Made by a program: the position numbers and the translations under genes
Notes under the pieces: model-generated
Seen by the model: the letters and a program-made list of their open reading frames with translations, nothing else
Databases searched by the model: none
Told to the model about the DNA's origin: nothing
Shown here: positions 1 to 45,154 of the stretch, in pieces
How the letters are laid out: each line of letters starts with the position of its first letter
How positions within the stretch are numbered: the first letter of the stretch is position 1
NCBI GenBank assembly: GCA_028580875.1
Contig: JAJSDS010000003.1
Span: 1 to 45,154 of the forward strand
Direction: 5' to 3'
DNA: 45,154 nt
DNA from: Nitrosotalea sp.
GTDB taxonomy: Archaea > Thermoproteota > Nitrososphaeria > Nitrososphaerales > Nitrosopumilaceae

Positions 1-894
1 TTTGATAGTAAGCAGGCCGTCGCCATTAGTCGAACCTGCAAGAACACTGTCACCTTTTTTCTTCAGGGCAGGATTTGCCTCGCCAGTAAGTATTGCCTCA
101 CTTACTTCGGATTCGCCTGACTCAACGGTACCGTCAACAGGAATCTTCTCCCCTCCCTTTACAAGAACCAGGCCTCCAATCTTTACCTCTTCTACGGGGA
201 TGAGTTTTTCTTTGCCATCTATAACTGTCCTTGCCATGGGAGGCTGCAGGTCAATTATTTTTCTTAGCGATTTTGTGGTGTCATTTCTTACCTTTGCACC
301 ATACCATCCGGCTGAGAGGTGAAATGTTGTAAGAAGTGCGGCAACGCTCAAGAAATCGGGGGTATTTGGATAAAATAATGACACCAGTCCTACTGTATAG
401 GCTGCAAATCCAGCTGCACCATACAATACATGCTCATTTAATATTCCACGCCTTAATGCATTGAAGGCTCCTATGTGTATTGGAAGACCAAAGTAGAAAA
501 GAACAATACCAGAAGCTGCAAGCTCGATTATCTTAAAGTATGGACCAAAATTGAAAATACCGGATGATGCCAGAAAAGCCAAGACGACGATTGGTGCTGT
601 TATAGCTGCTGCAGATATCGTTCTTTTTCGCGAATCGTGAAGAACTGTTGAACCACCGTCCTTTCTCTCGTTTTCATCAAAGGCATAATAGCCCAAGGCT
701 CCAAGCTGATGTTTGAGATCATCCTTATTGAAAATAGATGGGTCATAGCGAATAACAACCTCACTTGTATTCATGATTACCTTAACCGACTCGATCCCTT
801 TGATTGGTGCAAGACCCTCTTCGATGGTAGTTGCACAGAAGGCACATGCCATCCCCCCAACCTCAAAGACTGCTTGTTGCTGTTGCTTACTCAT
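1..894 (-). CDS. Copper-type heavy-metal-translocating P-type ATPase, N-terminal part (truncated by window edge)
   Basis: Reverse translation from ATG at 894: MSKQQQQAVFEVGGMACAFCATTIEEGLAPIKG... (MxCxxC HMA domain), then TM segments and actuator-domain-like '...VLVKGGEKIPVDGTVESGESEVSEAILTGEANPALKKKGDSVLAGS'. Not in the ORF track because it runs off the edge. Confidence 0.92.
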   Translation of the reverse strand, partial: MSKQQQQAVFEVGGMACAFCATTIEEGLAPIKGIESVKVIMNTSEVVIRYDPSIFNKDDLKHQLGALGYYAFDENERKDGGSTVLHDSRKRTISAAAITAPIVVLAFLASSGIFNFGPYFKIIELAASGIVLFYFGLPIHIGAFNALRRGILNEHVLYGAAGFAAYTVGLVSLFYPNTPDFLSVAALLTTFHLSAGWYGAKVRNDTTKSLRKIIDLQPPMARTVIDGKEKLIPVEEVKIGGLVLVKGGEKIPVDGTVESGESEVSEAILTGEANPALKKKGDSVLAGSTNGDGLLTIK

Positions 895-1120
895 GTCTTT
901 CAGCTCCTGGTACAAATCCAGCCTTTCGAATCGCATTTCTTATCTTCTCTAGTTCTACCTTGTTTTCATCATAATTTATCAAGACCTCATTTTCTCCAAG
1001 GTCAACCTTGGCCATACTTACGCCTTTTATTTTTGAGAGTTTATTCTCTATTGTATTGCAGCAGTTCTCGCAGTGAAGACCTGAAATTTTCATCTTTAAA
1101 TTCATGGTATCAGTATACAA
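887..1120 (-). CDS. Heavy-metal-associated (HMA) domain protein, CopZ/MerP-like metallochaperone
   Basis: 77 aa with GLHCENC metal-binding loop; overlaps the start of the P-type ATPase, same strand. Confidence 0.85.
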   Translation of the reverse strand: MYTDTMNLKMKISGLHCENCCNTIENKLSKIKGVSMAKVDLGENEVLINYDENKVELEKIRNAIRKAGFVPGAERHE

Positions 1121-1162
1121 AGGAAACTACTTAAGTTGTAAAGTATATTGTATGATACTGGT

Positions 1163-1522
1163 ATGAAAAAGGAAAGCATTGTGTTATTCTGCCCACTGCA
1201 GGGTGTTATTGACATAATAAGCAAGAAATGGTCACTGCTTGCAATCAACGAGATAGGCAATCACAAAAACATAAGATTCAATGAACTAAAAAGAGAGTTG
1301 AAAGGGATTACGGCAAAATCTCTTACAAACACTTTGAATGAATTGCAATCAAATAGATTGATAAGCAGAAAGGATTTTGCTGAAAAACTTCTTAGGACAG
1401 AATACAGTCTGACTGATGAGGGAACAAAGTTGTATCATTTGATAATTCCTTTATTGCAGTGGGCGGCATCAAGAAAGAATGCCGTAGTTACCGAATGTTC
1501 TTGCAAAGCTAAAATCAAATAA
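1163..1522 (+). CDS. HxlR-family winged-helix transcriptional regulator
   Basis: 'CPLQGVIDIISKKWSLLAINEIGNHKNIRFNELKRELKGITAKSLTNTLNEL' HxlR pattern; Cys-containing C-terminus (CSCKAKIK). ORF opens at TTG 1148; ATG at 1163 seems the more likely start. Confidence 0.8.
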   Translation: MKKESIVLFCPLQGVIDIISKKWSLLAINEIGNHKNIRFNELKRELKGITAKSLTNTLNELQSNRLISRKDFAEKLLRTEYSLTDEGTKLYHLIIPLLQWAASRKNAVVTECSCKAKIK

Positions 1523-1605
1523 AAACAAAAACTATCAATAAATACTCAAATGTTTTTTAATTTAGAAAAAAATGAATGCCGTTTTCGTCGATCATGCATA
1601 TATCT

Positions 1606-1647
1606 CTAATGTAAACATAAGAAATTGTCATTACTTTGATCTTTCAT
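1606..1647 (-). pseudogene. Vestigial 5' end of an HxlR gene
   Basis: Reverse translation MKDQSNDNFLCLH* resembles the start of the intact HxlR at 2829 (MKDRSNVICLC); the adjacent promoter is nearly identical (see repeat). Confidence 0.5.
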
Positions 1648-1675
1648 AGTAACTACGTTACTACGAACTTTGTAG
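1630..1675. repeat. Duplicated promoter/operator, copy 1
   Basis: attactttgatctttcatagtaactacgttactacgaactttgta; near-identical to 2812-2857. Contains perfect dyad TAGTAAC-TAC-GTTACTA at 1647-1663. Confidence 0.8.
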
Positions 1676-1714
1676 TTAAAATATTATGAAATTCATAGTA
1701 AACTGAGTCCAAAG

Positions 1715-2452
1715 TTGGCACATCAGTTGAAACCAGAACACAGAACAAAAGGCGAACTGGGATTTACCATCCTTACAATTCTTCTTGCAGGAGCATCGGT
1801 GAACTTTTTCATCTTAGGCTCTCTCGGCATCATACCTTTCATAACGTATAGGGACGCGATTCTGATACCGTCAGTTATTGCAATTGTAGCTATAGGAATA
1901 TACTCTCGTTACAAGATGAAGCGACTCTCAAACAGACTGGTGACAGGACTGTGGACAGGAGCAGTTGCCTCACTCGCACTTGAGGCAATAAGAATTCCAG
2001 GATATGCAGTATTACACTGGCTTCCCGGAGATGACATGATAATGATGCCCGGCGCCTTTCTCAACGGTCTTGCCTCATCACCTATGGCGCTGATGCAAAT
2101 GATGCACTCTGGAGCCATGACCTCTATGCCTCAGTCAGTGATGATGGCTGTTATGATTTCCGGGGCAATCTATCATTTCTGGAATGGCGCTACCATGGGT
2201 GCAATGTACACGCTCTTTGTAGGAAAGGGAAGATGGTATTACGGTATAGTGTGGGGTTTCATAATAAACATCGGAATGATGCTAGCTCCTTGGCTGATAA
2301 TGATGTTTGGACCTTTTGGAATAAAATACATGCAAGGGTACAACATCTTTGTTGTGGCATTGATAGCACATCTTGCCTATGGCGCAGTACTTGGTGTGCT
2401 TGCCCGAAGATTTGTAAAAGAAAAAGGCTCGATAGATGCACCTCGCAAATAA
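1715..2452 (+). CDS. Multi-pass membrane protein, unknown function
   Basis: 245 aa, several hydrophobic Gly/Met-rich helices; TTG start. Confidence 0.7.
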   Translation: MAHQLKPEHRTKGELGFTILTILLAGASVNFFILGSLGIIPFITYRDAILIPSVIAIVAIGIYSRYKMKRLSNRLVTGLWTGAVASLALEAIRIPGYAVLHWLPGDDMIMMPGAFLNGLASSPMALMQMMHSGAMTSMPQSVMMAVMISGAIYHFWNGATMGAMYTLFVGKGRWYYGIVWGFIINIGMMLAPWLIMMFGPFGIKYMQGYNIFVVALIAHLAYGAVLGVLARRFVKEKGSIDAPRK

Positions 2453-2469
2453 CAAGCATCGTAAAATTC

Positions 2470-2829
2470 TTATTTCTTGATCAGACTGCACGCGCAATGC
2501 ACGGAGAAGTTTCCCTTTTTCGTAGCCCATTTTATCAGCGGAATGATGGCCTCCCTCAGCTCCTTTCCCCGCGTCGACAGAGTATACTCTACTCTAGGAG
2601 GGATCTCCCTGAAAGTTTCTTTGTGTATCAATTCTTCTTTCTCAAACTCCTTTAGCATTAATGCAAGAGTCGATGGACTGATTCCCTTCAGCTCAGACAT
2701 GAGTTCATTATACCTTAGCTTCCCGTGATTTCCAATCTCGTTTATTATCAGCAGGCCCCACTTCTTTCCTATCGTGTCTATGACACCGTCAAGCGGACAT
2801 AGACAAATCACATTACTTCGATCCTTCAT
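2470..2829 (-). CDS. HxlR-family winged-helix transcriptional regulator (paralog of 1163-1522)
   Basis: 'CPLDGVIDTIGKKWGLLIINEIGNHGKLRYNELMSELKGISPSTLALMLKEFEKEELI'; C-terminal Cys pair CAC. Confidence 0.87.
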   Translation of the reverse strand: MKDRSNVICLCPLDGVIDTIGKKWGLLIINEIGNHGKLRYNELMSELKGISPSTLALMLKEFEKEELIHKETFREIPPRVEYTLSTRGKELREAIIPLIKWATKKGNFSVHCACSLIKK

Positions 2830-2857
2830 AGTAACTACTCTACTACGAACTTTGTAT
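2812..2857. repeat. Duplicated promoter/operator, copy 2 (between HxlR and merH-like/merA)
   Basis: attacttcgatccttcatagtaactactctactacgaactttgta; few mismatches to 1630-1675. Confidence 0.8.
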
Positions 2858-2886
2858 CTTAAATACTTTGATTTTTATAGTAAAGT

Positions 2887-3036
2887 ATGTCTGACAAAAC
2901 CAAATGCAAAGAATGTGAGACGATACTTGAAGTAGATGATGCAATAAAAAATTCAGGAATCTTCTTCTGCTCCGAAGAATGTTCCACTGAACATGATAGC
3001 AAAAAATTAGAAGATAGGCATGGCTGTTGCTGCTAA
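2887..3036 (+). CDS. Small TRASH-like metal-binding protein (MerH-like), Cys-rich tail
   Basis: MSDKTKCKECETILEVDDAIKNSGIFFCSEECSTEHDSKKLEDRHGCCC*: CxxC...CxxxC plus terminal CCC; directly upstream of merA. Below the ORF-track size cutoff. Confidence 0.75.
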   Translation: MSDKTKCKECETILEVDDAIKNSGIFFCSEECSTEHDSKKLEDRHGCCC

Positions 3037-3050
3037 GGGAGTGATCATAC

Positions 3051-4445
3051 ATGGTGGAAACTAGTTACGATCTTGTAATTCTGGGAGGAGGAGCAGCTGC
3101 CTTTGCAAGTGCGCTCAAGGCATCAGAGATCGATGCAAAGGTTGCAATGATAGAGCGAGACACCATAGGCGGTACATGCGTTAACGTCGGTTGTGTCCCA
3201 AGCAAGAATCTTCTTAACATTGGAGAGTTGATTCATGATTGCCTGAACAAAAAATTAGACGGGCAATCTTTTCAATCAATGAAGTTTGACTTTAAAAAAA
3301 TTATTCAAGACAAAGATAATCTTGTACTAAATCTAAGGAATCAGAAGTATGCTGATGTTTTGAAATCCATGCCCAACATGGAATTCATCCAAGGAAATGC
3401 AAAGTTCAGATCAAGAAATGAAATAGATGTCAACGGAAAGATTCTCAAGGCAAAGAATATCTTGATTGCCACAGGTTCTTCCGCTGCAGTTCCACAGATA
3501 AAGGGAATTGACAAAGTAGATTATTTTACCAATATAGAGGCTCTGAGTTTGGAGGAAAAACCTGATTCCATGATAATTATAGGAGGAAGAGTATTAGGGC
3601 TCGAGTTTGCTCAGATGTACTCACGTCTTGGAACAAAGGTCACGCTATTGCAGCGAAGTGACAGGATACTGCCGGAAGAAGAGCCTGAGATATCAGACTC
3701 CGTTAGATCATACCTTGAGGAAGAAGGAATAGAAATTCACACCGGAGTCAAGATACAAAGCGTCGGAAATGATGGTGAAGAAAAAGTAGTTTTGGCTTCA
3801 GGGTTAGAGTTCAGGGCCAAAAAACTCCTGATGGCCACTGGCAGAAGGCCTAACACTGCTGATCTTGCTCTTGAGAATGCAGGAATATTGACCTCAGAAT
3901 CAGGTGCTATCGTGGTAGATGACGAAATGAGAACTAACATTCCAAATATCTTTGCTGCAGGAGACATCATAGGAGAACCTATGCTTGAAACGGTCGCTGC
4001 AAAGGAAGGCTCCATTGCAGCATCTAATGCTCTTTTTGGTACAAACAAAAAGATGGATTTCAGCGCTGTGCCACACGCAGTTTTTACCTCCCCCCAGGTG
4101 GCCAGCGTTGGAATTACTGAAAAAGAAGCCGTGGAAAGATACGGAAAGTGTAGCTGCAAGACACTTTTGATGGCAGACGTTCCAAAAGCACTTGTAGTGA
4201 ACAAGACTAAGGGACTGATCAAGATGGTAGTAGAACCGCAGACCAATAGAATAATAGGAGTTCACATTCTGTCAGATCTTGCGGCGGACATAATTCACGA
4301 GGCTGTTCTTGCTGTAAAACACAAACTGACAGTAGACGACATAATCGATACTGTCCACGTATTTCCTACAATGAGCGAGTCAATCAAACTCGTTGCTACC
4401 TCGTTCAGAAAGAACGTAAAGCAGCTAAGCTGCTGTGCGGAGTGA
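3051..4445 (+). CDS. merA: Mercury(II) reductase (FAD-dependent pyridine nucleotide-disulfide oxidoreductase)
   Basis: GGGAAAFASALKA, GGTCVNVGCVPSKNLL redox-active disulfide, and C-terminal vicinal cysteines (KQLSCCAE) typical of MerA. Confidence 0.88.
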   Translation: MVETSYDLVILGGGAAAFASALKASEIDAKVAMIERDTIGGTCVNVGCVPSKNLLNIGELIHDCLNKKLDGQSFQSMKFDFKKIIQDKDNLVLNLRNQKYADVLKSMPNMEFIQGNAKFRSRNEIDVNGKILKAKNILIATGSSAAVPQIKGIDKVDYFTNIEALSLEEKPDSMIIIGGRVLGLEFAQMYSRLGTKVTLLQRSDRILPEEEPEISDSVRSYLEEEGIEIHTGVKIQSVGNDGEEKVVLASGLEFRAKKLLMATGRRPNTADLALENAGILTSESGAIVVDDEMRTNIPNIFAAGDIIGEPMLETVAAKEGSIAASNALFGTNKKMDFSAVPHAVFTSPQVASVGITEKEAVERYGKCSCKTLLMADVPKALVVNKTKGLIKMVVEPQTNRIIGVHILSDLAADIIHEAVLAVKHKLTVDDIIDTVHVFPTMSESIKLVATSFRKNVKQLSCCAE

Positions 4446-4452
4446 TGATACA

Positions 4453-4692
4453 ATGAAGACTAGAAACAAAATAATACTCCTTGTAGCAATTACATCTCTT
4501 GCTGCATATGTTTCCCTTGCGATTAGTCCTGTGGTAGGACTTTCATTGCTTGCTGTTTCTCCCCTATTACTTTGTTTAACAACATGTGGAATAGCTGGCG
4601 GTGTAATTGGTGGTGCGGCATGGTTTAACCGCTCAAAAACAAAACAACATGATTCGATGGGAACAGGAAAGAAGTCCAAGGAATGCTGCTAG
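4453..4692 (+). CDS. Small membrane protein with internal CLTTC and C-terminal CC
   Basis: MKTRNKIILLVAITSLAAYVSLAISPVVGLSLLAVSPLLLCLTTCGIAGGVIGGAAWFNRS...KECC*; abuts merA and the TlpA-like gene. Confidence 0.7.
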   Translation: MKTRNKIILLVAITSLAAYVSLAISPVVGLSLLAVSPLLLCLTTCGIAGGVIGGAAWFNRSKTKQHDSMGTGKKSKECC

Positions 4693-5280
4693 ATGGAAAA
4701 AATTAGACAAAACTCTAAATCAAAATATCTTGCAGCTGGAATTGCAGCAGCTGTAGCCATATCGGCGATTGCATTTTTTGTAACTAACAATTCTAACCCG
4801 ACACCCATTACAACTAGCGGATTGACAACTGTTCCGCAGTCTGCAACCTTAGAAGGACTTCGGGTAGGTAACTCAGCTCCCGACTTTTCTCTCACAGACC
4901 CGCAGAAAGGACAGATAACAAAACAGACCTTTGCAGGAAAGCCTCTGTTCATCTTCTTCACAGCAACATACTGCACTCCGTGCCAGATTGGTGCGCAGAA
5001 CCTTGCAAAATACTACGACCAGACAGGCAAGGAGTTTAATGTGCTAATTGTTTTTGTTGACCCAAGCGAGACAGACAGCCAGTTCGTAGACTGGAAGAAC
5101 AAGTTCGGAAGGGATGGATGGTACATTGCAAAGGGAACGGACATGGCACAGGCGTACCAGGTCCAGTATCTTGACACAAAATATGTCTTTGACAAGAACG
5201 GAATGGTAAGATGGATCGACATGCATCCGCTTGATTACTCTACAATCGATCCTGTGATGAAGCCTCTGCTGGGGGCATGA
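4693..5280 (+). CDS. Membrane-anchored TlpA/ResA-like thioredoxin-fold protein
   Basis: N-terminal TM, 'APDFSLTDPQKGQITKQTFAGKPLFIFFTATYCTPCQIGAQNL' (CxxC). Confidence 0.85.
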   Translation: MEKIRQNSKSKYLAAGIAAAVAISAIAFFVTNNSNPTPITTSGLTTVPQSATLEGLRVGNSAPDFSLTDPQKGQITKQTFAGKPLFIFFTATYCTPCQIGAQNLAKYYDQTGKEFNVLIVFVDPSETDSQFVDWKNKFGRDGWYIAKGTDMAQAYQVQYLDTKYVFDKNGMVRWIDMHPLDYSTIDPVMKPLLGA

Positions 5281-5281
5281 G

Positions 5282-5764
5282 ATGAAAAATATTCTCCTGC
5301 TCGAGGCTATAAAAGAAAAACCGGTAATCGCGCTGATTTCAGCAATAGGAATTTTTTTGGTCAATCCGCTAATTCAGAGCCTAAGCACGCCGCTTGCATT
5401 CCAGATATGGGCCACTGACATTTTGCAAAAACCTGAGAGTTCAATCCCGTATTTTGCATTTGCCATACTCTTTGGAATCTTCATCTCCCTGTATCTCTAT
5501 TCAAAAAACAAGTGCATAGACTGCAGACCTAACGCAAAGGCCGGATTTGGTGGCAGCGCGTTTGGTTTCGTGCTAGGGGTGTGTCCCGCATGTTTTTCTT
5601 TCGTTGGCTTTTTGCTTCCTCTTGGTGGAAGCATATTTCTGACAAGATACTATCCTGTTTTCATAGTCGCATCGATTGCAATAATTTTATTTTCCATTTA
5701 CAAGATGGGCGGATTCAAAAAAATGTCTACCATCAACTTCAGCATGGACAAAGGTATAAAGTAG
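5282..5764 (+). CDS. Small multi-TM membrane protein with CPAC motif
   Basis: Follows the TlpA-like gene by 1 nt; 'GVCPACFSFVGFLLPLGGSIFL'. Confidence 0.7.
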   Translation: MKNILLLEAIKEKPVIALISAIGIFLVNPLIQSLSTPLAFQIWATDILQKPESSIPYFAFAILFGIFISLYLYSKNKCIDCRPNAKAGFGGSAFGFVLGVCPACFSFVGFLLPLGGSIFLTRYYPVFIVASIAIILFSIYKMGGFKKMSTINFSMDKGIK

Positions 5765-5822
5765 TTTCTTTGCGAAAAAAGAAATTTATTATGTTGAATA
5801 CATGTATACAATCTCATATCAT

Positions 5823-6392
5823 CTAATATGGTGTACCTTTCTGCCTTTGATTCTTGAACGCATCTACATACCAATCAAATTCATCTAAAAATCGTTTCAC
5901 TCTTGTATTATATTGTTCATCAAGTAATTTTCCATCATTGTCAAACACTTTGTGAACTTGCGGTATCTGAAATGATGATGAAATTGATGGAGCCCCAAGC
6001 TCCGCAAATATTTGTCTCAGATGCTGTGCAGCATTAATGCCACCAAAAGATCCTACAGAATACGACACTATAGCAGAAGGTTTGAAAAAATATTCTTCTA
6101 AAAAGTAATCTAATGTATTTTTAAGTGCAGAAGAAATACTGTGGTTATATTCAGGAGTTATCGGAACATACCCATCTGCATCTTTGACATTTTCTCGTAG
6201 CTTCTTCAATTCCTCAGGAGGATTATCCATCTCTTTGTACATTCTATCAAGCAGTGGAAGGTGAATTTGCATAGGATCTATGAAAAATACATCATGTCCT
6301 CGTTCTACCAGTTTATTTTGAATCCAATGTGCAACTTTTATTCCGTTCCTGTCTATTCGTACCGAGCCTACAAATAAAGCGATTTTTGCCAA
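5823..6392 (-). CDS. NADPH-dependent FMN reductase family protein
   Basis: 'IALFVGSVRIDRNGIKVAHWI...VPITPEYNHSISSALKNTLDYF' flavodoxin-like pattern. Confidence 0.87.
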   Translation of the reverse strand: MAKIALFVGSVRIDRNGIKVAHWIQNKLVERGHDVFFIDPMQIHLPLLDRMYKEMDNPPEELKKLRENVKDADGYVPITPEYNHSISSALKNTLDYFLEEYFFKPSAIVSYSVGSFGGINAAQHLRQIFAELGAPSISSSFQIPQVHKVFDNDGKLLDEQYNTRVKRFLDEFDWYVDAFKNQRQKGTPY

Positions 6393-6410
6393 ATTATACT
6401 CAACCTGGAA

Positions 6411-6767
6411 TCAGATAGTTATGATCTGAAATCCATCCTTGGCTAGTTTACTTATGCTGATGTGTTCACCCTCACGACTAAGCAATATATCTGATTTTGA
6501 GATCTTCTCTTTTACTCCAAAAGCATTTGCGCAAAATCCGCATGCTTCTTTGATTAATCCTTCTCTTACGGCTCTATCATAAAGAGGTTTGATAACATCT
6601 GATGGATTTTTTTCCAACTCTTCAATTATCTTAACTGCCGCACCATCAAGATAAAGTTCAGCCTCGATTCCGTTATTCTTTAATTCAAACAGATAAAGAA
6701 ATGCGTGATAAATTCTTGGATGGTCTGAAGGATCAACCAAGGCAACTATGGCGTATTTTATGGACAT
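6411..6767 (-). CDS. DsrE/DsrF-like family protein
   Basis: 'HAFLYLFELKNNGIEAELYLDGAAVKII...ACGFCANAFGVKEKI...DGFQIITI'. Confidence 0.75.
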   Translation of the reverse strand: MSIKYAIVALVDPSDHPRIYHAFLYLFELKNNGIEAELYLDGAAVKIIEELEKNPSDVIKPLYDRAVREGLIKEACGFCANAFGVKEKISKSDILLSREGEHISISKLAKDGFQIITI

Positions 6768-6913
6768 TATACATCAACTGTCTTTATGGATTTTTGGTCC
6801 TTTCTTTTACGTATTGCTTTAACTAATGTATTTATACCATAGGCGACTGCACAAGAAGGACAAAGAAAATTGGCCCATTTTGGAATATCTGTTTCTTCTT
6901 CCATGGTTGTCAT
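6767..6913 (-). CDS. Small CPSC-containing protein
   Basis: MTTMEEETDIPKWANFLCPSCAVAYGINTLVKAIRKRKDQKSIKTVDV*; stop overlaps the DsrE start by 1 nt. Below ORF-track cutoff. Confidence 0.6.
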   Translation of the reverse strand: MTTMEEETDIPKWANFLCPSCAVAYGINTLVKAIRKRKDQKSIKTVDV

Positions 6914-6999
6914 TTGTACACATTTTAAGATAAATCTTGTCTAGAACTCTCAAATTTTAAATTGAATGTATTATAATATTTGATTGATAAACTATAGTC

Positions 7000-7653
7000 T
7001 TAAAGGACTGATGGAATTCCTATGCTTTCAACAGAGTAATTATGAAATTCTGATATTGCCATCCATCTTTTTCTTTTGTGGAGTACCACTACAAAATCTG
7101 CATGAACTGATATTCCACTTTCAATTCCTGTATCAGCTTCAATACCTGAAGGAATATCATTTGATATAACATAAGCTCTTGATTTGTTAATTGTCTCAAT
7201 CATGGAATGTATGGGTTCAGCAATATTCCCTGAGAAACCAGTTCCAAAAATTCCGTCCACAACAACATCAGCTTTTTTTACCACATCCAAGGTTTTAGAC
7301 AAACTTCGTGGGCTGTATGTGATAACCTGGATTCTTTTTGGTATCAATCTGAAATGAACTCTAGAAGGTTCTGTGATCATGGTTTTGGGATATGCAAGTA
7401 CCAGAGTTGTTTTTGCGCCATAATAATCAAGATGCCTCATAGACGCAATAACTCCCCCGCCATTATTTCCCTTGCCAGCTATGCAAACTATTTTCTTACC
7501 AGTTATGTCCCCCAATCTTTGTTTCAGAGTATTAGCAAGTGCCTTTCCTGCACTCTCCATCATTAATTCTATTTTTATTCCACTACGTACTGCCTTTGAG
7601 TCAATTTTTCGCATTTCTGCTACTGTAACATATTCTGATTCCAAACTTATCAC
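7000..7653 (-). CDS. NAD(P)H-hydrate epimerase (YjeF N-terminal domain)
   Basis: 'MESAGKALA...KIVCIAGKGNNGGGVIASMRHL...VVDGIFGTGFSGNI...SNDIPSGIEADTG'. Confidence 0.88.
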   Translation of the reverse strand: MISLESEYVTVAEMRKIDSKAVRSGIKIELMMESAGKALANTLKQRLGDITGKKIVCIAGKGNNGGGVIASMRHLDYYGAKTTLVLAYPKTMITEPSRVHFRLIPKRIQVITYSPRSLSKTLDVVKKADVVVDGIFGTGFSGNIAEPIHSMIETINKSRAYVISNDIPSGIEADTGIESGISVHADFVVVLHKRKRWMAISEFHNYSVESIGIPSVL

Positions 7654-7675
7654 ATGTTAATTAATTAGAAAAAAG

Positions 7676-8017
7676 TTAGGTGCCAATTGCATCCTGTATC
7701 ATCTTCTCAAGTGATGCTTTTGACTGTGCCCCAACTGTGGATTTTACCTCTTTGCCTTTTTTAAATATCTTCAAAGTTGGGATGCTTTGTACACCATTTG
7801 ACGAAGCCAAAGAAGAATTCTGGTCTACGTTGACTTTGACTATTTTGATTTCAAACTTTTGTTCTTTGGCAATTTGCTCTATGGTTGGAGAAAGCATTCT
7901 GCATGGCCCGCACCACGAAGCCCAAAAATCAACCAGTACTGGCTCTTGTGATTTTAGAACTTCGGATTCCCAATCCTTTTCAGTTATTTCTTTTACACAT
8001 TTGTTTTGTGTTTGCAT
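7676..8017 (-). CDS. trxA: Thioredoxin
   Basis: 'PVLVDFWASWCGPCRMLSPTIEQIAKEQ...SIPTLKIFKKGKEV'. Confidence 0.95.
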   Translation of the reverse strand: MQTQNKCVKEITEKDWESEVLKSQEPVLVDFWASWCGPCRMLSPTIEQIAKEQKFEIKIVKVNVDQNSSLASSNGVQSIPTLKIFKKGKEVKSTVGAQSKASLEKMIQDAIGT

Positions 8018-8073
8018 GTTATAGAATTCAATTGATTTTATTTAGACTTGGTCTGAAACCATTAAATCAAAAA

Positions 8074-8086
8074 TTGAATGGTTAAA
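8074..8086. promoter_or_regulatory. TTGAA-N3-TTCAA-like site, 1 mismatch (ttgaatggttaaa)
   Basis: Between divergent trx and egtB-like genes, about 55 bp from the egtB start. Confidence 0.4.
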
Positions 8087-8141
8087 CGTAATAATCTGTG
8101 CCACATTATACTTCATATACCTTTTAGCATGAACATATGTA

Positions 8142-9455
8142 ATGGCGGTTATTCCCCCTCAGAATATGCCTAACTTCAAGATGCTTTTAGATCAGTTCAA
8201 AAATACAAGGAGTCAGACATTAGAGTTAGTTAAGCCATTAGAGAAGGAAGACTATGTAGTACAGACTGCCTTTTTTATGAGCCCGCCAAAGTGGCACCTA
8301 GGACATGTAAGTTGGTTTTATGAAGTAATAATGAGTAAGATAAATCCAAGTTATGAATTTCATTCAAAAGAATATTCAAAAATATTCAACTCATATTATC
8401 AAGCTCTGGGACAACCACGCGATAAGGCCAAACGAGGGATCCTGTCAAGACCAACAGTTCAAGAGACATTGGACTATTTTTTCATGATCAACAAAAAAGT
8501 TGAAGACTTTCTTTCAAATATTAAAAATGAGGAGGATTTCTTACTGTTCCAACTTGCATTTAATCACGAGTACCAACATCAAGAGCTTCTAGTGTATGAT
8601 GTACAAAATCTCTTGGCTGACTCGTACCATCCAGTGAAACAAAACAATGCGCCAATTCCATCACCCGTAGAAAAGAATGCAAAAATGATCTACGGTGGCT
8701 TGTTCGAAATGGGTTATCCTGGTCTTGATTTTTGTTACGACATTGAACTTCCAGAACATACAGTATACCTAAATTCTTACTTGATGGATACATTTCCTGT
8801 TACAAATGGTGATTATCTCAAATTCATCACAGATGGAGGATATGAGAATTTTAGATTTTGGCTTTCAGATGGATGGGAGAAAATAAAGAAAGAAGGTTGG
8901 ATTGCCCCCATGTACTGGGAAAAGGAGGAGGAACAGTGGGTTCGTCATGATTTTAGAGGAAAACACAAGATAAATCTCAATGAACCTATTTGCAATGTAA
9001 GCTACTATGAAGCCGATGCATACTGTAAATGGGCAGGAAAGAGACTCCCTACAGAAGCAGAATGGGAAAAAGCATCTTCATGGAATGAATCCAAGGAGAT
9101 AAAGACAGTGTATCCTTGGGGCAATGAACCTCCAAATGCTAGACATGCCAATCTGTTAGAATCCCATATCTGGTCACCTTCTGTCATAGGTTCTTATCCA
9201 GAAGGAAAAAGTCACTATGGCTGTCAACAAATGATGGGAGATGTGTGGGAATGGACATCATCAGATTTTGTTGGGTATCCTGGTTTCAAGTCAGGTTTTG
9301 TAGAATATAATGACAAATGGTTTTGCAATCAAAAAGTCTTGAGAGGTTCTTCATTTGCAACACCTATTGCATCCATCAGAAATAGTTACAGGAATTTTTT
9401 TAGACCAGATGAACGATGGATGTTTGCAGGATTTAGATGTGTTACAGATATCTAG
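8142..9455 (+). CDS. egtB: EgtB-like iron-dependent sulfoxide synthase (DinB_2 + FGE-sulfatase)
   Basis: HLGH and HEYQHQE (HX3HXE iron motif) in the N-terminal domain; C-terminal FGE-type 'PVTNGDYLKFI...GKRLPTEAEWEKA...GDVWEWTSS...VLRGGSF-like...RCV'. Confidence 0.9.
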   Translation: MAVIPPQNMPNFKMLLDQFKNTRSQTLELVKPLEKEDYVVQTAFFMSPPKWHLGHVSWFYEVIMSKINPSYEFHSKEYSKIFNSYYQALGQPRDKAKRGILSRPTVQETLDYFFMINKKVEDFLSNIKNEEDFLLFQLAFNHEYQHQELLVYDVQNLLADSYHPVKQNNAPIPSPVEKNAKMIYGGLFEMGYPGLDFCYDIELPEHTVYLNSYLMDTFPVTNGDYLKFITDGGYENFRFWLSDGWEKIKKEGWIAPMYWEKEEEQWVRHDFRGKHKINLNEPICNVSYYEADAYCKWAGKRLPTEAEWEKASSWNESKEIKTVYPWGNEPPNARHANLLESHIWSPSVIGSYPEGKSHYGCQQMMGDVWEWTSSDFVGYPGFKSGFVEYNDKWFCNQKVLRGSSFATPIASIRNSYRNFFRPDERWMFAGFRCVTDI

Positions 9456-10486
9456 GGTGATAATAACACTAGAGAAAAATACTCATTCTTGTCTTTCCAG
9501 ATCTCTTTTACCTTAAAGTCGGATTTTTTTGCCAATGAATATATCTGATCAACTGTATACTTGTGAGAATATTCGGTTAAAATCATCTCACCCTTTTTGA
9601 ATTTAATTGCTACATCTATTTGTGATAACCATATTTCTTGGTCCACTTTTGATTGTATATGCATCTCAATTCTTTTTTGTTGTTCATTAAAAAATGATAC
9701 ATGTTCAAAGTTTTTTAGATCAAAGTTTCCACCAAACTCTTTGTTAATCCTTGTAAGGAGATTTAGATTAAACTTGGCTGTTATTCCCATGGAATCATCA
9801 TAGGCTCTCTCTAACACTTGTCTGTCCTTTACCAAATCCAACCCTACAAGAAAATAATCGCCTTTTTTCATCGAGTCATGAATTTTTCTTAGAAATTTGA
9901 TTGCTCCCCTACTATCAAAGTTTCCCAAGCTAGAACCAAGAAATACAAAGAGTTTACACTGCTCAATAGATGCCACAAAGTCAAGTCCACTTTCATAATG
10001 ATCAATTATGCCGGTAATTTTCAAATTGAGATAATCCTTTTGAAGATCCAGTGAGCTCTCTTTGAGTATATCTGAGATATCGATTGGGTAGTATTCTACT
10101 AGGTCCTGCATTTGAGTAAGTGCTTCCAGGAGTTTACGAGTTTTCAAGGCAGAACCGCTACCAAATTCTATCAAGGAATAGTCAGTTCTAAGATATTTAG
10201 ATAGATTGTCCTTGATTGTATCCAATATTTCTGATTCTGCTCTAGTCAGATAATATTCATCAAGTGTGGATATTTTTTCAAACAGGCAAGAGCCCATTTC
10301 ATCATAGAAAAACTTGGGGTGGATGAATTTATTCTTCCTTTGTAGTCCCTGGAATATCTCCCTTGGGAAGGTATGTTCGGTTTGTTTTTTTGTCTGAACA
10401 TAGCAAAATCTTGGATTTACTATAACCTGAGTATATTTTTGGTCATTTTTTTTCAATCCTATATTTCTAGTCCTCGATTCGGTCAT
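9452..10486 (-). CDS. egtD: EgtD-like L-histidine N-alpha-methyltransferase
   Basis: 'KFFYDEMGSCLFEKISTLDEYYLTRAESEIL...LIEFGSGSALKTRKLLEAL...YYPIDIS...FLGSSLGNF'. Confidence 0.92.
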   Translation of the reverse strand: MTESRTRNIGLKKNDQKYTQVIVNPRFCYVQTKKQTEHTFPREIFQGLQRKNKFIHPKFFYDEMGSCLFEKISTLDEYYLTRAESEILDTIKDNLSKYLRTDYSLIEFGSGSALKTRKLLEALTQMQDLVEYYPIDISDILKESSLDLQKDYLNLKITGIIDHYESGLDFVASIEQCKLFVFLGSSLGNFDSRGAIKFLRKIHDSMKKGDYFLVGLDLVKDRQVLERAYDDSMGITAKFNLNLLTRINKEFGGNFDLKNFEHVSFFNEQQKRIEMHIQSKVDQEIWLSQIDVAIKFKKGEMILTEYSHKYTVDQIYSLAKKSDFKVKEIWKDKNEYFSLVLLSP

Positions 10487-10752
10487 GTGCTACATCCTCC
10501 TTGATTACAGCTTCCACATCCACCCTTCCTTGTTGAAAACCAGGCTATGAAGCAAAATCCCATGACATACCAAAGATAATGAATTGGAAAGGTTTGAAAA
10601 ATGAAAATAGGTACAGCATAATTTATCATTACAAAAGTAAATAGAGTCAACCCTATGATTGCAGATACCTTACTTATTCTGTCAAGTCTTCTAGCAAGAA
10701 TTCTAGTTGCAGCTATATCAGAATTGTCTTTATTTTCTTTTTCAATTTTCAT
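10483..10752 (-). CDS. Small two-TM membrane protein with Cys-rich tail (GGCGSCNQGGCST)
   Basis: 89 aa; overlaps the egtD start by 4 nt (ATGA-type), same strand. Confidence 0.7.
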   Translation of the reverse strand: MKIEKENKDNSDIAATRILARRLDRISKVSAIIGLTLFTFVMINYAVPIFIFQTFPIHYLWYVMGFCFIAWFSTRKGGCGSCNQGGCST

Positions 10753-10780
10753 ATTTTGAACATCTCCATGATTAATTTTA

Positions 10781-10963
10781 TTATATCAAATTAGCATTTT
10801 TGGCGCATTGTTTATGATAATAATTACCGTGTCGTGCAGTAGAAACAACAATTTCATATGTTTGAAATTCTGTAGCGCATCTGCTGCATTTTGATTTGCC
10901 ATTATTTTTTAAACGACCTAATAAATTTGGCAATAATTTGTAAACATCAATCATTTGTTTCAT
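10781..10963 (-). CDS. Small putative zinc-binding protein
   Basis: 'KSKCSRCATEFQTYEIVVSTARHGNYYHKQCAKN': CxxC...HxxC. Confidence 0.6.
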   Translation of the reverse strand: MKQMIDVYKLLPNLLGRLKNNGKSKCSRCATEFQTYEIVVSTARHGNYYHKQCAKNANLI

Positions 10964-11032
10964 TCCTACGAGTACAGATTTGACATATGTTATTCATATC
11001 CTTGTATTTTCTATTAATTTTCATTATCTCAC

Positions 11033-11314
11033 TTATTCTGTAACTTTAACCCCATTCCAAAATGCAACATATCCTTTGATCTGATTTGCAGCTGGTCTAG
11101 GTTGTGGATAATACCATGCACAGTCCTCGTTTGTCTTGCCATTAGCTGTAACAGAATAGTAACTTGCTTCTCCTTTCCATCCGCATCTAGTCTTAGTTTC
11201 ACTTGAATGAAATAATTCTTTGTTGATAGACTCTGGAGGAAAGTAATGATTTCCTTCAACAACTATTGTCTTGTCACTTTGAGCAAGTATTGTGTTATTC
11301 CATATTGCTTTCAT
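11033..11314 (-). CDS. DUF427 domain protein
   Basis: 'MKAIWNNTILAQSDKTIVVEGNHYFPPESI...ETKTRCGWKGEASYYSV...WYYPQPRPAANQIKGYVAFW'. Confidence 0.85.
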   Translation of the reverse strand: MKAIWNNTILAQSDKTIVVEGNHYFPPESINKELFHSSETKTRCGWKGEASYYSVTANGKTNEDCAWYYPQPRPAANQIKGYVAFWNGVKVTE

Positions 11315-11502
11315 ATTTTTATACTCCCCTTTTTTTTCCTAGAGGTCAGTCTCATTTTTGATCCACAACATGGACATCTGTTTCCTGCATAGCCAATAAA
11401 AGTGTCACATACACTACATCGCTTGTAACCTAAAGAATATCGCAAAGATGTAGGTATATTCACAGGTTTTCTTGTTTCACATAAATTTTTACAATGCATC
11501 AA
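11311..11502 (-). CDS. Small zinc-ribbon protein
   Basis: 'RCSVCDTFIGYAGNRCPCCGSKMRL'; overlaps the DUF427 gene by 4 nt. Confidence 0.65.
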   Translation of the reverse strand: MMHCKNLCETRKPVNIPTSLRYSLGYKRCSVCDTFIGYAGNRCPCCGSKMRLTSRKKKGSIKI

Positions 11503-11581
11503 TTCACATCTACTCAGAGAATATGGAATTTAATTTATTCCTCCAACGTTACAGCTTTTTCTAGAACTGTTAAAGACTAAT

Positions 11582-11869
11582 TCATGAATTCTCTTTATAT
11601 CGATGCAAACTATCAGAGCCTTGTGATTCTGAATTTTCATGTTGTTTTTGCATTTTTGCAAGATCTTTGAGCATCTTACTCATCCTTTGTTTGGATCGTA
11701 GGCTCATAATTGCAGTCATCATAAGGGGAGAAGTCGAGATCCCTAGTCCCATCCCTAGAAGCATGGAGATATGCGACTCGGTGATTTTTAGCACTTCCAT
11801 GACAATTACCAATAAAACAAGAATTCCTGTTACTATAATACATGCTAAAAAATAACGAGTTTTCAACAT
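11582..11869 (-). CDS. Small two-TM membrane protein, unknown
   Basis: 95 aa, hydrophobic N-terminal half, charged C-terminus. Confidence 0.5.
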   Translation of the reverse strand: MLKTRYFLACIIVTGILVLLVIVMEVLKITESHISMLLGMGLGISTSPLMMTAIMSLRSKQRMSKMLKDLAKMQKQHENSESQGSDSLHRYKENS

Positions 11870-11971
11870 AAAGATGATTAAAAAATATTGATTTAACTAT
11901 TTTTCCAAATTAAAAAAGTAGGACAGGAGTTGCACTCCCTTTTTAGACTTAACTTGATCCTATTAATCAAA

Positions 11972-12637
11972 TCAAGATCTTCTAACAATAGCAGTCGTAA
12001 CTGCGCCCAAGACGATACCAAAGACGATATGCGATACGAACGATCCACCGAGAATTGAAGGCATTATCTTCTGAGACTGCTCCATAATCATTTTGTCCAT
12101 CTCTTCCATCTTCATCTTCTCATCTGCTGCAGATGTTCCTTTCATTCCTTGATTTTCCATGGTACCTTGGCTATTCATGGAAGAATTTTCCATGGAACTT
12201 CCGCTCATACCTTTTTCAGGTGCCATATTGCCTTGCATTGGCATCATTTTCATCAGGTCCATCATGTGTGGTGGCATTGCAGTCATTGCTACTGGTAAAA
12301 ATATCACTGCATATGCAATAATTCCGGTAGCTGTACCTAATGCAATTCCTTTTTTGAATCCGGTAATTTGCAATTTAGGGGTGCTGATTATCGCACCAAA
12401 AATGGCACCAATTGCTATACTGGTACCAAAATGTGCAGCTATGCCGGGTCCCAATGCTGCTTCGTATGACTGACCGGTTATCATTCCCATTATGATGGCA
12501 AAACAATTTGGTCCCATTCCTAACATGTTCATTAGGACGCTCATGATGCCGTACATTGCGGCGCCGCCTGCTATTCCTCCAATTATGCCTGCACTAAGTG
12601 ATTTCTTGGCAGGATATTGGATTGTTTGTGACGTCAT
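11972..12637 (-). CDS. Multi-TM membrane protein with Met-rich cytoplasmic/loop segment
   Basis: 'KKSLSAGIIGGIAGGAAMYGIMSVLMNMLGMGPNCFAIIMG...MMDLMKMMPMQGNMAPEKGMSGSSMENSSMNSQG'. Confidence 0.7.
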   Translation of the reverse strand: MTSQTIQYPAKKSLSAGIIGGIAGGAAMYGIMSVLMNMLGMGPNCFAIIMGMITGQSYEAALGPGIAAHFGTSIAIGAIFGAIISTPKLQITGFKKGIALGTATGIIAYAVIFLPVAMTAMPPHMMDLMKMMPMQGNMAPEKGMSGSSMENSSMNSQGTMENQGMKGTSAADEKMKMEEMDKMIMEQSQKIMPSILGGSFVSHIVFGIVLGAVTTAIVRRS

Positions 12638-12694
12638 AAATCTAATTTCTGTTTACTCTGCTAAAGGCATTGATTAGAATCATTAAAGAAATTT

Positions 12695-12707
12695 TTCAAC
12701 AGTTCAA
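12695..12707 (-). promoter_or_regulatory. TTGAACTGTTGAA site (read on minus strand)
   Basis: About 58 bp upstream of the 12637 start; identical 13-mer to 24963-24975. Confidence 0.45.
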
Positions 12708-12815
12708 CAGTTTATGACAGATGTTTATCACATTCAAACGAAATTGAATCATCTGATAATATCCATAGATATACTTTAGATAATATCAAGTCATGATATG
12801 ATGTTCAAGTAAAAA

Positions 12816-12828
12816 TTGAACGATTCAA
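12816..12828. promoter_or_regulatory. Perfect palindrome TTGAA-CGA-TTCAA
   Basis: 37 bp upstream of the start of 12865-13518. Confidence 0.55.
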
Positions 12829-12864
12829 ATTAACGCTTTAGTATTGCATCCAATATTCTAATTT

Positions 12865-13518
12865 ATGATTCAAAAAACTCTACAGATAGCTACATTTGGT
12901 GAGGATAAAGAAGGTATCCTCACAGGACTACGAAACTTTCCCATTCACAAGTTAATTCTTCTACATTATGCTGAAGACAAAAAGAAGGTGGAGGAATTTG
13001 CCGGAAGTTTGAGATCCACATTGGGAATAACAATATCCCTAAGATTAATCGCTCAACCTGACATCATCAGAAGTGCGTTAGAACATGTATCTGATATAAT
13101 AAAAACAGAGCAGGGCAAATTTGAACAAATTCTGATAAATGTAAGCGCTGGTGATAAAATGATTGGATGTGCTGCACTTTCATGCGCATTTGTAAATGGA
13201 ATCAAAGCATTTGGAACTGATACTTCAGGACTACCTATGCTATTGCCCATATTGAAACTAAGTTACAACGAAATAATCTCAGATGCAAAGATCAAGATAC
13301 TGCAAACTTTAGATTCCATAGGTGGTACAATAGAAAGTTTGGAGGATTTATCAAAGCATTCAGGGTTTGGCAAGCCATTGTTAAGTTACCACATAAATGG
13401 AACCACAGACTCTAAAGGATTGGTTCAACTTGGACTAGTAGACATGGAAAGATTAGAGAGAGGAAGAAACAAAATAACGATTAATACTCTTGGCAGAATG
13501 CTTATTTTTGCCAAGTAA
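12865..13518 (+). CDS. CARF-like domain + winged-helix transcriptional regulator (HFX_2341/DUF6293-like)
   Basis: N-terminal Rossmann/CARF-like 'LQIATFGEDKEGILTGL...KLILLHYAEDKKKVEE...QILINVSAGDKMIGCAALSCAF', C-terminal wHTH 'TIESLEDLSKHSGFGKPLLSYHINGTTDSKGLVQLGLVDM'. Confidence 0.7.
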   Translation: MIQKTLQIATFGEDKEGILTGLRNFPIHKLILLHYAEDKKKVEEFAGSLRSTLGITISLRLIAQPDIIRSALEHVSDIIKTEQGKFEQILINVSAGDKMIGCAALSCAFVNGIKAFGTDTSGLPMLLPILKLSYNEIISDAKIKILQTLDSIGGTIESLEDLSKHSGFGKPLLSYHINGTTDSKGLVQLGLVDMERLERGRNKITINTLGRMLIFAK

Positions 13519-13608
13519 TAATTTCTTGTTTTATGTCATAACTTTTTTAAATAAATTCTTTAACGATACAAACTAAATCTTATAACTTGGTTTTACCAAT
13601 TAAAATCA

Positions 13609-14010
13609 ATGACAGTTATATGTAAACTCGAAAACAATTTGAATATTTCTGATTCCATAAATTTCTGTAAGAAGGTTTTATCATCAGGTAGGAAGATTCA
13701 ATCTGTTGAGATAGTAAACAAGAAAGGAAGATCTGTTGAATGCATCACTAAAAGCAATGTATTTAGTTTACCTATCCATAAAAAGGAGATATTTCTCATG
13801 TCAGAGATATTACAAGAATCAATGAGGAAAGAACACAATGATTATTTTGGTAATGTAAATTACAGCTATACGTCCAGAGAAAAAGTTGCCATATTCTCTT
13901 TTAGATTAGGGGAGAATATGTTAATTGTAATTTCGCTCATGCCATCTAATCCAGATACAACCGCAAAAAAGATAATTTCCTTAATATGCAATACCACGGT
14001 TTCCGCATAA
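13609..14010 (+). CDS. Hypothetical protein
   Basis: 133 aa ORF with ATG start and plausible codon usage; no family recognised. Confidence 0.55.
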   Translation: MTVICKLENNLNISDSINFCKKVLSSGRKIQSVEIVNKKGRSVECITKSNVFSLPIHKKEIFLMSEILQESMRKEHNDYFGNVNYSYTSREKVAIFSFRLGENMLIVISLMPSNPDTTAKKIISLICNTTVSA

Positions 14011-14119
14011 TGTAAAATTAAGAATAATTACAATATGTCTCAATCAATCATGAAATAGATAAAGAATTTCTTAAACGATTCTAGGATTATCTTTTATCTT
14101 CAAAAGGAACATCACATGC

Positions 14120-14269
14120 ATGGAATTATTGACAAAAATATGCACAAAGTGTGGTGCCACCTTTAGAACAGACGACGAGCTTTCTAGACATGACAAATTT
14201 CACATATCAGGAGAAAAAAAGAGAAAAACTGACTTGGATGCCAATTCGCGTAGTTGTTGTTTTTACTAG
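14120..14269 (+). CDS. Small C2H2 zinc-finger protein
   Basis: MELLTKICTKCGATFRTDDELSRHDKFHISGEKKRKTDLDANSRSCCFY*: CxxC-x12-HxxxH. The longer ORF 14151-14342 in the track is a different frame. Confidence 0.7.
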   Translation: MELLTKICTKCGATFRTDDELSRHDKFHISGEKKRKTDLDANSRSCCFY

Positions 14270-14314
14270 CAATACATCGTATTTTCTAGATATGTTCCCA
14301 AATATGGTTCACAA

Positions 14315-14764
14315 CTATTTTGAAAAGGAATCAATGAATTGAACAAATTCCTTTGTATGAACCTGTTTTGTCTTGTCCCATATTTTCTTAAACTTTGGTA
14401 TGGTCATCAACAGTTTGATGTGTTCTCTCCACCTTCTCCATAGATCTGATTCAATAAGTTTCCCACGTTGAAGTCTAAAGAGAAATTCAAACAGATCAAG
14501 AAAAGCAATAATTGTATAGTATTCCTCTGGCTTGTCCACCAAAGAAAAACGTTCTAAGAATTGATGACTTTCTCTTGCCATGATAGTAAATGAATCAGAG
14601 TTTTCAAGTTTTAGTCTAGCTTCAATCATTCTTGCATAGATCTGTCCCTCGGTTTGAATCCTCATGTTCTTTCTTACAATAAAAAATTGCATTAGGGAAA
14701 CACTAAGAAGACCTGCAAAAATCATTGCAGAGATGACAGGCATGTATTGGAGAAATGAATCCAC
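14315..14764 (-). CDS. Membrane-anchored hypothetical protein (DUF4760-like)
   Basis: 149 aa, N-terminal TM followed by a helical domain. Confidence 0.6.
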   Translation of the reverse strand: MDSFLQYMPVISAMIFAGLLSVSLMQFFIVRKNMRIQTEGQIYARMIEARLKLENSDSFTIMARESHQFLERFSLVDKPEEYYTIIAFLDLFEFLFRLQRGKLIESDLWRRWREHIKLLMTIPKFKKIWDKTKQVHTKEFVQFIDSFSK

Positions 14765-14853
14765 GTGATAGATTGAAGCTATTTGTTAATCTAGTTAGCC
14801 TTGAACTGTTTGAATTTATGTTTAATTGATAGATTTGACTATCTAAATTATAA

Positions 14854-16785
14854 TCATGACACATTAATTCTAATTTTATGTTTATCCGATGCTTCATCCA
14901 GGTTTCTGAGTCTAGTGATATCCTTTTTCATGAATGAATCAGCCAACCAATCTAGAGCGACTCTGAGCATTTTCCCTCTAGTTGGAAGATTGGTCAGATA
15001 ATACCATCTCCATATTATGTATGCTAAAGTTCCACGTACTTTATGGCCCAAGAGAATTGCCACTCCACTGTTCTTTCCAATCTTTGCCATTGTTCCCTTT
15101 GTCTTGTAGGAAAATATATGATGATTTTTCTTCTCTTGTATGTCAGAGATGAGATTATTTGCCACAACCTTTGCCTGTCTTATTGCATGTTGAGCAGTGG
15201 GAGGGTATGGTTTTTGTGTATTAGAATCCAGTATGGAGGCACAATCTCCTAATGAATAGACATTTTGGTAACCAACAAGTCTGAGGTTCTCATCAACTTT
15301 GACTTTACCTATCTTATCGTGTTCACAATCAAGTGCTGAGATGACAGGATCTACAGCTACTCCTCCTGCCCAAATGAATGTCTTGCAATGAATTGTGGTG
15401 TTGTTACCCAAGGTGACAAAGTCTTGTCCGGCATCTACTACTTTTGTGTTTGATATTATCTCCACGCCTGCTTTTATTATCTCTTCTGATGCAAATTGAC
15501 CAAGATCCTCTCCTACTTCGGGAAGAATTGTCTGACCTGCATTAACTAAAATTATTTTTATCTTGTCCGAATCAATATTTCTGTAAAAATATTCAACAGA
15601 TTCTCTAACAAAATCATTTAACTCACTTACGACTTCCACGCCAGAAAAACCACCGCCGACAACTACAAAGGTCATAAATTTATTTTTGAGAGACTCATCG
15701 TCTTCTTGATCAGCATTTTCCAACATTGTGATGATGTGATTCCTTATTTCCATGGCATCATCAAGTGTTTTTATCGTCATTGCATTATCTTCTACATTTT
15801 TATTCCCAAAGAAATTAGTCTTACTTCCTAATGCAAGCACAAGGTAATCGTAATCTAGATTTTTTTTCTTCATGTCATAAGATCTTGTTATTTCCACATT
15901 TTTGCTTCTAAGATCAATAGAATCAACTTTTGATTCATAAAATTTTGCACGTTTACAAAATGTTCGTACAGGTGTAGCTATATGTCTTGGTTCTATTGTG
16001 CCTGATGATATCTCAGGTAGCATGGGAGTAAATAGGAAAAAATTATCTTCACTTACTAGACTTATGAATACATCAACATCATCTTCAAACGCTTGTTGAA
16101 CAAGTCTTAGTACATGTATTCCACCAAATCCTCCTCCTAGGATTAGAATATGTTTCATTGAACGAGACTTGGTTTCATGTATGTATCTCACATGGTGTTC
16201 ATAGGTTTTAATTTTCAAGAATTGTATGTCACATGATTTACAACGAAATCTTGCTCCAAATTTTACAGTTAAAATCGAAGAGACCACGCCTACTGTTATT
16301 CCCCATATCAGATGTGAGATTATGCCCATAATGACGCTAGAAGAGTAACCTTTCTGAACGAGATCAGATGCCTCAAGATAAGTCATATGCGGATCCAAAC
16401 CCATTATGACATCAGTCATGTTAGGTGCAAGAAGAAATTGATATACTGGAATAAAAAATACTCCCAGCACCGCAGTTCCGGACATTATGCCATAAAGCAC
16501 ACCGTTAGAAATTTTTGAGATATTTAGTATTTTTCCCCTATAGAGTATTATGCCAGATATTATTCCAATTATTGTAGCTACAACTACATGAATTAAAATT
16601 CCTACAATGATAGAATTAGAACCTACAATCTTTGCAAATACAAGCCAGGACAAATAGAAATCTTTGCCAGCACTAATGTCAAGAAGCGTACTTGGAACAA
16701 ACATCGCAAATGCGCCAAGAATGGATGATAGAGCTACAAAGGATACCTCTTTTCGTAATGAAAAATCTACTCTAAAGTCAGTCAT
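14854..16785 (-). CDS. Type II NADH dehydrogenase fused to N-terminal four-TM domain and C2H2 zinc finger
   Basis: 643 aa single ORF: about 190 aa membrane domain, then 'CKSCDIQFLKIKTYEHHVRYIHE', then NDH-2 'HILILGGGFGGIHVLR...VVVGGGFSGVEVVSEL...YSLGDCA...PPTAQHAIRQA'. Confidence 0.88.
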   Translation of the reverse strand: MTDFRVDFSLRKEVSFVALSSILGAFAMFVPSTLLDISAGKDFYLSWLVFAKIVGSNSIIVGILIHVVVATIIGIISGIILYRGKILNISKISNGVLYGIMSGTAVLGVFFIPVYQFLLAPNMTDVIMGLDPHMTYLEASDLVQKGYSSSVIMGIISHLIWGITVGVVSSILTVKFGARFRCKSCDIQFLKIKTYEHHVRYIHETKSRSMKHILILGGGFGGIHVLRLVQQAFEDDVDVFISLVSEDNFFLFTPMLPEISSGTIEPRHIATPVRTFCKRAKFYESKVDSIDLRSKNVEITRSYDMKKKNLDYDYLVLALGSKTNFFGNKNVEDNAMTIKTLDDAMEIRNHIITMLENADQEDDESLKNKFMTFVVVGGGFSGVEVVSELNDFVRESVEYFYRNIDSDKIKIILVNAGQTILPEVGEDLGQFASEEIIKAGVEIISNTKVVDAGQDFVTLGNNTTIHCKTFIWAGGVAVDPVISALDCEHDKIGKVKVDENLRLVGYQNVYSLGDCASILDSNTQKPYPPTAQHAIRQAKVVANNLISDIQEKKNHHIFSYKTKGTMAKIGKNSGVAILLGHKVRGTLAYIIWRWYYLTNLPTRGKMLRVALDWLADSFMKKDITRLRNLDEASDKHKIRINVS

Positions 16786-16787
16786 GG

Positions 16788-18176
16788 TTATTCTACATGA
16801 TGATTGTGCAATAGTTGATCATAGAACCTAATTGACTTGATGTTCACAAATTCTAACATTCCATATCTGGATAACTCTCTACCAAATCCGCTTTTTTTAA
16901 TTCCACCAAATGGCACTCGTGGATCTGAAACTAGAACATTATTTACTGAGACCATTCCTGATTCTAGATCATTTGATAATTTCTCTGCACGATGAAGATC
17001 TTCTGTCCAGATTGTTGCACCAAGACCAAATGGCGAATTATTTGAAAGTCTTACTGCCTCGTTTTCATCTTCAACTATCGTGACAGAAGCAAGCGGACCA
17101 AAAGTTTCCTCTTGAAATATTCTCATCTTGGATGAGATATTTTTTAATATTGTTGGTTTGAAAAAATAGCCGGTGCTTCCAACTTTTTTTCCACCTGTTA
17201 AAATCTCTGCACCATTTTTAACGGCATCCTGTACTTGTTCTTGTATAGTATTAAGACCGGATTCATTTACAAGCGGACCTATGTCAGTGTTCTCTGAAAG
17301 AGGATCTCCCACCCTGAGTTTTTCAGTCTTTTCCACAAATTTTTCTATGAATTCTTTTGCTACATCTTTTACAACAAAGAATCTTTTGGATGCAATACAA
17401 CTCTGTCCACAGTTGATGAATCGTCCTTTCACGGCTCCAGTTGATGCTTTTTCTACATCAGCGTCAGAACAGACTATGAAGGGATCACTTCCTCCAAGCT
17501 CCAATACGCTCTTTTTCAATTGAGAGGTAGCCCGCGAAGCCACTTTGGCACCTACATTTACACTTCCTGTGAAAGTTACAGCGTGTATATCAGAATCAAT
17601 TAAAGATTCAGCAGAACTTGAATCTCCCACAATGGTCTGAAAGACGCCCTCTGGAATACCCACATTATGTAAGACATTTTGGATTTCCAATCCACAGTGT
17701 ATTGTGGCACTAGCAGGTTTGAGAACGATTGTATTTCCTGCAACTAGACTTGGTGCTGCAAATCTCAAGGCTTGCCAATAAGGAAAATTCCAAGGCATTA
17801 TACTTCCTATAACTCCAAGCGGCTCAAATGCCATGATGGTTTTTCGTGCATCAGAATTCATGGATTCTTTGTTAAGAAAAATTTCTCCGTTATCGGCATA
17901 AAATTCCATTGCCCATGCACACTTTTCCACCTCTGAAATGGATTCTTTTATTGGCTTACCCATTTCTTCGGTGGCAATCCTGGCAAGTTCAATTTTTCTT
18001 TTTCTTAATTCTGCGGCAACATCTTGCAAGTAATCTGATCTCTTCATTATGTTTGTCTTCCAATGACGTTGTGCTTCTTTTGATTTTTTCACTATTCCAA
18101 AAATATCTTCCTTTTTCATAATGCCATACTCTGCAATAATTTTTTCATTTGATGGATTGATAGATTTTATTTGCAA
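16788..18176 (-). CDS. NAD(P)-dependent aldehyde dehydrogenase (succinate-semialdehyde dehydrogenase-like)
   Basis: 'MPWNFPYWQALRFAAPSLVAGNTIVLKPA...TFTGSVNVGAKVA...LELGGSDPFIV...NCGQSCIA...EETFGPLASV'. Confidence 0.92.
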   Translation of the reverse strand: MQIKSINPSNEKIIAEYGIMKKEDIFGIVKKSKEAQRHWKTNIMKRSDYLQDVAAELRKRKIELARIATEEMGKPIKESISEVEKCAWAMEFYADNGEIFLNKESMNSDARKTIMAFEPLGVIGSIMPWNFPYWQALRFAAPSLVAGNTIVLKPASATIHCGLEIQNVLHNVGIPEGVFQTIVGDSSSAESLIDSDIHAVTFTGSVNVGAKVASRATSQLKKSVLELGGSDPFIVCSDADVEKASTGAVKGRFINCGQSCIASKRFFVVKDVAKEFIEKFVEKTEKLRVGDPLSENTDIGPLVNESGLNTIQEQVQDAVKNGAEILTGGKKVGSTGYFFKPTILKNISSKMRIFQEETFGPLASVTIVEDENEAVRLSNNSPFGLGATIWTEDLHRAEKLSNDLESGMVSVNNVLVSDPRVPFGGIKKSGFGRELSRYGMLEFVNIKSIRFYDQLLHNHHVE

Positions 18177-18305
18177 TTCAGAACATGATTCTTTTGTTAT
18201 TATATGAAGTTCATCTTGAACAGTATGGAATAATTTTGAATGATCAAAGAGGATATTTTAATATCAAGTTGATCGTTTGGAGTTCAATCGTATAGTGATA
18301 ATGTT

Positions 18306-19391
18306 TTGAATATTGAAAAAAAATCCAATCTTGAAACTGTTCTAGTCTTACAGGGCGGAGGGTCACTGGGAGCTTATGAATGTGGAGTATACAAGACTTT
18401 ATCTAAATACGGTATAGAATTTGATGTAATTGCCGGTACATCCATTGGAGCTATCAACGCATCAATAATAGCAGCATCAAAATCCGATAACAAGGCAGAA
18501 ATATTGGAGGAGTTTTGGATGGACCTTTCAGAGACCATTACTCCTCCTATTCTTGATGACAAGATTCGAGCAATAATGTCATCAACTAACGCAGTAATAT
18601 GGGGCAATTCCCATGCCTTTATGCCATTATGGTTTAATCCAAATTGGTTTTCATTCTCTTTCAATCAACCATTCATGTATGACATTTCGCCTTTGGGAAA
18701 AACACTGAAAAATTATGTGGATTTTGACAAGCTTGGAAGATCAGGCAATCCAAGACTAATTGTAACCTCAACAGACATTCAACAGGGAAAACCAACTATT
18801 TTTGATAGCAAATATGATAAAATAAACGAGACACATATCCTGGCAAGCGCAGGGTATCCATTTTATGGAATCTCTTGGACAGTGATTAATGGGAAATATC
18901 TATGGGATGGAACTTTGTTGAGCAACACGCCTCTTAGAGAAGTGATCAATGCATCCCCAAGGAACGACAAGAAGGTCTACATGGTGAATCTATTTCCTAA
19001 AAAACACGAGCACTTGCCAGAAAACATGTCGGAAGCATGGCATAGAGCAAGAGATCTAATGCATGTAGATAAAACTGATCATAGTATAATGATGTCTAAA
19101 ATAATTTCGAGATATCTTAAAGTCATGAGAGAAATGCACGACATCCTAAATCATGTAAATTTGGATGAAAAAATGAAAGTAAGACTTAAAAAATTAGAAC
19201 CTGAATTTCACAAACTAGCATGTGATCGTGGAGCAATTATAGAAGACATCATCAAAATTGAAAGAAGTGAAGAATCACCTTTCATTTTTGAAGATGCCGA
19301 TTTTTCATTATTAACAATAAAGAATCTAATAAGACAAGGTCAGGAAGATGCTGAGAAAGTCTTGCTTGAAAAGAAAAAGATTGATAATTAA
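18306..19391 (+). CDS. Patatin-like phospholipase
   Basis: 'LVLQGGGSLGAYECGVYKTL...VIAGTSIGAINASIIA' (GxSxG), later 'LWDGTLLSNTPL'. Confidence 0.92.
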   Translation: MNIEKKSNLETVLVLQGGGSLGAYECGVYKTLSKYGIEFDVIAGTSIGAINASIIAASKSDNKAEILEEFWMDLSETITPPILDDKIRAIMSSTNAVIWGNSHAFMPLWFNPNWFSFSFNQPFMYDISPLGKTLKNYVDFDKLGRSGNPRLIVTSTDIQQGKPTIFDSKYDKINETHILASAGYPFYGISWTVINGKYLWDGTLLSNTPLREVINASPRNDKKVYMVNLFPKKHEHLPENMSEAWHRARDLMHVDKTDHSIMMSKIISRYLKVMREMHDILNHVNLDEKMKVRLKKLEPEFHKLACDRGAIIEDIIKIERSEESPFIFEDADFSLLTIKNLIRQGQEDAEKVLLEKKKIDN

Positions 19392-19437
19392 TTGAATTAT
19401 TAATTTTATTAATCTAAATCATATTTTACAAATTAGA

Positions 19438-19454
19438 ACTTGAATAGTTCAAGT
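19438..19454. promoter_or_regulatory. Perfect palindrome ACTTGAA-TAG-TTCAAGT
   Basis: 7-bp arms; lies about 35 bp upstream of the hairpin at 19489-19549 and not near a CDS start. Confidence 0.6.
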
Positions 19455-19488
19455 CAATAATTAAATCATATGGGTATCAAACCTATAC

Positions 19489-19549
19489 AGTCGATGGTTA
19501 GATGCTCGCCAACCCCCTGCAAAAGGTTTTGCAATCTGACCATCTGACT
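19489..19549 (+). ncRNA. Putative structured RNA / hairpin element
   Basis: agtc-gatggttagat ... atctgaccatc-(t)-gact long imperfect stem (11 bp + bulge + 4 bp), with inner gcaa/ttgc stem. Strand inferred from the upstream palindrome only. Confidence 0.35.
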
Positions 19550-19680
19550 ATTAATAAGACGTACAAAATTTAGAAAACCAATATGTCATGCCATTGTTTT
19601 GCCATCATACTTGAACTATTATATTTTTAATTGAATGGTTTTAGATCATGATTATAGATTAAGAATTTAATTCAATCCTT

Positions 19681-20940
19681 ATGCGTTTGAAGAATGTTGC
19701 AGCCTTGACAGCTGTTGGAGTGTTTCTAACACTTGCTACACTGCTAGCATACTCTCAACCAGTGCATGATCATGTTGCACTGGCACAAGAGCAATCAAGT
19801 GATGCTAATTCTAACCAACCGCTATCAAATACATCTGATGGTGTAATTGTAAGTCTCATTGCTCCCCCAACAGTTTATGCAAATGATCTTACCACCATTC
19901 AGATGAAAGTAGTTGATGAAAAATCAGGCGCTCCTTTAACGCATGTAGATTGGGCCATAGTTGTAAGAGATCCAATTGGTAATCTTGTATACAAAACCAC
20001 CACGGCTCATTCACATGCAGGAATGATGGACTTCAAGTATGCCTTCTGGATGGCAGGAAAGAACACCATATCATTAACAGCTTCTTCAATAGGCCCGAAA
20101 ATGATGGGAATGGATGTTCCTGCAATGGCCCAAACTCGTACTCTAGTTTCTGGAGACCCGATGATGGGATGGAAGAAAGATCCTGTAAGTGACTTTGGTT
20201 CACGAACCTATGAATTCCCAGTATATGTGCTTGCGGAAAAGCAGACTCGTACCATTTCAGGATCTGAACCAGGAACATCAATAAATGTGGAGATGGATAC
20301 AAATTCTCCACAAGTAGTTGCCGGAAAACCAGTGACCCTAGTTTTCACAGTGACAAATGGAAAGGACAATTCCATGGTAACACATCCTGACATGCAGCTT
20401 ACCTTCAAACAAGGAACTTCCATCATATCTCGTTCTTCCGATAAAGGCGGAATGATGGCAATGAGTGGTGCATACCACGGACATACAGGAGTCATGACTG
20501 CAACTTTGATCTTTCCAACCACAGGACACTACTTTGTAGACGCGGATCTCAGCTCTTTGCCTGTTTCCAACTTGATGTTTGGCACAGCCAGTACCAGATT
20601 TGATGTACACGTAGTTGCACCTACAGGTGTATCTACAGAAAACATTTCAGGCTCAGAGCCGGCACCAAACACCGTCAACGTTCTTGGAATTGAAGCACCA
20701 TTCTTTGCTCCCAATTCCATAAATGTCAAGGCTGGAACTACAATATATTTTGTTAACACTGATGGAAACATACATACCGTTACTTCAGTGAAGGCAGGAA
20801 CACAAGATCCTGATGGAACCTTTGATAGCAACATGATAAAACCAGGACAGACATTTACTTACAAATTCGACAAGCCGGGTACTTATAATTACATCTGTAC
20901 AATACACCCGCACATGCATGGAACAATAAATGTCTCCTAA
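19681..20940 (+). CDS. Secreted protein with C-terminal type I copper (plastocyanin-like) domain
   Basis: Signal-like N-terminus; Met/His-rich middle; C-terminal 'FVNTDGNIHTVTS...YNYICTIHPHMHGTINVS' (H...C..H..M). Confidence 0.9.
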   Translation: MRLKNVAALTAVGVFLTLATLLAYSQPVHDHVALAQEQSSDANSNQPLSNTSDGVIVSLIAPPTVYANDLTTIQMKVVDEKSGAPLTHVDWAIVVRDPIGNLVYKTTTAHSHAGMMDFKYAFWMAGKNTISLTASSIGPKMMGMDVPAMAQTRTLVSGDPMMGWKKDPVSDFGSRTYEFPVYVLAEKQTRTISGSEPGTSINVEMDTNSPQVVAGKPVTLVFTVTNGKDNSMVTHPDMQLTFKQGTSIISRSSDKGGMMAMSGAYHGHTGVMTATLIFPTTGHYFVDADLSSLPVSNLMFGTASTRFDVHVVAPTGVSTENISGSEPAPNTVNVLGIEAPFFAPNSINVKAGTTIYFVNTDGNIHTVTSVKAGTQDPDGTFDSNMIKPGQTFTYKFDKPGTYNYICTIHPHMHGTINVS

Positions 20941-21028
20941 CCTCTCTTTTTTATTTTAAAACATGAAATTAATTCTAAATTGAAATTTACAAAATTAAAT
21001 TTTGTATTAATTTAAAATAAAATATAAT

Positions 21029-21041
21029 TTGAATAGTTCAA
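21029..21041. promoter_or_regulatory. Perfect palindrome TTGAA-TAG-TTCAA
   Basis: About 80 bp upstream of the DUF3179 gene start; same core as 19440-19452. Confidence 0.55.
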
Positions 21042-21122
21042 TTTTAAATCAAGATATAATTTTTAATTCGGAATAGATTTGGAAAAAAGCTTTAGTATTT
21101 TCAAACAATACTTAATTCAGAT

Positions 21123-22220
21123 TTGGATAACAAATATTTTTTTGTAATTGTTAGTGTTGTGGCGGTGATATCCATTTCATTGATTTTAACACTAGCCCCA
21201 ACATCACAAGTACAATCACCTAAAATACAATCTTCGAATTTACAAACTAATATCATTACAACAAATGGAATAAAACACATAGTTCCTCTTGATGAGATTA
21301 AAGATGGTGGGCCACCAAAAGACGGGATTCCATCCATTGATAATCCTAAATTCATTCATGTCTCTGAGGCTAAGTTTCTAAAAGATGACGATCTTGTAAT
21401 AGGGATTCAATTAGATGGACAAACTAAAGCATACCCTCTTCTCATCTTGGTTTGGCACGAGATTGTAAATGACAAGGTTGGAACTACTCCAGTTGCGGTA
21501 ACCTATTGCCCATTGTGTTTTACCACTCAGGTATTTGACAGACGAATCAATGGAACTGAAGTAGAATTTGGTACATCTGGAAAATTATACAATAGCAATC
21601 TTGTCATGTATGACAGATATACAAATTCCTACTGGAGTCAAGCACTTGGAGAAGGCATAACTGGTGATCTTACAAGTTACAAACTAGAAAAAATTCCGTC
21701 TGATTTGATGAGATGGTCGGATTGGAAATCACTTTATCCTAATTCTAATGTGCTATCAACTGATACAGGTTTTGAAAGATCCTATGGTGCGGATCCTTAT
21801 GGAGACTATTACACAGATCCGCAGATCATATTTCCAGTATCAAATGAGGATAGTAGAATGGGACCAAAGGAGATGATTATAGGTTATGAGGATTCAGACA
21901 AGTACAAGGCTTACAAGATAAAGGACATTGCATCTTCAAAATTGATTGATGATATAGTAGGCAAAAAAGACATCATGTTGATATCATTTTATCCATTTGA
22001 TGTAAAGGGATTTGATAGAAAGATATCCAATCAAACTTTGGATTTTTCCTATGCTGATGGAAAGATCCTTGACAAGCAAACAAATTCAGAATGGAATTTT
22101 GATGGAGTAGCAGTAAGTGGACCATTGACTGGAACACATCTTCAGAGATTGACGTTAAATCCAGGTTTCTGGTTTGAATGGGTAGCGTTTCACCCTCAAA
22201 CAGAGATTTACTTGAGTTGA
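21123..22220 (+). CDS. DUF3179 domain-containing secreted protein
   Basis: 'HVSEAKFLKDDDLVIGIQLDGQTKAYPLLILVWHEIVNDKVGTTPVAVTYCPLCFTTQVFDR...FGTSGKLYNSNLVMYDRYTNSYWSQ'. Confidence 0.9.
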   Translation: MDNKYFFVIVSVVAVISISLILTLAPTSQVQSPKIQSSNLQTNIITTNGIKHIVPLDEIKDGGPPKDGIPSIDNPKFIHVSEAKFLKDDDLVIGIQLDGQTKAYPLLILVWHEIVNDKVGTTPVAVTYCPLCFTTQVFDRRINGTEVEFGTSGKLYNSNLVMYDRYTNSYWSQALGEGITGDLTSYKLEKIPSDLMRWSDWKSLYPNSNVLSTDTGFERSYGADPYGDYYTDPQIIFPVSNEDSRMGPKEMIIGYEDSDKYKAYKIKDIASSKLIDDIVGKKDIMLISFYPFDVKGFDRKISNQTLDFSYADGKILDKQTNSEWNFDGVAVSGPLTGTHLQRLTLNPGFWFEWVAFHPQTEIYLS

Positions 22221-22224
22221 TATC

Positions 22225-22707
22225 TTGAATCCTATTATCAAGGGTGGATTATTTGGAATGCTTGCAATTACAGTTTACCTTCTAGTAGTAATAGTGACTA
22301 CACCTGCACTCTTACCACAAAATGCAATAAAAGCAGTGTTCATTCTCAACTCTCCCATAATTATAGGAACTGGGATGGGAGTTGGATTGCAAATCTATCT
22401 TGCTGAGTATGGCAAGAAGATGGGTTGTAACTTGAAAATAAAACGTACGCTTGGTGGAAATTCTGGTGGCACTGTTGTAACGTCATTTTTTTCATTTTTC
22501 TCTCTCATACCTTTAGGATGCTGTGGTTGGTGGCTATATGCAATCTCATTTCTTCCGAGCATTTTTGGGAGTGGATTTTCTGCAGTATTGATAAATTACA
22601 GTCAACCGCTTGCATATCTAGGCCTTGTAGTGATTTTTTCATTTAATGGACTTACAATTTTAAAAATAATGAATGAAAAAAAGAAACATAACTTACAATA
22701 CAAATAA
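22225..22707 (+). CDS. Small multi-TM membrane protein
   Basis: 160 aa, 4 nt after the DUF3179 gene; 'FFSLIPLGCCGWWLYAISFLPSIFG'. TTG start. Confidence 0.65.
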   Translation: MNPIIKGGLFGMLAITVYLLVVIVTTPALLPQNAIKAVFILNSPIIIGTGMGVGLQIYLAEYGKKMGCNLKIKRTLGGNSGGTVVTSFFSFFSLIPLGCCGWWLYAISFLPSIFGSGFSAVLINYSQPLAYLGLVVIFSFNGLTILKIMNEKKKHNLQYK

Positions 22708-22714
22708 ATGATTC

Positions 22715-22727
22715 TTGAATCATTCAA
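22715..22727. promoter_or_regulatory. Perfect palindrome TTGAA-TCA-TTCAA
   Basis: 57 bp upstream of the DsbA-like gene; flanks extend partly (cttgaatcattcaag). Confidence 0.55.
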
Positions 22728-22783
22728 GAGAATCTTTTTGAATTTGGAACAAGTTTTTTATCATATTAAAAATTTCTACAAAC

Positions 22784-23446
22784 ATGAGAAAAAAGATCCT
22801 AATTACAATTCCTGCAATAGTGATAATTGGGATCATAGTAGCATATTATGCAAATGAATCTGCAGTGAATCAATCTAATTTGGATATTCAAAGACATTCT
22901 GGAACAGTAGATACATCAATGGGCTCACCAATACAAGGAAATATCAATGCACCAATTACAATCGTTGAATTTGGTGACTATCAATGTCCGCAATGTGATA
23001 AATGGTTTAAAGAAGTAAACCCTTCAATAGAAAGTGAGTACATCCAAACTGGAAAAGCAAACCTTGTTTTTGTTGATCTTGCATTTTTTGGCCCAGATTC
23101 AACAAAGGCAGCTGAAGCAACATACTGTGCAGGGGATCAAGGAAAATACTGGGATTATCATAATATCTTGTATACAAACCAGGGTTCAATAAATGATGGT
23201 TGGGCAAATTCAAACAACTTGAAAAAATTTGCAACCCAACTTGGTCTAAACATGGATCTCTTCAATACATGTATTGATGGCGATAGTTACAGTAAAAGAA
23301 TAGAACATAATGTGCAAGTAGCAAAAGATAACGGGGCAGACGGTACACCAACGTTTATCATAATCAACTCCAAGGGAGTTCAACAAGTTATCAAAGGAGC
23401 CCAACCTTTCTCAGTGTTTAAGCAGACTCTTGATGGGATGACCTAA
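22784..23446 (+). CDS. DsbA-family thioredoxin-fold protein, membrane-anchored
   Basis: 'IQGNINAPITIVEFGDYQCPQCDKWFKEVNPSIE...NGADGTPTFIIINSKG'. Confidence 0.9.
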   Translation: MRKKILITIPAIVIIGIIVAYYANESAVNQSNLDIQRHSGTVDTSMGSPIQGNINAPITIVEFGDYQCPQCDKWFKEVNPSIESEYIQTGKANLVFVDLAFFGPDSTKAAEATYCAGDQGKYWDYHNILYTNQGSINDGWANSNNLKKFATQLGLNMDLFNTCIDGDSYSKRIEHNVQVAKDNGADGTPTFIIINSKGVQQVIKGAQPFSVFKQTLDGMT

Positions 23447-23926
23447 TTGGAACAGGTAATGAAAGCAGTTTTTTCAAAGCCGGTCAACATCATACTTGCA
23501 GTTGCAATATCTACAGGACTATTTGTGGGATTATCACTTGTATCAGAGTACATATTCATTTCCCCCCTACTTGTACTAAATCTGAATTCAGGAAATTTTC
23601 TTGGTTTTGTTCTTATTGTAGCGATTTCCATTATGTCGGGTTTAGTGCTAAGCATGAATGTATATCGCATCAGAGTCTTACGCAATAATTCTAAAACCAT
23701 GGGAACCGGAGTATTAGGTTCGATAATAGGGGCTAGTGCTGGCGCTTGCAGTTGTGGTTCTATAGGATTTGCAGCAATCTCAGTTTTTGGCACTGCGGGA
23801 GGAATTGCAACATCATTTTTAACAAATTATGAACTTCCACTAAGATTAGGATCACTTGCAATTTTAGGATATACTTTTTACACTACAAAAAAATCATTGC
23901 ACTCAGAATGTAAAATCAAAAACTAG
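23447..23926 (+). CDS. Small multi-TM membrane protein with CSC motif
   Basis: 159 aa, begins directly after the DsbA-like gene; 'GASAGACSCGSIGFAAISVFGTAGG'. Confidence 0.65.
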   Translation: MEQVMKAVFSKPVNIILAVAISTGLFVGLSLVSEYIFISPLLVLNLNSGNFLGFVLIVAISIMSGLVLSMNVYRIRVLRNNSKTMGTGVLGSIIGASAGACSCGSIGFAAISVFGTAGGIATSFLTNYELPLRLGSLAILGYTFYTTKKSLHSECKIKN

Positions 23927-23995
23927 TTAATTTGATTTTAAATTGATGCAACAAAGATATTTTTTATGAGTTCAATTTTTTATTTTTCAGCTTTA

Positions 23996-24020
23996 ATCAT
24001 TCAATTAAAAATTGAATGAT
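23996..24020. promoter_or_regulatory. Perfect 11-bp inverted repeat ATCATTCAATT-AAA-AATTGAATGAT
   Basis: 41 bp upstream of the 24061 start; contains the TTGAA half-site found at other promoters. Confidence 0.5.
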
Positions 24021-24060
24021 TCTGAACAATACTTATGTAATTTTGAGTGGATATTATATC

Positions 24061-24312
24061 ATGAACCAAAAAATGAAATACATTGGATTGATTGCAATAC
24101 TTGCAGTATTTGCAGTCTCAGTGACTTCTAACTTTGCACCAGCATCTGCTTTGGAAAAAGGACAAGGAGCAAATAGACATACCACTGCCCTATACGATCC
24201 GTATTTAGTATGTGGAGATCACTTGTGTTTACCACATGAAAAAAAAGTACATGAACGAGAATCAATATCTGTCATTAACCACACTCCAAAAAGCCTAGAT
24301 CATGCACAGTGA
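24061..24312 (+). CDS. Small secreted protein, unknown
   Basis: 'MNQKMKYIGLIAILAVFAVSVTSNFAPASALEKGQ' signal peptide; short mature part containing 'VCGDHLCLPHEKKVHE'. Confidence 0.6.
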   Translation: MNQKMKYIGLIAILAVFAVSVTSNFAPASALEKGQGANRHTTALYDPYLVCGDHLCLPHEKKVHERESISVINHTPKSLDHAQ

Positions 24313-24437
24313 TGAAGTCCTTTTTTTATTTTCAATTTAATCAAATTTGATCAAGTTCAACATAAAACTTGTCAATTCAAGTGGATCTTAATGTATAGAA
24401 AGATTTTCATTCTAATGGTCAAGAGTGTGAATAGTCA

Positions 24438-24893
24438 ATGAATCAGATAAGTAACAAAAATTTAGTATTAAAAACAGTGTTTGGTACTCCATCTTCTCAG
24501 AAGATGATAGATGCAGGACTTTTTATTGCAAGATTGTTTATGGCTTTTGTATTTATTCGACCAGGGATAAGTCATGCATTAGAACCAGAGAAATTAGGTC
24601 AAGGCGTACAAATGATGACAGGATTTGCACCGTCAATAGCAACAAACCTGGCACTATTACTTGGCATAGGAGAAATTATTGCAGGTATTCTTATTGCCAT
24701 AGGTTTGATAACTAGAATAAGTGCAGCATTTCAAATTTTTATTCTCATCGGAGCGCAGATGATGTTTGGATTTGATTACTCAAAAGGACCTGCAGTGTGG
24801 AAAGACCCAGGCTTGTTAGGATTGGCAATAGTATTCTTGGTATATGGACCTGGAAGATTCAGTGTTGACTATCTAATTGTACGCTCAAAGTAA
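24438..24893 (+). CDS. DoxX family membrane protein
   Basis: 'IDAGLFIARLFMAFVFIRPGISHAL...LALLLGIGEIIAGILIAIGLITRISA'. Confidence 0.82.
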   Translation: MNQISNKNLVLKTVFGTPSSQKMIDAGLFIARLFMAFVFIRPGISHALEPEKLGQGVQMMTGFAPSIATNLALLLGIGEIIAGILIAIGLITRISAAFQIFILIGAQMMFGFDYSKGPAVWKDPGLLGLAIVFLVYGPGRFSVDYLIVRSK

Positions 24894-24962
24894 ACTAGTT
24901 ATTTTTTTAACTGATTTATTACAATAAACTATAGAATAGAATTTTTTCTCATACAACTAAAC

Positions 24963-24975
24963 TTGAACTGTTGAA
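24963..24975 (+). promoter_or_regulatory. TTGAACTGTTGAA site
   Basis: 37 bp upstream of the ADH start; same 13-mer as minus strand 12707-12695. Confidence 0.45.
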
Positions 24976-25011
24976 GGCAATCATCTTATATTTTAAATCA
25001 CAATCTGAAAT

Positions 25012-26064
25012 ATGCAAGCAGCGAGAATTGTAAAAATAAATGAACCACTAGAGATACAAGAACTTTCAATTCCCAAACCAAGAGGATCTCAAGTATTAAT
25101 CAAAGTCCAGTCATCAGGAGTTTGCCATAGTGACATTCACTTGTGGGAAGGAGGATATGAGGGAGTTGGTGGACAACTTATCAAAACTACAGACAGGGGA
25201 GTAAAATATCCTCTCACTCCAGGTCACGAAGTTGCAGGATTTGTGGAAAATGTAGGCGAAGATGTAGAAGGTTTTGCTAAAAATGAAAAGGTATTGGTAT
25301 TTCCATGGATTGGTGAAGGGGCATGTCCAGCTTGTAGAGTTGGTGAAGAAAATCTCTGTGACAAACCAAGATCTTTAGGGGTTTACAACGAAGGAGGTTA
25401 TGCAGAGTATCTACTTGTTCCAAGTTACAAATATCTTGTAAAACTAGGCGATTTAGATACTGACACTAGTGCACCATTGTCCTGTTCCGCCCTTACTGCA
25501 TATGGCGCAGTAAAAAATGCCAGATTGAATCCTAATGATAATGTTGTAGTTGTTGGTGCTGGAGGACTTGGACTAATGGCAATGCAACTTGCCAAAGCTA
25601 CTACTGGCTCAAAAATAATTGCTATGGATATAGATGATGGTAAGTTGCAGATTGCAAAACAAAATGGAGCAGATTTTATAATCAATTCAAAAAAAGAGGA
25701 TCCAATAAAAGCTGTAAAGGAATTAACTGACAATTTTGGGGCTGACGCAGTATTAGATTTTGTAAATGCCAGTAAGACAGTTGAAACAGACATGCAGATG
25801 CTTAGAAGAAGAGCAAAAGTTGTACTTGTTGGACTTTTTGGCGGGGCGTTACAGCTAAACTTAGTTACAATGCCTACTAGGGCATATCAGATAATTGGCT
25901 CATATACCGGTTCAATGAACGATTTGGTAGAATTAGTTTCTCTTGCTAGAAGAGACGTCATAAAACCCATAATTTCAAACAGATTCAAACTAGAACAAGC
26001 AACAGAAGCCTTGCAAATGCTAAAAAATGGAAAAGTCATTGGGCGGGCAATAATAAATCCATAG
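25012..26064 (+). CDS. Zinc-dependent alcohol dehydrogenase (MDR family)
   Basis: 'GVCHSDIHLWEG...PLTPGHEVAGFVENVGEDV...GACPACRVGEENLCDKP...VVVGAGGLGLMAMQLAKA'. Confidence 0.93.
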   Translation: MQAARIVKINEPLEIQELSIPKPRGSQVLIKVQSSGVCHSDIHLWEGGYEGVGGQLIKTTDRGVKYPLTPGHEVAGFVENVGEDVEGFAKNEKVLVFPWIGEGACPACRVGEENLCDKPRSLGVYNEGGYAEYLLVPSYKYLVKLGDLDTDTSAPLSCSALTAYGAVKNARLNPNDNVVVVGAGGLGLMAMQLAKATTGSKIIAMDIDDGKLQIAKQNGADFIINSKKEDPIKAVKELTDNFGADAVLDFVNASKTVETDMQMLRRRAKVVLVGLFGGALQLNLVTMPTRAYQIIGSYTGSMNDLVELVSLARRDVIKPIISNRFKLEQATEALQMLKNGKVIGRAIINP

Positions 26065-26079
26065 AAATATACCATGTCA

Positions 26080-26353
26080 TCCATGGCATCATCTACGCCT
26101 CTTGATTTTGGAATTACGTACTCCCAACGCAAGTTTATTTGAGCCGCAATATGCATTACTTTTGACTCTTTAACCAGTCTCTTGGTTTTCCTTAAAATTG
26201 CAGATGTGTGAATCCTATGCTCCTTCAGCCTTCCAAAAGTATATTCATGTTCTGCTCTTCAGATTTATCCAGGTCATACGTAAGAGCCTGGATTAGATAC
26301 ACGTCTTTGTATAACACAAAATAAATCATTGCTGTAAATTCAGGCAGACTCAT
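26080..26353 (-). pseudogene. Frameshifted small ORF of unknown function
   Basis: Frame A MSLPEFTAMIYFVLYKDVYLIQALTYDLDKSEEQ... then frame B EHEYTFGRLKEHRIHTSAILRKTKRLVKESKVMHIAAQINLRWEYVIPKSRGVDDAMDDMVYF; a shift near 26235-26255 joins them. Left boundary uncertain. Confidence 0.3.
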
Positions 26354-26414
26354 TATCATCTTTGATAATTATCCTCTGGTTTAAAAACAAATTACCTAAC
26401 CATTCCCCATAACT

Positions 26415-26600
26415 TTGAGCCAAGAAAAGAAAATACCGATTGAAGATCATGAATATGATGATTATGAATGGGGTCATAAAGAAGACTCAGAAAAAACAGA
26501 GTGGGAAGAATATTTTCGATCAAAAAATAGAAAATGGATAGATGATTCAGATGATGAACATGGGCAAGATCAGTTTGTACTGCAAAGTGAATGGAATTGA
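26415..26600 (+). CDS. Small acidic protein, unknown
   Basis: 61 aa rich in D/E; TTG start; overlaps the next small Cys-rich ORF. Confidence 0.45.
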   Translation: MSQEKKIPIEDHEYDDYEWGHKEDSEKTEWEEYFRSKNRKWIDDSDDEHGQDQFVLQSEWN

Positions 26601-26740
26601 CTAGAAAATGTGCCACTTGTGGGAAAATACTTGATGAATCGCAAGCAACCCATTGTTCTGATGCATGTCTTCACAAGAGCATAGAAAAAAGCAAACCCTT
26701 CGATCCAAAAACGATTTCAAAACAAAAAAAGAGATCCTAG
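26591..26740 (+). CDS. Small TRASH/DUF2116-like Cys-motif protein
   Basis: MELTRKCATCGKILDESQATHCSDACLHKSIEKSKPFDPKTISKQKKRS*: CxxC...CxxxC. Below ORF-track cutoff. Confidence 0.6.
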   Translation: MELTRKCATCGKILDESQATHCSDACLHKSIEKSKPFDPKTISKQKKRS

Positions 26741-27091
26741 TTTCTAATTATATTTGTATACCGATTTGATTTCGATAATTGATTTTAAAAATTTCAAACC
26801 ATCTTTACAATTGTAAAGTTCATTACATTCACTCTTTCAGGGGCAGATATTATATGGTTAATTAATCAAGGAATCAAATCTTCAGAAGGGGTTGGCGGAT
26901 GTCTGTGGTCGTATTTGCCAAGTAGAACTTTGGTAGTCCCTCCCCTTCCTAGTTCAATTAATTCAGATAAATTACTTAAAATGAAATTCTGATTATCATG
27001 TTTGATAATCAAGATCGTATTTTTAGGATTATGGCAAGATTGTAGTCTATCGTGAATTTTCAACAACTGGCATAGAGGTAGCAACACTCCC

Positions 27092-27117
27092 CCCGCCTAG
27101 GTCCTTTGCTAGGCGGG
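27092..27117. repeat. GC-rich perfect hairpin cccgcctag-gtcctttg-ctaggcggg
   Basis: 9-bp perfect stem, 8-nt loop in an AT-rich intergenic region. Confidence 0.6.
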
Positions 27118-27149
27118 CATTATGATTTTCATATTTTGACTCCGTAAAA

Positions 27150-27251
27150 TCATGCTTCATCAAAGTTCTCTACCCAAAGCTTGAACTGGTTATTTTTTAG
27201 AAGATCCTTGTAGGGTGAGTTTTTGAGCGATAGCTTCATTTTTGACTCCAT
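27150..27251 (-). pseudogene. Possible remnant of a site-specific integrase N-terminus
   Basis: MESKMKLSLKNSPYKDLLKNNQFKLWVENFDEA*: resembles remembered N-termini of archaeal tyrosine recombinases; very short. Confidence 0.25.
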
Positions 27252-27556
27252 CTTGAAAGAAAATTGAGTAAAAAAGGCGAATTTTAAACCCTATTTGAAA
27301 TGCGGTTGCCGGTTTGCAGTTCCGAACGGGTCCAAGTCCATGCCAAAAATCAAGTTTTTAGTGGATGTTTCCAATTTTATAAATCAAAATAGTAATTCGA
27401 AATGATAAACCTTTTGCAAAAAAGTTACTATCATGATGGGAACGACCGTTATCTTCTAGTATTTACTAACTAATGAGTCTGAAATTGTTGCATTATAGTA
27501 GCTGGCTCTCAACAGGCTCAGTTTCAGTTCTTTTTCTACATTAAAGCAAATTACTC

Positions 27557-27724
27557 ATGCCAAATTTATTATGTATAACTCCTAGTCTTCCTTTACAAAA
27601 AGTAATTAAAACAAATTCATATGATGTTGAATTGAGCAATATGTTGACTTTTACACAATGGTTTATTGAAGAGTACAGTTTTACAAGAAAAGCGATAGAG
27701 ATGAAGGGTGACTTTAGTAATTAA
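27557..27724 (+). CDS. Small ORF preceding the HamA-like gene
   Basis: MPNLLCITPSLPLQKVIKTNSYDVELSNMLTFTQWFIEEYSFTRKAIEMKGDFSN* (55 aa); overlaps the next start by 17 nt. Below ORF-track cutoff. Confidence 0.35.
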   Translation: MPNLLCITPSLPLQKVIKTNSYDVELSNMLTFTQWFIEEYSFTRKAIEMKGDFSN

Positions 27725-28517
27725 GACAGAACAAGTATATCATTCCAATGGATCAGCTAATGCAAAGTATTTTGGATTACAATTCCACAATGAAGGATTG
27801 GAAGAGTATTTGGGTGACCGAGTAAACAAGCGATTTTATGATTTAGAAGGAACAGCTGCAGCTATTGAAGAATTTTCCGATCTAGAATTGACAGGATTTA
27901 CGCGAACATCACTTGCAGCAATTTTTTCAAGTCAGCCCAGTGTCATACCATGGAAGATTGCCGAAACTTTTGTTGAATGTTACTTTGAAGATTTTCTCAA
28001 TATACAATTTCCATACAATGGAAGTCGAGATGCAAAGAATCCCAAAGCTAGTTTGGCAGGAGCTGATATAGTTGGTTTTACGTATGAAAATGATAATGTT
28101 GTATTAGTTTTTGGTGAAGTAAAAACATCCAATGATGCATCATATCCCCCAAATGTAGTTTATGGTAGAACTGGTTTAAAATATCAAATAAATGATCTGA
28201 TATCTAGTTGGAAAACCAGATCAAGTCTAATCAGATGGTTATATTTTAGAATAAAATCACATGATAATAGAGATGCTATCATGCCAGATTTCAAAAAAGC
28301 TGTTGCCATATATATCAAATCAAGATTTGAAAAAATGAAAATATTCGGAGTATTAGTTCGTGATGTGCAACCCAATGATGCAGACCTGAAAAGACAATAT
28401 GATACATTGATCACAGGTCTGAAATCTTTGACACAGTTAGAACTTCTAGCATTCTATCTACCGGTTAGGATATCAGATCTTTCTACAAAAATTGGAGGTA
28501 ATTCAAGTGGAACTTAA
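27708..28517 (+). CDS. HamA-like (DUF1837-type) PD-(D/E)xK nuclease candidate, Hachiman-like
   Basis: 'SLAGADIVGFTYENDNVVLVFGEVKTSND' (D...ExK nuclease signature); directly upstream of a large SF2 helicase gene, as in Hachiman/AbpAB. Confidence 0.65.
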   Translation: MTLVIKTEQVYHSNGSANAKYFGLQFHNEGLEEYLGDRVNKRFYDLEGTAAAIEEFSDLELTGFTRTSLAAIFSSQPSVIPWKIAETFVECYFEDFLNIQFPYNGSRDAKNPKASLAGADIVGFTYENDNVVLVFGEVKTSNDASYPPNVVYGRTGLKYQINDLISSWKTRSSLIRWLYFRIKSHDNRDAIMPDFKKAVAIYIKSRFEKMKIFGVLVRDVQPNDADLKRQYDTLITGLKSLTQLELLAFYLPVRISDLSTKIGGNSSGT

Positions 28518-31500
28518 ACATGAATTTCTCAATCTACTAGATAATCATCTAGTAAATGAGGCAAATGAAATTGTAAAACGAATCAAAATTAATAAAACAA
28601 TAGATATTCAATACACTTTAACTGCTGAAAATATTGAAAAAATTGAACAAGTGGTAGGTGTTTATGAGATTGCCATTTCAGATTTGTGGTCTTTCGCATT
28701 TAGTACTGAAGAAAGCGATATAGGTAAAAAGAAAAATTTTCATGCTCTTTGTAAAGAAACCTTTGATTTACTACAATACCTTCCGCTACCTCAAGAGCCG
28801 ATTGAAAAAATAAAACAGGCGTTAAAACTCTTGACCTATTCTTATCTTGGAGAAAAATGGGAGGATATGAAACGCTTGTTGGATGAGAATGATTTCTTCT
28901 GGAATGTGCCATTAGACCAAGAAAAGAATTGGGATGCACGATTATTTATGAAGACATATTTAGCAATTCTTCATCTCACAAGAAAAAAATCATGGAATGA
29001 TCTCAATATGGTATCTCAATTAATTGTTGAATTAAGAACTGAACAACAAGAATTTGAGAAAACATATCTTGAAAGCATAGGACCTGAATATCAACAAGGC
29101 TCTGCACTTGAATTGGCATCTTTCTACCACTTGGCAAAAAGCGTGGAATTGATAGGTCAGTACATGTTGCAAGGAACGCCTAACGACATACTTGATCAAT
29201 TAAACTTCCATTTTGACAAAGCCATCACATATTGTCAGGGTGCCAAGGTTGTAGAACTAGATCTAATTCTGAGGATGTTAAATGCTACATTTCGCAAAAT
29301 GATCCAAAATTCAGTATGGACTGTAGCGCGAAGAATTAATTCGCGTGTAACAAAATTCATCAAATTAATTACAGAAGATGAAACAAAACCTGTCTTTGAG
29401 CTATTATATCCTCAGCGTGTTGCAATATTGGAAAAAGGATTATTGGATCCTACCAGCAGAGCAATCGTAGTTAATTTGCCCACATCTAGTGGCAAAACCA
29501 TTATTGCAGAATTTAGGATACTGCAAGCGCTTAATCAGTTTGCAGAAGAGGGCGGTAAAATTGCATACGTGGTACCAACAAAAGCATTAGTCAATCAAAT
29601 CACATCTAGATTACGACGAGAATTAGGCAGATCTCCTCTTAACATCAAAGTAGAAAAAATGAGTGGTGCACTAGAAATAGATCCATTTGAAAATAATTTA
29701 CTGAATTCAAATAGCCTTTTTGATATTTTAGTTACCACTCCGGAGAAACTAAATCTTTTGATACGACATCCAGAAAAAAGTTTAGCAAAATCATTGGTTT
29801 TAATAATAATTGACGAAGCACATAATTTGGCAGATGGTGATAGGGGCGTTAATTTGGAAATGCTACTTTCCAACATAAAGAAAGACTGCGATAGAGCAAA
29901 TTTACTTTTGTTAACTCCTCTTGTACCTAACGGTATGGATGTAGCAAAATGGCTTGATCCAGATCATCCAAAATCCATAACTGTTGAACTAGACTGGTGG
30001 CAACCAAATGATAAGGTAATAGGACTGTATTATCCAGATGGGAAAAGAAATCATACCAAGACTTGTTACAAACCCTTAGCCACTTCTCGTGGAACCATTG
30101 ATCTGCAAGATGAATTTCTGATAGGCGAGTTAAATGATACATATTCATTAACAGAATTACGAAGTTCAAATTATTTTCTCACCGCTATTGTAGCCTCACA
30201 ATTACTTCAAAACCAAAGCATACTCGTACTAGCAGGTAAAATAGCTACAACCTGGAAGATTGCAAAAGAACTATACTCCATATTACCTAACGAAGAAATT
30301 CATGATGACAACATAGAACTTGTTAGCAAATTTGTAGCATCGGAACTAGGAGAAGATTTTCCTCTTGTTTCGTATCTGAAGAAAAGAATCGGAGTACACA
30401 GTGCTGGATTGCCTGATGACATCAGAGAATTAATGGAATGGCTGATGGAAATAGGATCACTCCGAATACTAGTGGCAACTACTACGATAGCACAAGGCAT
30501 GAATTTTCCAGTTTCTGCAATTCTTTTATCCACTTATTCACACCGAGAAGGAAAAATGCCTCCTCGTGATTTCTGGAATCTTGTTGGTAGAGCAGGTCGT
30601 ATTGATCAACGCTCAGTTGGTCTAGTGGGTATTGCAGTAAATAGCAAGAATGCAGAACAGGCTAAAGAAGCAGTGGACTATGTGCAAAAGAATCTAGAAG
30701 ATCTAGTATCCGTGCTTAAACAGATGATAGAAAAAGCTATTACTCTTAGTCAAGAATTAGATCTTACAATTCTGGCGCGGGAACCTGCGTGGTCCTCTTT
30801 TGTACAATATATTTCTCATATGTATTATCAATCTAAAACACTACAAAATTTCAGCTCAGAATTAGAAATGACAATGAGACGTACATATGCATATAATCAA
30901 CTTGATAGAGTCAAAAAACAAATTCTAATTAATGCAGTAAAACAATATGCACAAAAATTAGATAACAATAAACATTTAGCTCCGCTATCTGATCTTACCG
31001 GATTTTCACCAGATACAATTTATACTACCATAGGAAAGATAAGCGCTCTCAAGATACCACAATCCGAATGGACTAGTAGTAGACTCTTTTCCAGTGAAAG
31101 TACTATATTGACTAGATTAGTAGGAATAATGTTATACGATATTCCGGAAACTCGAAAAAATTTATCAGAAATTGATATTCCGGGTACAAGACTAGATGGA
31201 GCTACTCTTAGTAAAATCATAGGTGAATGGGTATCTGGAAAATCTGTAACTGAAATATCAAAAAAATATTTTAAAGGAGAGGATACAACATCTATTACAA
31301 AATGTGTTACTGCAATATATAGCAAAATTGTAAATTCTGCAACATGGGGGCTTGCTGGAATACAAAAAATGGCAGGAATAGATTTTGAAAAACTATCTGC
31401 TGAAGAAACAATGGAAATCAATAATCTTCCTGCTATGATATATTATGGCGTAAAAACTAGCGAAGCAATTTTGATGAGAATGAACAGTGTACCGCGCAGT

Positions 31501-31689
31501 ATTTCAAGTAATATGGGGACAATTTACAAAGATCAAATAACTAGCGTTCAAAACTCTAAATCTCCTGAAATAATGACTTGGCTAAAGAGTCTAGCAGATT
31601 CGGATTGGAATAAAGCCGTACCACAAGGGAAAAATATGTCAGGTATGGAATACAAAAAAATCTGGGAAAAATTATCAGGGGTATCATAA
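28507..31689 (+). CDS. HamB-like Ski2-type SF2 helicase
   Basis: Walker A NLPTSSGKTIIAEF, DEAH (LIIIDEAHNLADGDRGVNLEML), LVATTTIAQGMNFPVSAIL, motif VI DFWNLVGRAGRIDQRSVG. GGAGG RBS at 28493 then GTG 28507 (track opens at TTG 28492). Confidence 0.82.
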   Translation: MELKHEFLNLLDNHLVNEANEIVKRIKINKTIDIQYTLTAENIEKIEQVVGVYEIAISDLWSFAFSTEESDIGKKKNFHALCKETFDLLQYLPLPQEPIEKIKQALKLLTYSYLGEKWEDMKRLLDENDFFWNVPLDQEKNWDARLFMKTYLAILHLTRKKSWNDLNMVSQLIVELRTEQQEFEKTYLESIGPEYQQGSALELASFYHLAKSVELIGQYMLQGTPNDILDQLNFHFDKAITYCQGAKVVELDLILRMLNATFRKMIQNSVWTVARRINSRVTKFIKLITEDETKPVFELLYPQRVAILEKGLLDPTSRAIVVNLPTSSGKTIIAEFRILQALNQFAEEGGKIAYVVPTKALVNQITSRLRRELGRSPLNIKVEKMSGALEIDPFENNLLNSNSLFDILVTTPEKLNLLIRHPEKSLAKSLVLIIIDEAHNLADGDRGVNLEMLLSNIKKDCDRANLLLLTPLVPNGMDVAKWLDPDHPKSITVELDWWQPNDKVIGLYYPDGKRNHTKTCYKPLATSRGTIDLQDEFLIGELNDTYSLTELRSSNYFLTAIVASQLLQNQSILVLAGKIATTWKIAKELYSILPNEEIHDDNIELVSKFVASELGEDFPLVSYLKKRIGVHSAGLPDDIRELMEWLMEIGSLRILVATTTIAQGMNFPVSAILLSTYSHREGKMPPRDFWNLVGRAGRIDQRSVGLVGIAVNSKNAEQAKEAVDYVQKNLEDLVSVLKQMIEKAITLSQELDLTILAREPAWSSFVQYISHMYYQSKTLQNFSSELEMTMRRTYAYNQLDRVKKQILINAVKQYAQKLDNNKHLAPLSDLTGFSPDTIYTTIGKISALKIPQSEWTSSRLFSSESTILTRLVGIMLYDIPETRKNLSEIDIPGTRLDGATLSKIIGEWVSGKSVTEISKKYFKGEDTTSITKCVTAIYSKIVNSATWGLAGIQKMAGIDFEKLSAEETMEINNLPAMIYYGVKTSEAILMRMNSVPRSISSNMGTIYKDQITSVQNSKSPEIMTWLKSLADSDWNKAVPQGKNMSGMEYKKIWEKLSGVS

Positions 31690-31693
31690 TTAA

Positions 31694-33136
31694 GTGGTAG
31701 GTTTGAAAGGAATGCCTGAGAATTCTATTAAAGAAAAATTCATCTCAATGATTGATACTTTCAGAATTGAATCTGATAAATTATCACCCGAAGAAAAAAA
31801 ACACCTTTGGAATGACTTTGGAAAACCTTGTCAGCTCTATATTTTTTCCTGTAAGGATTATAATTTACACCTCATAATTAAAACGAAATTTTCTGAACTA
31901 CGTGATAAAACTATTGAATTAATTGAAATAACACCTGAGAACTTTGAAAATCAATTTGATGCTTTTGAGAATAGATCTACATGGAATAAAAAAATGGAAG
32001 AAAAAGACGGAGATTTTTTTATTCCGAGACCAAAACGAGTTGATTTAATTCGTGACTATTTGGTATATTTTGGACAAAAAATAATTCAGAGAAGAGCTGA
32101 CGTTCAAAACAAATCAACCGGATTTGTGGGGGATTTGTCATTGGGATACTGGGACTTTTCTGGAGATGTGGAAACCATTGATTTGGATGGGAGAGTTAGA
32201 GGACTCGTTCAAGGAGCCAAACAGTCATACCACAATTCCAAAAAGGAGACAATATCTGAAACACCAAAACCAACTTCCTCCTCTCATACAGTATCTGCAT
32301 GTGGTGCATATTTTTACCCCTTTGTGTTGATTGGAGAATTAAAAAAGACCACAAAAGGACAACTATCTGGTTCAGATCATTTACATTTGGATGACATTGT
32401 TTATGATTGTAAATTTGACGATCTTCGAGTAGCAGTAACAAAAGCAGGCCTATTGGTAGTAGAAACAGACGATGTAATCACTGCAATCAAAACCATCAAT
32501 ACTATATTTGGCACTGCCATGCTTCTGGGATTGCCAGTTTATTCTAGTAGGCCACAAGAAATTGCGTTCGTATACCTACGAGAAAGAGCATTTGTGAGTT
32601 CGTGGACAAGTACTACTATTCGTAGTTTAATGTATGATTATCGTACACGATTTTTACGATTGAATATCCCAAGACTACAGATTCATCTTAAGATTTTAAA
32701 ACAAATAATTCAGAGATCAGAAAAAATTTTGAAATCCAAATTAGATGAAGAAGTTAGATTACTTTTAGAATCGCATACATATTCAAACAGTTCCGAAAAC
32801 TTGCAATCTTTCAATACCTCGTGGTTGATAATTGAGAAATATTTGAGAAAGATTTGGGATGAAAAAATGAAATTTGATTTTGTAAATAAAAATATGAAAA
32901 ATAGAGATATTAACTATATCCTGAAAGATCTGAAAACTAGCGAAATTATTACACTAAGCGAATACTCTAAAATGCAAAATTTAAGAGGAACACGAAACAA
33001 AGTGTTCCACGGAAATAGTGAACCAAACATTACACAGACAAAGAGATGTTTTGAAACTGCAGAAGAAATAATCCGAAGAGAAACCAGGATTAACAAAAAA
33101 TTTGATTTTAATGTGTCAAATTACATATATTTTTAA
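31694..33136 (+). CDS. Uncharacterized protein with C-terminal HEPN-type RNxxxH motif
   Basis: C-terminal 'LSEYSKMQNLRGTRNKVFHGNSEPNITQTKRCFETAEEIIRRE' fits R[N]x3H in a helical context; starts 4 nt after the helicase stop. Confidence 0.6.
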   Translation: MVGLKGMPENSIKEKFISMIDTFRIESDKLSPEEKKHLWNDFGKPCQLYIFSCKDYNLHLIIKTKFSELRDKTIELIEITPENFENQFDAFENRSTWNKKMEEKDGDFFIPRPKRVDLIRDYLVYFGQKIIQRRADVQNKSTGFVGDLSLGYWDFSGDVETIDLDGRVRGLVQGAKQSYHNSKKETISETPKPTSSSHTVSACGAYFYPFVLIGELKKTTKGQLSGSDHLHLDDIVYDCKFDDLRVAVTKAGLLVVETDDVITAIKTINTIFGTAMLLGLPVYSSRPQEIAFVYLRERAFVSSWTSTTIRSLMYDYRTRFLRLNIPRLQIHLKILKQIIQRSEKILKSKLDEEVRLLLESHTYSNSSENLQSFNTSWLIIEKYLRKIWDEKMKFDFVNKNMKNRDINYILKDLKTSEIITLSEYSKMQNLRGTRNKVFHGNSEPNITQTKRCFETAEEIIRRETRINKKFDFNVSNYIYF

Positions 33137-33243
33137 CTAAATACGGTACTTTGACATATACAAGAAAAATCCTAGGCATTTTATAAAAAACTAAGCAACT
33201 TATTACTCGAGAAACAAAAATAACAATAATTAGTCAGGTTATA

Positions 33244-35412
33244 TTGTATGATGATGTGGAATTAGTTTCTCTAACCATGAAAAATTTTCTTTCAATAGGT
33301 GAGAAATCTGAGACAATCAGTTTTGACAAACTTACCACTATTGTGGGTCCAAATGAGAGCGGTAAAACCAATATTTTCAGGGCTTTAGCATTTGTTAATG
33401 ACTGTCTAAATACCAATACTAGTAATCCTGATCCTTATTATCATAATGGGGATTTAACAAAAGATTTGGAAGTCAAATTATCTATGAAATTAAACGATAA
33501 CGAAATAAGTGGTCTTGCTAATTACATCTTCTGCTCTATTCTATCGGATACTCAACCTCTTAATAGATTTGAAATGACACAATCGGCGATTAGTTTAATC
33601 GAAACATTCCTTCACCATCACAGTAAAACCATCGCTGAAGATTTGTTTAGATACATTACAATTGTCATTAGACGAACAGAAGCAAGATCAATCTATCAAG
33701 GTGATATCATAGTAAAATTAGGCAAAGATGAAGACCTCTACCTTAAACAATATAGCCGAATTACCAAGGATATTACAACACAGCAAGGAGGAAAAAATAT
33801 TTCAGAAGTAATAGTATCCGTAATTCAGAAGAAGAATCCGGATGCAGTAAATGATTTCTTAAAAGATACTAGTAAACCATTCCCAGAATTTAGTTTTAGC
33901 AAAGAGGAAATTATTGATTTCTTCAAAAAAATTGATCCAGATGATAAAATGGTGACATATGACTTTCGAAGTTTTAATTTTGGTGAAGGAAATATTCGTG
34001 AAAAAAACTATCCAGAGGCAATTCTTCTGTTAGAATTTTTAAGAAACATGGGTGCAGAAGAAAGAGGAGTTTCGCTTTTACCGATTATTTCAAAAATCGT
34101 TAGTTCATCCATAGTACGAGTAACTGATCTTCGTACAAAACCACAAGCATTCCTTAGTTTCAAAAATACTTTTCCATACAAATCAATTAGTATGAATGAC
34201 TTGTCTGGTGAATCACTTCCCGAGATTCTTTTTAAGTTAAAAAACAGCCCTTATCCACATATAAGAAAAGCGTACAATAAAATTCAAACATCTTTTAGAA
34301 AGATGTGTAATAATCTTGATTTCGAAATAGGAATAAGGCCTGTGGAATTGACGGTTGGAACAAATACAAAAAAAACTTCCATAGGTCCAGAATACGTAAA
34401 AACAAATGATGGAACGACTATTGAAAATGAATTAGTCATACATTTTATTCGCGATAATGTTTCAATTCCATTAGAATTTTCTGCCGCCGGAATATTTGAG
34501 ATTCTTTTATTACTCACTGCTCTGATAGGACAAAAAGGTAAAGTCATTTTATTGGATGAACCTGCAGTAAACCTTCATCCTCTACTTCAAAGGAAAGTCA
34601 TAGAATTAATTGAAAGTGAAATTGCACAAGATAATGACAATCAGATTATTATAATAACTCATTCACCTTACATGATCAATCCAAGAAATATTGAAAATAT
34701 CTGGAGAATTTCTAGAACCAATAATGAGGTAATGTTCATCAATGTTGGTGAGGCCTTAGATGAACTATCTGAATCCGAAAAACAAAAAATCTTGTTAAAC
34801 CTACAAAGTACAGATATTAGATCTGTATTATTTTCTAAAGGAGTAATACTTGTTGAGGGACCATCTGATAAATTAGTAATTGAACAAGTTGATAGGTTTC
34901 TTTCTTCAAAAGATAAAGGCGCATGTATTAATGATAACGATTGGTATGTCTTAGATATTGTTGGAAAACACTCTCTTTGGGCATACTTGAAAATGGTTAC
35001 AAAACTACGTTTATCCTTTGTCTCCGTAATGGATTATGACGCTTTGATGTATTGTGATAAAAACGAGGCCATTAAGGATCAAAACATACCTGTATCTGCC
35101 ATTCCACGTGCATTGTATAATGTAAAATTACTTTCAGATAAACAAATAGATGATTTAATTCAAATGGCAAAAAATGTGAAAGATGGGTGGTATCCTGATA
35201 ATGAACATGAAATTCTTAATTCAATGGCTAAGACAAATGGCATTTTTGTATTCACGCAGGATTTAGAAGGAGTTTTACAACAACAGGTAAAAAGAAAAGA
35301 GAGCAAACCTTTGAAAGATCTAAATCTGGTCTTGGAGAAAATTACTGAAGATAAACTTCCACAGGAATTTGAACTAATGTCTAAATTCATTAAAGAACGA
35401 ATGGTCCTGTAA
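33244..35412 (+). CDS. OLD-family ATPase/TOPRIM nuclease
   Basis: Walker A 'TTIVGPNESGKTNIFRAL', ABC-type Walker B 'KVILLDEPAVNLHPLLQRKV...IIIITHSPYMI', TOPRIM 'VILVEGPSDKLVIEQ...FVSVMDYDALMY'. Confidence 0.88.
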   Translation: MYDDVELVSLTMKNFLSIGEKSETISFDKLTTIVGPNESGKTNIFRALAFVNDCLNTNTSNPDPYYHNGDLTKDLEVKLSMKLNDNEISGLANYIFCSILSDTQPLNRFEMTQSAISLIETFLHHHSKTIAEDLFRYITIVIRRTEARSIYQGDIIVKLGKDEDLYLKQYSRITKDITTQQGGKNISEVIVSVIQKKNPDAVNDFLKDTSKPFPEFSFSKEEIIDFFKKIDPDDKMVTYDFRSFNFGEGNIREKNYPEAILLLEFLRNMGAEERGVSLLPIISKIVSSSIVRVTDLRTKPQAFLSFKNTFPYKSISMNDLSGESLPEILFKLKNSPYPHIRKAYNKIQTSFRKMCNNLDFEIGIRPVELTVGTNTKKTSIGPEYVKTNDGTTIENELVIHFIRDNVSIPLEFSAAGIFEILLLLTALIGQKGKVILLDEPAVNLHPLLQRKVIELIESEIAQDNDNQIIIITHSPYMINPRNIENIWRISRTNNEVMFINVGEALDELSESEKQKILLNLQSTDIRSVLFSKGVILVEGPSDKLVIEQVDRFLSSKDKGACINDNDWYVLDIVGKHSLWAYLKMVTKLRLSFVSVMDYDALMYCDKNEAIKDQNIPVSAIPRALYNVKLLSDKQIDDLIQMAKNVKDGWYPDNEHEILNSMAKTNGIFVFTQDLEGVLQQQVKRKESKPLKDLNLVLEKITEDKLPQEFELMSKFIKERMVL

Positions 35413-35553
35413 GAATGAAATCATAGAGAAAAAGGCAGAACTGGGTCTGCAATTATTGCAAGATAGCAACTGGATCTTATCAGACTCATACCTGGGATGA
35501 GCTAATTTTTAATCCAGTTCATTGAGATAACTAACTAGTCCTAGAGTGATATT

Positions 35554-38283
35554 ATGAAAGACAAGAATGCCATGAGCGAAAAAGAGACTAGAGAACATAT
35601 TGACAAACAATTACGAAATGTAGGATGGATAAAGAGGTACATTAAAGAGGAAGTAAATTCGGTCAAGTCAAATTTTAAAGATAAAGAATACGTACTCTCT
35701 GAAGGTAAAGACGACGATTCGGGTAGATTTATTGATTATTTGTTATTGGCTGAAGATAATAGTCCTATAGCATTCATTGAAGCAAAGAGATTCTCAAAAG
35801 CAGAAGATGATGGTAGATTACAAGCAAGAACCTATCTTAATGATATAAAAAAATACACTGGAGAAAATCTACCTTATTTTCTAACAAATGGTAACAAATG
35901 GCTTCTCATAGACCAAGACGGAATAGAAAGACCAGTTAGTGGACCATTTTCTCAATTAGATATTACCAGAAGAAATGATCTATATGAAAAAAGAATAGAC
36001 CCTACAACTGTAAATATCAACAGAATAGTCAGCAGACCTAGAAGTATCATCATTGTAAAACAAATGATGGAGCACATCAAAAAAGGTCATAGATCTGCTC
36101 TAGTTTCCATGGCTACCGGTTCTGGAAAAACACGAGTTGCCATGTCAATGATTGATGTCTTGATTAGAGCAAATATCGTTAGAAATGTGTTATTTATTGC
36201 TGATAGGATAGCATTAGCGAATCAGGCAAAATCAGCAGGATTTAAAGAATTTTTTTCTGAAGCTGTTGTTGATCTTAGAGACGACCCGAAAAGTTTCCCA
36301 AACGGTCTATACGTTACAACAGTTCAGACTCTAAGAGGAGGAAAGAAGAGTAGGTATTATGAAAAATTCAGTCCTGGGTTTTTTGATTTAATAATCTTTG
36401 ATGAAGCGCATAGATCCATTTATGATCCAAATAGAGAAGTTCACAGATATTTTGATGCCATGAGAATTGGATTAACTGCTACTCCATCAAGAGCAGAAAA
36501 CAAGAATACATTCGAGTTATTTGATTGTACTCGTGAAAAGCCAACAGTAGAATATACTTATGATGAAGCTATACGGGATGGAATTCTTGTTCCCTATAAG
36601 GCGGAAGCAATAGACACTCAAGTTTTATCTTTAGGCATAGAAGGAGCGAAACTCACAAAAGAATTACAGACACAATTAATCAAACAAGAAGAAGATCCTC
36701 GGTTTATGATGTTACCCGGTTCTTCTTTTGCTAAAGTGTTTATGGATGATAAAACTAACGAACTAATAGTAACAGAATTTCTCAAAAGATGCTACAAATC
36801 AGATGAAGGAAAACCTGCAAAAACAATTTTCTTCTGTGTAAACATCAATCATGCCAAGCACATTAAAAAAATCTTCAACAGAATAGCTCCTGCATTAAGT
36901 AATGAAGTTCAAACTATTGTGTCTGAATATTATAGATATACTGATGAGATCAATAGATTCAAGCTTGACTCTGAGCCTAGAATTGCTCTATCTGTAGGTG
37001 TGTTAGATACTGGAATAGATATTCCAGAAGTGTGTAATCTTGTATTTGCAAAGCCAGTATTCTCAGGTATTAGGTTTTGGCAGATGCTGGGAAGAGGTAC
37101 TAGGAATTTGGAATCCTGCAAGTTCAAAGAATGGCTTCCAAATAGGGAAAAACATGATTTTCTAATTCTAGATTTTACTATTGGGGGACACTCTAACATA
37201 AAATATCATAACTTGAGAGAATCTAAGGAAAGAAAGGCAGGAACAGACGTTCTTACCAAGATCTTTCTCAATAGAGTAGATTTATTAAAAAAACCATTGA
37301 ATAAAAACCAGAAAGAATTCATCGAAAACAAAATTATTGAAGAGGTAGACTCTCTAAACAAAGATTCATTCATAGTACGAGAAAAACTTCCTATAATTAA
37401 GAAAGTAGTTTCAAGAAAGTTTGATTTAAAAATATTCATGGAAGAATTAAAAAAAGAGATAGCACCTCTTATCTCACTAAATCCGAGAGATAATCCATTA
37501 GTTTCAGCATTTATTTTGCAAATAGAGAAACTATTTGGATATATTTTAGATAATGATAATGAGGGAATTAATGAAATTAGAGAATATGTTAAAGAAAAAA
37601 TGGAAAATATTCTACAAAAAGATCATTTAGAAAGCATACAAGAAAAAAGAGAAGAAATAATGAAAGTGTTACAAGAAACGTTTTGGGATGGAATTTCGTT
37701 CGATGATGTAAAATTCATTCTAAAAGAATTATCTTCTCTTATGATATATTACGAAACAAATCCCAAGAAATTAATTCAAGTAGATGCTCCTGATCTCGTT
37801 ATGACTGTAGAGAAACTTCAGTATGTAGTAAGAGAAGATCCAGTAATGAAAGAATTCATTGAATCAAATCCATTAATGAAAAAGATCAAAGATGGCGAAG
37901 GAATCACTTCTCCTGAATTATTAAAATTAGAAGAACAGCTAAAAGAGATCAAACCAGAATTTACTATGGACAATATTGAAAAAATTCAGAAAACTGATTT
38001 CATTCTATTTTTGAGAAAAATTCTAGGATTATCACAAAATTATGATCCTCAGGAAATGATTGAGAAAGAATTTGATAAACACATTATAGAAAAAAATCCT
38101 AATTATAATTCTGAGCAGTTAAAATTTTTGGAATTACTAAAGAAGAATTTTGCTAGAATAAAGCACATAGAACTCAAAGACTTTACCGAGAAACCTCTTT
38201 CTAACGAAAGACCTCTAGACAAGTTTCCTACCTCTGAATTGCAAAAGATAGTCGTGGAATGCAATAAAATTAAGATGAAATAA
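35554..38283 (+). CDS. hsdR: Type I restriction enzyme R subunit
   Basis: 'GRFIDYLLLAEDNSPIAFIEAKRF' nuclease motif, 'VSMATGSGKTRVAMSMIDVL', 'DLIIFDEAHRSIYD', 'GLTATPSR', 'WQMLGRGTR'. Confidence 0.93.
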   Translation: MKDKNAMSEKETREHIDKQLRNVGWIKRYIKEEVNSVKSNFKDKEYVLSEGKDDDSGRFIDYLLLAEDNSPIAFIEAKRFSKAEDDGRLQARTYLNDIKKYTGENLPYFLTNGNKWLLIDQDGIERPVSGPFSQLDITRRNDLYEKRIDPTTVNINRIVSRPRSIIIVKQMMEHIKKGHRSALVSMATGSGKTRVAMSMIDVLIRANIVRNVLFIADRIALANQAKSAGFKEFFSEAVVDLRDDPKSFPNGLYVTTVQTLRGGKKSRYYEKFSPGFFDLIIFDEAHRSIYDPNREVHRYFDAMRIGLTATPSRAENKNTFELFDCTREKPTVEYTYDEAIRDGILVPYKAEAIDTQVLSLGIEGAKLTKELQTQLIKQEEDPRFMMLPGSSFAKVFMDDKTNELIVTEFLKRCYKSDEGKPAKTIFFCVNINHAKHIKKIFNRIAPALSNEVQTIVSEYYRYTDEINRFKLDSEPRIALSVGVLDTGIDIPEVCNLVFAKPVFSGIRFWQMLGRGTRNLESCKFKEWLPNREKHDFLILDFTIGGHSNIKYHNLRESKERKAGTDVLTKIFLNRVDLLKKPLNKNQKEFIENKIIEEVDSLNKDSFIVREKLPIIKKVVSRKFDLKIFMEELKKEIAPLISLNPRDNPLVSAFILQIEKLFGYILDNDNEGINEIREYVKEKMENILQKDHLESIQEKREEIMKVLQETFWDGISFDDVKFILKELSSLMIYYETNPKKLIQVDAPDLVMTVEKLQYVVREDPVMKEFIESNPLMKKIKDGEGITSPELLKLEEQLKEIKPEFTMDNIEKIQKTDFILFLRKILGLSQNYDPQEMIEKEFDKHIIEKNPNYNSEQLKFLELLKKNFARIKHIELKDFTEKPLSNERPLDKFPTSELQKIVVECNKIKMK

Positions 38284-38307
38284 TATGGTCTACTAAGGTA
38301 GACCATA
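38284..38307. promoter_or_regulatory. Perfect hairpin/operator TATGGTCTAC-TAAG-GTAGACCATA
   Basis: 10-bp arms, 4-nt loop, immediately after the hsdR stop and about 40 bp before the RHH gene. Confidence 0.65.
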
Positions 38308-38345
38308 AAACTATAGCCTTATGTATTAGAAAGTTATGCCTTAGA

Positions 38346-38744
38346 ATGATGACTAATACTGGAAAATCACTTGGTAACAAAACCATTTCTACAAAAATTC
38401 CACGGGAAGAATTTACTCGCTTCCAATATTATTGTGCTCAGAATGGGGAAACAATTAACGCATCATTAAGAAGGATGATTCTTTCTGAAATTGATAATCC
38501 GCATCCATCAAAAATAGCAGGTAATAGTATGTTTCAATATAATAAAAACAAGGATAACTTTTCCTGGAGAATAGCTTTGGATGATGAAACAACATTTAGT
38601 ATTGATGATGATCTTCCAGCAAACTCAATAGAACATTTACTTGAATCTTTAATGAAAGCAAAAAACGAACGCAATTCATTTATTAAAAAAACTAACATTG
38701 ATTCTGTTTCACTTCCAAACAAATTGTTGAGGAGAAGAAAATGA
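38346..38744 (+). CDS. Ribbon-helix-helix-like small protein in R-M operon
   Basis: 'KTISTKIPREEFTRFQYYCAQNGETINASLRRMILSEI' MetJ/Arc-like pattern; overlaps hsdS by 4 nt. Confidence 0.6.
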   Translation: MMTNTGKSLGNKTISTKIPREEFTRFQYYCAQNGETINASLRRMILSEIDNPHPSKIAGNSMFQYNKNKDNFSWRIALDDETTFSIDDDLPANSIEHLLESLMKAKNERNSFIKKTNIDSVSLPNKLLRRRK

Positions 38745-39874
38745 AAAATGCATTATCAAGTGGATGGGAGACAGTAGAATTGGGTGATGTGACTGTTTGT
38801 TTAGATGGAGAAAGAATTCCATTAAATAGCGAAGATAGATCTAAAATGAAAGGAAATATTCCATATTACGGTGCAAACGGACAGATAGATTCAATTAATA
38901 AACATATTTTTAATGAAGAACTTCTTTTGCTAGCAGAAGATGGGGGATCTTGGGGACCACATCAGAAATGCTCGTATATTATTAATGGAAAATCATGGGT
39001 AAATAATCATGCTCATGTACTAAAGATGAAAAAAGGAACTGATATTTCTTACTTGATGTATTTCTTAAATCATCATGATCTGAACCAATTCATTTCAGGT
39101 ACTACTAGAGGTAAACTAAATCAGGGAGTTATGAAAAAAATACCAATAATACTTCCCCCGTTGCACGTACAAAAACAAATAGTATCACTTTTAGAAAAAG
39201 CAGAAAAACTAAAAGAAATACGAGATGAAGCAGATAAACTGACAAAAGAATATCTAAAAGCCGTTTTCTTGGAGATGTTTAGAAATTTTGAGGATTCCGA
39301 AATACTTGGAAATCATATATTATTTTTAACAAGTGGATCTAGAGGGTGGGCAAAGTATTACTCTGAGAGTGGGGATGTATTCCTAAGAATTGAAAATGTG
39401 GGTAGGAATCAACTCAATACGGAAAATGTAGTATACGTAAAAGCTCCAAATACACAGGAAGCTAAAAGAACAAAAGTTGAGCCAAGAGATATTTTATTGA
39501 GTATAACTGCAGATCTTGGAAGAACATGTGTAATCCCATCTGAATTTCCAAGAGCTTTCATTAATCAACATCTTGCAATTTTAAGATTGGATAAATTACT
39601 TGATCCGATGTTTGTAGCTCAGTATCTTACCTCAAACAAAGGAATGACCCAAATAAACAAATTAAGTAAAGGAGGTACTAAAGATGGATTAAATTTTACA
39701 GACATTCGTTCCATCAAGGTTCCAATGCCACCAATAAAACTTCAGAAAGATTTTGCAAACATTGTTTATAGATATGAAAAAATTAAAGAATACCAAAAAC
39801 AATCACAAGAACAAATTCACAATTTATTTAATAACATATTGCAAAAATCATTCAAAGGAGAATTAGCATGTTAG
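38741..39874 (+). CDS. hsdS: Type I restriction-modification specificity subunit
   Basis: Two TRD halves with conserved 'PIILPPLHVQKQIVSLLEKAEKL' and 'VPMPPIKLQKDFANIVYRYEKIK'. Confidence 0.93.
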   Translation: MKNALSSGWETVELGDVTVCLDGERIPLNSEDRSKMKGNIPYYGANGQIDSINKHIFNEELLLLAEDGGSWGPHQKCSYIINGKSWVNNHAHVLKMKKGTDISYLMYFLNHHDLNQFISGTTRGKLNQGVMKKIPIILPPLHVQKQIVSLLEKAEKLKEIRDEADKLTKEYLKAVFLEMFRNFEDSEILGNHILFLTSGSRGWAKYYSESGDVFLRIENVGRNQLNTENVVYVKAPNTQEAKRTKVEPRDILLSITADLGRTCVIPSEFPRAFINQHLAILRLDKLLDPMFVAQYLTSNKGMTQINKLSKGGTKDGLNFTDIRSIKVPMPPIKLQKDFANIVYRYEKIKEYQKQSQEQIHNLFNNILQKSFKGELAC

Positions 39875-41337
39875 ATGCAGAATTAAAATCAAAGATCAAT
39901 CTTCTCTGGGATAAATTCTGGAGTGGAGGAATTTCAAATCCATTACAAGCTATCGAACAGATGTCTTATCTTATTTTCATGAAAAGATTAGAAGATGAAG
40001 ATGTCAAAAGAGAACAAAACTCAAAACTTTTGGAAGAAAAATACTACTCTGTATTCAAAAGCAATGAAGATTGTAAATGGTCAAAGTGGACTGGAATGTC
40101 TGCTGAAAAAATGCTTGAACATGTGCGAGATACAGTATTCCCTTTCTTGAGAAAATTAGACGGTGGAGAAAAATCCATTTATCACAAATACATGAAAGAT
40201 GCAAGCTTTACTATTCCTACAGCATCACTTCTTGTTGAAGCTGTAAAAATAATTAATGATATGCATATCAAAGAACAAAACAGAGATACTCAGGGAGATA
40301 TTTATGAATACCTTCTAAGTCAGTTACAAACAGCGGGTAAAAACGGTCAGTTCAGAACTCCGAGACATATTATCAAAATGATGGTTGAAATTCTAGAACC
40401 CAAATATGGTGATAAGATATGTGATCCAGCTTGTGGCACTGCAGGATTTCTTGTTGCTTCATACGAGCACATAATTCGACAAAATACCTCGAAAGGAATC
40501 AGTGAAGGTCATTATGGTGGCGATAAATTAAACGAGAAACAATGGAAGATATTAGAAAATGAAACCTTCTATGGGTTTGATTTTGACCAGACAATGGTTA
40601 GAATTTCTTTAATGAACTTGATGATGCATGGAATTTCTAGCCCAAACATAGAACAGAAAAATACTCTGTCAAAGAGATATGACGAATCAAACTCTTATGA
40701 TGTAGTTCTAGCCAATCCTCCATTTAAGGGAAGTATAGACGAATCTGAAATTGGAGAGAACTTTAGAACACAGACAAAGAAGACCGAATTATTATTCTTA
40801 GAGTTAATGTATAACTTGCTAACAAACGGAGGTAGATGCTCTGTTATAGTTCCTGATGGAGTATTGTTTGGAAACTCTAAAGCTCACAAAAAGATAAGAG
40901 AATTATTGCTTGATAAATGTCGTCTTGATGCAGTAATCTCTATGCCATCTGGAGTCTTCAAGCCTTATGCAGGAGTATCTACTGCAGTATTATTTTTCAC
41001 AAAGGGAGAACCGACAAAAGAAGTCTGGTTTTATGATATGGAAAGTGATGGGTTTAGTCTTGATGATAAGAGAACCCAAACTGACAAAAACGACATTCCA
41101 GATATAATTGAAAAATTCAAGAACAGAAATAAAGAAAAGAATTATGATAGAAAGAAGAAATACTTCTTTATTTCAGTTAAGGAAATTAAGGAAAATAATT
41201 ATGATCTGAGCATCTCAAAATACAAAGAAATCGAATATGAAGAAGTCAAATATGAAAAACCAGAAGTGATTAAAAAGAAAATTTTGGATTTGGAAAATAA
41301 GATTATTGTAACACTAAACCAAATGAAAATGAGTTGA
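39868..41337 (+). CDS. hsdM: Type I restriction-modification methyltransferase subunit
   Basis: 'GQFRTPRHIIKMMVEILEPKYGDKICDPACGTAGFLVASYEHI', 'VVLANPPFKG', 'GGRCSVIVPDGVLFG'. Confidence 0.96.
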   Translation: MLDAELKSKINLLWDKFWSGGISNPLQAIEQMSYLIFMKRLEDEDVKREQNSKLLEEKYYSVFKSNEDCKWSKWTGMSAEKMLEHVRDTVFPFLRKLDGGEKSIYHKYMKDASFTIPTASLLVEAVKIINDMHIKEQNRDTQGDIYEYLLSQLQTAGKNGQFRTPRHIIKMMVEILEPKYGDKICDPACGTAGFLVASYEHIIRQNTSKGISEGHYGGDKLNEKQWKILENETFYGFDFDQTMVRISLMNLMMHGISSPNIEQKNTLSKRYDESNSYDVVLANPPFKGSIDESEIGENFRTQTKKTELLFLELMYNLLTNGGRCSVIVPDGVLFGNSKAHKKIRELLLDKCRLDAVISMPSGVFKPYAGVSTAVLFFTKGEPTKEVWFYDMESDGFSLDDKRTQTDKNDIPDIIEKFKNRNKEKNYDRKKKYFFISVKEIKENNYDLSISKYKEIEYEEVKYEKPEVIKKKILDLENKIIVTLNQMKMS

Positions 41338-41342
41338 ATAAT

Positions 41343-42215
41343 ATGTCATCTCAACCCGTTTCTTCACTTAGTTTTTCTGATGCACAAAGAGCCTGTGAGC
41401 ATTTAATAGACAATATTTACGAATTTGTTGATACAATTAATTCTGTATTTCCAGGTGCTGGTTATGAAGTTCTATCCTCTCATTTAGTAAGTATGAAAGC
41501 AAGAATACTGACTGCGAGAAGCCCTTTTCTCACCACTGATGAATGTGAAGGTTTTATTGGTGAATTTCTTTATACATTCACTCATTTCAATCCGGGTATT
41601 GATCAGAATCTTCAAGATTTCCATAAAGCCTACGTGGAAATTACTCAATTCTTTAGAGATAATCCTGGGATAGGTTCCTTTGAATTAACTAATTATGGTA
41701 ACGACAGAGTAGAACAAATGGTGAAAATAAACCATGCTTCTAACGAAGTTCTAGTTTCATTAAAAAATAATCCATGCAATGTCATCTCACTTTATGCGTC
41801 TTTCTCTATTCATTCTTCTAAAACCGAGATGTCAGAATATGCATTATTAAAAGAATTATCTAATTACAAAAAAATAATGCAGACAAATTCTGCTACTGTA
41901 AGTTTTGATCCAATCAAGATATTTTCAGTAAACAATCCAACTCAAAAGCAAAATGGTCAATTTATTACCGAGGCAAGAGCCATTCGAAATTTAATAGATC
42001 ATCATAAATTTGATCTTGATGTCACGAGTAATCCATGTACAATCCATTTTAAGAGTCAAGCAGGACCTGATTGGGAATTCACATATGATAGAAAATTTAC
42101 AGGTTTGGAATTCAAGGATTATTTGGCACTGCTTGACGTTTTTTACAAATGTCTTGTAAATCTCCTTTTTTGTTATCAATTACTTCAAGTACTCAGAGCA
42201 AAATTTGTAATTTAA
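41343..42215 (+). CDS. HEPN-motif protein downstream of hsdM
   Basis: C-terminal region 'FITEARAIRNLIDHHKFDLDV' (RNxxxH); overlapping or adjoining the hsdM stop, same strand. Confidence 0.6.
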   Translation: MSSQPVSSLSFSDAQRACEHLIDNIYEFVDTINSVFPGAGYEVLSSHLVSMKARILTARSPFLTTDECEGFIGEFLYTFTHFNPGIDQNLQDFHKAYVEITQFFRDNPGIGSFELTNYGNDRVEQMVKINHASNEVLVSLKNNPCNVISLYASFSIHSSKTEMSEYALLKELSNYKKIMQTNSATVSFDPIKIFSVNNPTQKQNGQFITEARAIRNLIDHHKFDLDVTSNPCTIHFKSQAGPDWEFTYDRKFTGLEFKDYLALLDVFYKCLVNLLFCYQLLQVLRAKFVI

Positions 42216-42280
42216 AATTCAGTCCTCTGAAAAAACGATCATATTTTATGAACTAAGTATACTCGATGGGATCCAACCAT

Positions 42281-42637
42281 TCATTTGGTTCTTTTTTTCA
42301 GTAGTGCAAGTTCTGGTAATGCAAGGGCAAAATGAATGTGAATGCAATCATCTGCCTCATCCTGGCTACAAAACATCTTGTTGTTTTTAATATATACCTC
42401 TGCCAGCTTCCCTGTCTTGTGATCTCTGAGTACCAATGTTTCACCCACACTGATTTTTTCAATATATGGTGCATAGTTTTTTAAAAAATTATCTTTTTCC
42501 ACATTCAACAAAAGAGTTTCATTGACATAATCTACAAGTGTTAATCCCTTTTCTTTTGCTTTGTTTTTTACTTTTTGATATGTTGTTTCTTCTATGGCAA
42601 CAGTTGGATTACGTTTCTGTTTGTCTTTCATTGACAT
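42281..42637 (-). CDS. RHH-like DNA-binding protein
   Basis: 'KRNPTVAIEETTYQKVKNKAKEKGLTLVDYVNETLLLNVEKD'. Confidence 0.65.
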   Translation of the reverse strand: MSMKDKQKRNPTVAIEETTYQKVKNKAKEKGLTLVDYVNETLLLNVEKDNFLKNYAPYIEKISVGETLVLRDHKTGKLAEVYIKNNKMFCSQDEADDCIHIHFALALPELALLKKRTK

Positions 42638-42649
42638 GTCTTTGATATG

Positions 42650-42775
42650 TTAGTATATTACTAGAATATATGTTTTACATGTTAATAACACGTAAATAAA
42701 GAGTTGTTAACAAGTAAACTTTATTATTACGTATTACATGTTAAAAACATGTTATTTACAAGTTTACAATTTGAC
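42650..42775. repeat. Cluster of TTNACNTGTNAA-like repeats (iteron/operator/centromere candidate)
   Basis: Includes TTTACATGTTA-A-TAACACGTAAA (42674-42696), TTGTTAACAA (42704-42713), ATTACATGTTAAAAACATGTTATTTACAAGTTTAC. Confidence 0.6.
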
Positions 42776-42887
42776 TTTGAAAACCCAGAATGCAAGAGGG
42801 TTCAAAGATGCAAGATCTCAATAAATCAGCCAAATTGGAATCAAAGTGTGCTAGAATCAAGGCCAAATCTTTGGAGGGACCTGTAAA

Positions 42888-43709
42888 TTGAGTCAAGGAC
42901 AAGGCCTCTCAAGTTACAACATAACGAACAACAAATGTCCAAGATGCAATAAACTTGGTCTCTGTGTCATGGATAATGAGATTTGTTGCAGCAAATGTGG
43001 AATTGTACTTGGACCTGATTACCAATTACAAGAGACCACTTCAAGCTCCAAACTAAACTTGTACCAGATCACTGAAGTGGGATGCAAAAAAGTAAATCTT
43101 GAATTTGCAAGACATATACATGAAAACAAATCTGATGTATCCCAGATATCAAATGTCTGTGTAAAACTAGATCTTCCAATCTATGCTGCACAAGACATTA
43201 ACATTGTATATCAAAAACTCTCAAAACACAAGCAACAAGAAAAAAAGACATACTCTAATTCGATTAAACAATGTGAAATTGATGATAAGGATACTTCAGA
43301 ATTAAAAAGGAATAGGCCAAAAGGGTGTACCAAATCACACATTGTAGCATTTGCAATACACCTGACATGTAGAAAATATGGCCTCCCAAGGTCTGATGCA
43401 CAAATAATTGAAGCAATTAAAATGAATTTTGGAATGAAACGCACGTTTACCATTTTAAAGACATATTCATTGAATCGAATTACTGCTGAAAGTCTTGGAA
43501 TAGTTTGCGATTATGATAAGAGTAATTACTATATGAGAATTCTACTAAATAAGATACGCTTCAAAATAGGAGATGGACCTCTTTTTAATAAAATACAACG
43601 ACAGGCCATTGAGAATTTAACCCATATTACTGACACACGAGAAAATACCAGAGCACAACGAGCCCTAGATCTTGCATTAGAGGGAGCAAAATTAAATGTA
43701 CAAGTATGA
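42888..43709 (+). CDS. TFIIB/TFB-like protein with zinc ribbon and cyclin-like region
   Basis: 'CPRCNKLGLCVMDNEICCSKCGIVLGPDYQ' then helical 'HIVAFAIHLTCRKYGLPRSDAQIIEAIKMNFGMKRTFTILKTY'. Confidence 0.75.
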   Translation: MSQGQGLSSYNITNNKCPRCNKLGLCVMDNEICCSKCGIVLGPDYQLQETTSSSKLNLYQITEVGCKKVNLEFARHIHENKSDVSQISNVCVKLDLPIYAAQDINIVYQKLSKHKQQEKKTYSNSIKQCEIDDKDTSELKRNRPKGCTKSHIVAFAIHLTCRKYGLPRSDAQIIEAIKMNFGMKRTFTILKTYSLNRITAESLGIVCDYDKSNYYMRILLNKIRFKIGDGPLFNKIQRQAIENLTHITDTRENTRAQRALDLALEGAKLNVQV

Positions 43710-44721
43710 AGAATCTATAGTAAATATCTCAAAACTAAAACCATGTCCTGTCAAGGTTACACTACATACTGAAAAGATGTTAAAGGACCTTACAGGTATT
43801 GTAAAAACAAATCCAGAGCAAATTGAACCAATCGTAGTTGCAATTCTTGATTCTGAACAATACATTCTAAACGGTGATCTTCGTGTAAAGGCCTTTGAAA
43901 ATGCAGGAAAAGATTCCATCAAGGCCTGGTGTATCAATGTCAAGACAATTTCAGATGTTGTAAGGCTGCATATCGAACTGAACACACATGGTTCCATTAA
44001 TCCAATCAAGATGGCTGAAGCTGTACGTTATCTTGAAAAACATAATGTGGTACCATTGGTTGATAAAAGATACCTGGAACTTGCCAAAAAAACACTATAT
44101 CCCAAAGTGCGCCAGGAATGGGACGACTTTATCATTACAGCATGTCAAAAGCATCCAAATGTAGATCTCCCCATTCATATCATAGAAAAAATTGCTGATT
44201 TCTCAACTGAAAAAGAGCAACTAACTGCAACAACTGTCATTTTGGATACAGTGCGGACTCTCAAACCCAACAGATTTGTCTTTCCTGCACCTCCTGCACT
44301 TGAGGTGATACTTTCATCTCTTACGCAAAGACAATCTGAAAAAGAGATAATCGTATTTGAGCCTCCTGAATCTGAAAAGAAAGGCTGGAAAAAACCAAAC
44401 ATGAAGGAAGCAGAGAATCTAATCCGGGGTTCATCACATAACAGTCTTGTACATTGTAAATGTGGGAGAGACCTGCTTTTGGACACAAAAACCCACCGGG
44501 TCTCAAATGTCAATTTCGATAAAGAGACCCAGTGCATAAAACTTGTAGGTGGAGATGGCCAGGCAGCATACGTGGTACCGCCAACAGTCATCGAGTTTTT
44601 AAAAGTTGAAGACGGGCAATCACTTCGAATTATTACCATAGATGGTTCGAGAGAACTTGAAAAGTTTGCAAAGAGCCTAAAATCAAATTCATTTAGAATG
44701 GTTGTAGTTACTTGTAATTGA
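43696..44721 (+). CDS. ParB/Srx-like domain protein
   Basis: 'NPEQIEPIVVAILDSEQYILNGDLRVKAFENAGKDSIKAWCINV...ELNTHGSINPIKMAEAVRYLEKH'; overlaps the TFB-like gene. Confidence 0.75.
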   Translation: MYKYEESIVNISKLKPCPVKVTLHTEKMLKDLTGIVKTNPEQIEPIVVAILDSEQYILNGDLRVKAFENAGKDSIKAWCINVKTISDVVRLHIELNTHGSINPIKMAEAVRYLEKHNVVPLVDKRYLELAKKTLYPKVRQEWDDFIITACQKHPNVDLPIHIIEKIADFSTEKEQLTATTVILDTVRTLKPNRFVFPAPPALEVILSSLTQRQSEKEIIVFEPPESEKKGWKKPNMKEAENLIRGSSHNSLVHCKCGRDLLLDTKTHRVSNVNFDKETQCIKLVGGDGQAAYVVPPTVIEFLKVEDGQSLRIITIDGSRELEKFAKSLKSNSFRMVVVTCN

Positions 44722-45154
44722 TTCCAAAAATCCGAAGAAAACTCTGGCCACATGTTTACGGGAACAAAAGACTATCTTCTAAATCCAAAGCATCAGAAAT
44801 GATTAATTCGCTTTATCCTGACAAGAAAAAATCATTATCTGTTCTAATGAAAGAACATGGTATCAGCATCAAATCAGCACTAACCAGATTCAAGCATCAA
44901 GGATTCGTGATTCAAAATTTTGATGGTTCATACTGTCTAACCAGTTTTGGCATTTGGTTTTCAATCTCAAACCAACTTGGTGTGACATTTTTGGAACTCT
45001 GCGCACTTGCATGTGCATGTTGTGTACAAGAAAGATTAGAGTCTCATGGTAGGGAAGGATTTTACATGTTGCCAAGTTTTGAGGAAATCTTCAAAAAGTA
45101 TTATTCAAAATCGCAGTTAGAAAAAGCATTCACCTATCTTAGAATAAATGGATT
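44718..45154 (+). CDS. Hypothetical protein, possible winged-helix N-terminal region (truncated by window edge)
   Basis: TTG start overlapping the ParB-like stop: MIPKIRRKLWPHVYGNKRLSSKSKASEMINSLYPDKKKSLSVLMKEHGISIKSALTRFKHQGFVIQNFDGSYCLTSFG... open to the window end. Confidence 0.6.
   Translation, partial: MIPKIRRKLWPHVYGNKRLSSKSKASEMINSLYPDKKKSLSVLMKEHGISIKSALTRFKHQGFVIQNFDGSYCLTSFGIWFSISNQLGVTFLELCALACACCVQERLESHGREGFYMLPSFEEIFKKYYSKSQLEKAFTYLRING

Follow-up and report, generated by a model that had tools for sequence, protein, structure and literature searches.

The locus raises the question of whether a nuclease, a helicase and the product of a third, closely spaced gene make up one undescribed three-component defence system, as the first-pass annotation had proposed, or whether the pair belongs to another genetic context. 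We analysed a stretch of 45,154 nucleotides (the window; positions 1 to 45,154 of contig JAJSDS010000003.1) from an assembly of the ammonia-oxidising archaeon Nitrosotalea sp., which comprises 2.1 Mb in 317 contigs and is 86% complete with 6.7% contamination. Relatives from the same family include a Nitrosopumilus, in keeping with a place among the ammonia-oxidising Nitrososphaeria. All three open reading frames were confirmed on the forward strand, with lengths of 269, 1065 and 480 amino acids. The nuclease gene lies at positions 27708 to 28517. The helicase frame (28492 to 31689) opens at a TTG at 28492 that precedes the nuclease stop, so that the two frames overlap, as had been described; the likelier true start is a GTG at 28507, placed behind the sequence GGAGGT, which would leave an overlap of 11 nt. 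The third frame (31694 to 33136) was found, in agreement with the earlier annotation, to open at a GTG at 31694, 4 nt past the helicase stop at 31689. Its true start is likely the ATG at 31712, from which the closest relative aligns and which would give a gap of 22 nt. The ATG at position 27557, given as the start in the first-pass annotation, opens another frame, of 55 codons (27557 to 27724), which runs 17 nt into the nuclease gene and for which no relatives were detectable.

Downstream, on the same strand, the three genes are followed by a gene for an OLD-family ATPase-TOPRIM protein (33244 to 35412; PADLOC Old, 1.5e-30, with AAA_21/AAA_15 and OLD-like_TOPRIM matches) and then by type I restriction genes. 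The OLD gene is flanked by gaps of 107 and 141 nt and separates the pair and the third gene from hsdR, the restriction subunit (35554 to 38283; REase_I, 7.7e-92, with ResIII and EcoEI_R_C). A 132-residue protein without a family match (38346 to 38744) is encoded between hsdR and hsdS and overlaps hsdS by 4 nt. The specificity subunit hsdS (38741 to 39874; Specificity_I, 9.3e-52, with Methylase_S) precedes the N6-adenine methyltransferase hsdM (39868 to 41337; MTase_I, 1e-183, with N6_Mtase and HsdM_N). The next gene (41334 to 42215) overlaps hsdM by 4 nt and encodes a 293-residue protein without a family match and without a relative in any library or fetched locus; it carries the string RNLIDH, within RNLIDHH, and is a possible second HEPN protein by motif only. 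Sigma-70-type promoter matches occurred at the level of shuffled sequence and were discarded, the sigma-70 consensus being uninformative for an archaeon.

The nuclease matched the PADLOC model PDC-M23A with an E value of 2.7e-78 over residues 7-265 of 269, and the Pfam HamA family (PF08878) at 15.8 bits, under the curated cutoff of 25 bits. In an alignment of seven nucleases of archaeal and bacterial origin, residues E86, E90, D108, D120, E137-x-K139 and Q160 were invariant; this is, as read from the alignment, the layout of a PD-(D/E)xK nuclease, with the E137-V-K139 motif encoded at positions 28116 to 28124. A sequence search of the PDB with the nuclease returned no match. An alignment-based AlphaFold2 model reached a pLDDT of 81.5, and its best fold match in the PDB was HamA of Escherichia coli Hachiman (8vx9_A, E 7.6e-6, probability 1.00), with a TM score of 0.57 and approximately 9% identity in the fold alignment. 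Two HamA chains were the only entries below an E value of 0.001 in that search. The available text of PMC12278908 describes a D-E(x)K motif with E138 and K140 in HamA of Hachiman. The earlier description of a HamA-like ExK nuclease was thus borne out by both the fold match and the invariance of E137 and K139. Relatives of the nuclease were found neither in scans of viral contigs nor by tblastn against plasmids.

The helicase matched PDC-M23B with an E value of 0 over residues 9-1064 of 1065, followed by HamB at 7.8e-70. A Pfam DEAD domain was recognised, Walker A, DEAH and GRAGR motifs were visible in the sequence, and the nearest solved chains were HamB (8vx9_B, E 1.5e-27), Hel308, Brr2 and Slh1; the helicase core was 29% identical to an E. 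coli HamB. These matches agree with the Ski2-type assignment made beforehand and place the protein among the Ski2-like SF2 helicases of HamB/Hel308 type. By its predicted proteins, the window therefore holds a Hachiman-like pair that is already catalogued as the PADLOC candidate PDC-M23: both proteins match the models of this candidate far above any other, and their genes are adjacent and overlapping. The pair itself is consequently not new, and the literature search found no publication that names PDC-M23. The catalogue models name two proteins only and do not cover the neighbouring HEPN, OLD and restriction genes of the window.

Comparison with Hachiman revealed a shared HamA fold, a D-E(x)K site, a Ski2-like helicase and two adjacent genes. 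The window nuclease differs in scoring below the Pfam HamA cutoff and in its identity of approximately 9% to HamA, and PDC-M23 pairs differ in their recurrent linkage to type I restriction operons, an association not reported for Hachiman in the available text of PMC12278908. The same text describes AbpAB as a Hachiman variant. AbpAB likewise combines a nuclease with a Ski2-like helicase; in AbpA, however, the HamA domain is inactive and a Cap4-like nuclease domain is added at the N terminus, whereas the window nuclease has an intact HamA-like site and no extra domain.

Several helicase matches touched on related arrangements. Those on plasmids mostly reflected partial similarity to other DEAD/DEAH helicases, of which some were true Hachiman. 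Pairs from Rhizobium and Ensifer lacked a PDC-M23A match and were kept out of the pair counts. Two rhizobial plasmids (L073, 8746-13505; L074, 8923-12895) encode a protein of 284-286 residues together with a helicase approximately 27% identical to that of the window; the small protein matched no PADLOC model and is possibly a further divergent HamA-like family, and in L073 a DCL-family gene begins 4 nt past the helicase. One archaeal genome (L027, 1133-12401) carries three tandem PDC-M23B-like helicases, of which the sole adjoining nuclease is broken by a stop codon.

The third protein had been described as ending in the HEPN motif RNKVFH. The motif is real (residues 434-439, positions 32993 to 33010) and conforms to R-N-x3-H; it is not the C-terminal end, since 41 residues follow it. 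The protein itself had no match in Pfam, PADLOC, NCBIfam or PHROGs, and a single-sequence AlphaFold model was unusable (pLDDT 34.5). When its family in the Nitrososphaeria was examined, 6 of 7 members matched DUF4145 weakly (best 1e-5), two matched HEPN_RiboL-PSP and two matched HepT-like families. Residues W377, E381, R434, N435 and H439 were invariant in all seven aligned members. In shuffled copies of the protein, RNxxxH arose in 3% and the looser pattern R-x4-6-H in 80%; because of this chance occurrence, RNKVFH alone is weak evidence, and its invariance in seven relatives carries the weight. DUF4145 is a HEPN family in which the motif is kept in approximately 80% of members and absent from about a fifth, and it is recorded as sharing operons with restriction systems (PMC3710099). 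Taken together, the family matches and the invariant residues suggest that the third gene likely encodes a HEPN protein and candidate RNase, so that the HEPN assignment made earlier stands as probable. No relatives of the protein were found in viral contigs, in phages or by plasmid tblastn, and a PDB sequence search was also blank. Its closest relative (47% identical) lies behind an integrase in L018 (5987-10916), together with TIGR02391-like and TrmB-like genes; the cluster is small, looks mobile and lacks the pair.

The neighbourhood survey did not find the third gene and the pair together outside the window. Relatives of the third gene occurred in six other genomes among 300 of the class and in three further genomes from a sample of the phylum. 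None of the seven relatives with kilobases of flanking sequence on both sides lay near the nuclease or the helicase. Conversely, none of the 16 other pair loci scanned contained a relative of the third gene. These loci come from Nitrososphaeria, Desulfuromonadia, Gammaproteobacteria and Bacilli, 13 extend past the helicase, and the two closest pairs to that of the window (L030 and L031) are among the 16. Since no co-occurrence was seen in these loci, the third gene is not a conserved component of the pair, and the proposed three-component system was not upheld. The genes right after the helicase vary among loci, being Abi_C, RhuM with SLFN_AlbA_2, a DUF6063 protein or nothing related; a distant HamB-like helicase is directly followed by a DCL-family protein.

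The type I restriction genes, by comparison, recur. They (hsdRMS) adjoin the pair in approximately 7 of 17 lineages, the window and E. coli included, a count in which several of the other lineages lie on contigs too short to judge. The gene order is hsdM-hsdS-hsdR-nuclease-helicase in L034, hsdM-hsdS-nuclease-helicase-Abi_C-hsdR in L056 and hsdM-hsdS-nuclease-helicase-RhuM-SLFN_AlbA_2-hsdR in L057. It is hsdM-hsdS-AAA_13-nuclease-helicase in L068, and two E. coli alleles (L066 and L067) share the order mads1-hsdR-hsdM-hsdS-nuclease-helicase. In L062, from the Desulfuromonadia, the order is hsdR-hsdM-hsdS, a 163-residue protein, OLD, a 439-residue protein, nuclease and helicase; this locus (1-12022) holds nearly the gene set of the window (hsdR, hsdM, hsdS, OLD, a protein with RNGILH, nuclease and helicase) in another order. 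In three of these loci the stop of hsdS and the start of the nuclease gene share nucleotides: 4 nt in L056, where the nuclease ATG lies at 10371 and hsdS ends at 10368, 4 nt in L057 and 1 nt in L066. The E. coli pair operon was present in 5 of 5426 complete genomes, and its nuclease, annotated only as 'hypothetical protein', matches PDC-M23A (8e-117). In L066 the operon is placed between dinD and yicC. In both alleles (L066, 7092-16454 of NZ_CM148383.1; L067, 7095-16457 of NZ_CP121149.1) it resides in an integrase-bearing insertion by yicC.

Among 16 pair loci from 15 genomes, 6 have an HsdM_N gene no more than 12.5 kb away, where random placement expects 0.28 (P approximately 7e-8), a null that is too lenient because defence genes cluster in islands. 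E. coli Hachiman loci were considered as a control for the restriction linkage and rejected, their copies being near-identical and therefore not independent. The start-stop overlaps and the insertions between hsdS and hsdR are a stronger argument than the placement statistic. On the nuclease tree the pairs with restriction genes are dispersed, and supported branches force at least four changes, so that the link was made or lost repeatedly. Pairs without type I genes in reach were found in L027, L028, L033, L035, L055 and L058, and the short contigs of L030 and L031, which carry pairs closely related to that of the window, lacked type I restriction genes.

Genes of RNase type accompany several of these restriction-linked pairs. 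Up to four of the seven restriction-linked lineages, the window included, hold unrelated genes of HEPN or PrrC/RloC type. In L056 an Abi_C protein (9.7e-17) with the HEPN-like string RNKGGPVSH is encoded directly after the helicase. In L062 the gene of the 439-residue protein with RNGILH overlaps the nuclease start; this protein is HEPN by motif only, and homology with the window HEPN protein was ruled out by profile comparison. The AAA_13 protein before the nuclease in L068 (6.2e-168) is of the PrrC/RloC kind by family resemblance only, AAA_13 being a family that we take to include PrrC/RloC-like proteins. Among the neighbours scanned, no HEPN-type gene was recognised beside pairs without type I genes. 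Like PrrC at the EcoprrI locus, the window HEPN protein is encoded with a type I restriction system; it differs from PrrC in having no ABC-ATPase part, in following a nuclease-helicase pair and in having an OLD gene placed before hsdR. HEPN genes beside restriction genes have long been known and were proposed as a second line of defence, with 16 HEPN clades linked to restriction systems (PMC3710099), and other defence genes have been reported from the slot between hsdS and hsdR (PMC12255303). Given this known linkage and this slot, the restriction context accounts for the HEPN gene of the window no less well than the pair does. The unrelated HEPN and PrrC/RloC-like genes in other pair-bearing type I loci would still allow a weaker coupling of the pair to some partner of HEPN type.

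We considered that the window is probably a type I restriction-linked defence array in which a Hachiman-like pair is joined by an interchangeable HEPN RNase accessory acting as a translation-stopping back-up. Its base was observed directly: the family, fold and motifs of the nuclease, the family of the helicase, the invariant HEPN motif, the gene order, the non-conservation of the third gene alongside the pair and the recurrent linkage of the pair to type I restriction genes. The biochemical steps, and any contact between the HEPN protein and the pair, are proposed by analogy, the mechanism being taken over from Hachiman, where HamB keeps HamA restrained and sets it free on sensing damaged DNA (available text of PMC12278908), and from the linkage of HEPN genes to restriction systems (PMC3710099). 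By this analogy, the helicase would hold the nuclease in check by binding it, would load on DNA that is broken or single-stranded and, by hydrolysing ATP, would free the nuclease to degrade DNA. If DNA cutting failed, the HEPN RNase would stop translation, in the manner of PrrC next to its type I enzyme. A broader form of this proposal is tentative. The PDC-M23 pair may be a regular type I accessory, with hsdRMS making or recognising damaged invader DNA, the pair sensing this DNA and amplifying its destruction and a swappable HEPN, PrrC/RloC or other toxin gene serving as the RNA-level line; the window would then combine all three levels, plus OLD, in an archaeon.

The same genes could also be a plain defence island in which the pair, the HEPN gene, OLD and the type I genes stand side by side as independent units. 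The gaps on either side of OLD (107 and 141 nt), the solitary relatives of the third gene, the restriction-free pairs (L035, L055 and L058) and the prior report of the hsdS-hsdR slot as a site for defence genes (PMC12255303) are all consistent with such independence, which we regard as doubtful, since start-stop overlaps of hsdS and the nuclease in three lineages exceed loose clustering and the pair sits between hsdS and hsdR in L056 and L057. A three-gene system confined to a narrow archaeal lineage, in which aberrant DNA sensed by the helicase would set off the DNase together with this specific HEPN RNase, appears unlikely: the third gene is in no other pair locus scanned, its relatives stand alone and the genes after the helicase differ from locus to locus, even though the same-strand spacing of 4-22 nt after the helicase stop, the intact HEPN motif and the Abi_C gene with a HEPN-like motif that likewise lies after the helicase and ahead of hsdR in L056 speak for it. 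It is very improbable that the HEPN protein inhibits the pair, as an antitoxin-like or regulatory partner, instead of being an RNase. Several HEPN families are non-catalytic. The motif is missing from about a fifth of DUF4145 proteins (PMC3710099), but R, N and H are invariant in seven of seven relatives, as expected of a catalytic site.

With the restriction-linked array as the preferred reading, the restriction-coupled pair, and not the three-gene claim, deserves to be followed further. In several lineages the start codon of a Hachiman-like pair overlaps hsdS, among them E. coli with its laboratory-tractable operon L066. This operon makes it testable whether a restriction enzyme may feed a damage-sensing nuclease-helicase and whether HEPN genes would provide a back-up line.

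Follow-up and report, generated by a model that had tools for sequence, protein, structure and literature searches.

The gene that closes a complete type I restriction-modification (R-M) operon of Nitrosotalea sp. encodes what is judged here, at slightly better than even chances, to be a divergent HEPN-type endoribonuclease effector, an exchangeable accessory gene whose product would act as a second-line RNase beside the type I R-M enzyme. The DNA analysed, hereafter the window, covers positions 1 to 45,154 of the forward strand of contig JAJSDS010000003.1 (assembly GCA_028580875.1), that is, a stretch of 45,154 nucleotides. The HEPN-like gene is located at 41343..42215 on the plus strand, directly after hsdM, and its product carries an Rx4H motif that is kept in two relatives from other genomes.

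Architecture of the type I R-M operon

The operon is organized in the order hsdR, RHH gene, hsdS, hsdM and HEPN-like gene, all on the plus strand. The restriction/translocase subunit (hsdR, 35554..38283, 909 aa) is recognized by ResIII and EcoEI_R_C, the specificity subunit (hsdS, 38741..39874, 377 aa) by Methylase_S (2.7e-35), and the methyltransferase subunit (hsdM, 39868..41337, 489 aa) by the Pfam models N6_Mtase (9.1e-69) and HsdM_N (6.7e-15) as well as by the PADLOC type I MTase model (1e-183), hsdS and hsdM overlapping by 7 nt. The interval between hsdR and hsdS is occupied by a gene for a small RHH/RelB-like protein of 132 aa (38346..38744), whose match to RelB_antitoxin (0.003) lies far under the cut-off, and a perfect inverted repeat of 10 bp, TATGGTCTAC-TAAG-GTAGACCATA, is found between hsdR and this RHH gene (38284..38307).

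The HEPN-like gene starts on the same strand with an ATG (41343) located 5 nt past the hsdM stop, giving a protein of 290 aa, while an alternative TTG start at 41334 (41334-42215) would give 293 aa and an overlap of 4 nt with hsdM. An open reading frame bearing RNxxxH directly after hsdM, as noticed in the sequence-only reading, is thereby confirmed, with R215 and H220 as the residues concerned. The HEPN-like gene is presumably co-transcribed with hsdS-hsdM.

The Rx4H motif and its conservation

The motif IRNLIDH occupies residues 214-220 of the HEPN-like protein, within ARAIRNLIDHHKF, and the codons of R215-N-L-I-D-H220 lie at 41985..42002 on the plus strand. The HEPN signature Rx4-6H, often with a polar residue after the arginine, is recognizable in R215-N-L-I-D-H220 as well as in RDSIAH and RNSIAH of the two relatives. 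By itself, such a motif constitutes weak evidence, since shuffling the HEPN-like protein yields RNxxxH in 1.8%, R[ND]xxxH in 3.5% and the general Rx4-6H pattern in 58% of the shuffled sequences.

The first relative, in genome G087, was identified by whole-genome searches within the phylum (E 4.4e-13, 24% identity). The second one, in genome G411, was detected in its C-terminal region by a search with a profile of the window and G087 proteins (E 2.7e-4), the C-termini of the window and G411 proteins being 31% identical over 71 aa from the motif onward. The known members thus amount to three in all, and no homologue was found in the scanned public genomes, viral contigs, plasmids and phages. Two further sets of matches were rejected: a Vibrio phage match (E 0.4) corresponds to an unrelated methyltransferase-like ORF that does not contain the motif, and the weak A1 profile matches in G088, G147 and G354 do not show the motif context.

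In the alignment of the three proteins, IRNLIDH of the window stands against IRDSIAH of the G087 relative (L002) and IRNSIAH of the G411 relative (L026), and R215 and H220 belong to just 22 invariant columns. Since the motif is kept in two divergent relatives, it represents more than a chance match. Besides, the three proteins have in common a module made of a helix, the motif, strands and a long helix, the strands and the long helix being predicted in the window protein. The second acidic residue that is typical of active HEPN domains (Ex3[KR], helix 2) is not conserved across the three proteins: E162 and K170 are common to the window and G087 proteins, with a spacing that differs from Ex3[KR], and the glutamate is lost in the G411 protein.

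Family assignment and predicted fold

The HEPN-like protein has no meaningful match in Pfam, NCBIfam, PADLOC or PHROGs, nor among the sequences of the PDB. Domain searches detected neither an ATPase nor any other domain in it, in agreement with the earlier remark that a PrrC-type ATPase is missing. When the three C-termini were compared with 24,736 Pfam models, only three weak matches were obtained, namely two HEPN families, MAE_28990 (0.018) and pEK499_p136 (0.044), and DUF7436 (0.0047). The HEPN profile matches come from the relatives (0.018-0.15, under the gathering scores), the window protein giving none, and the G087 protein also shows a weak match to a Cas13e profile (0.026) across the motif. 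Searches of the phylum with PF18737 and PF18736 returned no member above the cut-off.

A family profile of pEK499_p136 was then assembled from plasmids for profile-profile comparison. The best alignment places motif on motif, and the strands following the motif are aligned as well, with a score of 20.9 that none of 200 column-shuffled controls reached (mean 12.1, maximum 17.7). Under a stricter control with unrelated fragments, 1 of 211 scored above the pEK499_p136 comparison, and masking the motif shifts the alignment to a chance match of 7 columns; the profile support can therefore be considered as real but motif-dependent. The hhalign probability of this comparison, made with shallow profiles, is 3%.

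The sequence-only reading had pointed to a HEPN motif in the protein. Whereas this Rx4H motif is kept in the two relatives, the fold itself is still unconfirmed, as AlphaFold2 run with 2-3 sequences only produced low-confidence models (pLDDT 44), a failure due to insufficient alignment depth. A Foldseek search of the PDB with the first of these models gave no credible match, such a search being meaningless with that model. Both low-confidence models nevertheless place the motif at a helix end, followed by strands and then a long helix. The placement of the motif described for HEPN domains (PMC3710099), a four-helix bundle in which the motif ends helix 3 and a loop or insert leads on to helix 4, agrees with this predicted order, which is to be read in the light of the pLDDT of 44.

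On the one hand, the protein may be a helical protein other than a HEPN nuclease, with a binding, R-M accessory, anti-restriction or regulatory role, in which case its Rx4H would be fortuitous or structural only. The missing significant family match, the low-confidence fold, the motif-driven profile score and the frequency of Rx4-6H among the shuffles all go in this direction. On the other hand, R[ND]xIxH and its flanking residues are kept at 24-31% identity with an equal order of structural elements, and the two relatives show a weak affinity to HEPN families. This explanation is considered rather unlikely. The protein is best interpreted as a HEPN-like RNase, with a probability slightly above one half.

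Linkage to type I R-M loci

The sequence-only reading, which had suggested a possible R-M-linked RNase, took a gene unlinked to hsd genes at other loci as evidence against it, and this is the situation of both relatives found. HsdM was detected with E < 1e-40 in 12 of 398 genomes of the phylum, including that of the window, and a second draw of 171 genomes of the order added three more hsd loci. The closest hsd operons are those of G138 and G227 (HsdM 84% identical, HsdR 77-79%), in which the slot after hsdM contains a GNAT acetyltransferase-like gene and an opposite-strand regulator, respectively. No homologue of the HEPN-like gene was found in the other surveyed hsd loci within the stretch examined, nor were hsd homologues found around the relatives (32 kb in G087, 16 kb in G411). 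As the relatives and the surveyed hsd loci thus do not combine the two, the linkage has been seen once, in a slot of varying content, and a conserved tie of the HEPN-like gene to type I R-M is not supported.

Such a distribution brings forward the possibility that the gene is independent cargo of the defence island, which came to lie behind hsdM and shares its transcription only by accident, without regulatory coupling. The location of the relatives away from hsd genes and the different slot content of the sister operons speak for it, whereas the 5-nt spacing, or the 4-nt overlap from the TTG, suggests selection for co-expression, even if such packing is common in archaea. This scenario is a serious contender, though held with less than even confidence, and it can overlap with the others in that accidental cargo can equally be a HEPN RNase.

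Several side observations were made at these loci. In G227, a HEPN_Swt1 gene (PF18731, 3.9e-07, above the cut-off; L023:1961-2938, minus strand) lies about 4.5 kb downstream of hsdM, and in G138 a protein with KIRNEYVAH, matching no HEPN family, is encoded about 1.4 kb downstream of hsdM on the other strand (L024:7047-7682, plus strand); both are unrelated to the HEPN-like protein of the window. The G087 relative is itself adjoined by a 139-aa ORF with KRNDIAH (L003:12426-12845; weak RiboL-PSP-HEPN match, 0.018) and by a CAP12/Pycsar-type TIR gene (L003:15257-16129; PF10137, 8.8e-20), the whole forming a small defence cluster.

The RHH gene and the inverted repeat

The RHH protein is 59% identical to a copy at the same operon place in G138 (L024:11783-12181) and is absent in G227. 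It may act as an operon regulator, and the inverted repeat at 38284-38307 is a possible operator or attenuator for RHH-hsdS-hsdM. At the equivalent place in G138, a looser repeat, TGGGT...ACCCA, was read by eye (L024, around 12210-12236). The presence of the RHH gene goes together with that of a same-strand gene immediately 3' of hsdM, both being found in the window and in G138 and neither in G227, although three operons are too few for this association to carry weight.

These features could be taken as the signs of a toxin-antitoxin-like pair arranged around hsdS-hsdM, in which the last gene would encode an exchangeable toxin, HEPN-like in the window and GNAT in G138, kept in check by the RHH protein as antitoxin or as repressor. 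Indeed, GNAT together with RHH is a known toxin-antitoxin pairing, the RHH gene is present in the two operons with a same-strand gene after hsdM, its product weakly matches RelB, and the palindrome stands just upstream of it. However, only three operons were compared, the putative toxin and antitoxin genes are non-adjacent, and the 59% identity of the RHH proteins extends over their full length, including the C-terminus, in spite of unrelated partners, a pattern more in keeping with an operon regulator than with an antitoxin specific to its partner. A pair of this kind is consequently regarded as improbable. Even less credit, and the least of all the explanations considered, is given to the more elaborate idea that, in this archaeal subfamily of type I R-M operons, the position after hsdM serves as a docking slot where toxin-like effectors such as the HEPN-like protein or GNAT are exchanged, under the control of the RHH protein and of the palindrome upstream of its gene. 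The effector would be freed upon loss or inhibition of the modification or restriction module, thereby constituting an ATPase-free archaeal guard.

Comparison with known systems and proposed function

The PrrC and RloC nucleases contain HEPN domains (Anantharaman et al. 2013, PMC3710099), so that the membership of PrrC among HEPN nucleases, put forward in the sequence-only reading, is borne out by the literature. At least 16 HEPN clades, mostly bacterial, have been linked to R-M, and a PrrC-like regulation was proposed for them (PMC3710099). The EcoprrI/PrrC system, of type IC, is reviewed in PMC3874165. The window resembles it by the presence of a putative HEPN RNase gene within a type I hsd operon and by an active site of the Rx4-6H type. 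In contrast, the N-terminal ABC-ATPase by which PrrC senses nucleotides has no counterpart in the HEPN-like protein, the nearest ABC-type ATPase being encoded by a separate OLD-like gene 5' of hsdR, and the tie of PrrC to R-M is experimental while that of the HEPN-like gene is a linkage at one locus. No PrrC-type profile was matched by the HEPN-like protein in profile searches.

A true guard of restriction on the PrrC model would be kept inactive by binding to HsdR/M/S until a viral anti-restriction protein perturbs this assembly and thereby frees the RNase. This possibility draws on the position of a HEPN-like gene in an hsd operon, on the precedent of prrC, which lies inside the type IC operon and whose product is held by the EcoprrI enzyme (PMC3874165), and on the general proposal made for R-M-linked HEPN proteins (PMC3710099). 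It is nonetheless unlikely: the linkage concerns one locus only, the relatives being away from hsd genes, the nearest hsd operons have the GNAT gene (G138) or the opposite-strand regulator (G227) instead, and the sensor ATPase is absent from the HEPN-like protein.

Among the other HEPN families, pEK499_p136-like proteins (PF18736), some of which occur in R-M operons (PMC3710099), share with the HEPN-like protein the succession of a motif (RNSVAH), strands and a long helix, as well as the motif-register profile match. They are smaller (166 aa against 290 aa), their helical N-terminus is short where that of the HEPN-like protein is long, and the match is sub-threshold and motif-driven. The MAE_28990/MAE_18760-like HEPN family (PF18737), whose members are recorded together with genes for ParB nucleases and DNA methylases or in fused form (PMC3710099), is weakly matched across the motif by the G087 relative (0.018-0.049, under the cut-off) and not by the window protein. 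Finally, HEPN_Swt1 in G227 is a genuine HEPN gene located 3' of an hsd operon closely related to that of the window, but it lies outside the operon, with other genes and another strand intervening, and its product does not resemble the HEPN-like protein in sequence.

According to the preferred reading, that of a HEPN-type second-line effector, the C-terminal half would bear a putative metal-independent active site, R215-N-x3-H220, at a helix end, and the helical N-terminal half would serve as a family-specific control or partner-binding region. The gene, an exchangeable accessory that closes the operon, would be expressed with the R-M genes, and its product, a probably dimeric HEPN-like RNase, would stay latent in the healthy cell. 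An infection proceeding despite restriction would then trigger the cleavage of tRNA or another RNA, leading to growth arrest as a second-line defence. If the protein is active, the range of R-M-linked HEPN effectors, for the most part recorded from bacteria, would extend to ammonia-oxidiser-type archaea through a protein family that escapes the present models of Pfam, NCBIfam, PADLOC and PHROGs. In the light of the general description of R-M-linked HEPN proteins in 2013 (PMC3710099), the gene is a divergent, single-locus archaeal candidate of a category already described; since the concept of a HEPN RNase backing up R-M had been put forward at that time, the gain lies in one testable archaeal example and not in a new principle.

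Defence-island surroundings

The setting of the HEPN-like gene is a defence island. Upstream of the operon, a separate defence gene encodes an OLD/AbiLi/GajA-like ATPase-TOPRIM protein (33244..35412, plus strand), separated from hsdR by 141 nt and absent from the hsd neighbourhoods of G138 and G227. A split PrrC, composed of this OLD-like ATPase and the HEPN-like protein, was envisaged and rejected for now, because OLD has a nuclease of its own (TOPRIM) and neither of the two genes is found again at the sister hsd operons. Further upstream stands a Hachiman-like pair, PDC-M23A/B (27708-31689, plus strand; PADLOC PDC-M23A 2.7e-78, PDC-M23B E=0), and directly 3' of it a gene for a 480-aa protein that has no family match (31694-33136, plus strand), whose C-terminus, LRGTRNKVFHGNSE, resembles the HEPN motif RNxxxHG.

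No tRNA gene was found in the window. Just 3' of the R-M operon, an RHH-like gene with a weak NikA match is encoded on the minus strand (42281-42637), followed on the plus strand by a TFIIB-like gene (42888-43709) and a ParB-N-like gene (43696-44721), and the succession of these three genes after the operon suggests a mobile element.
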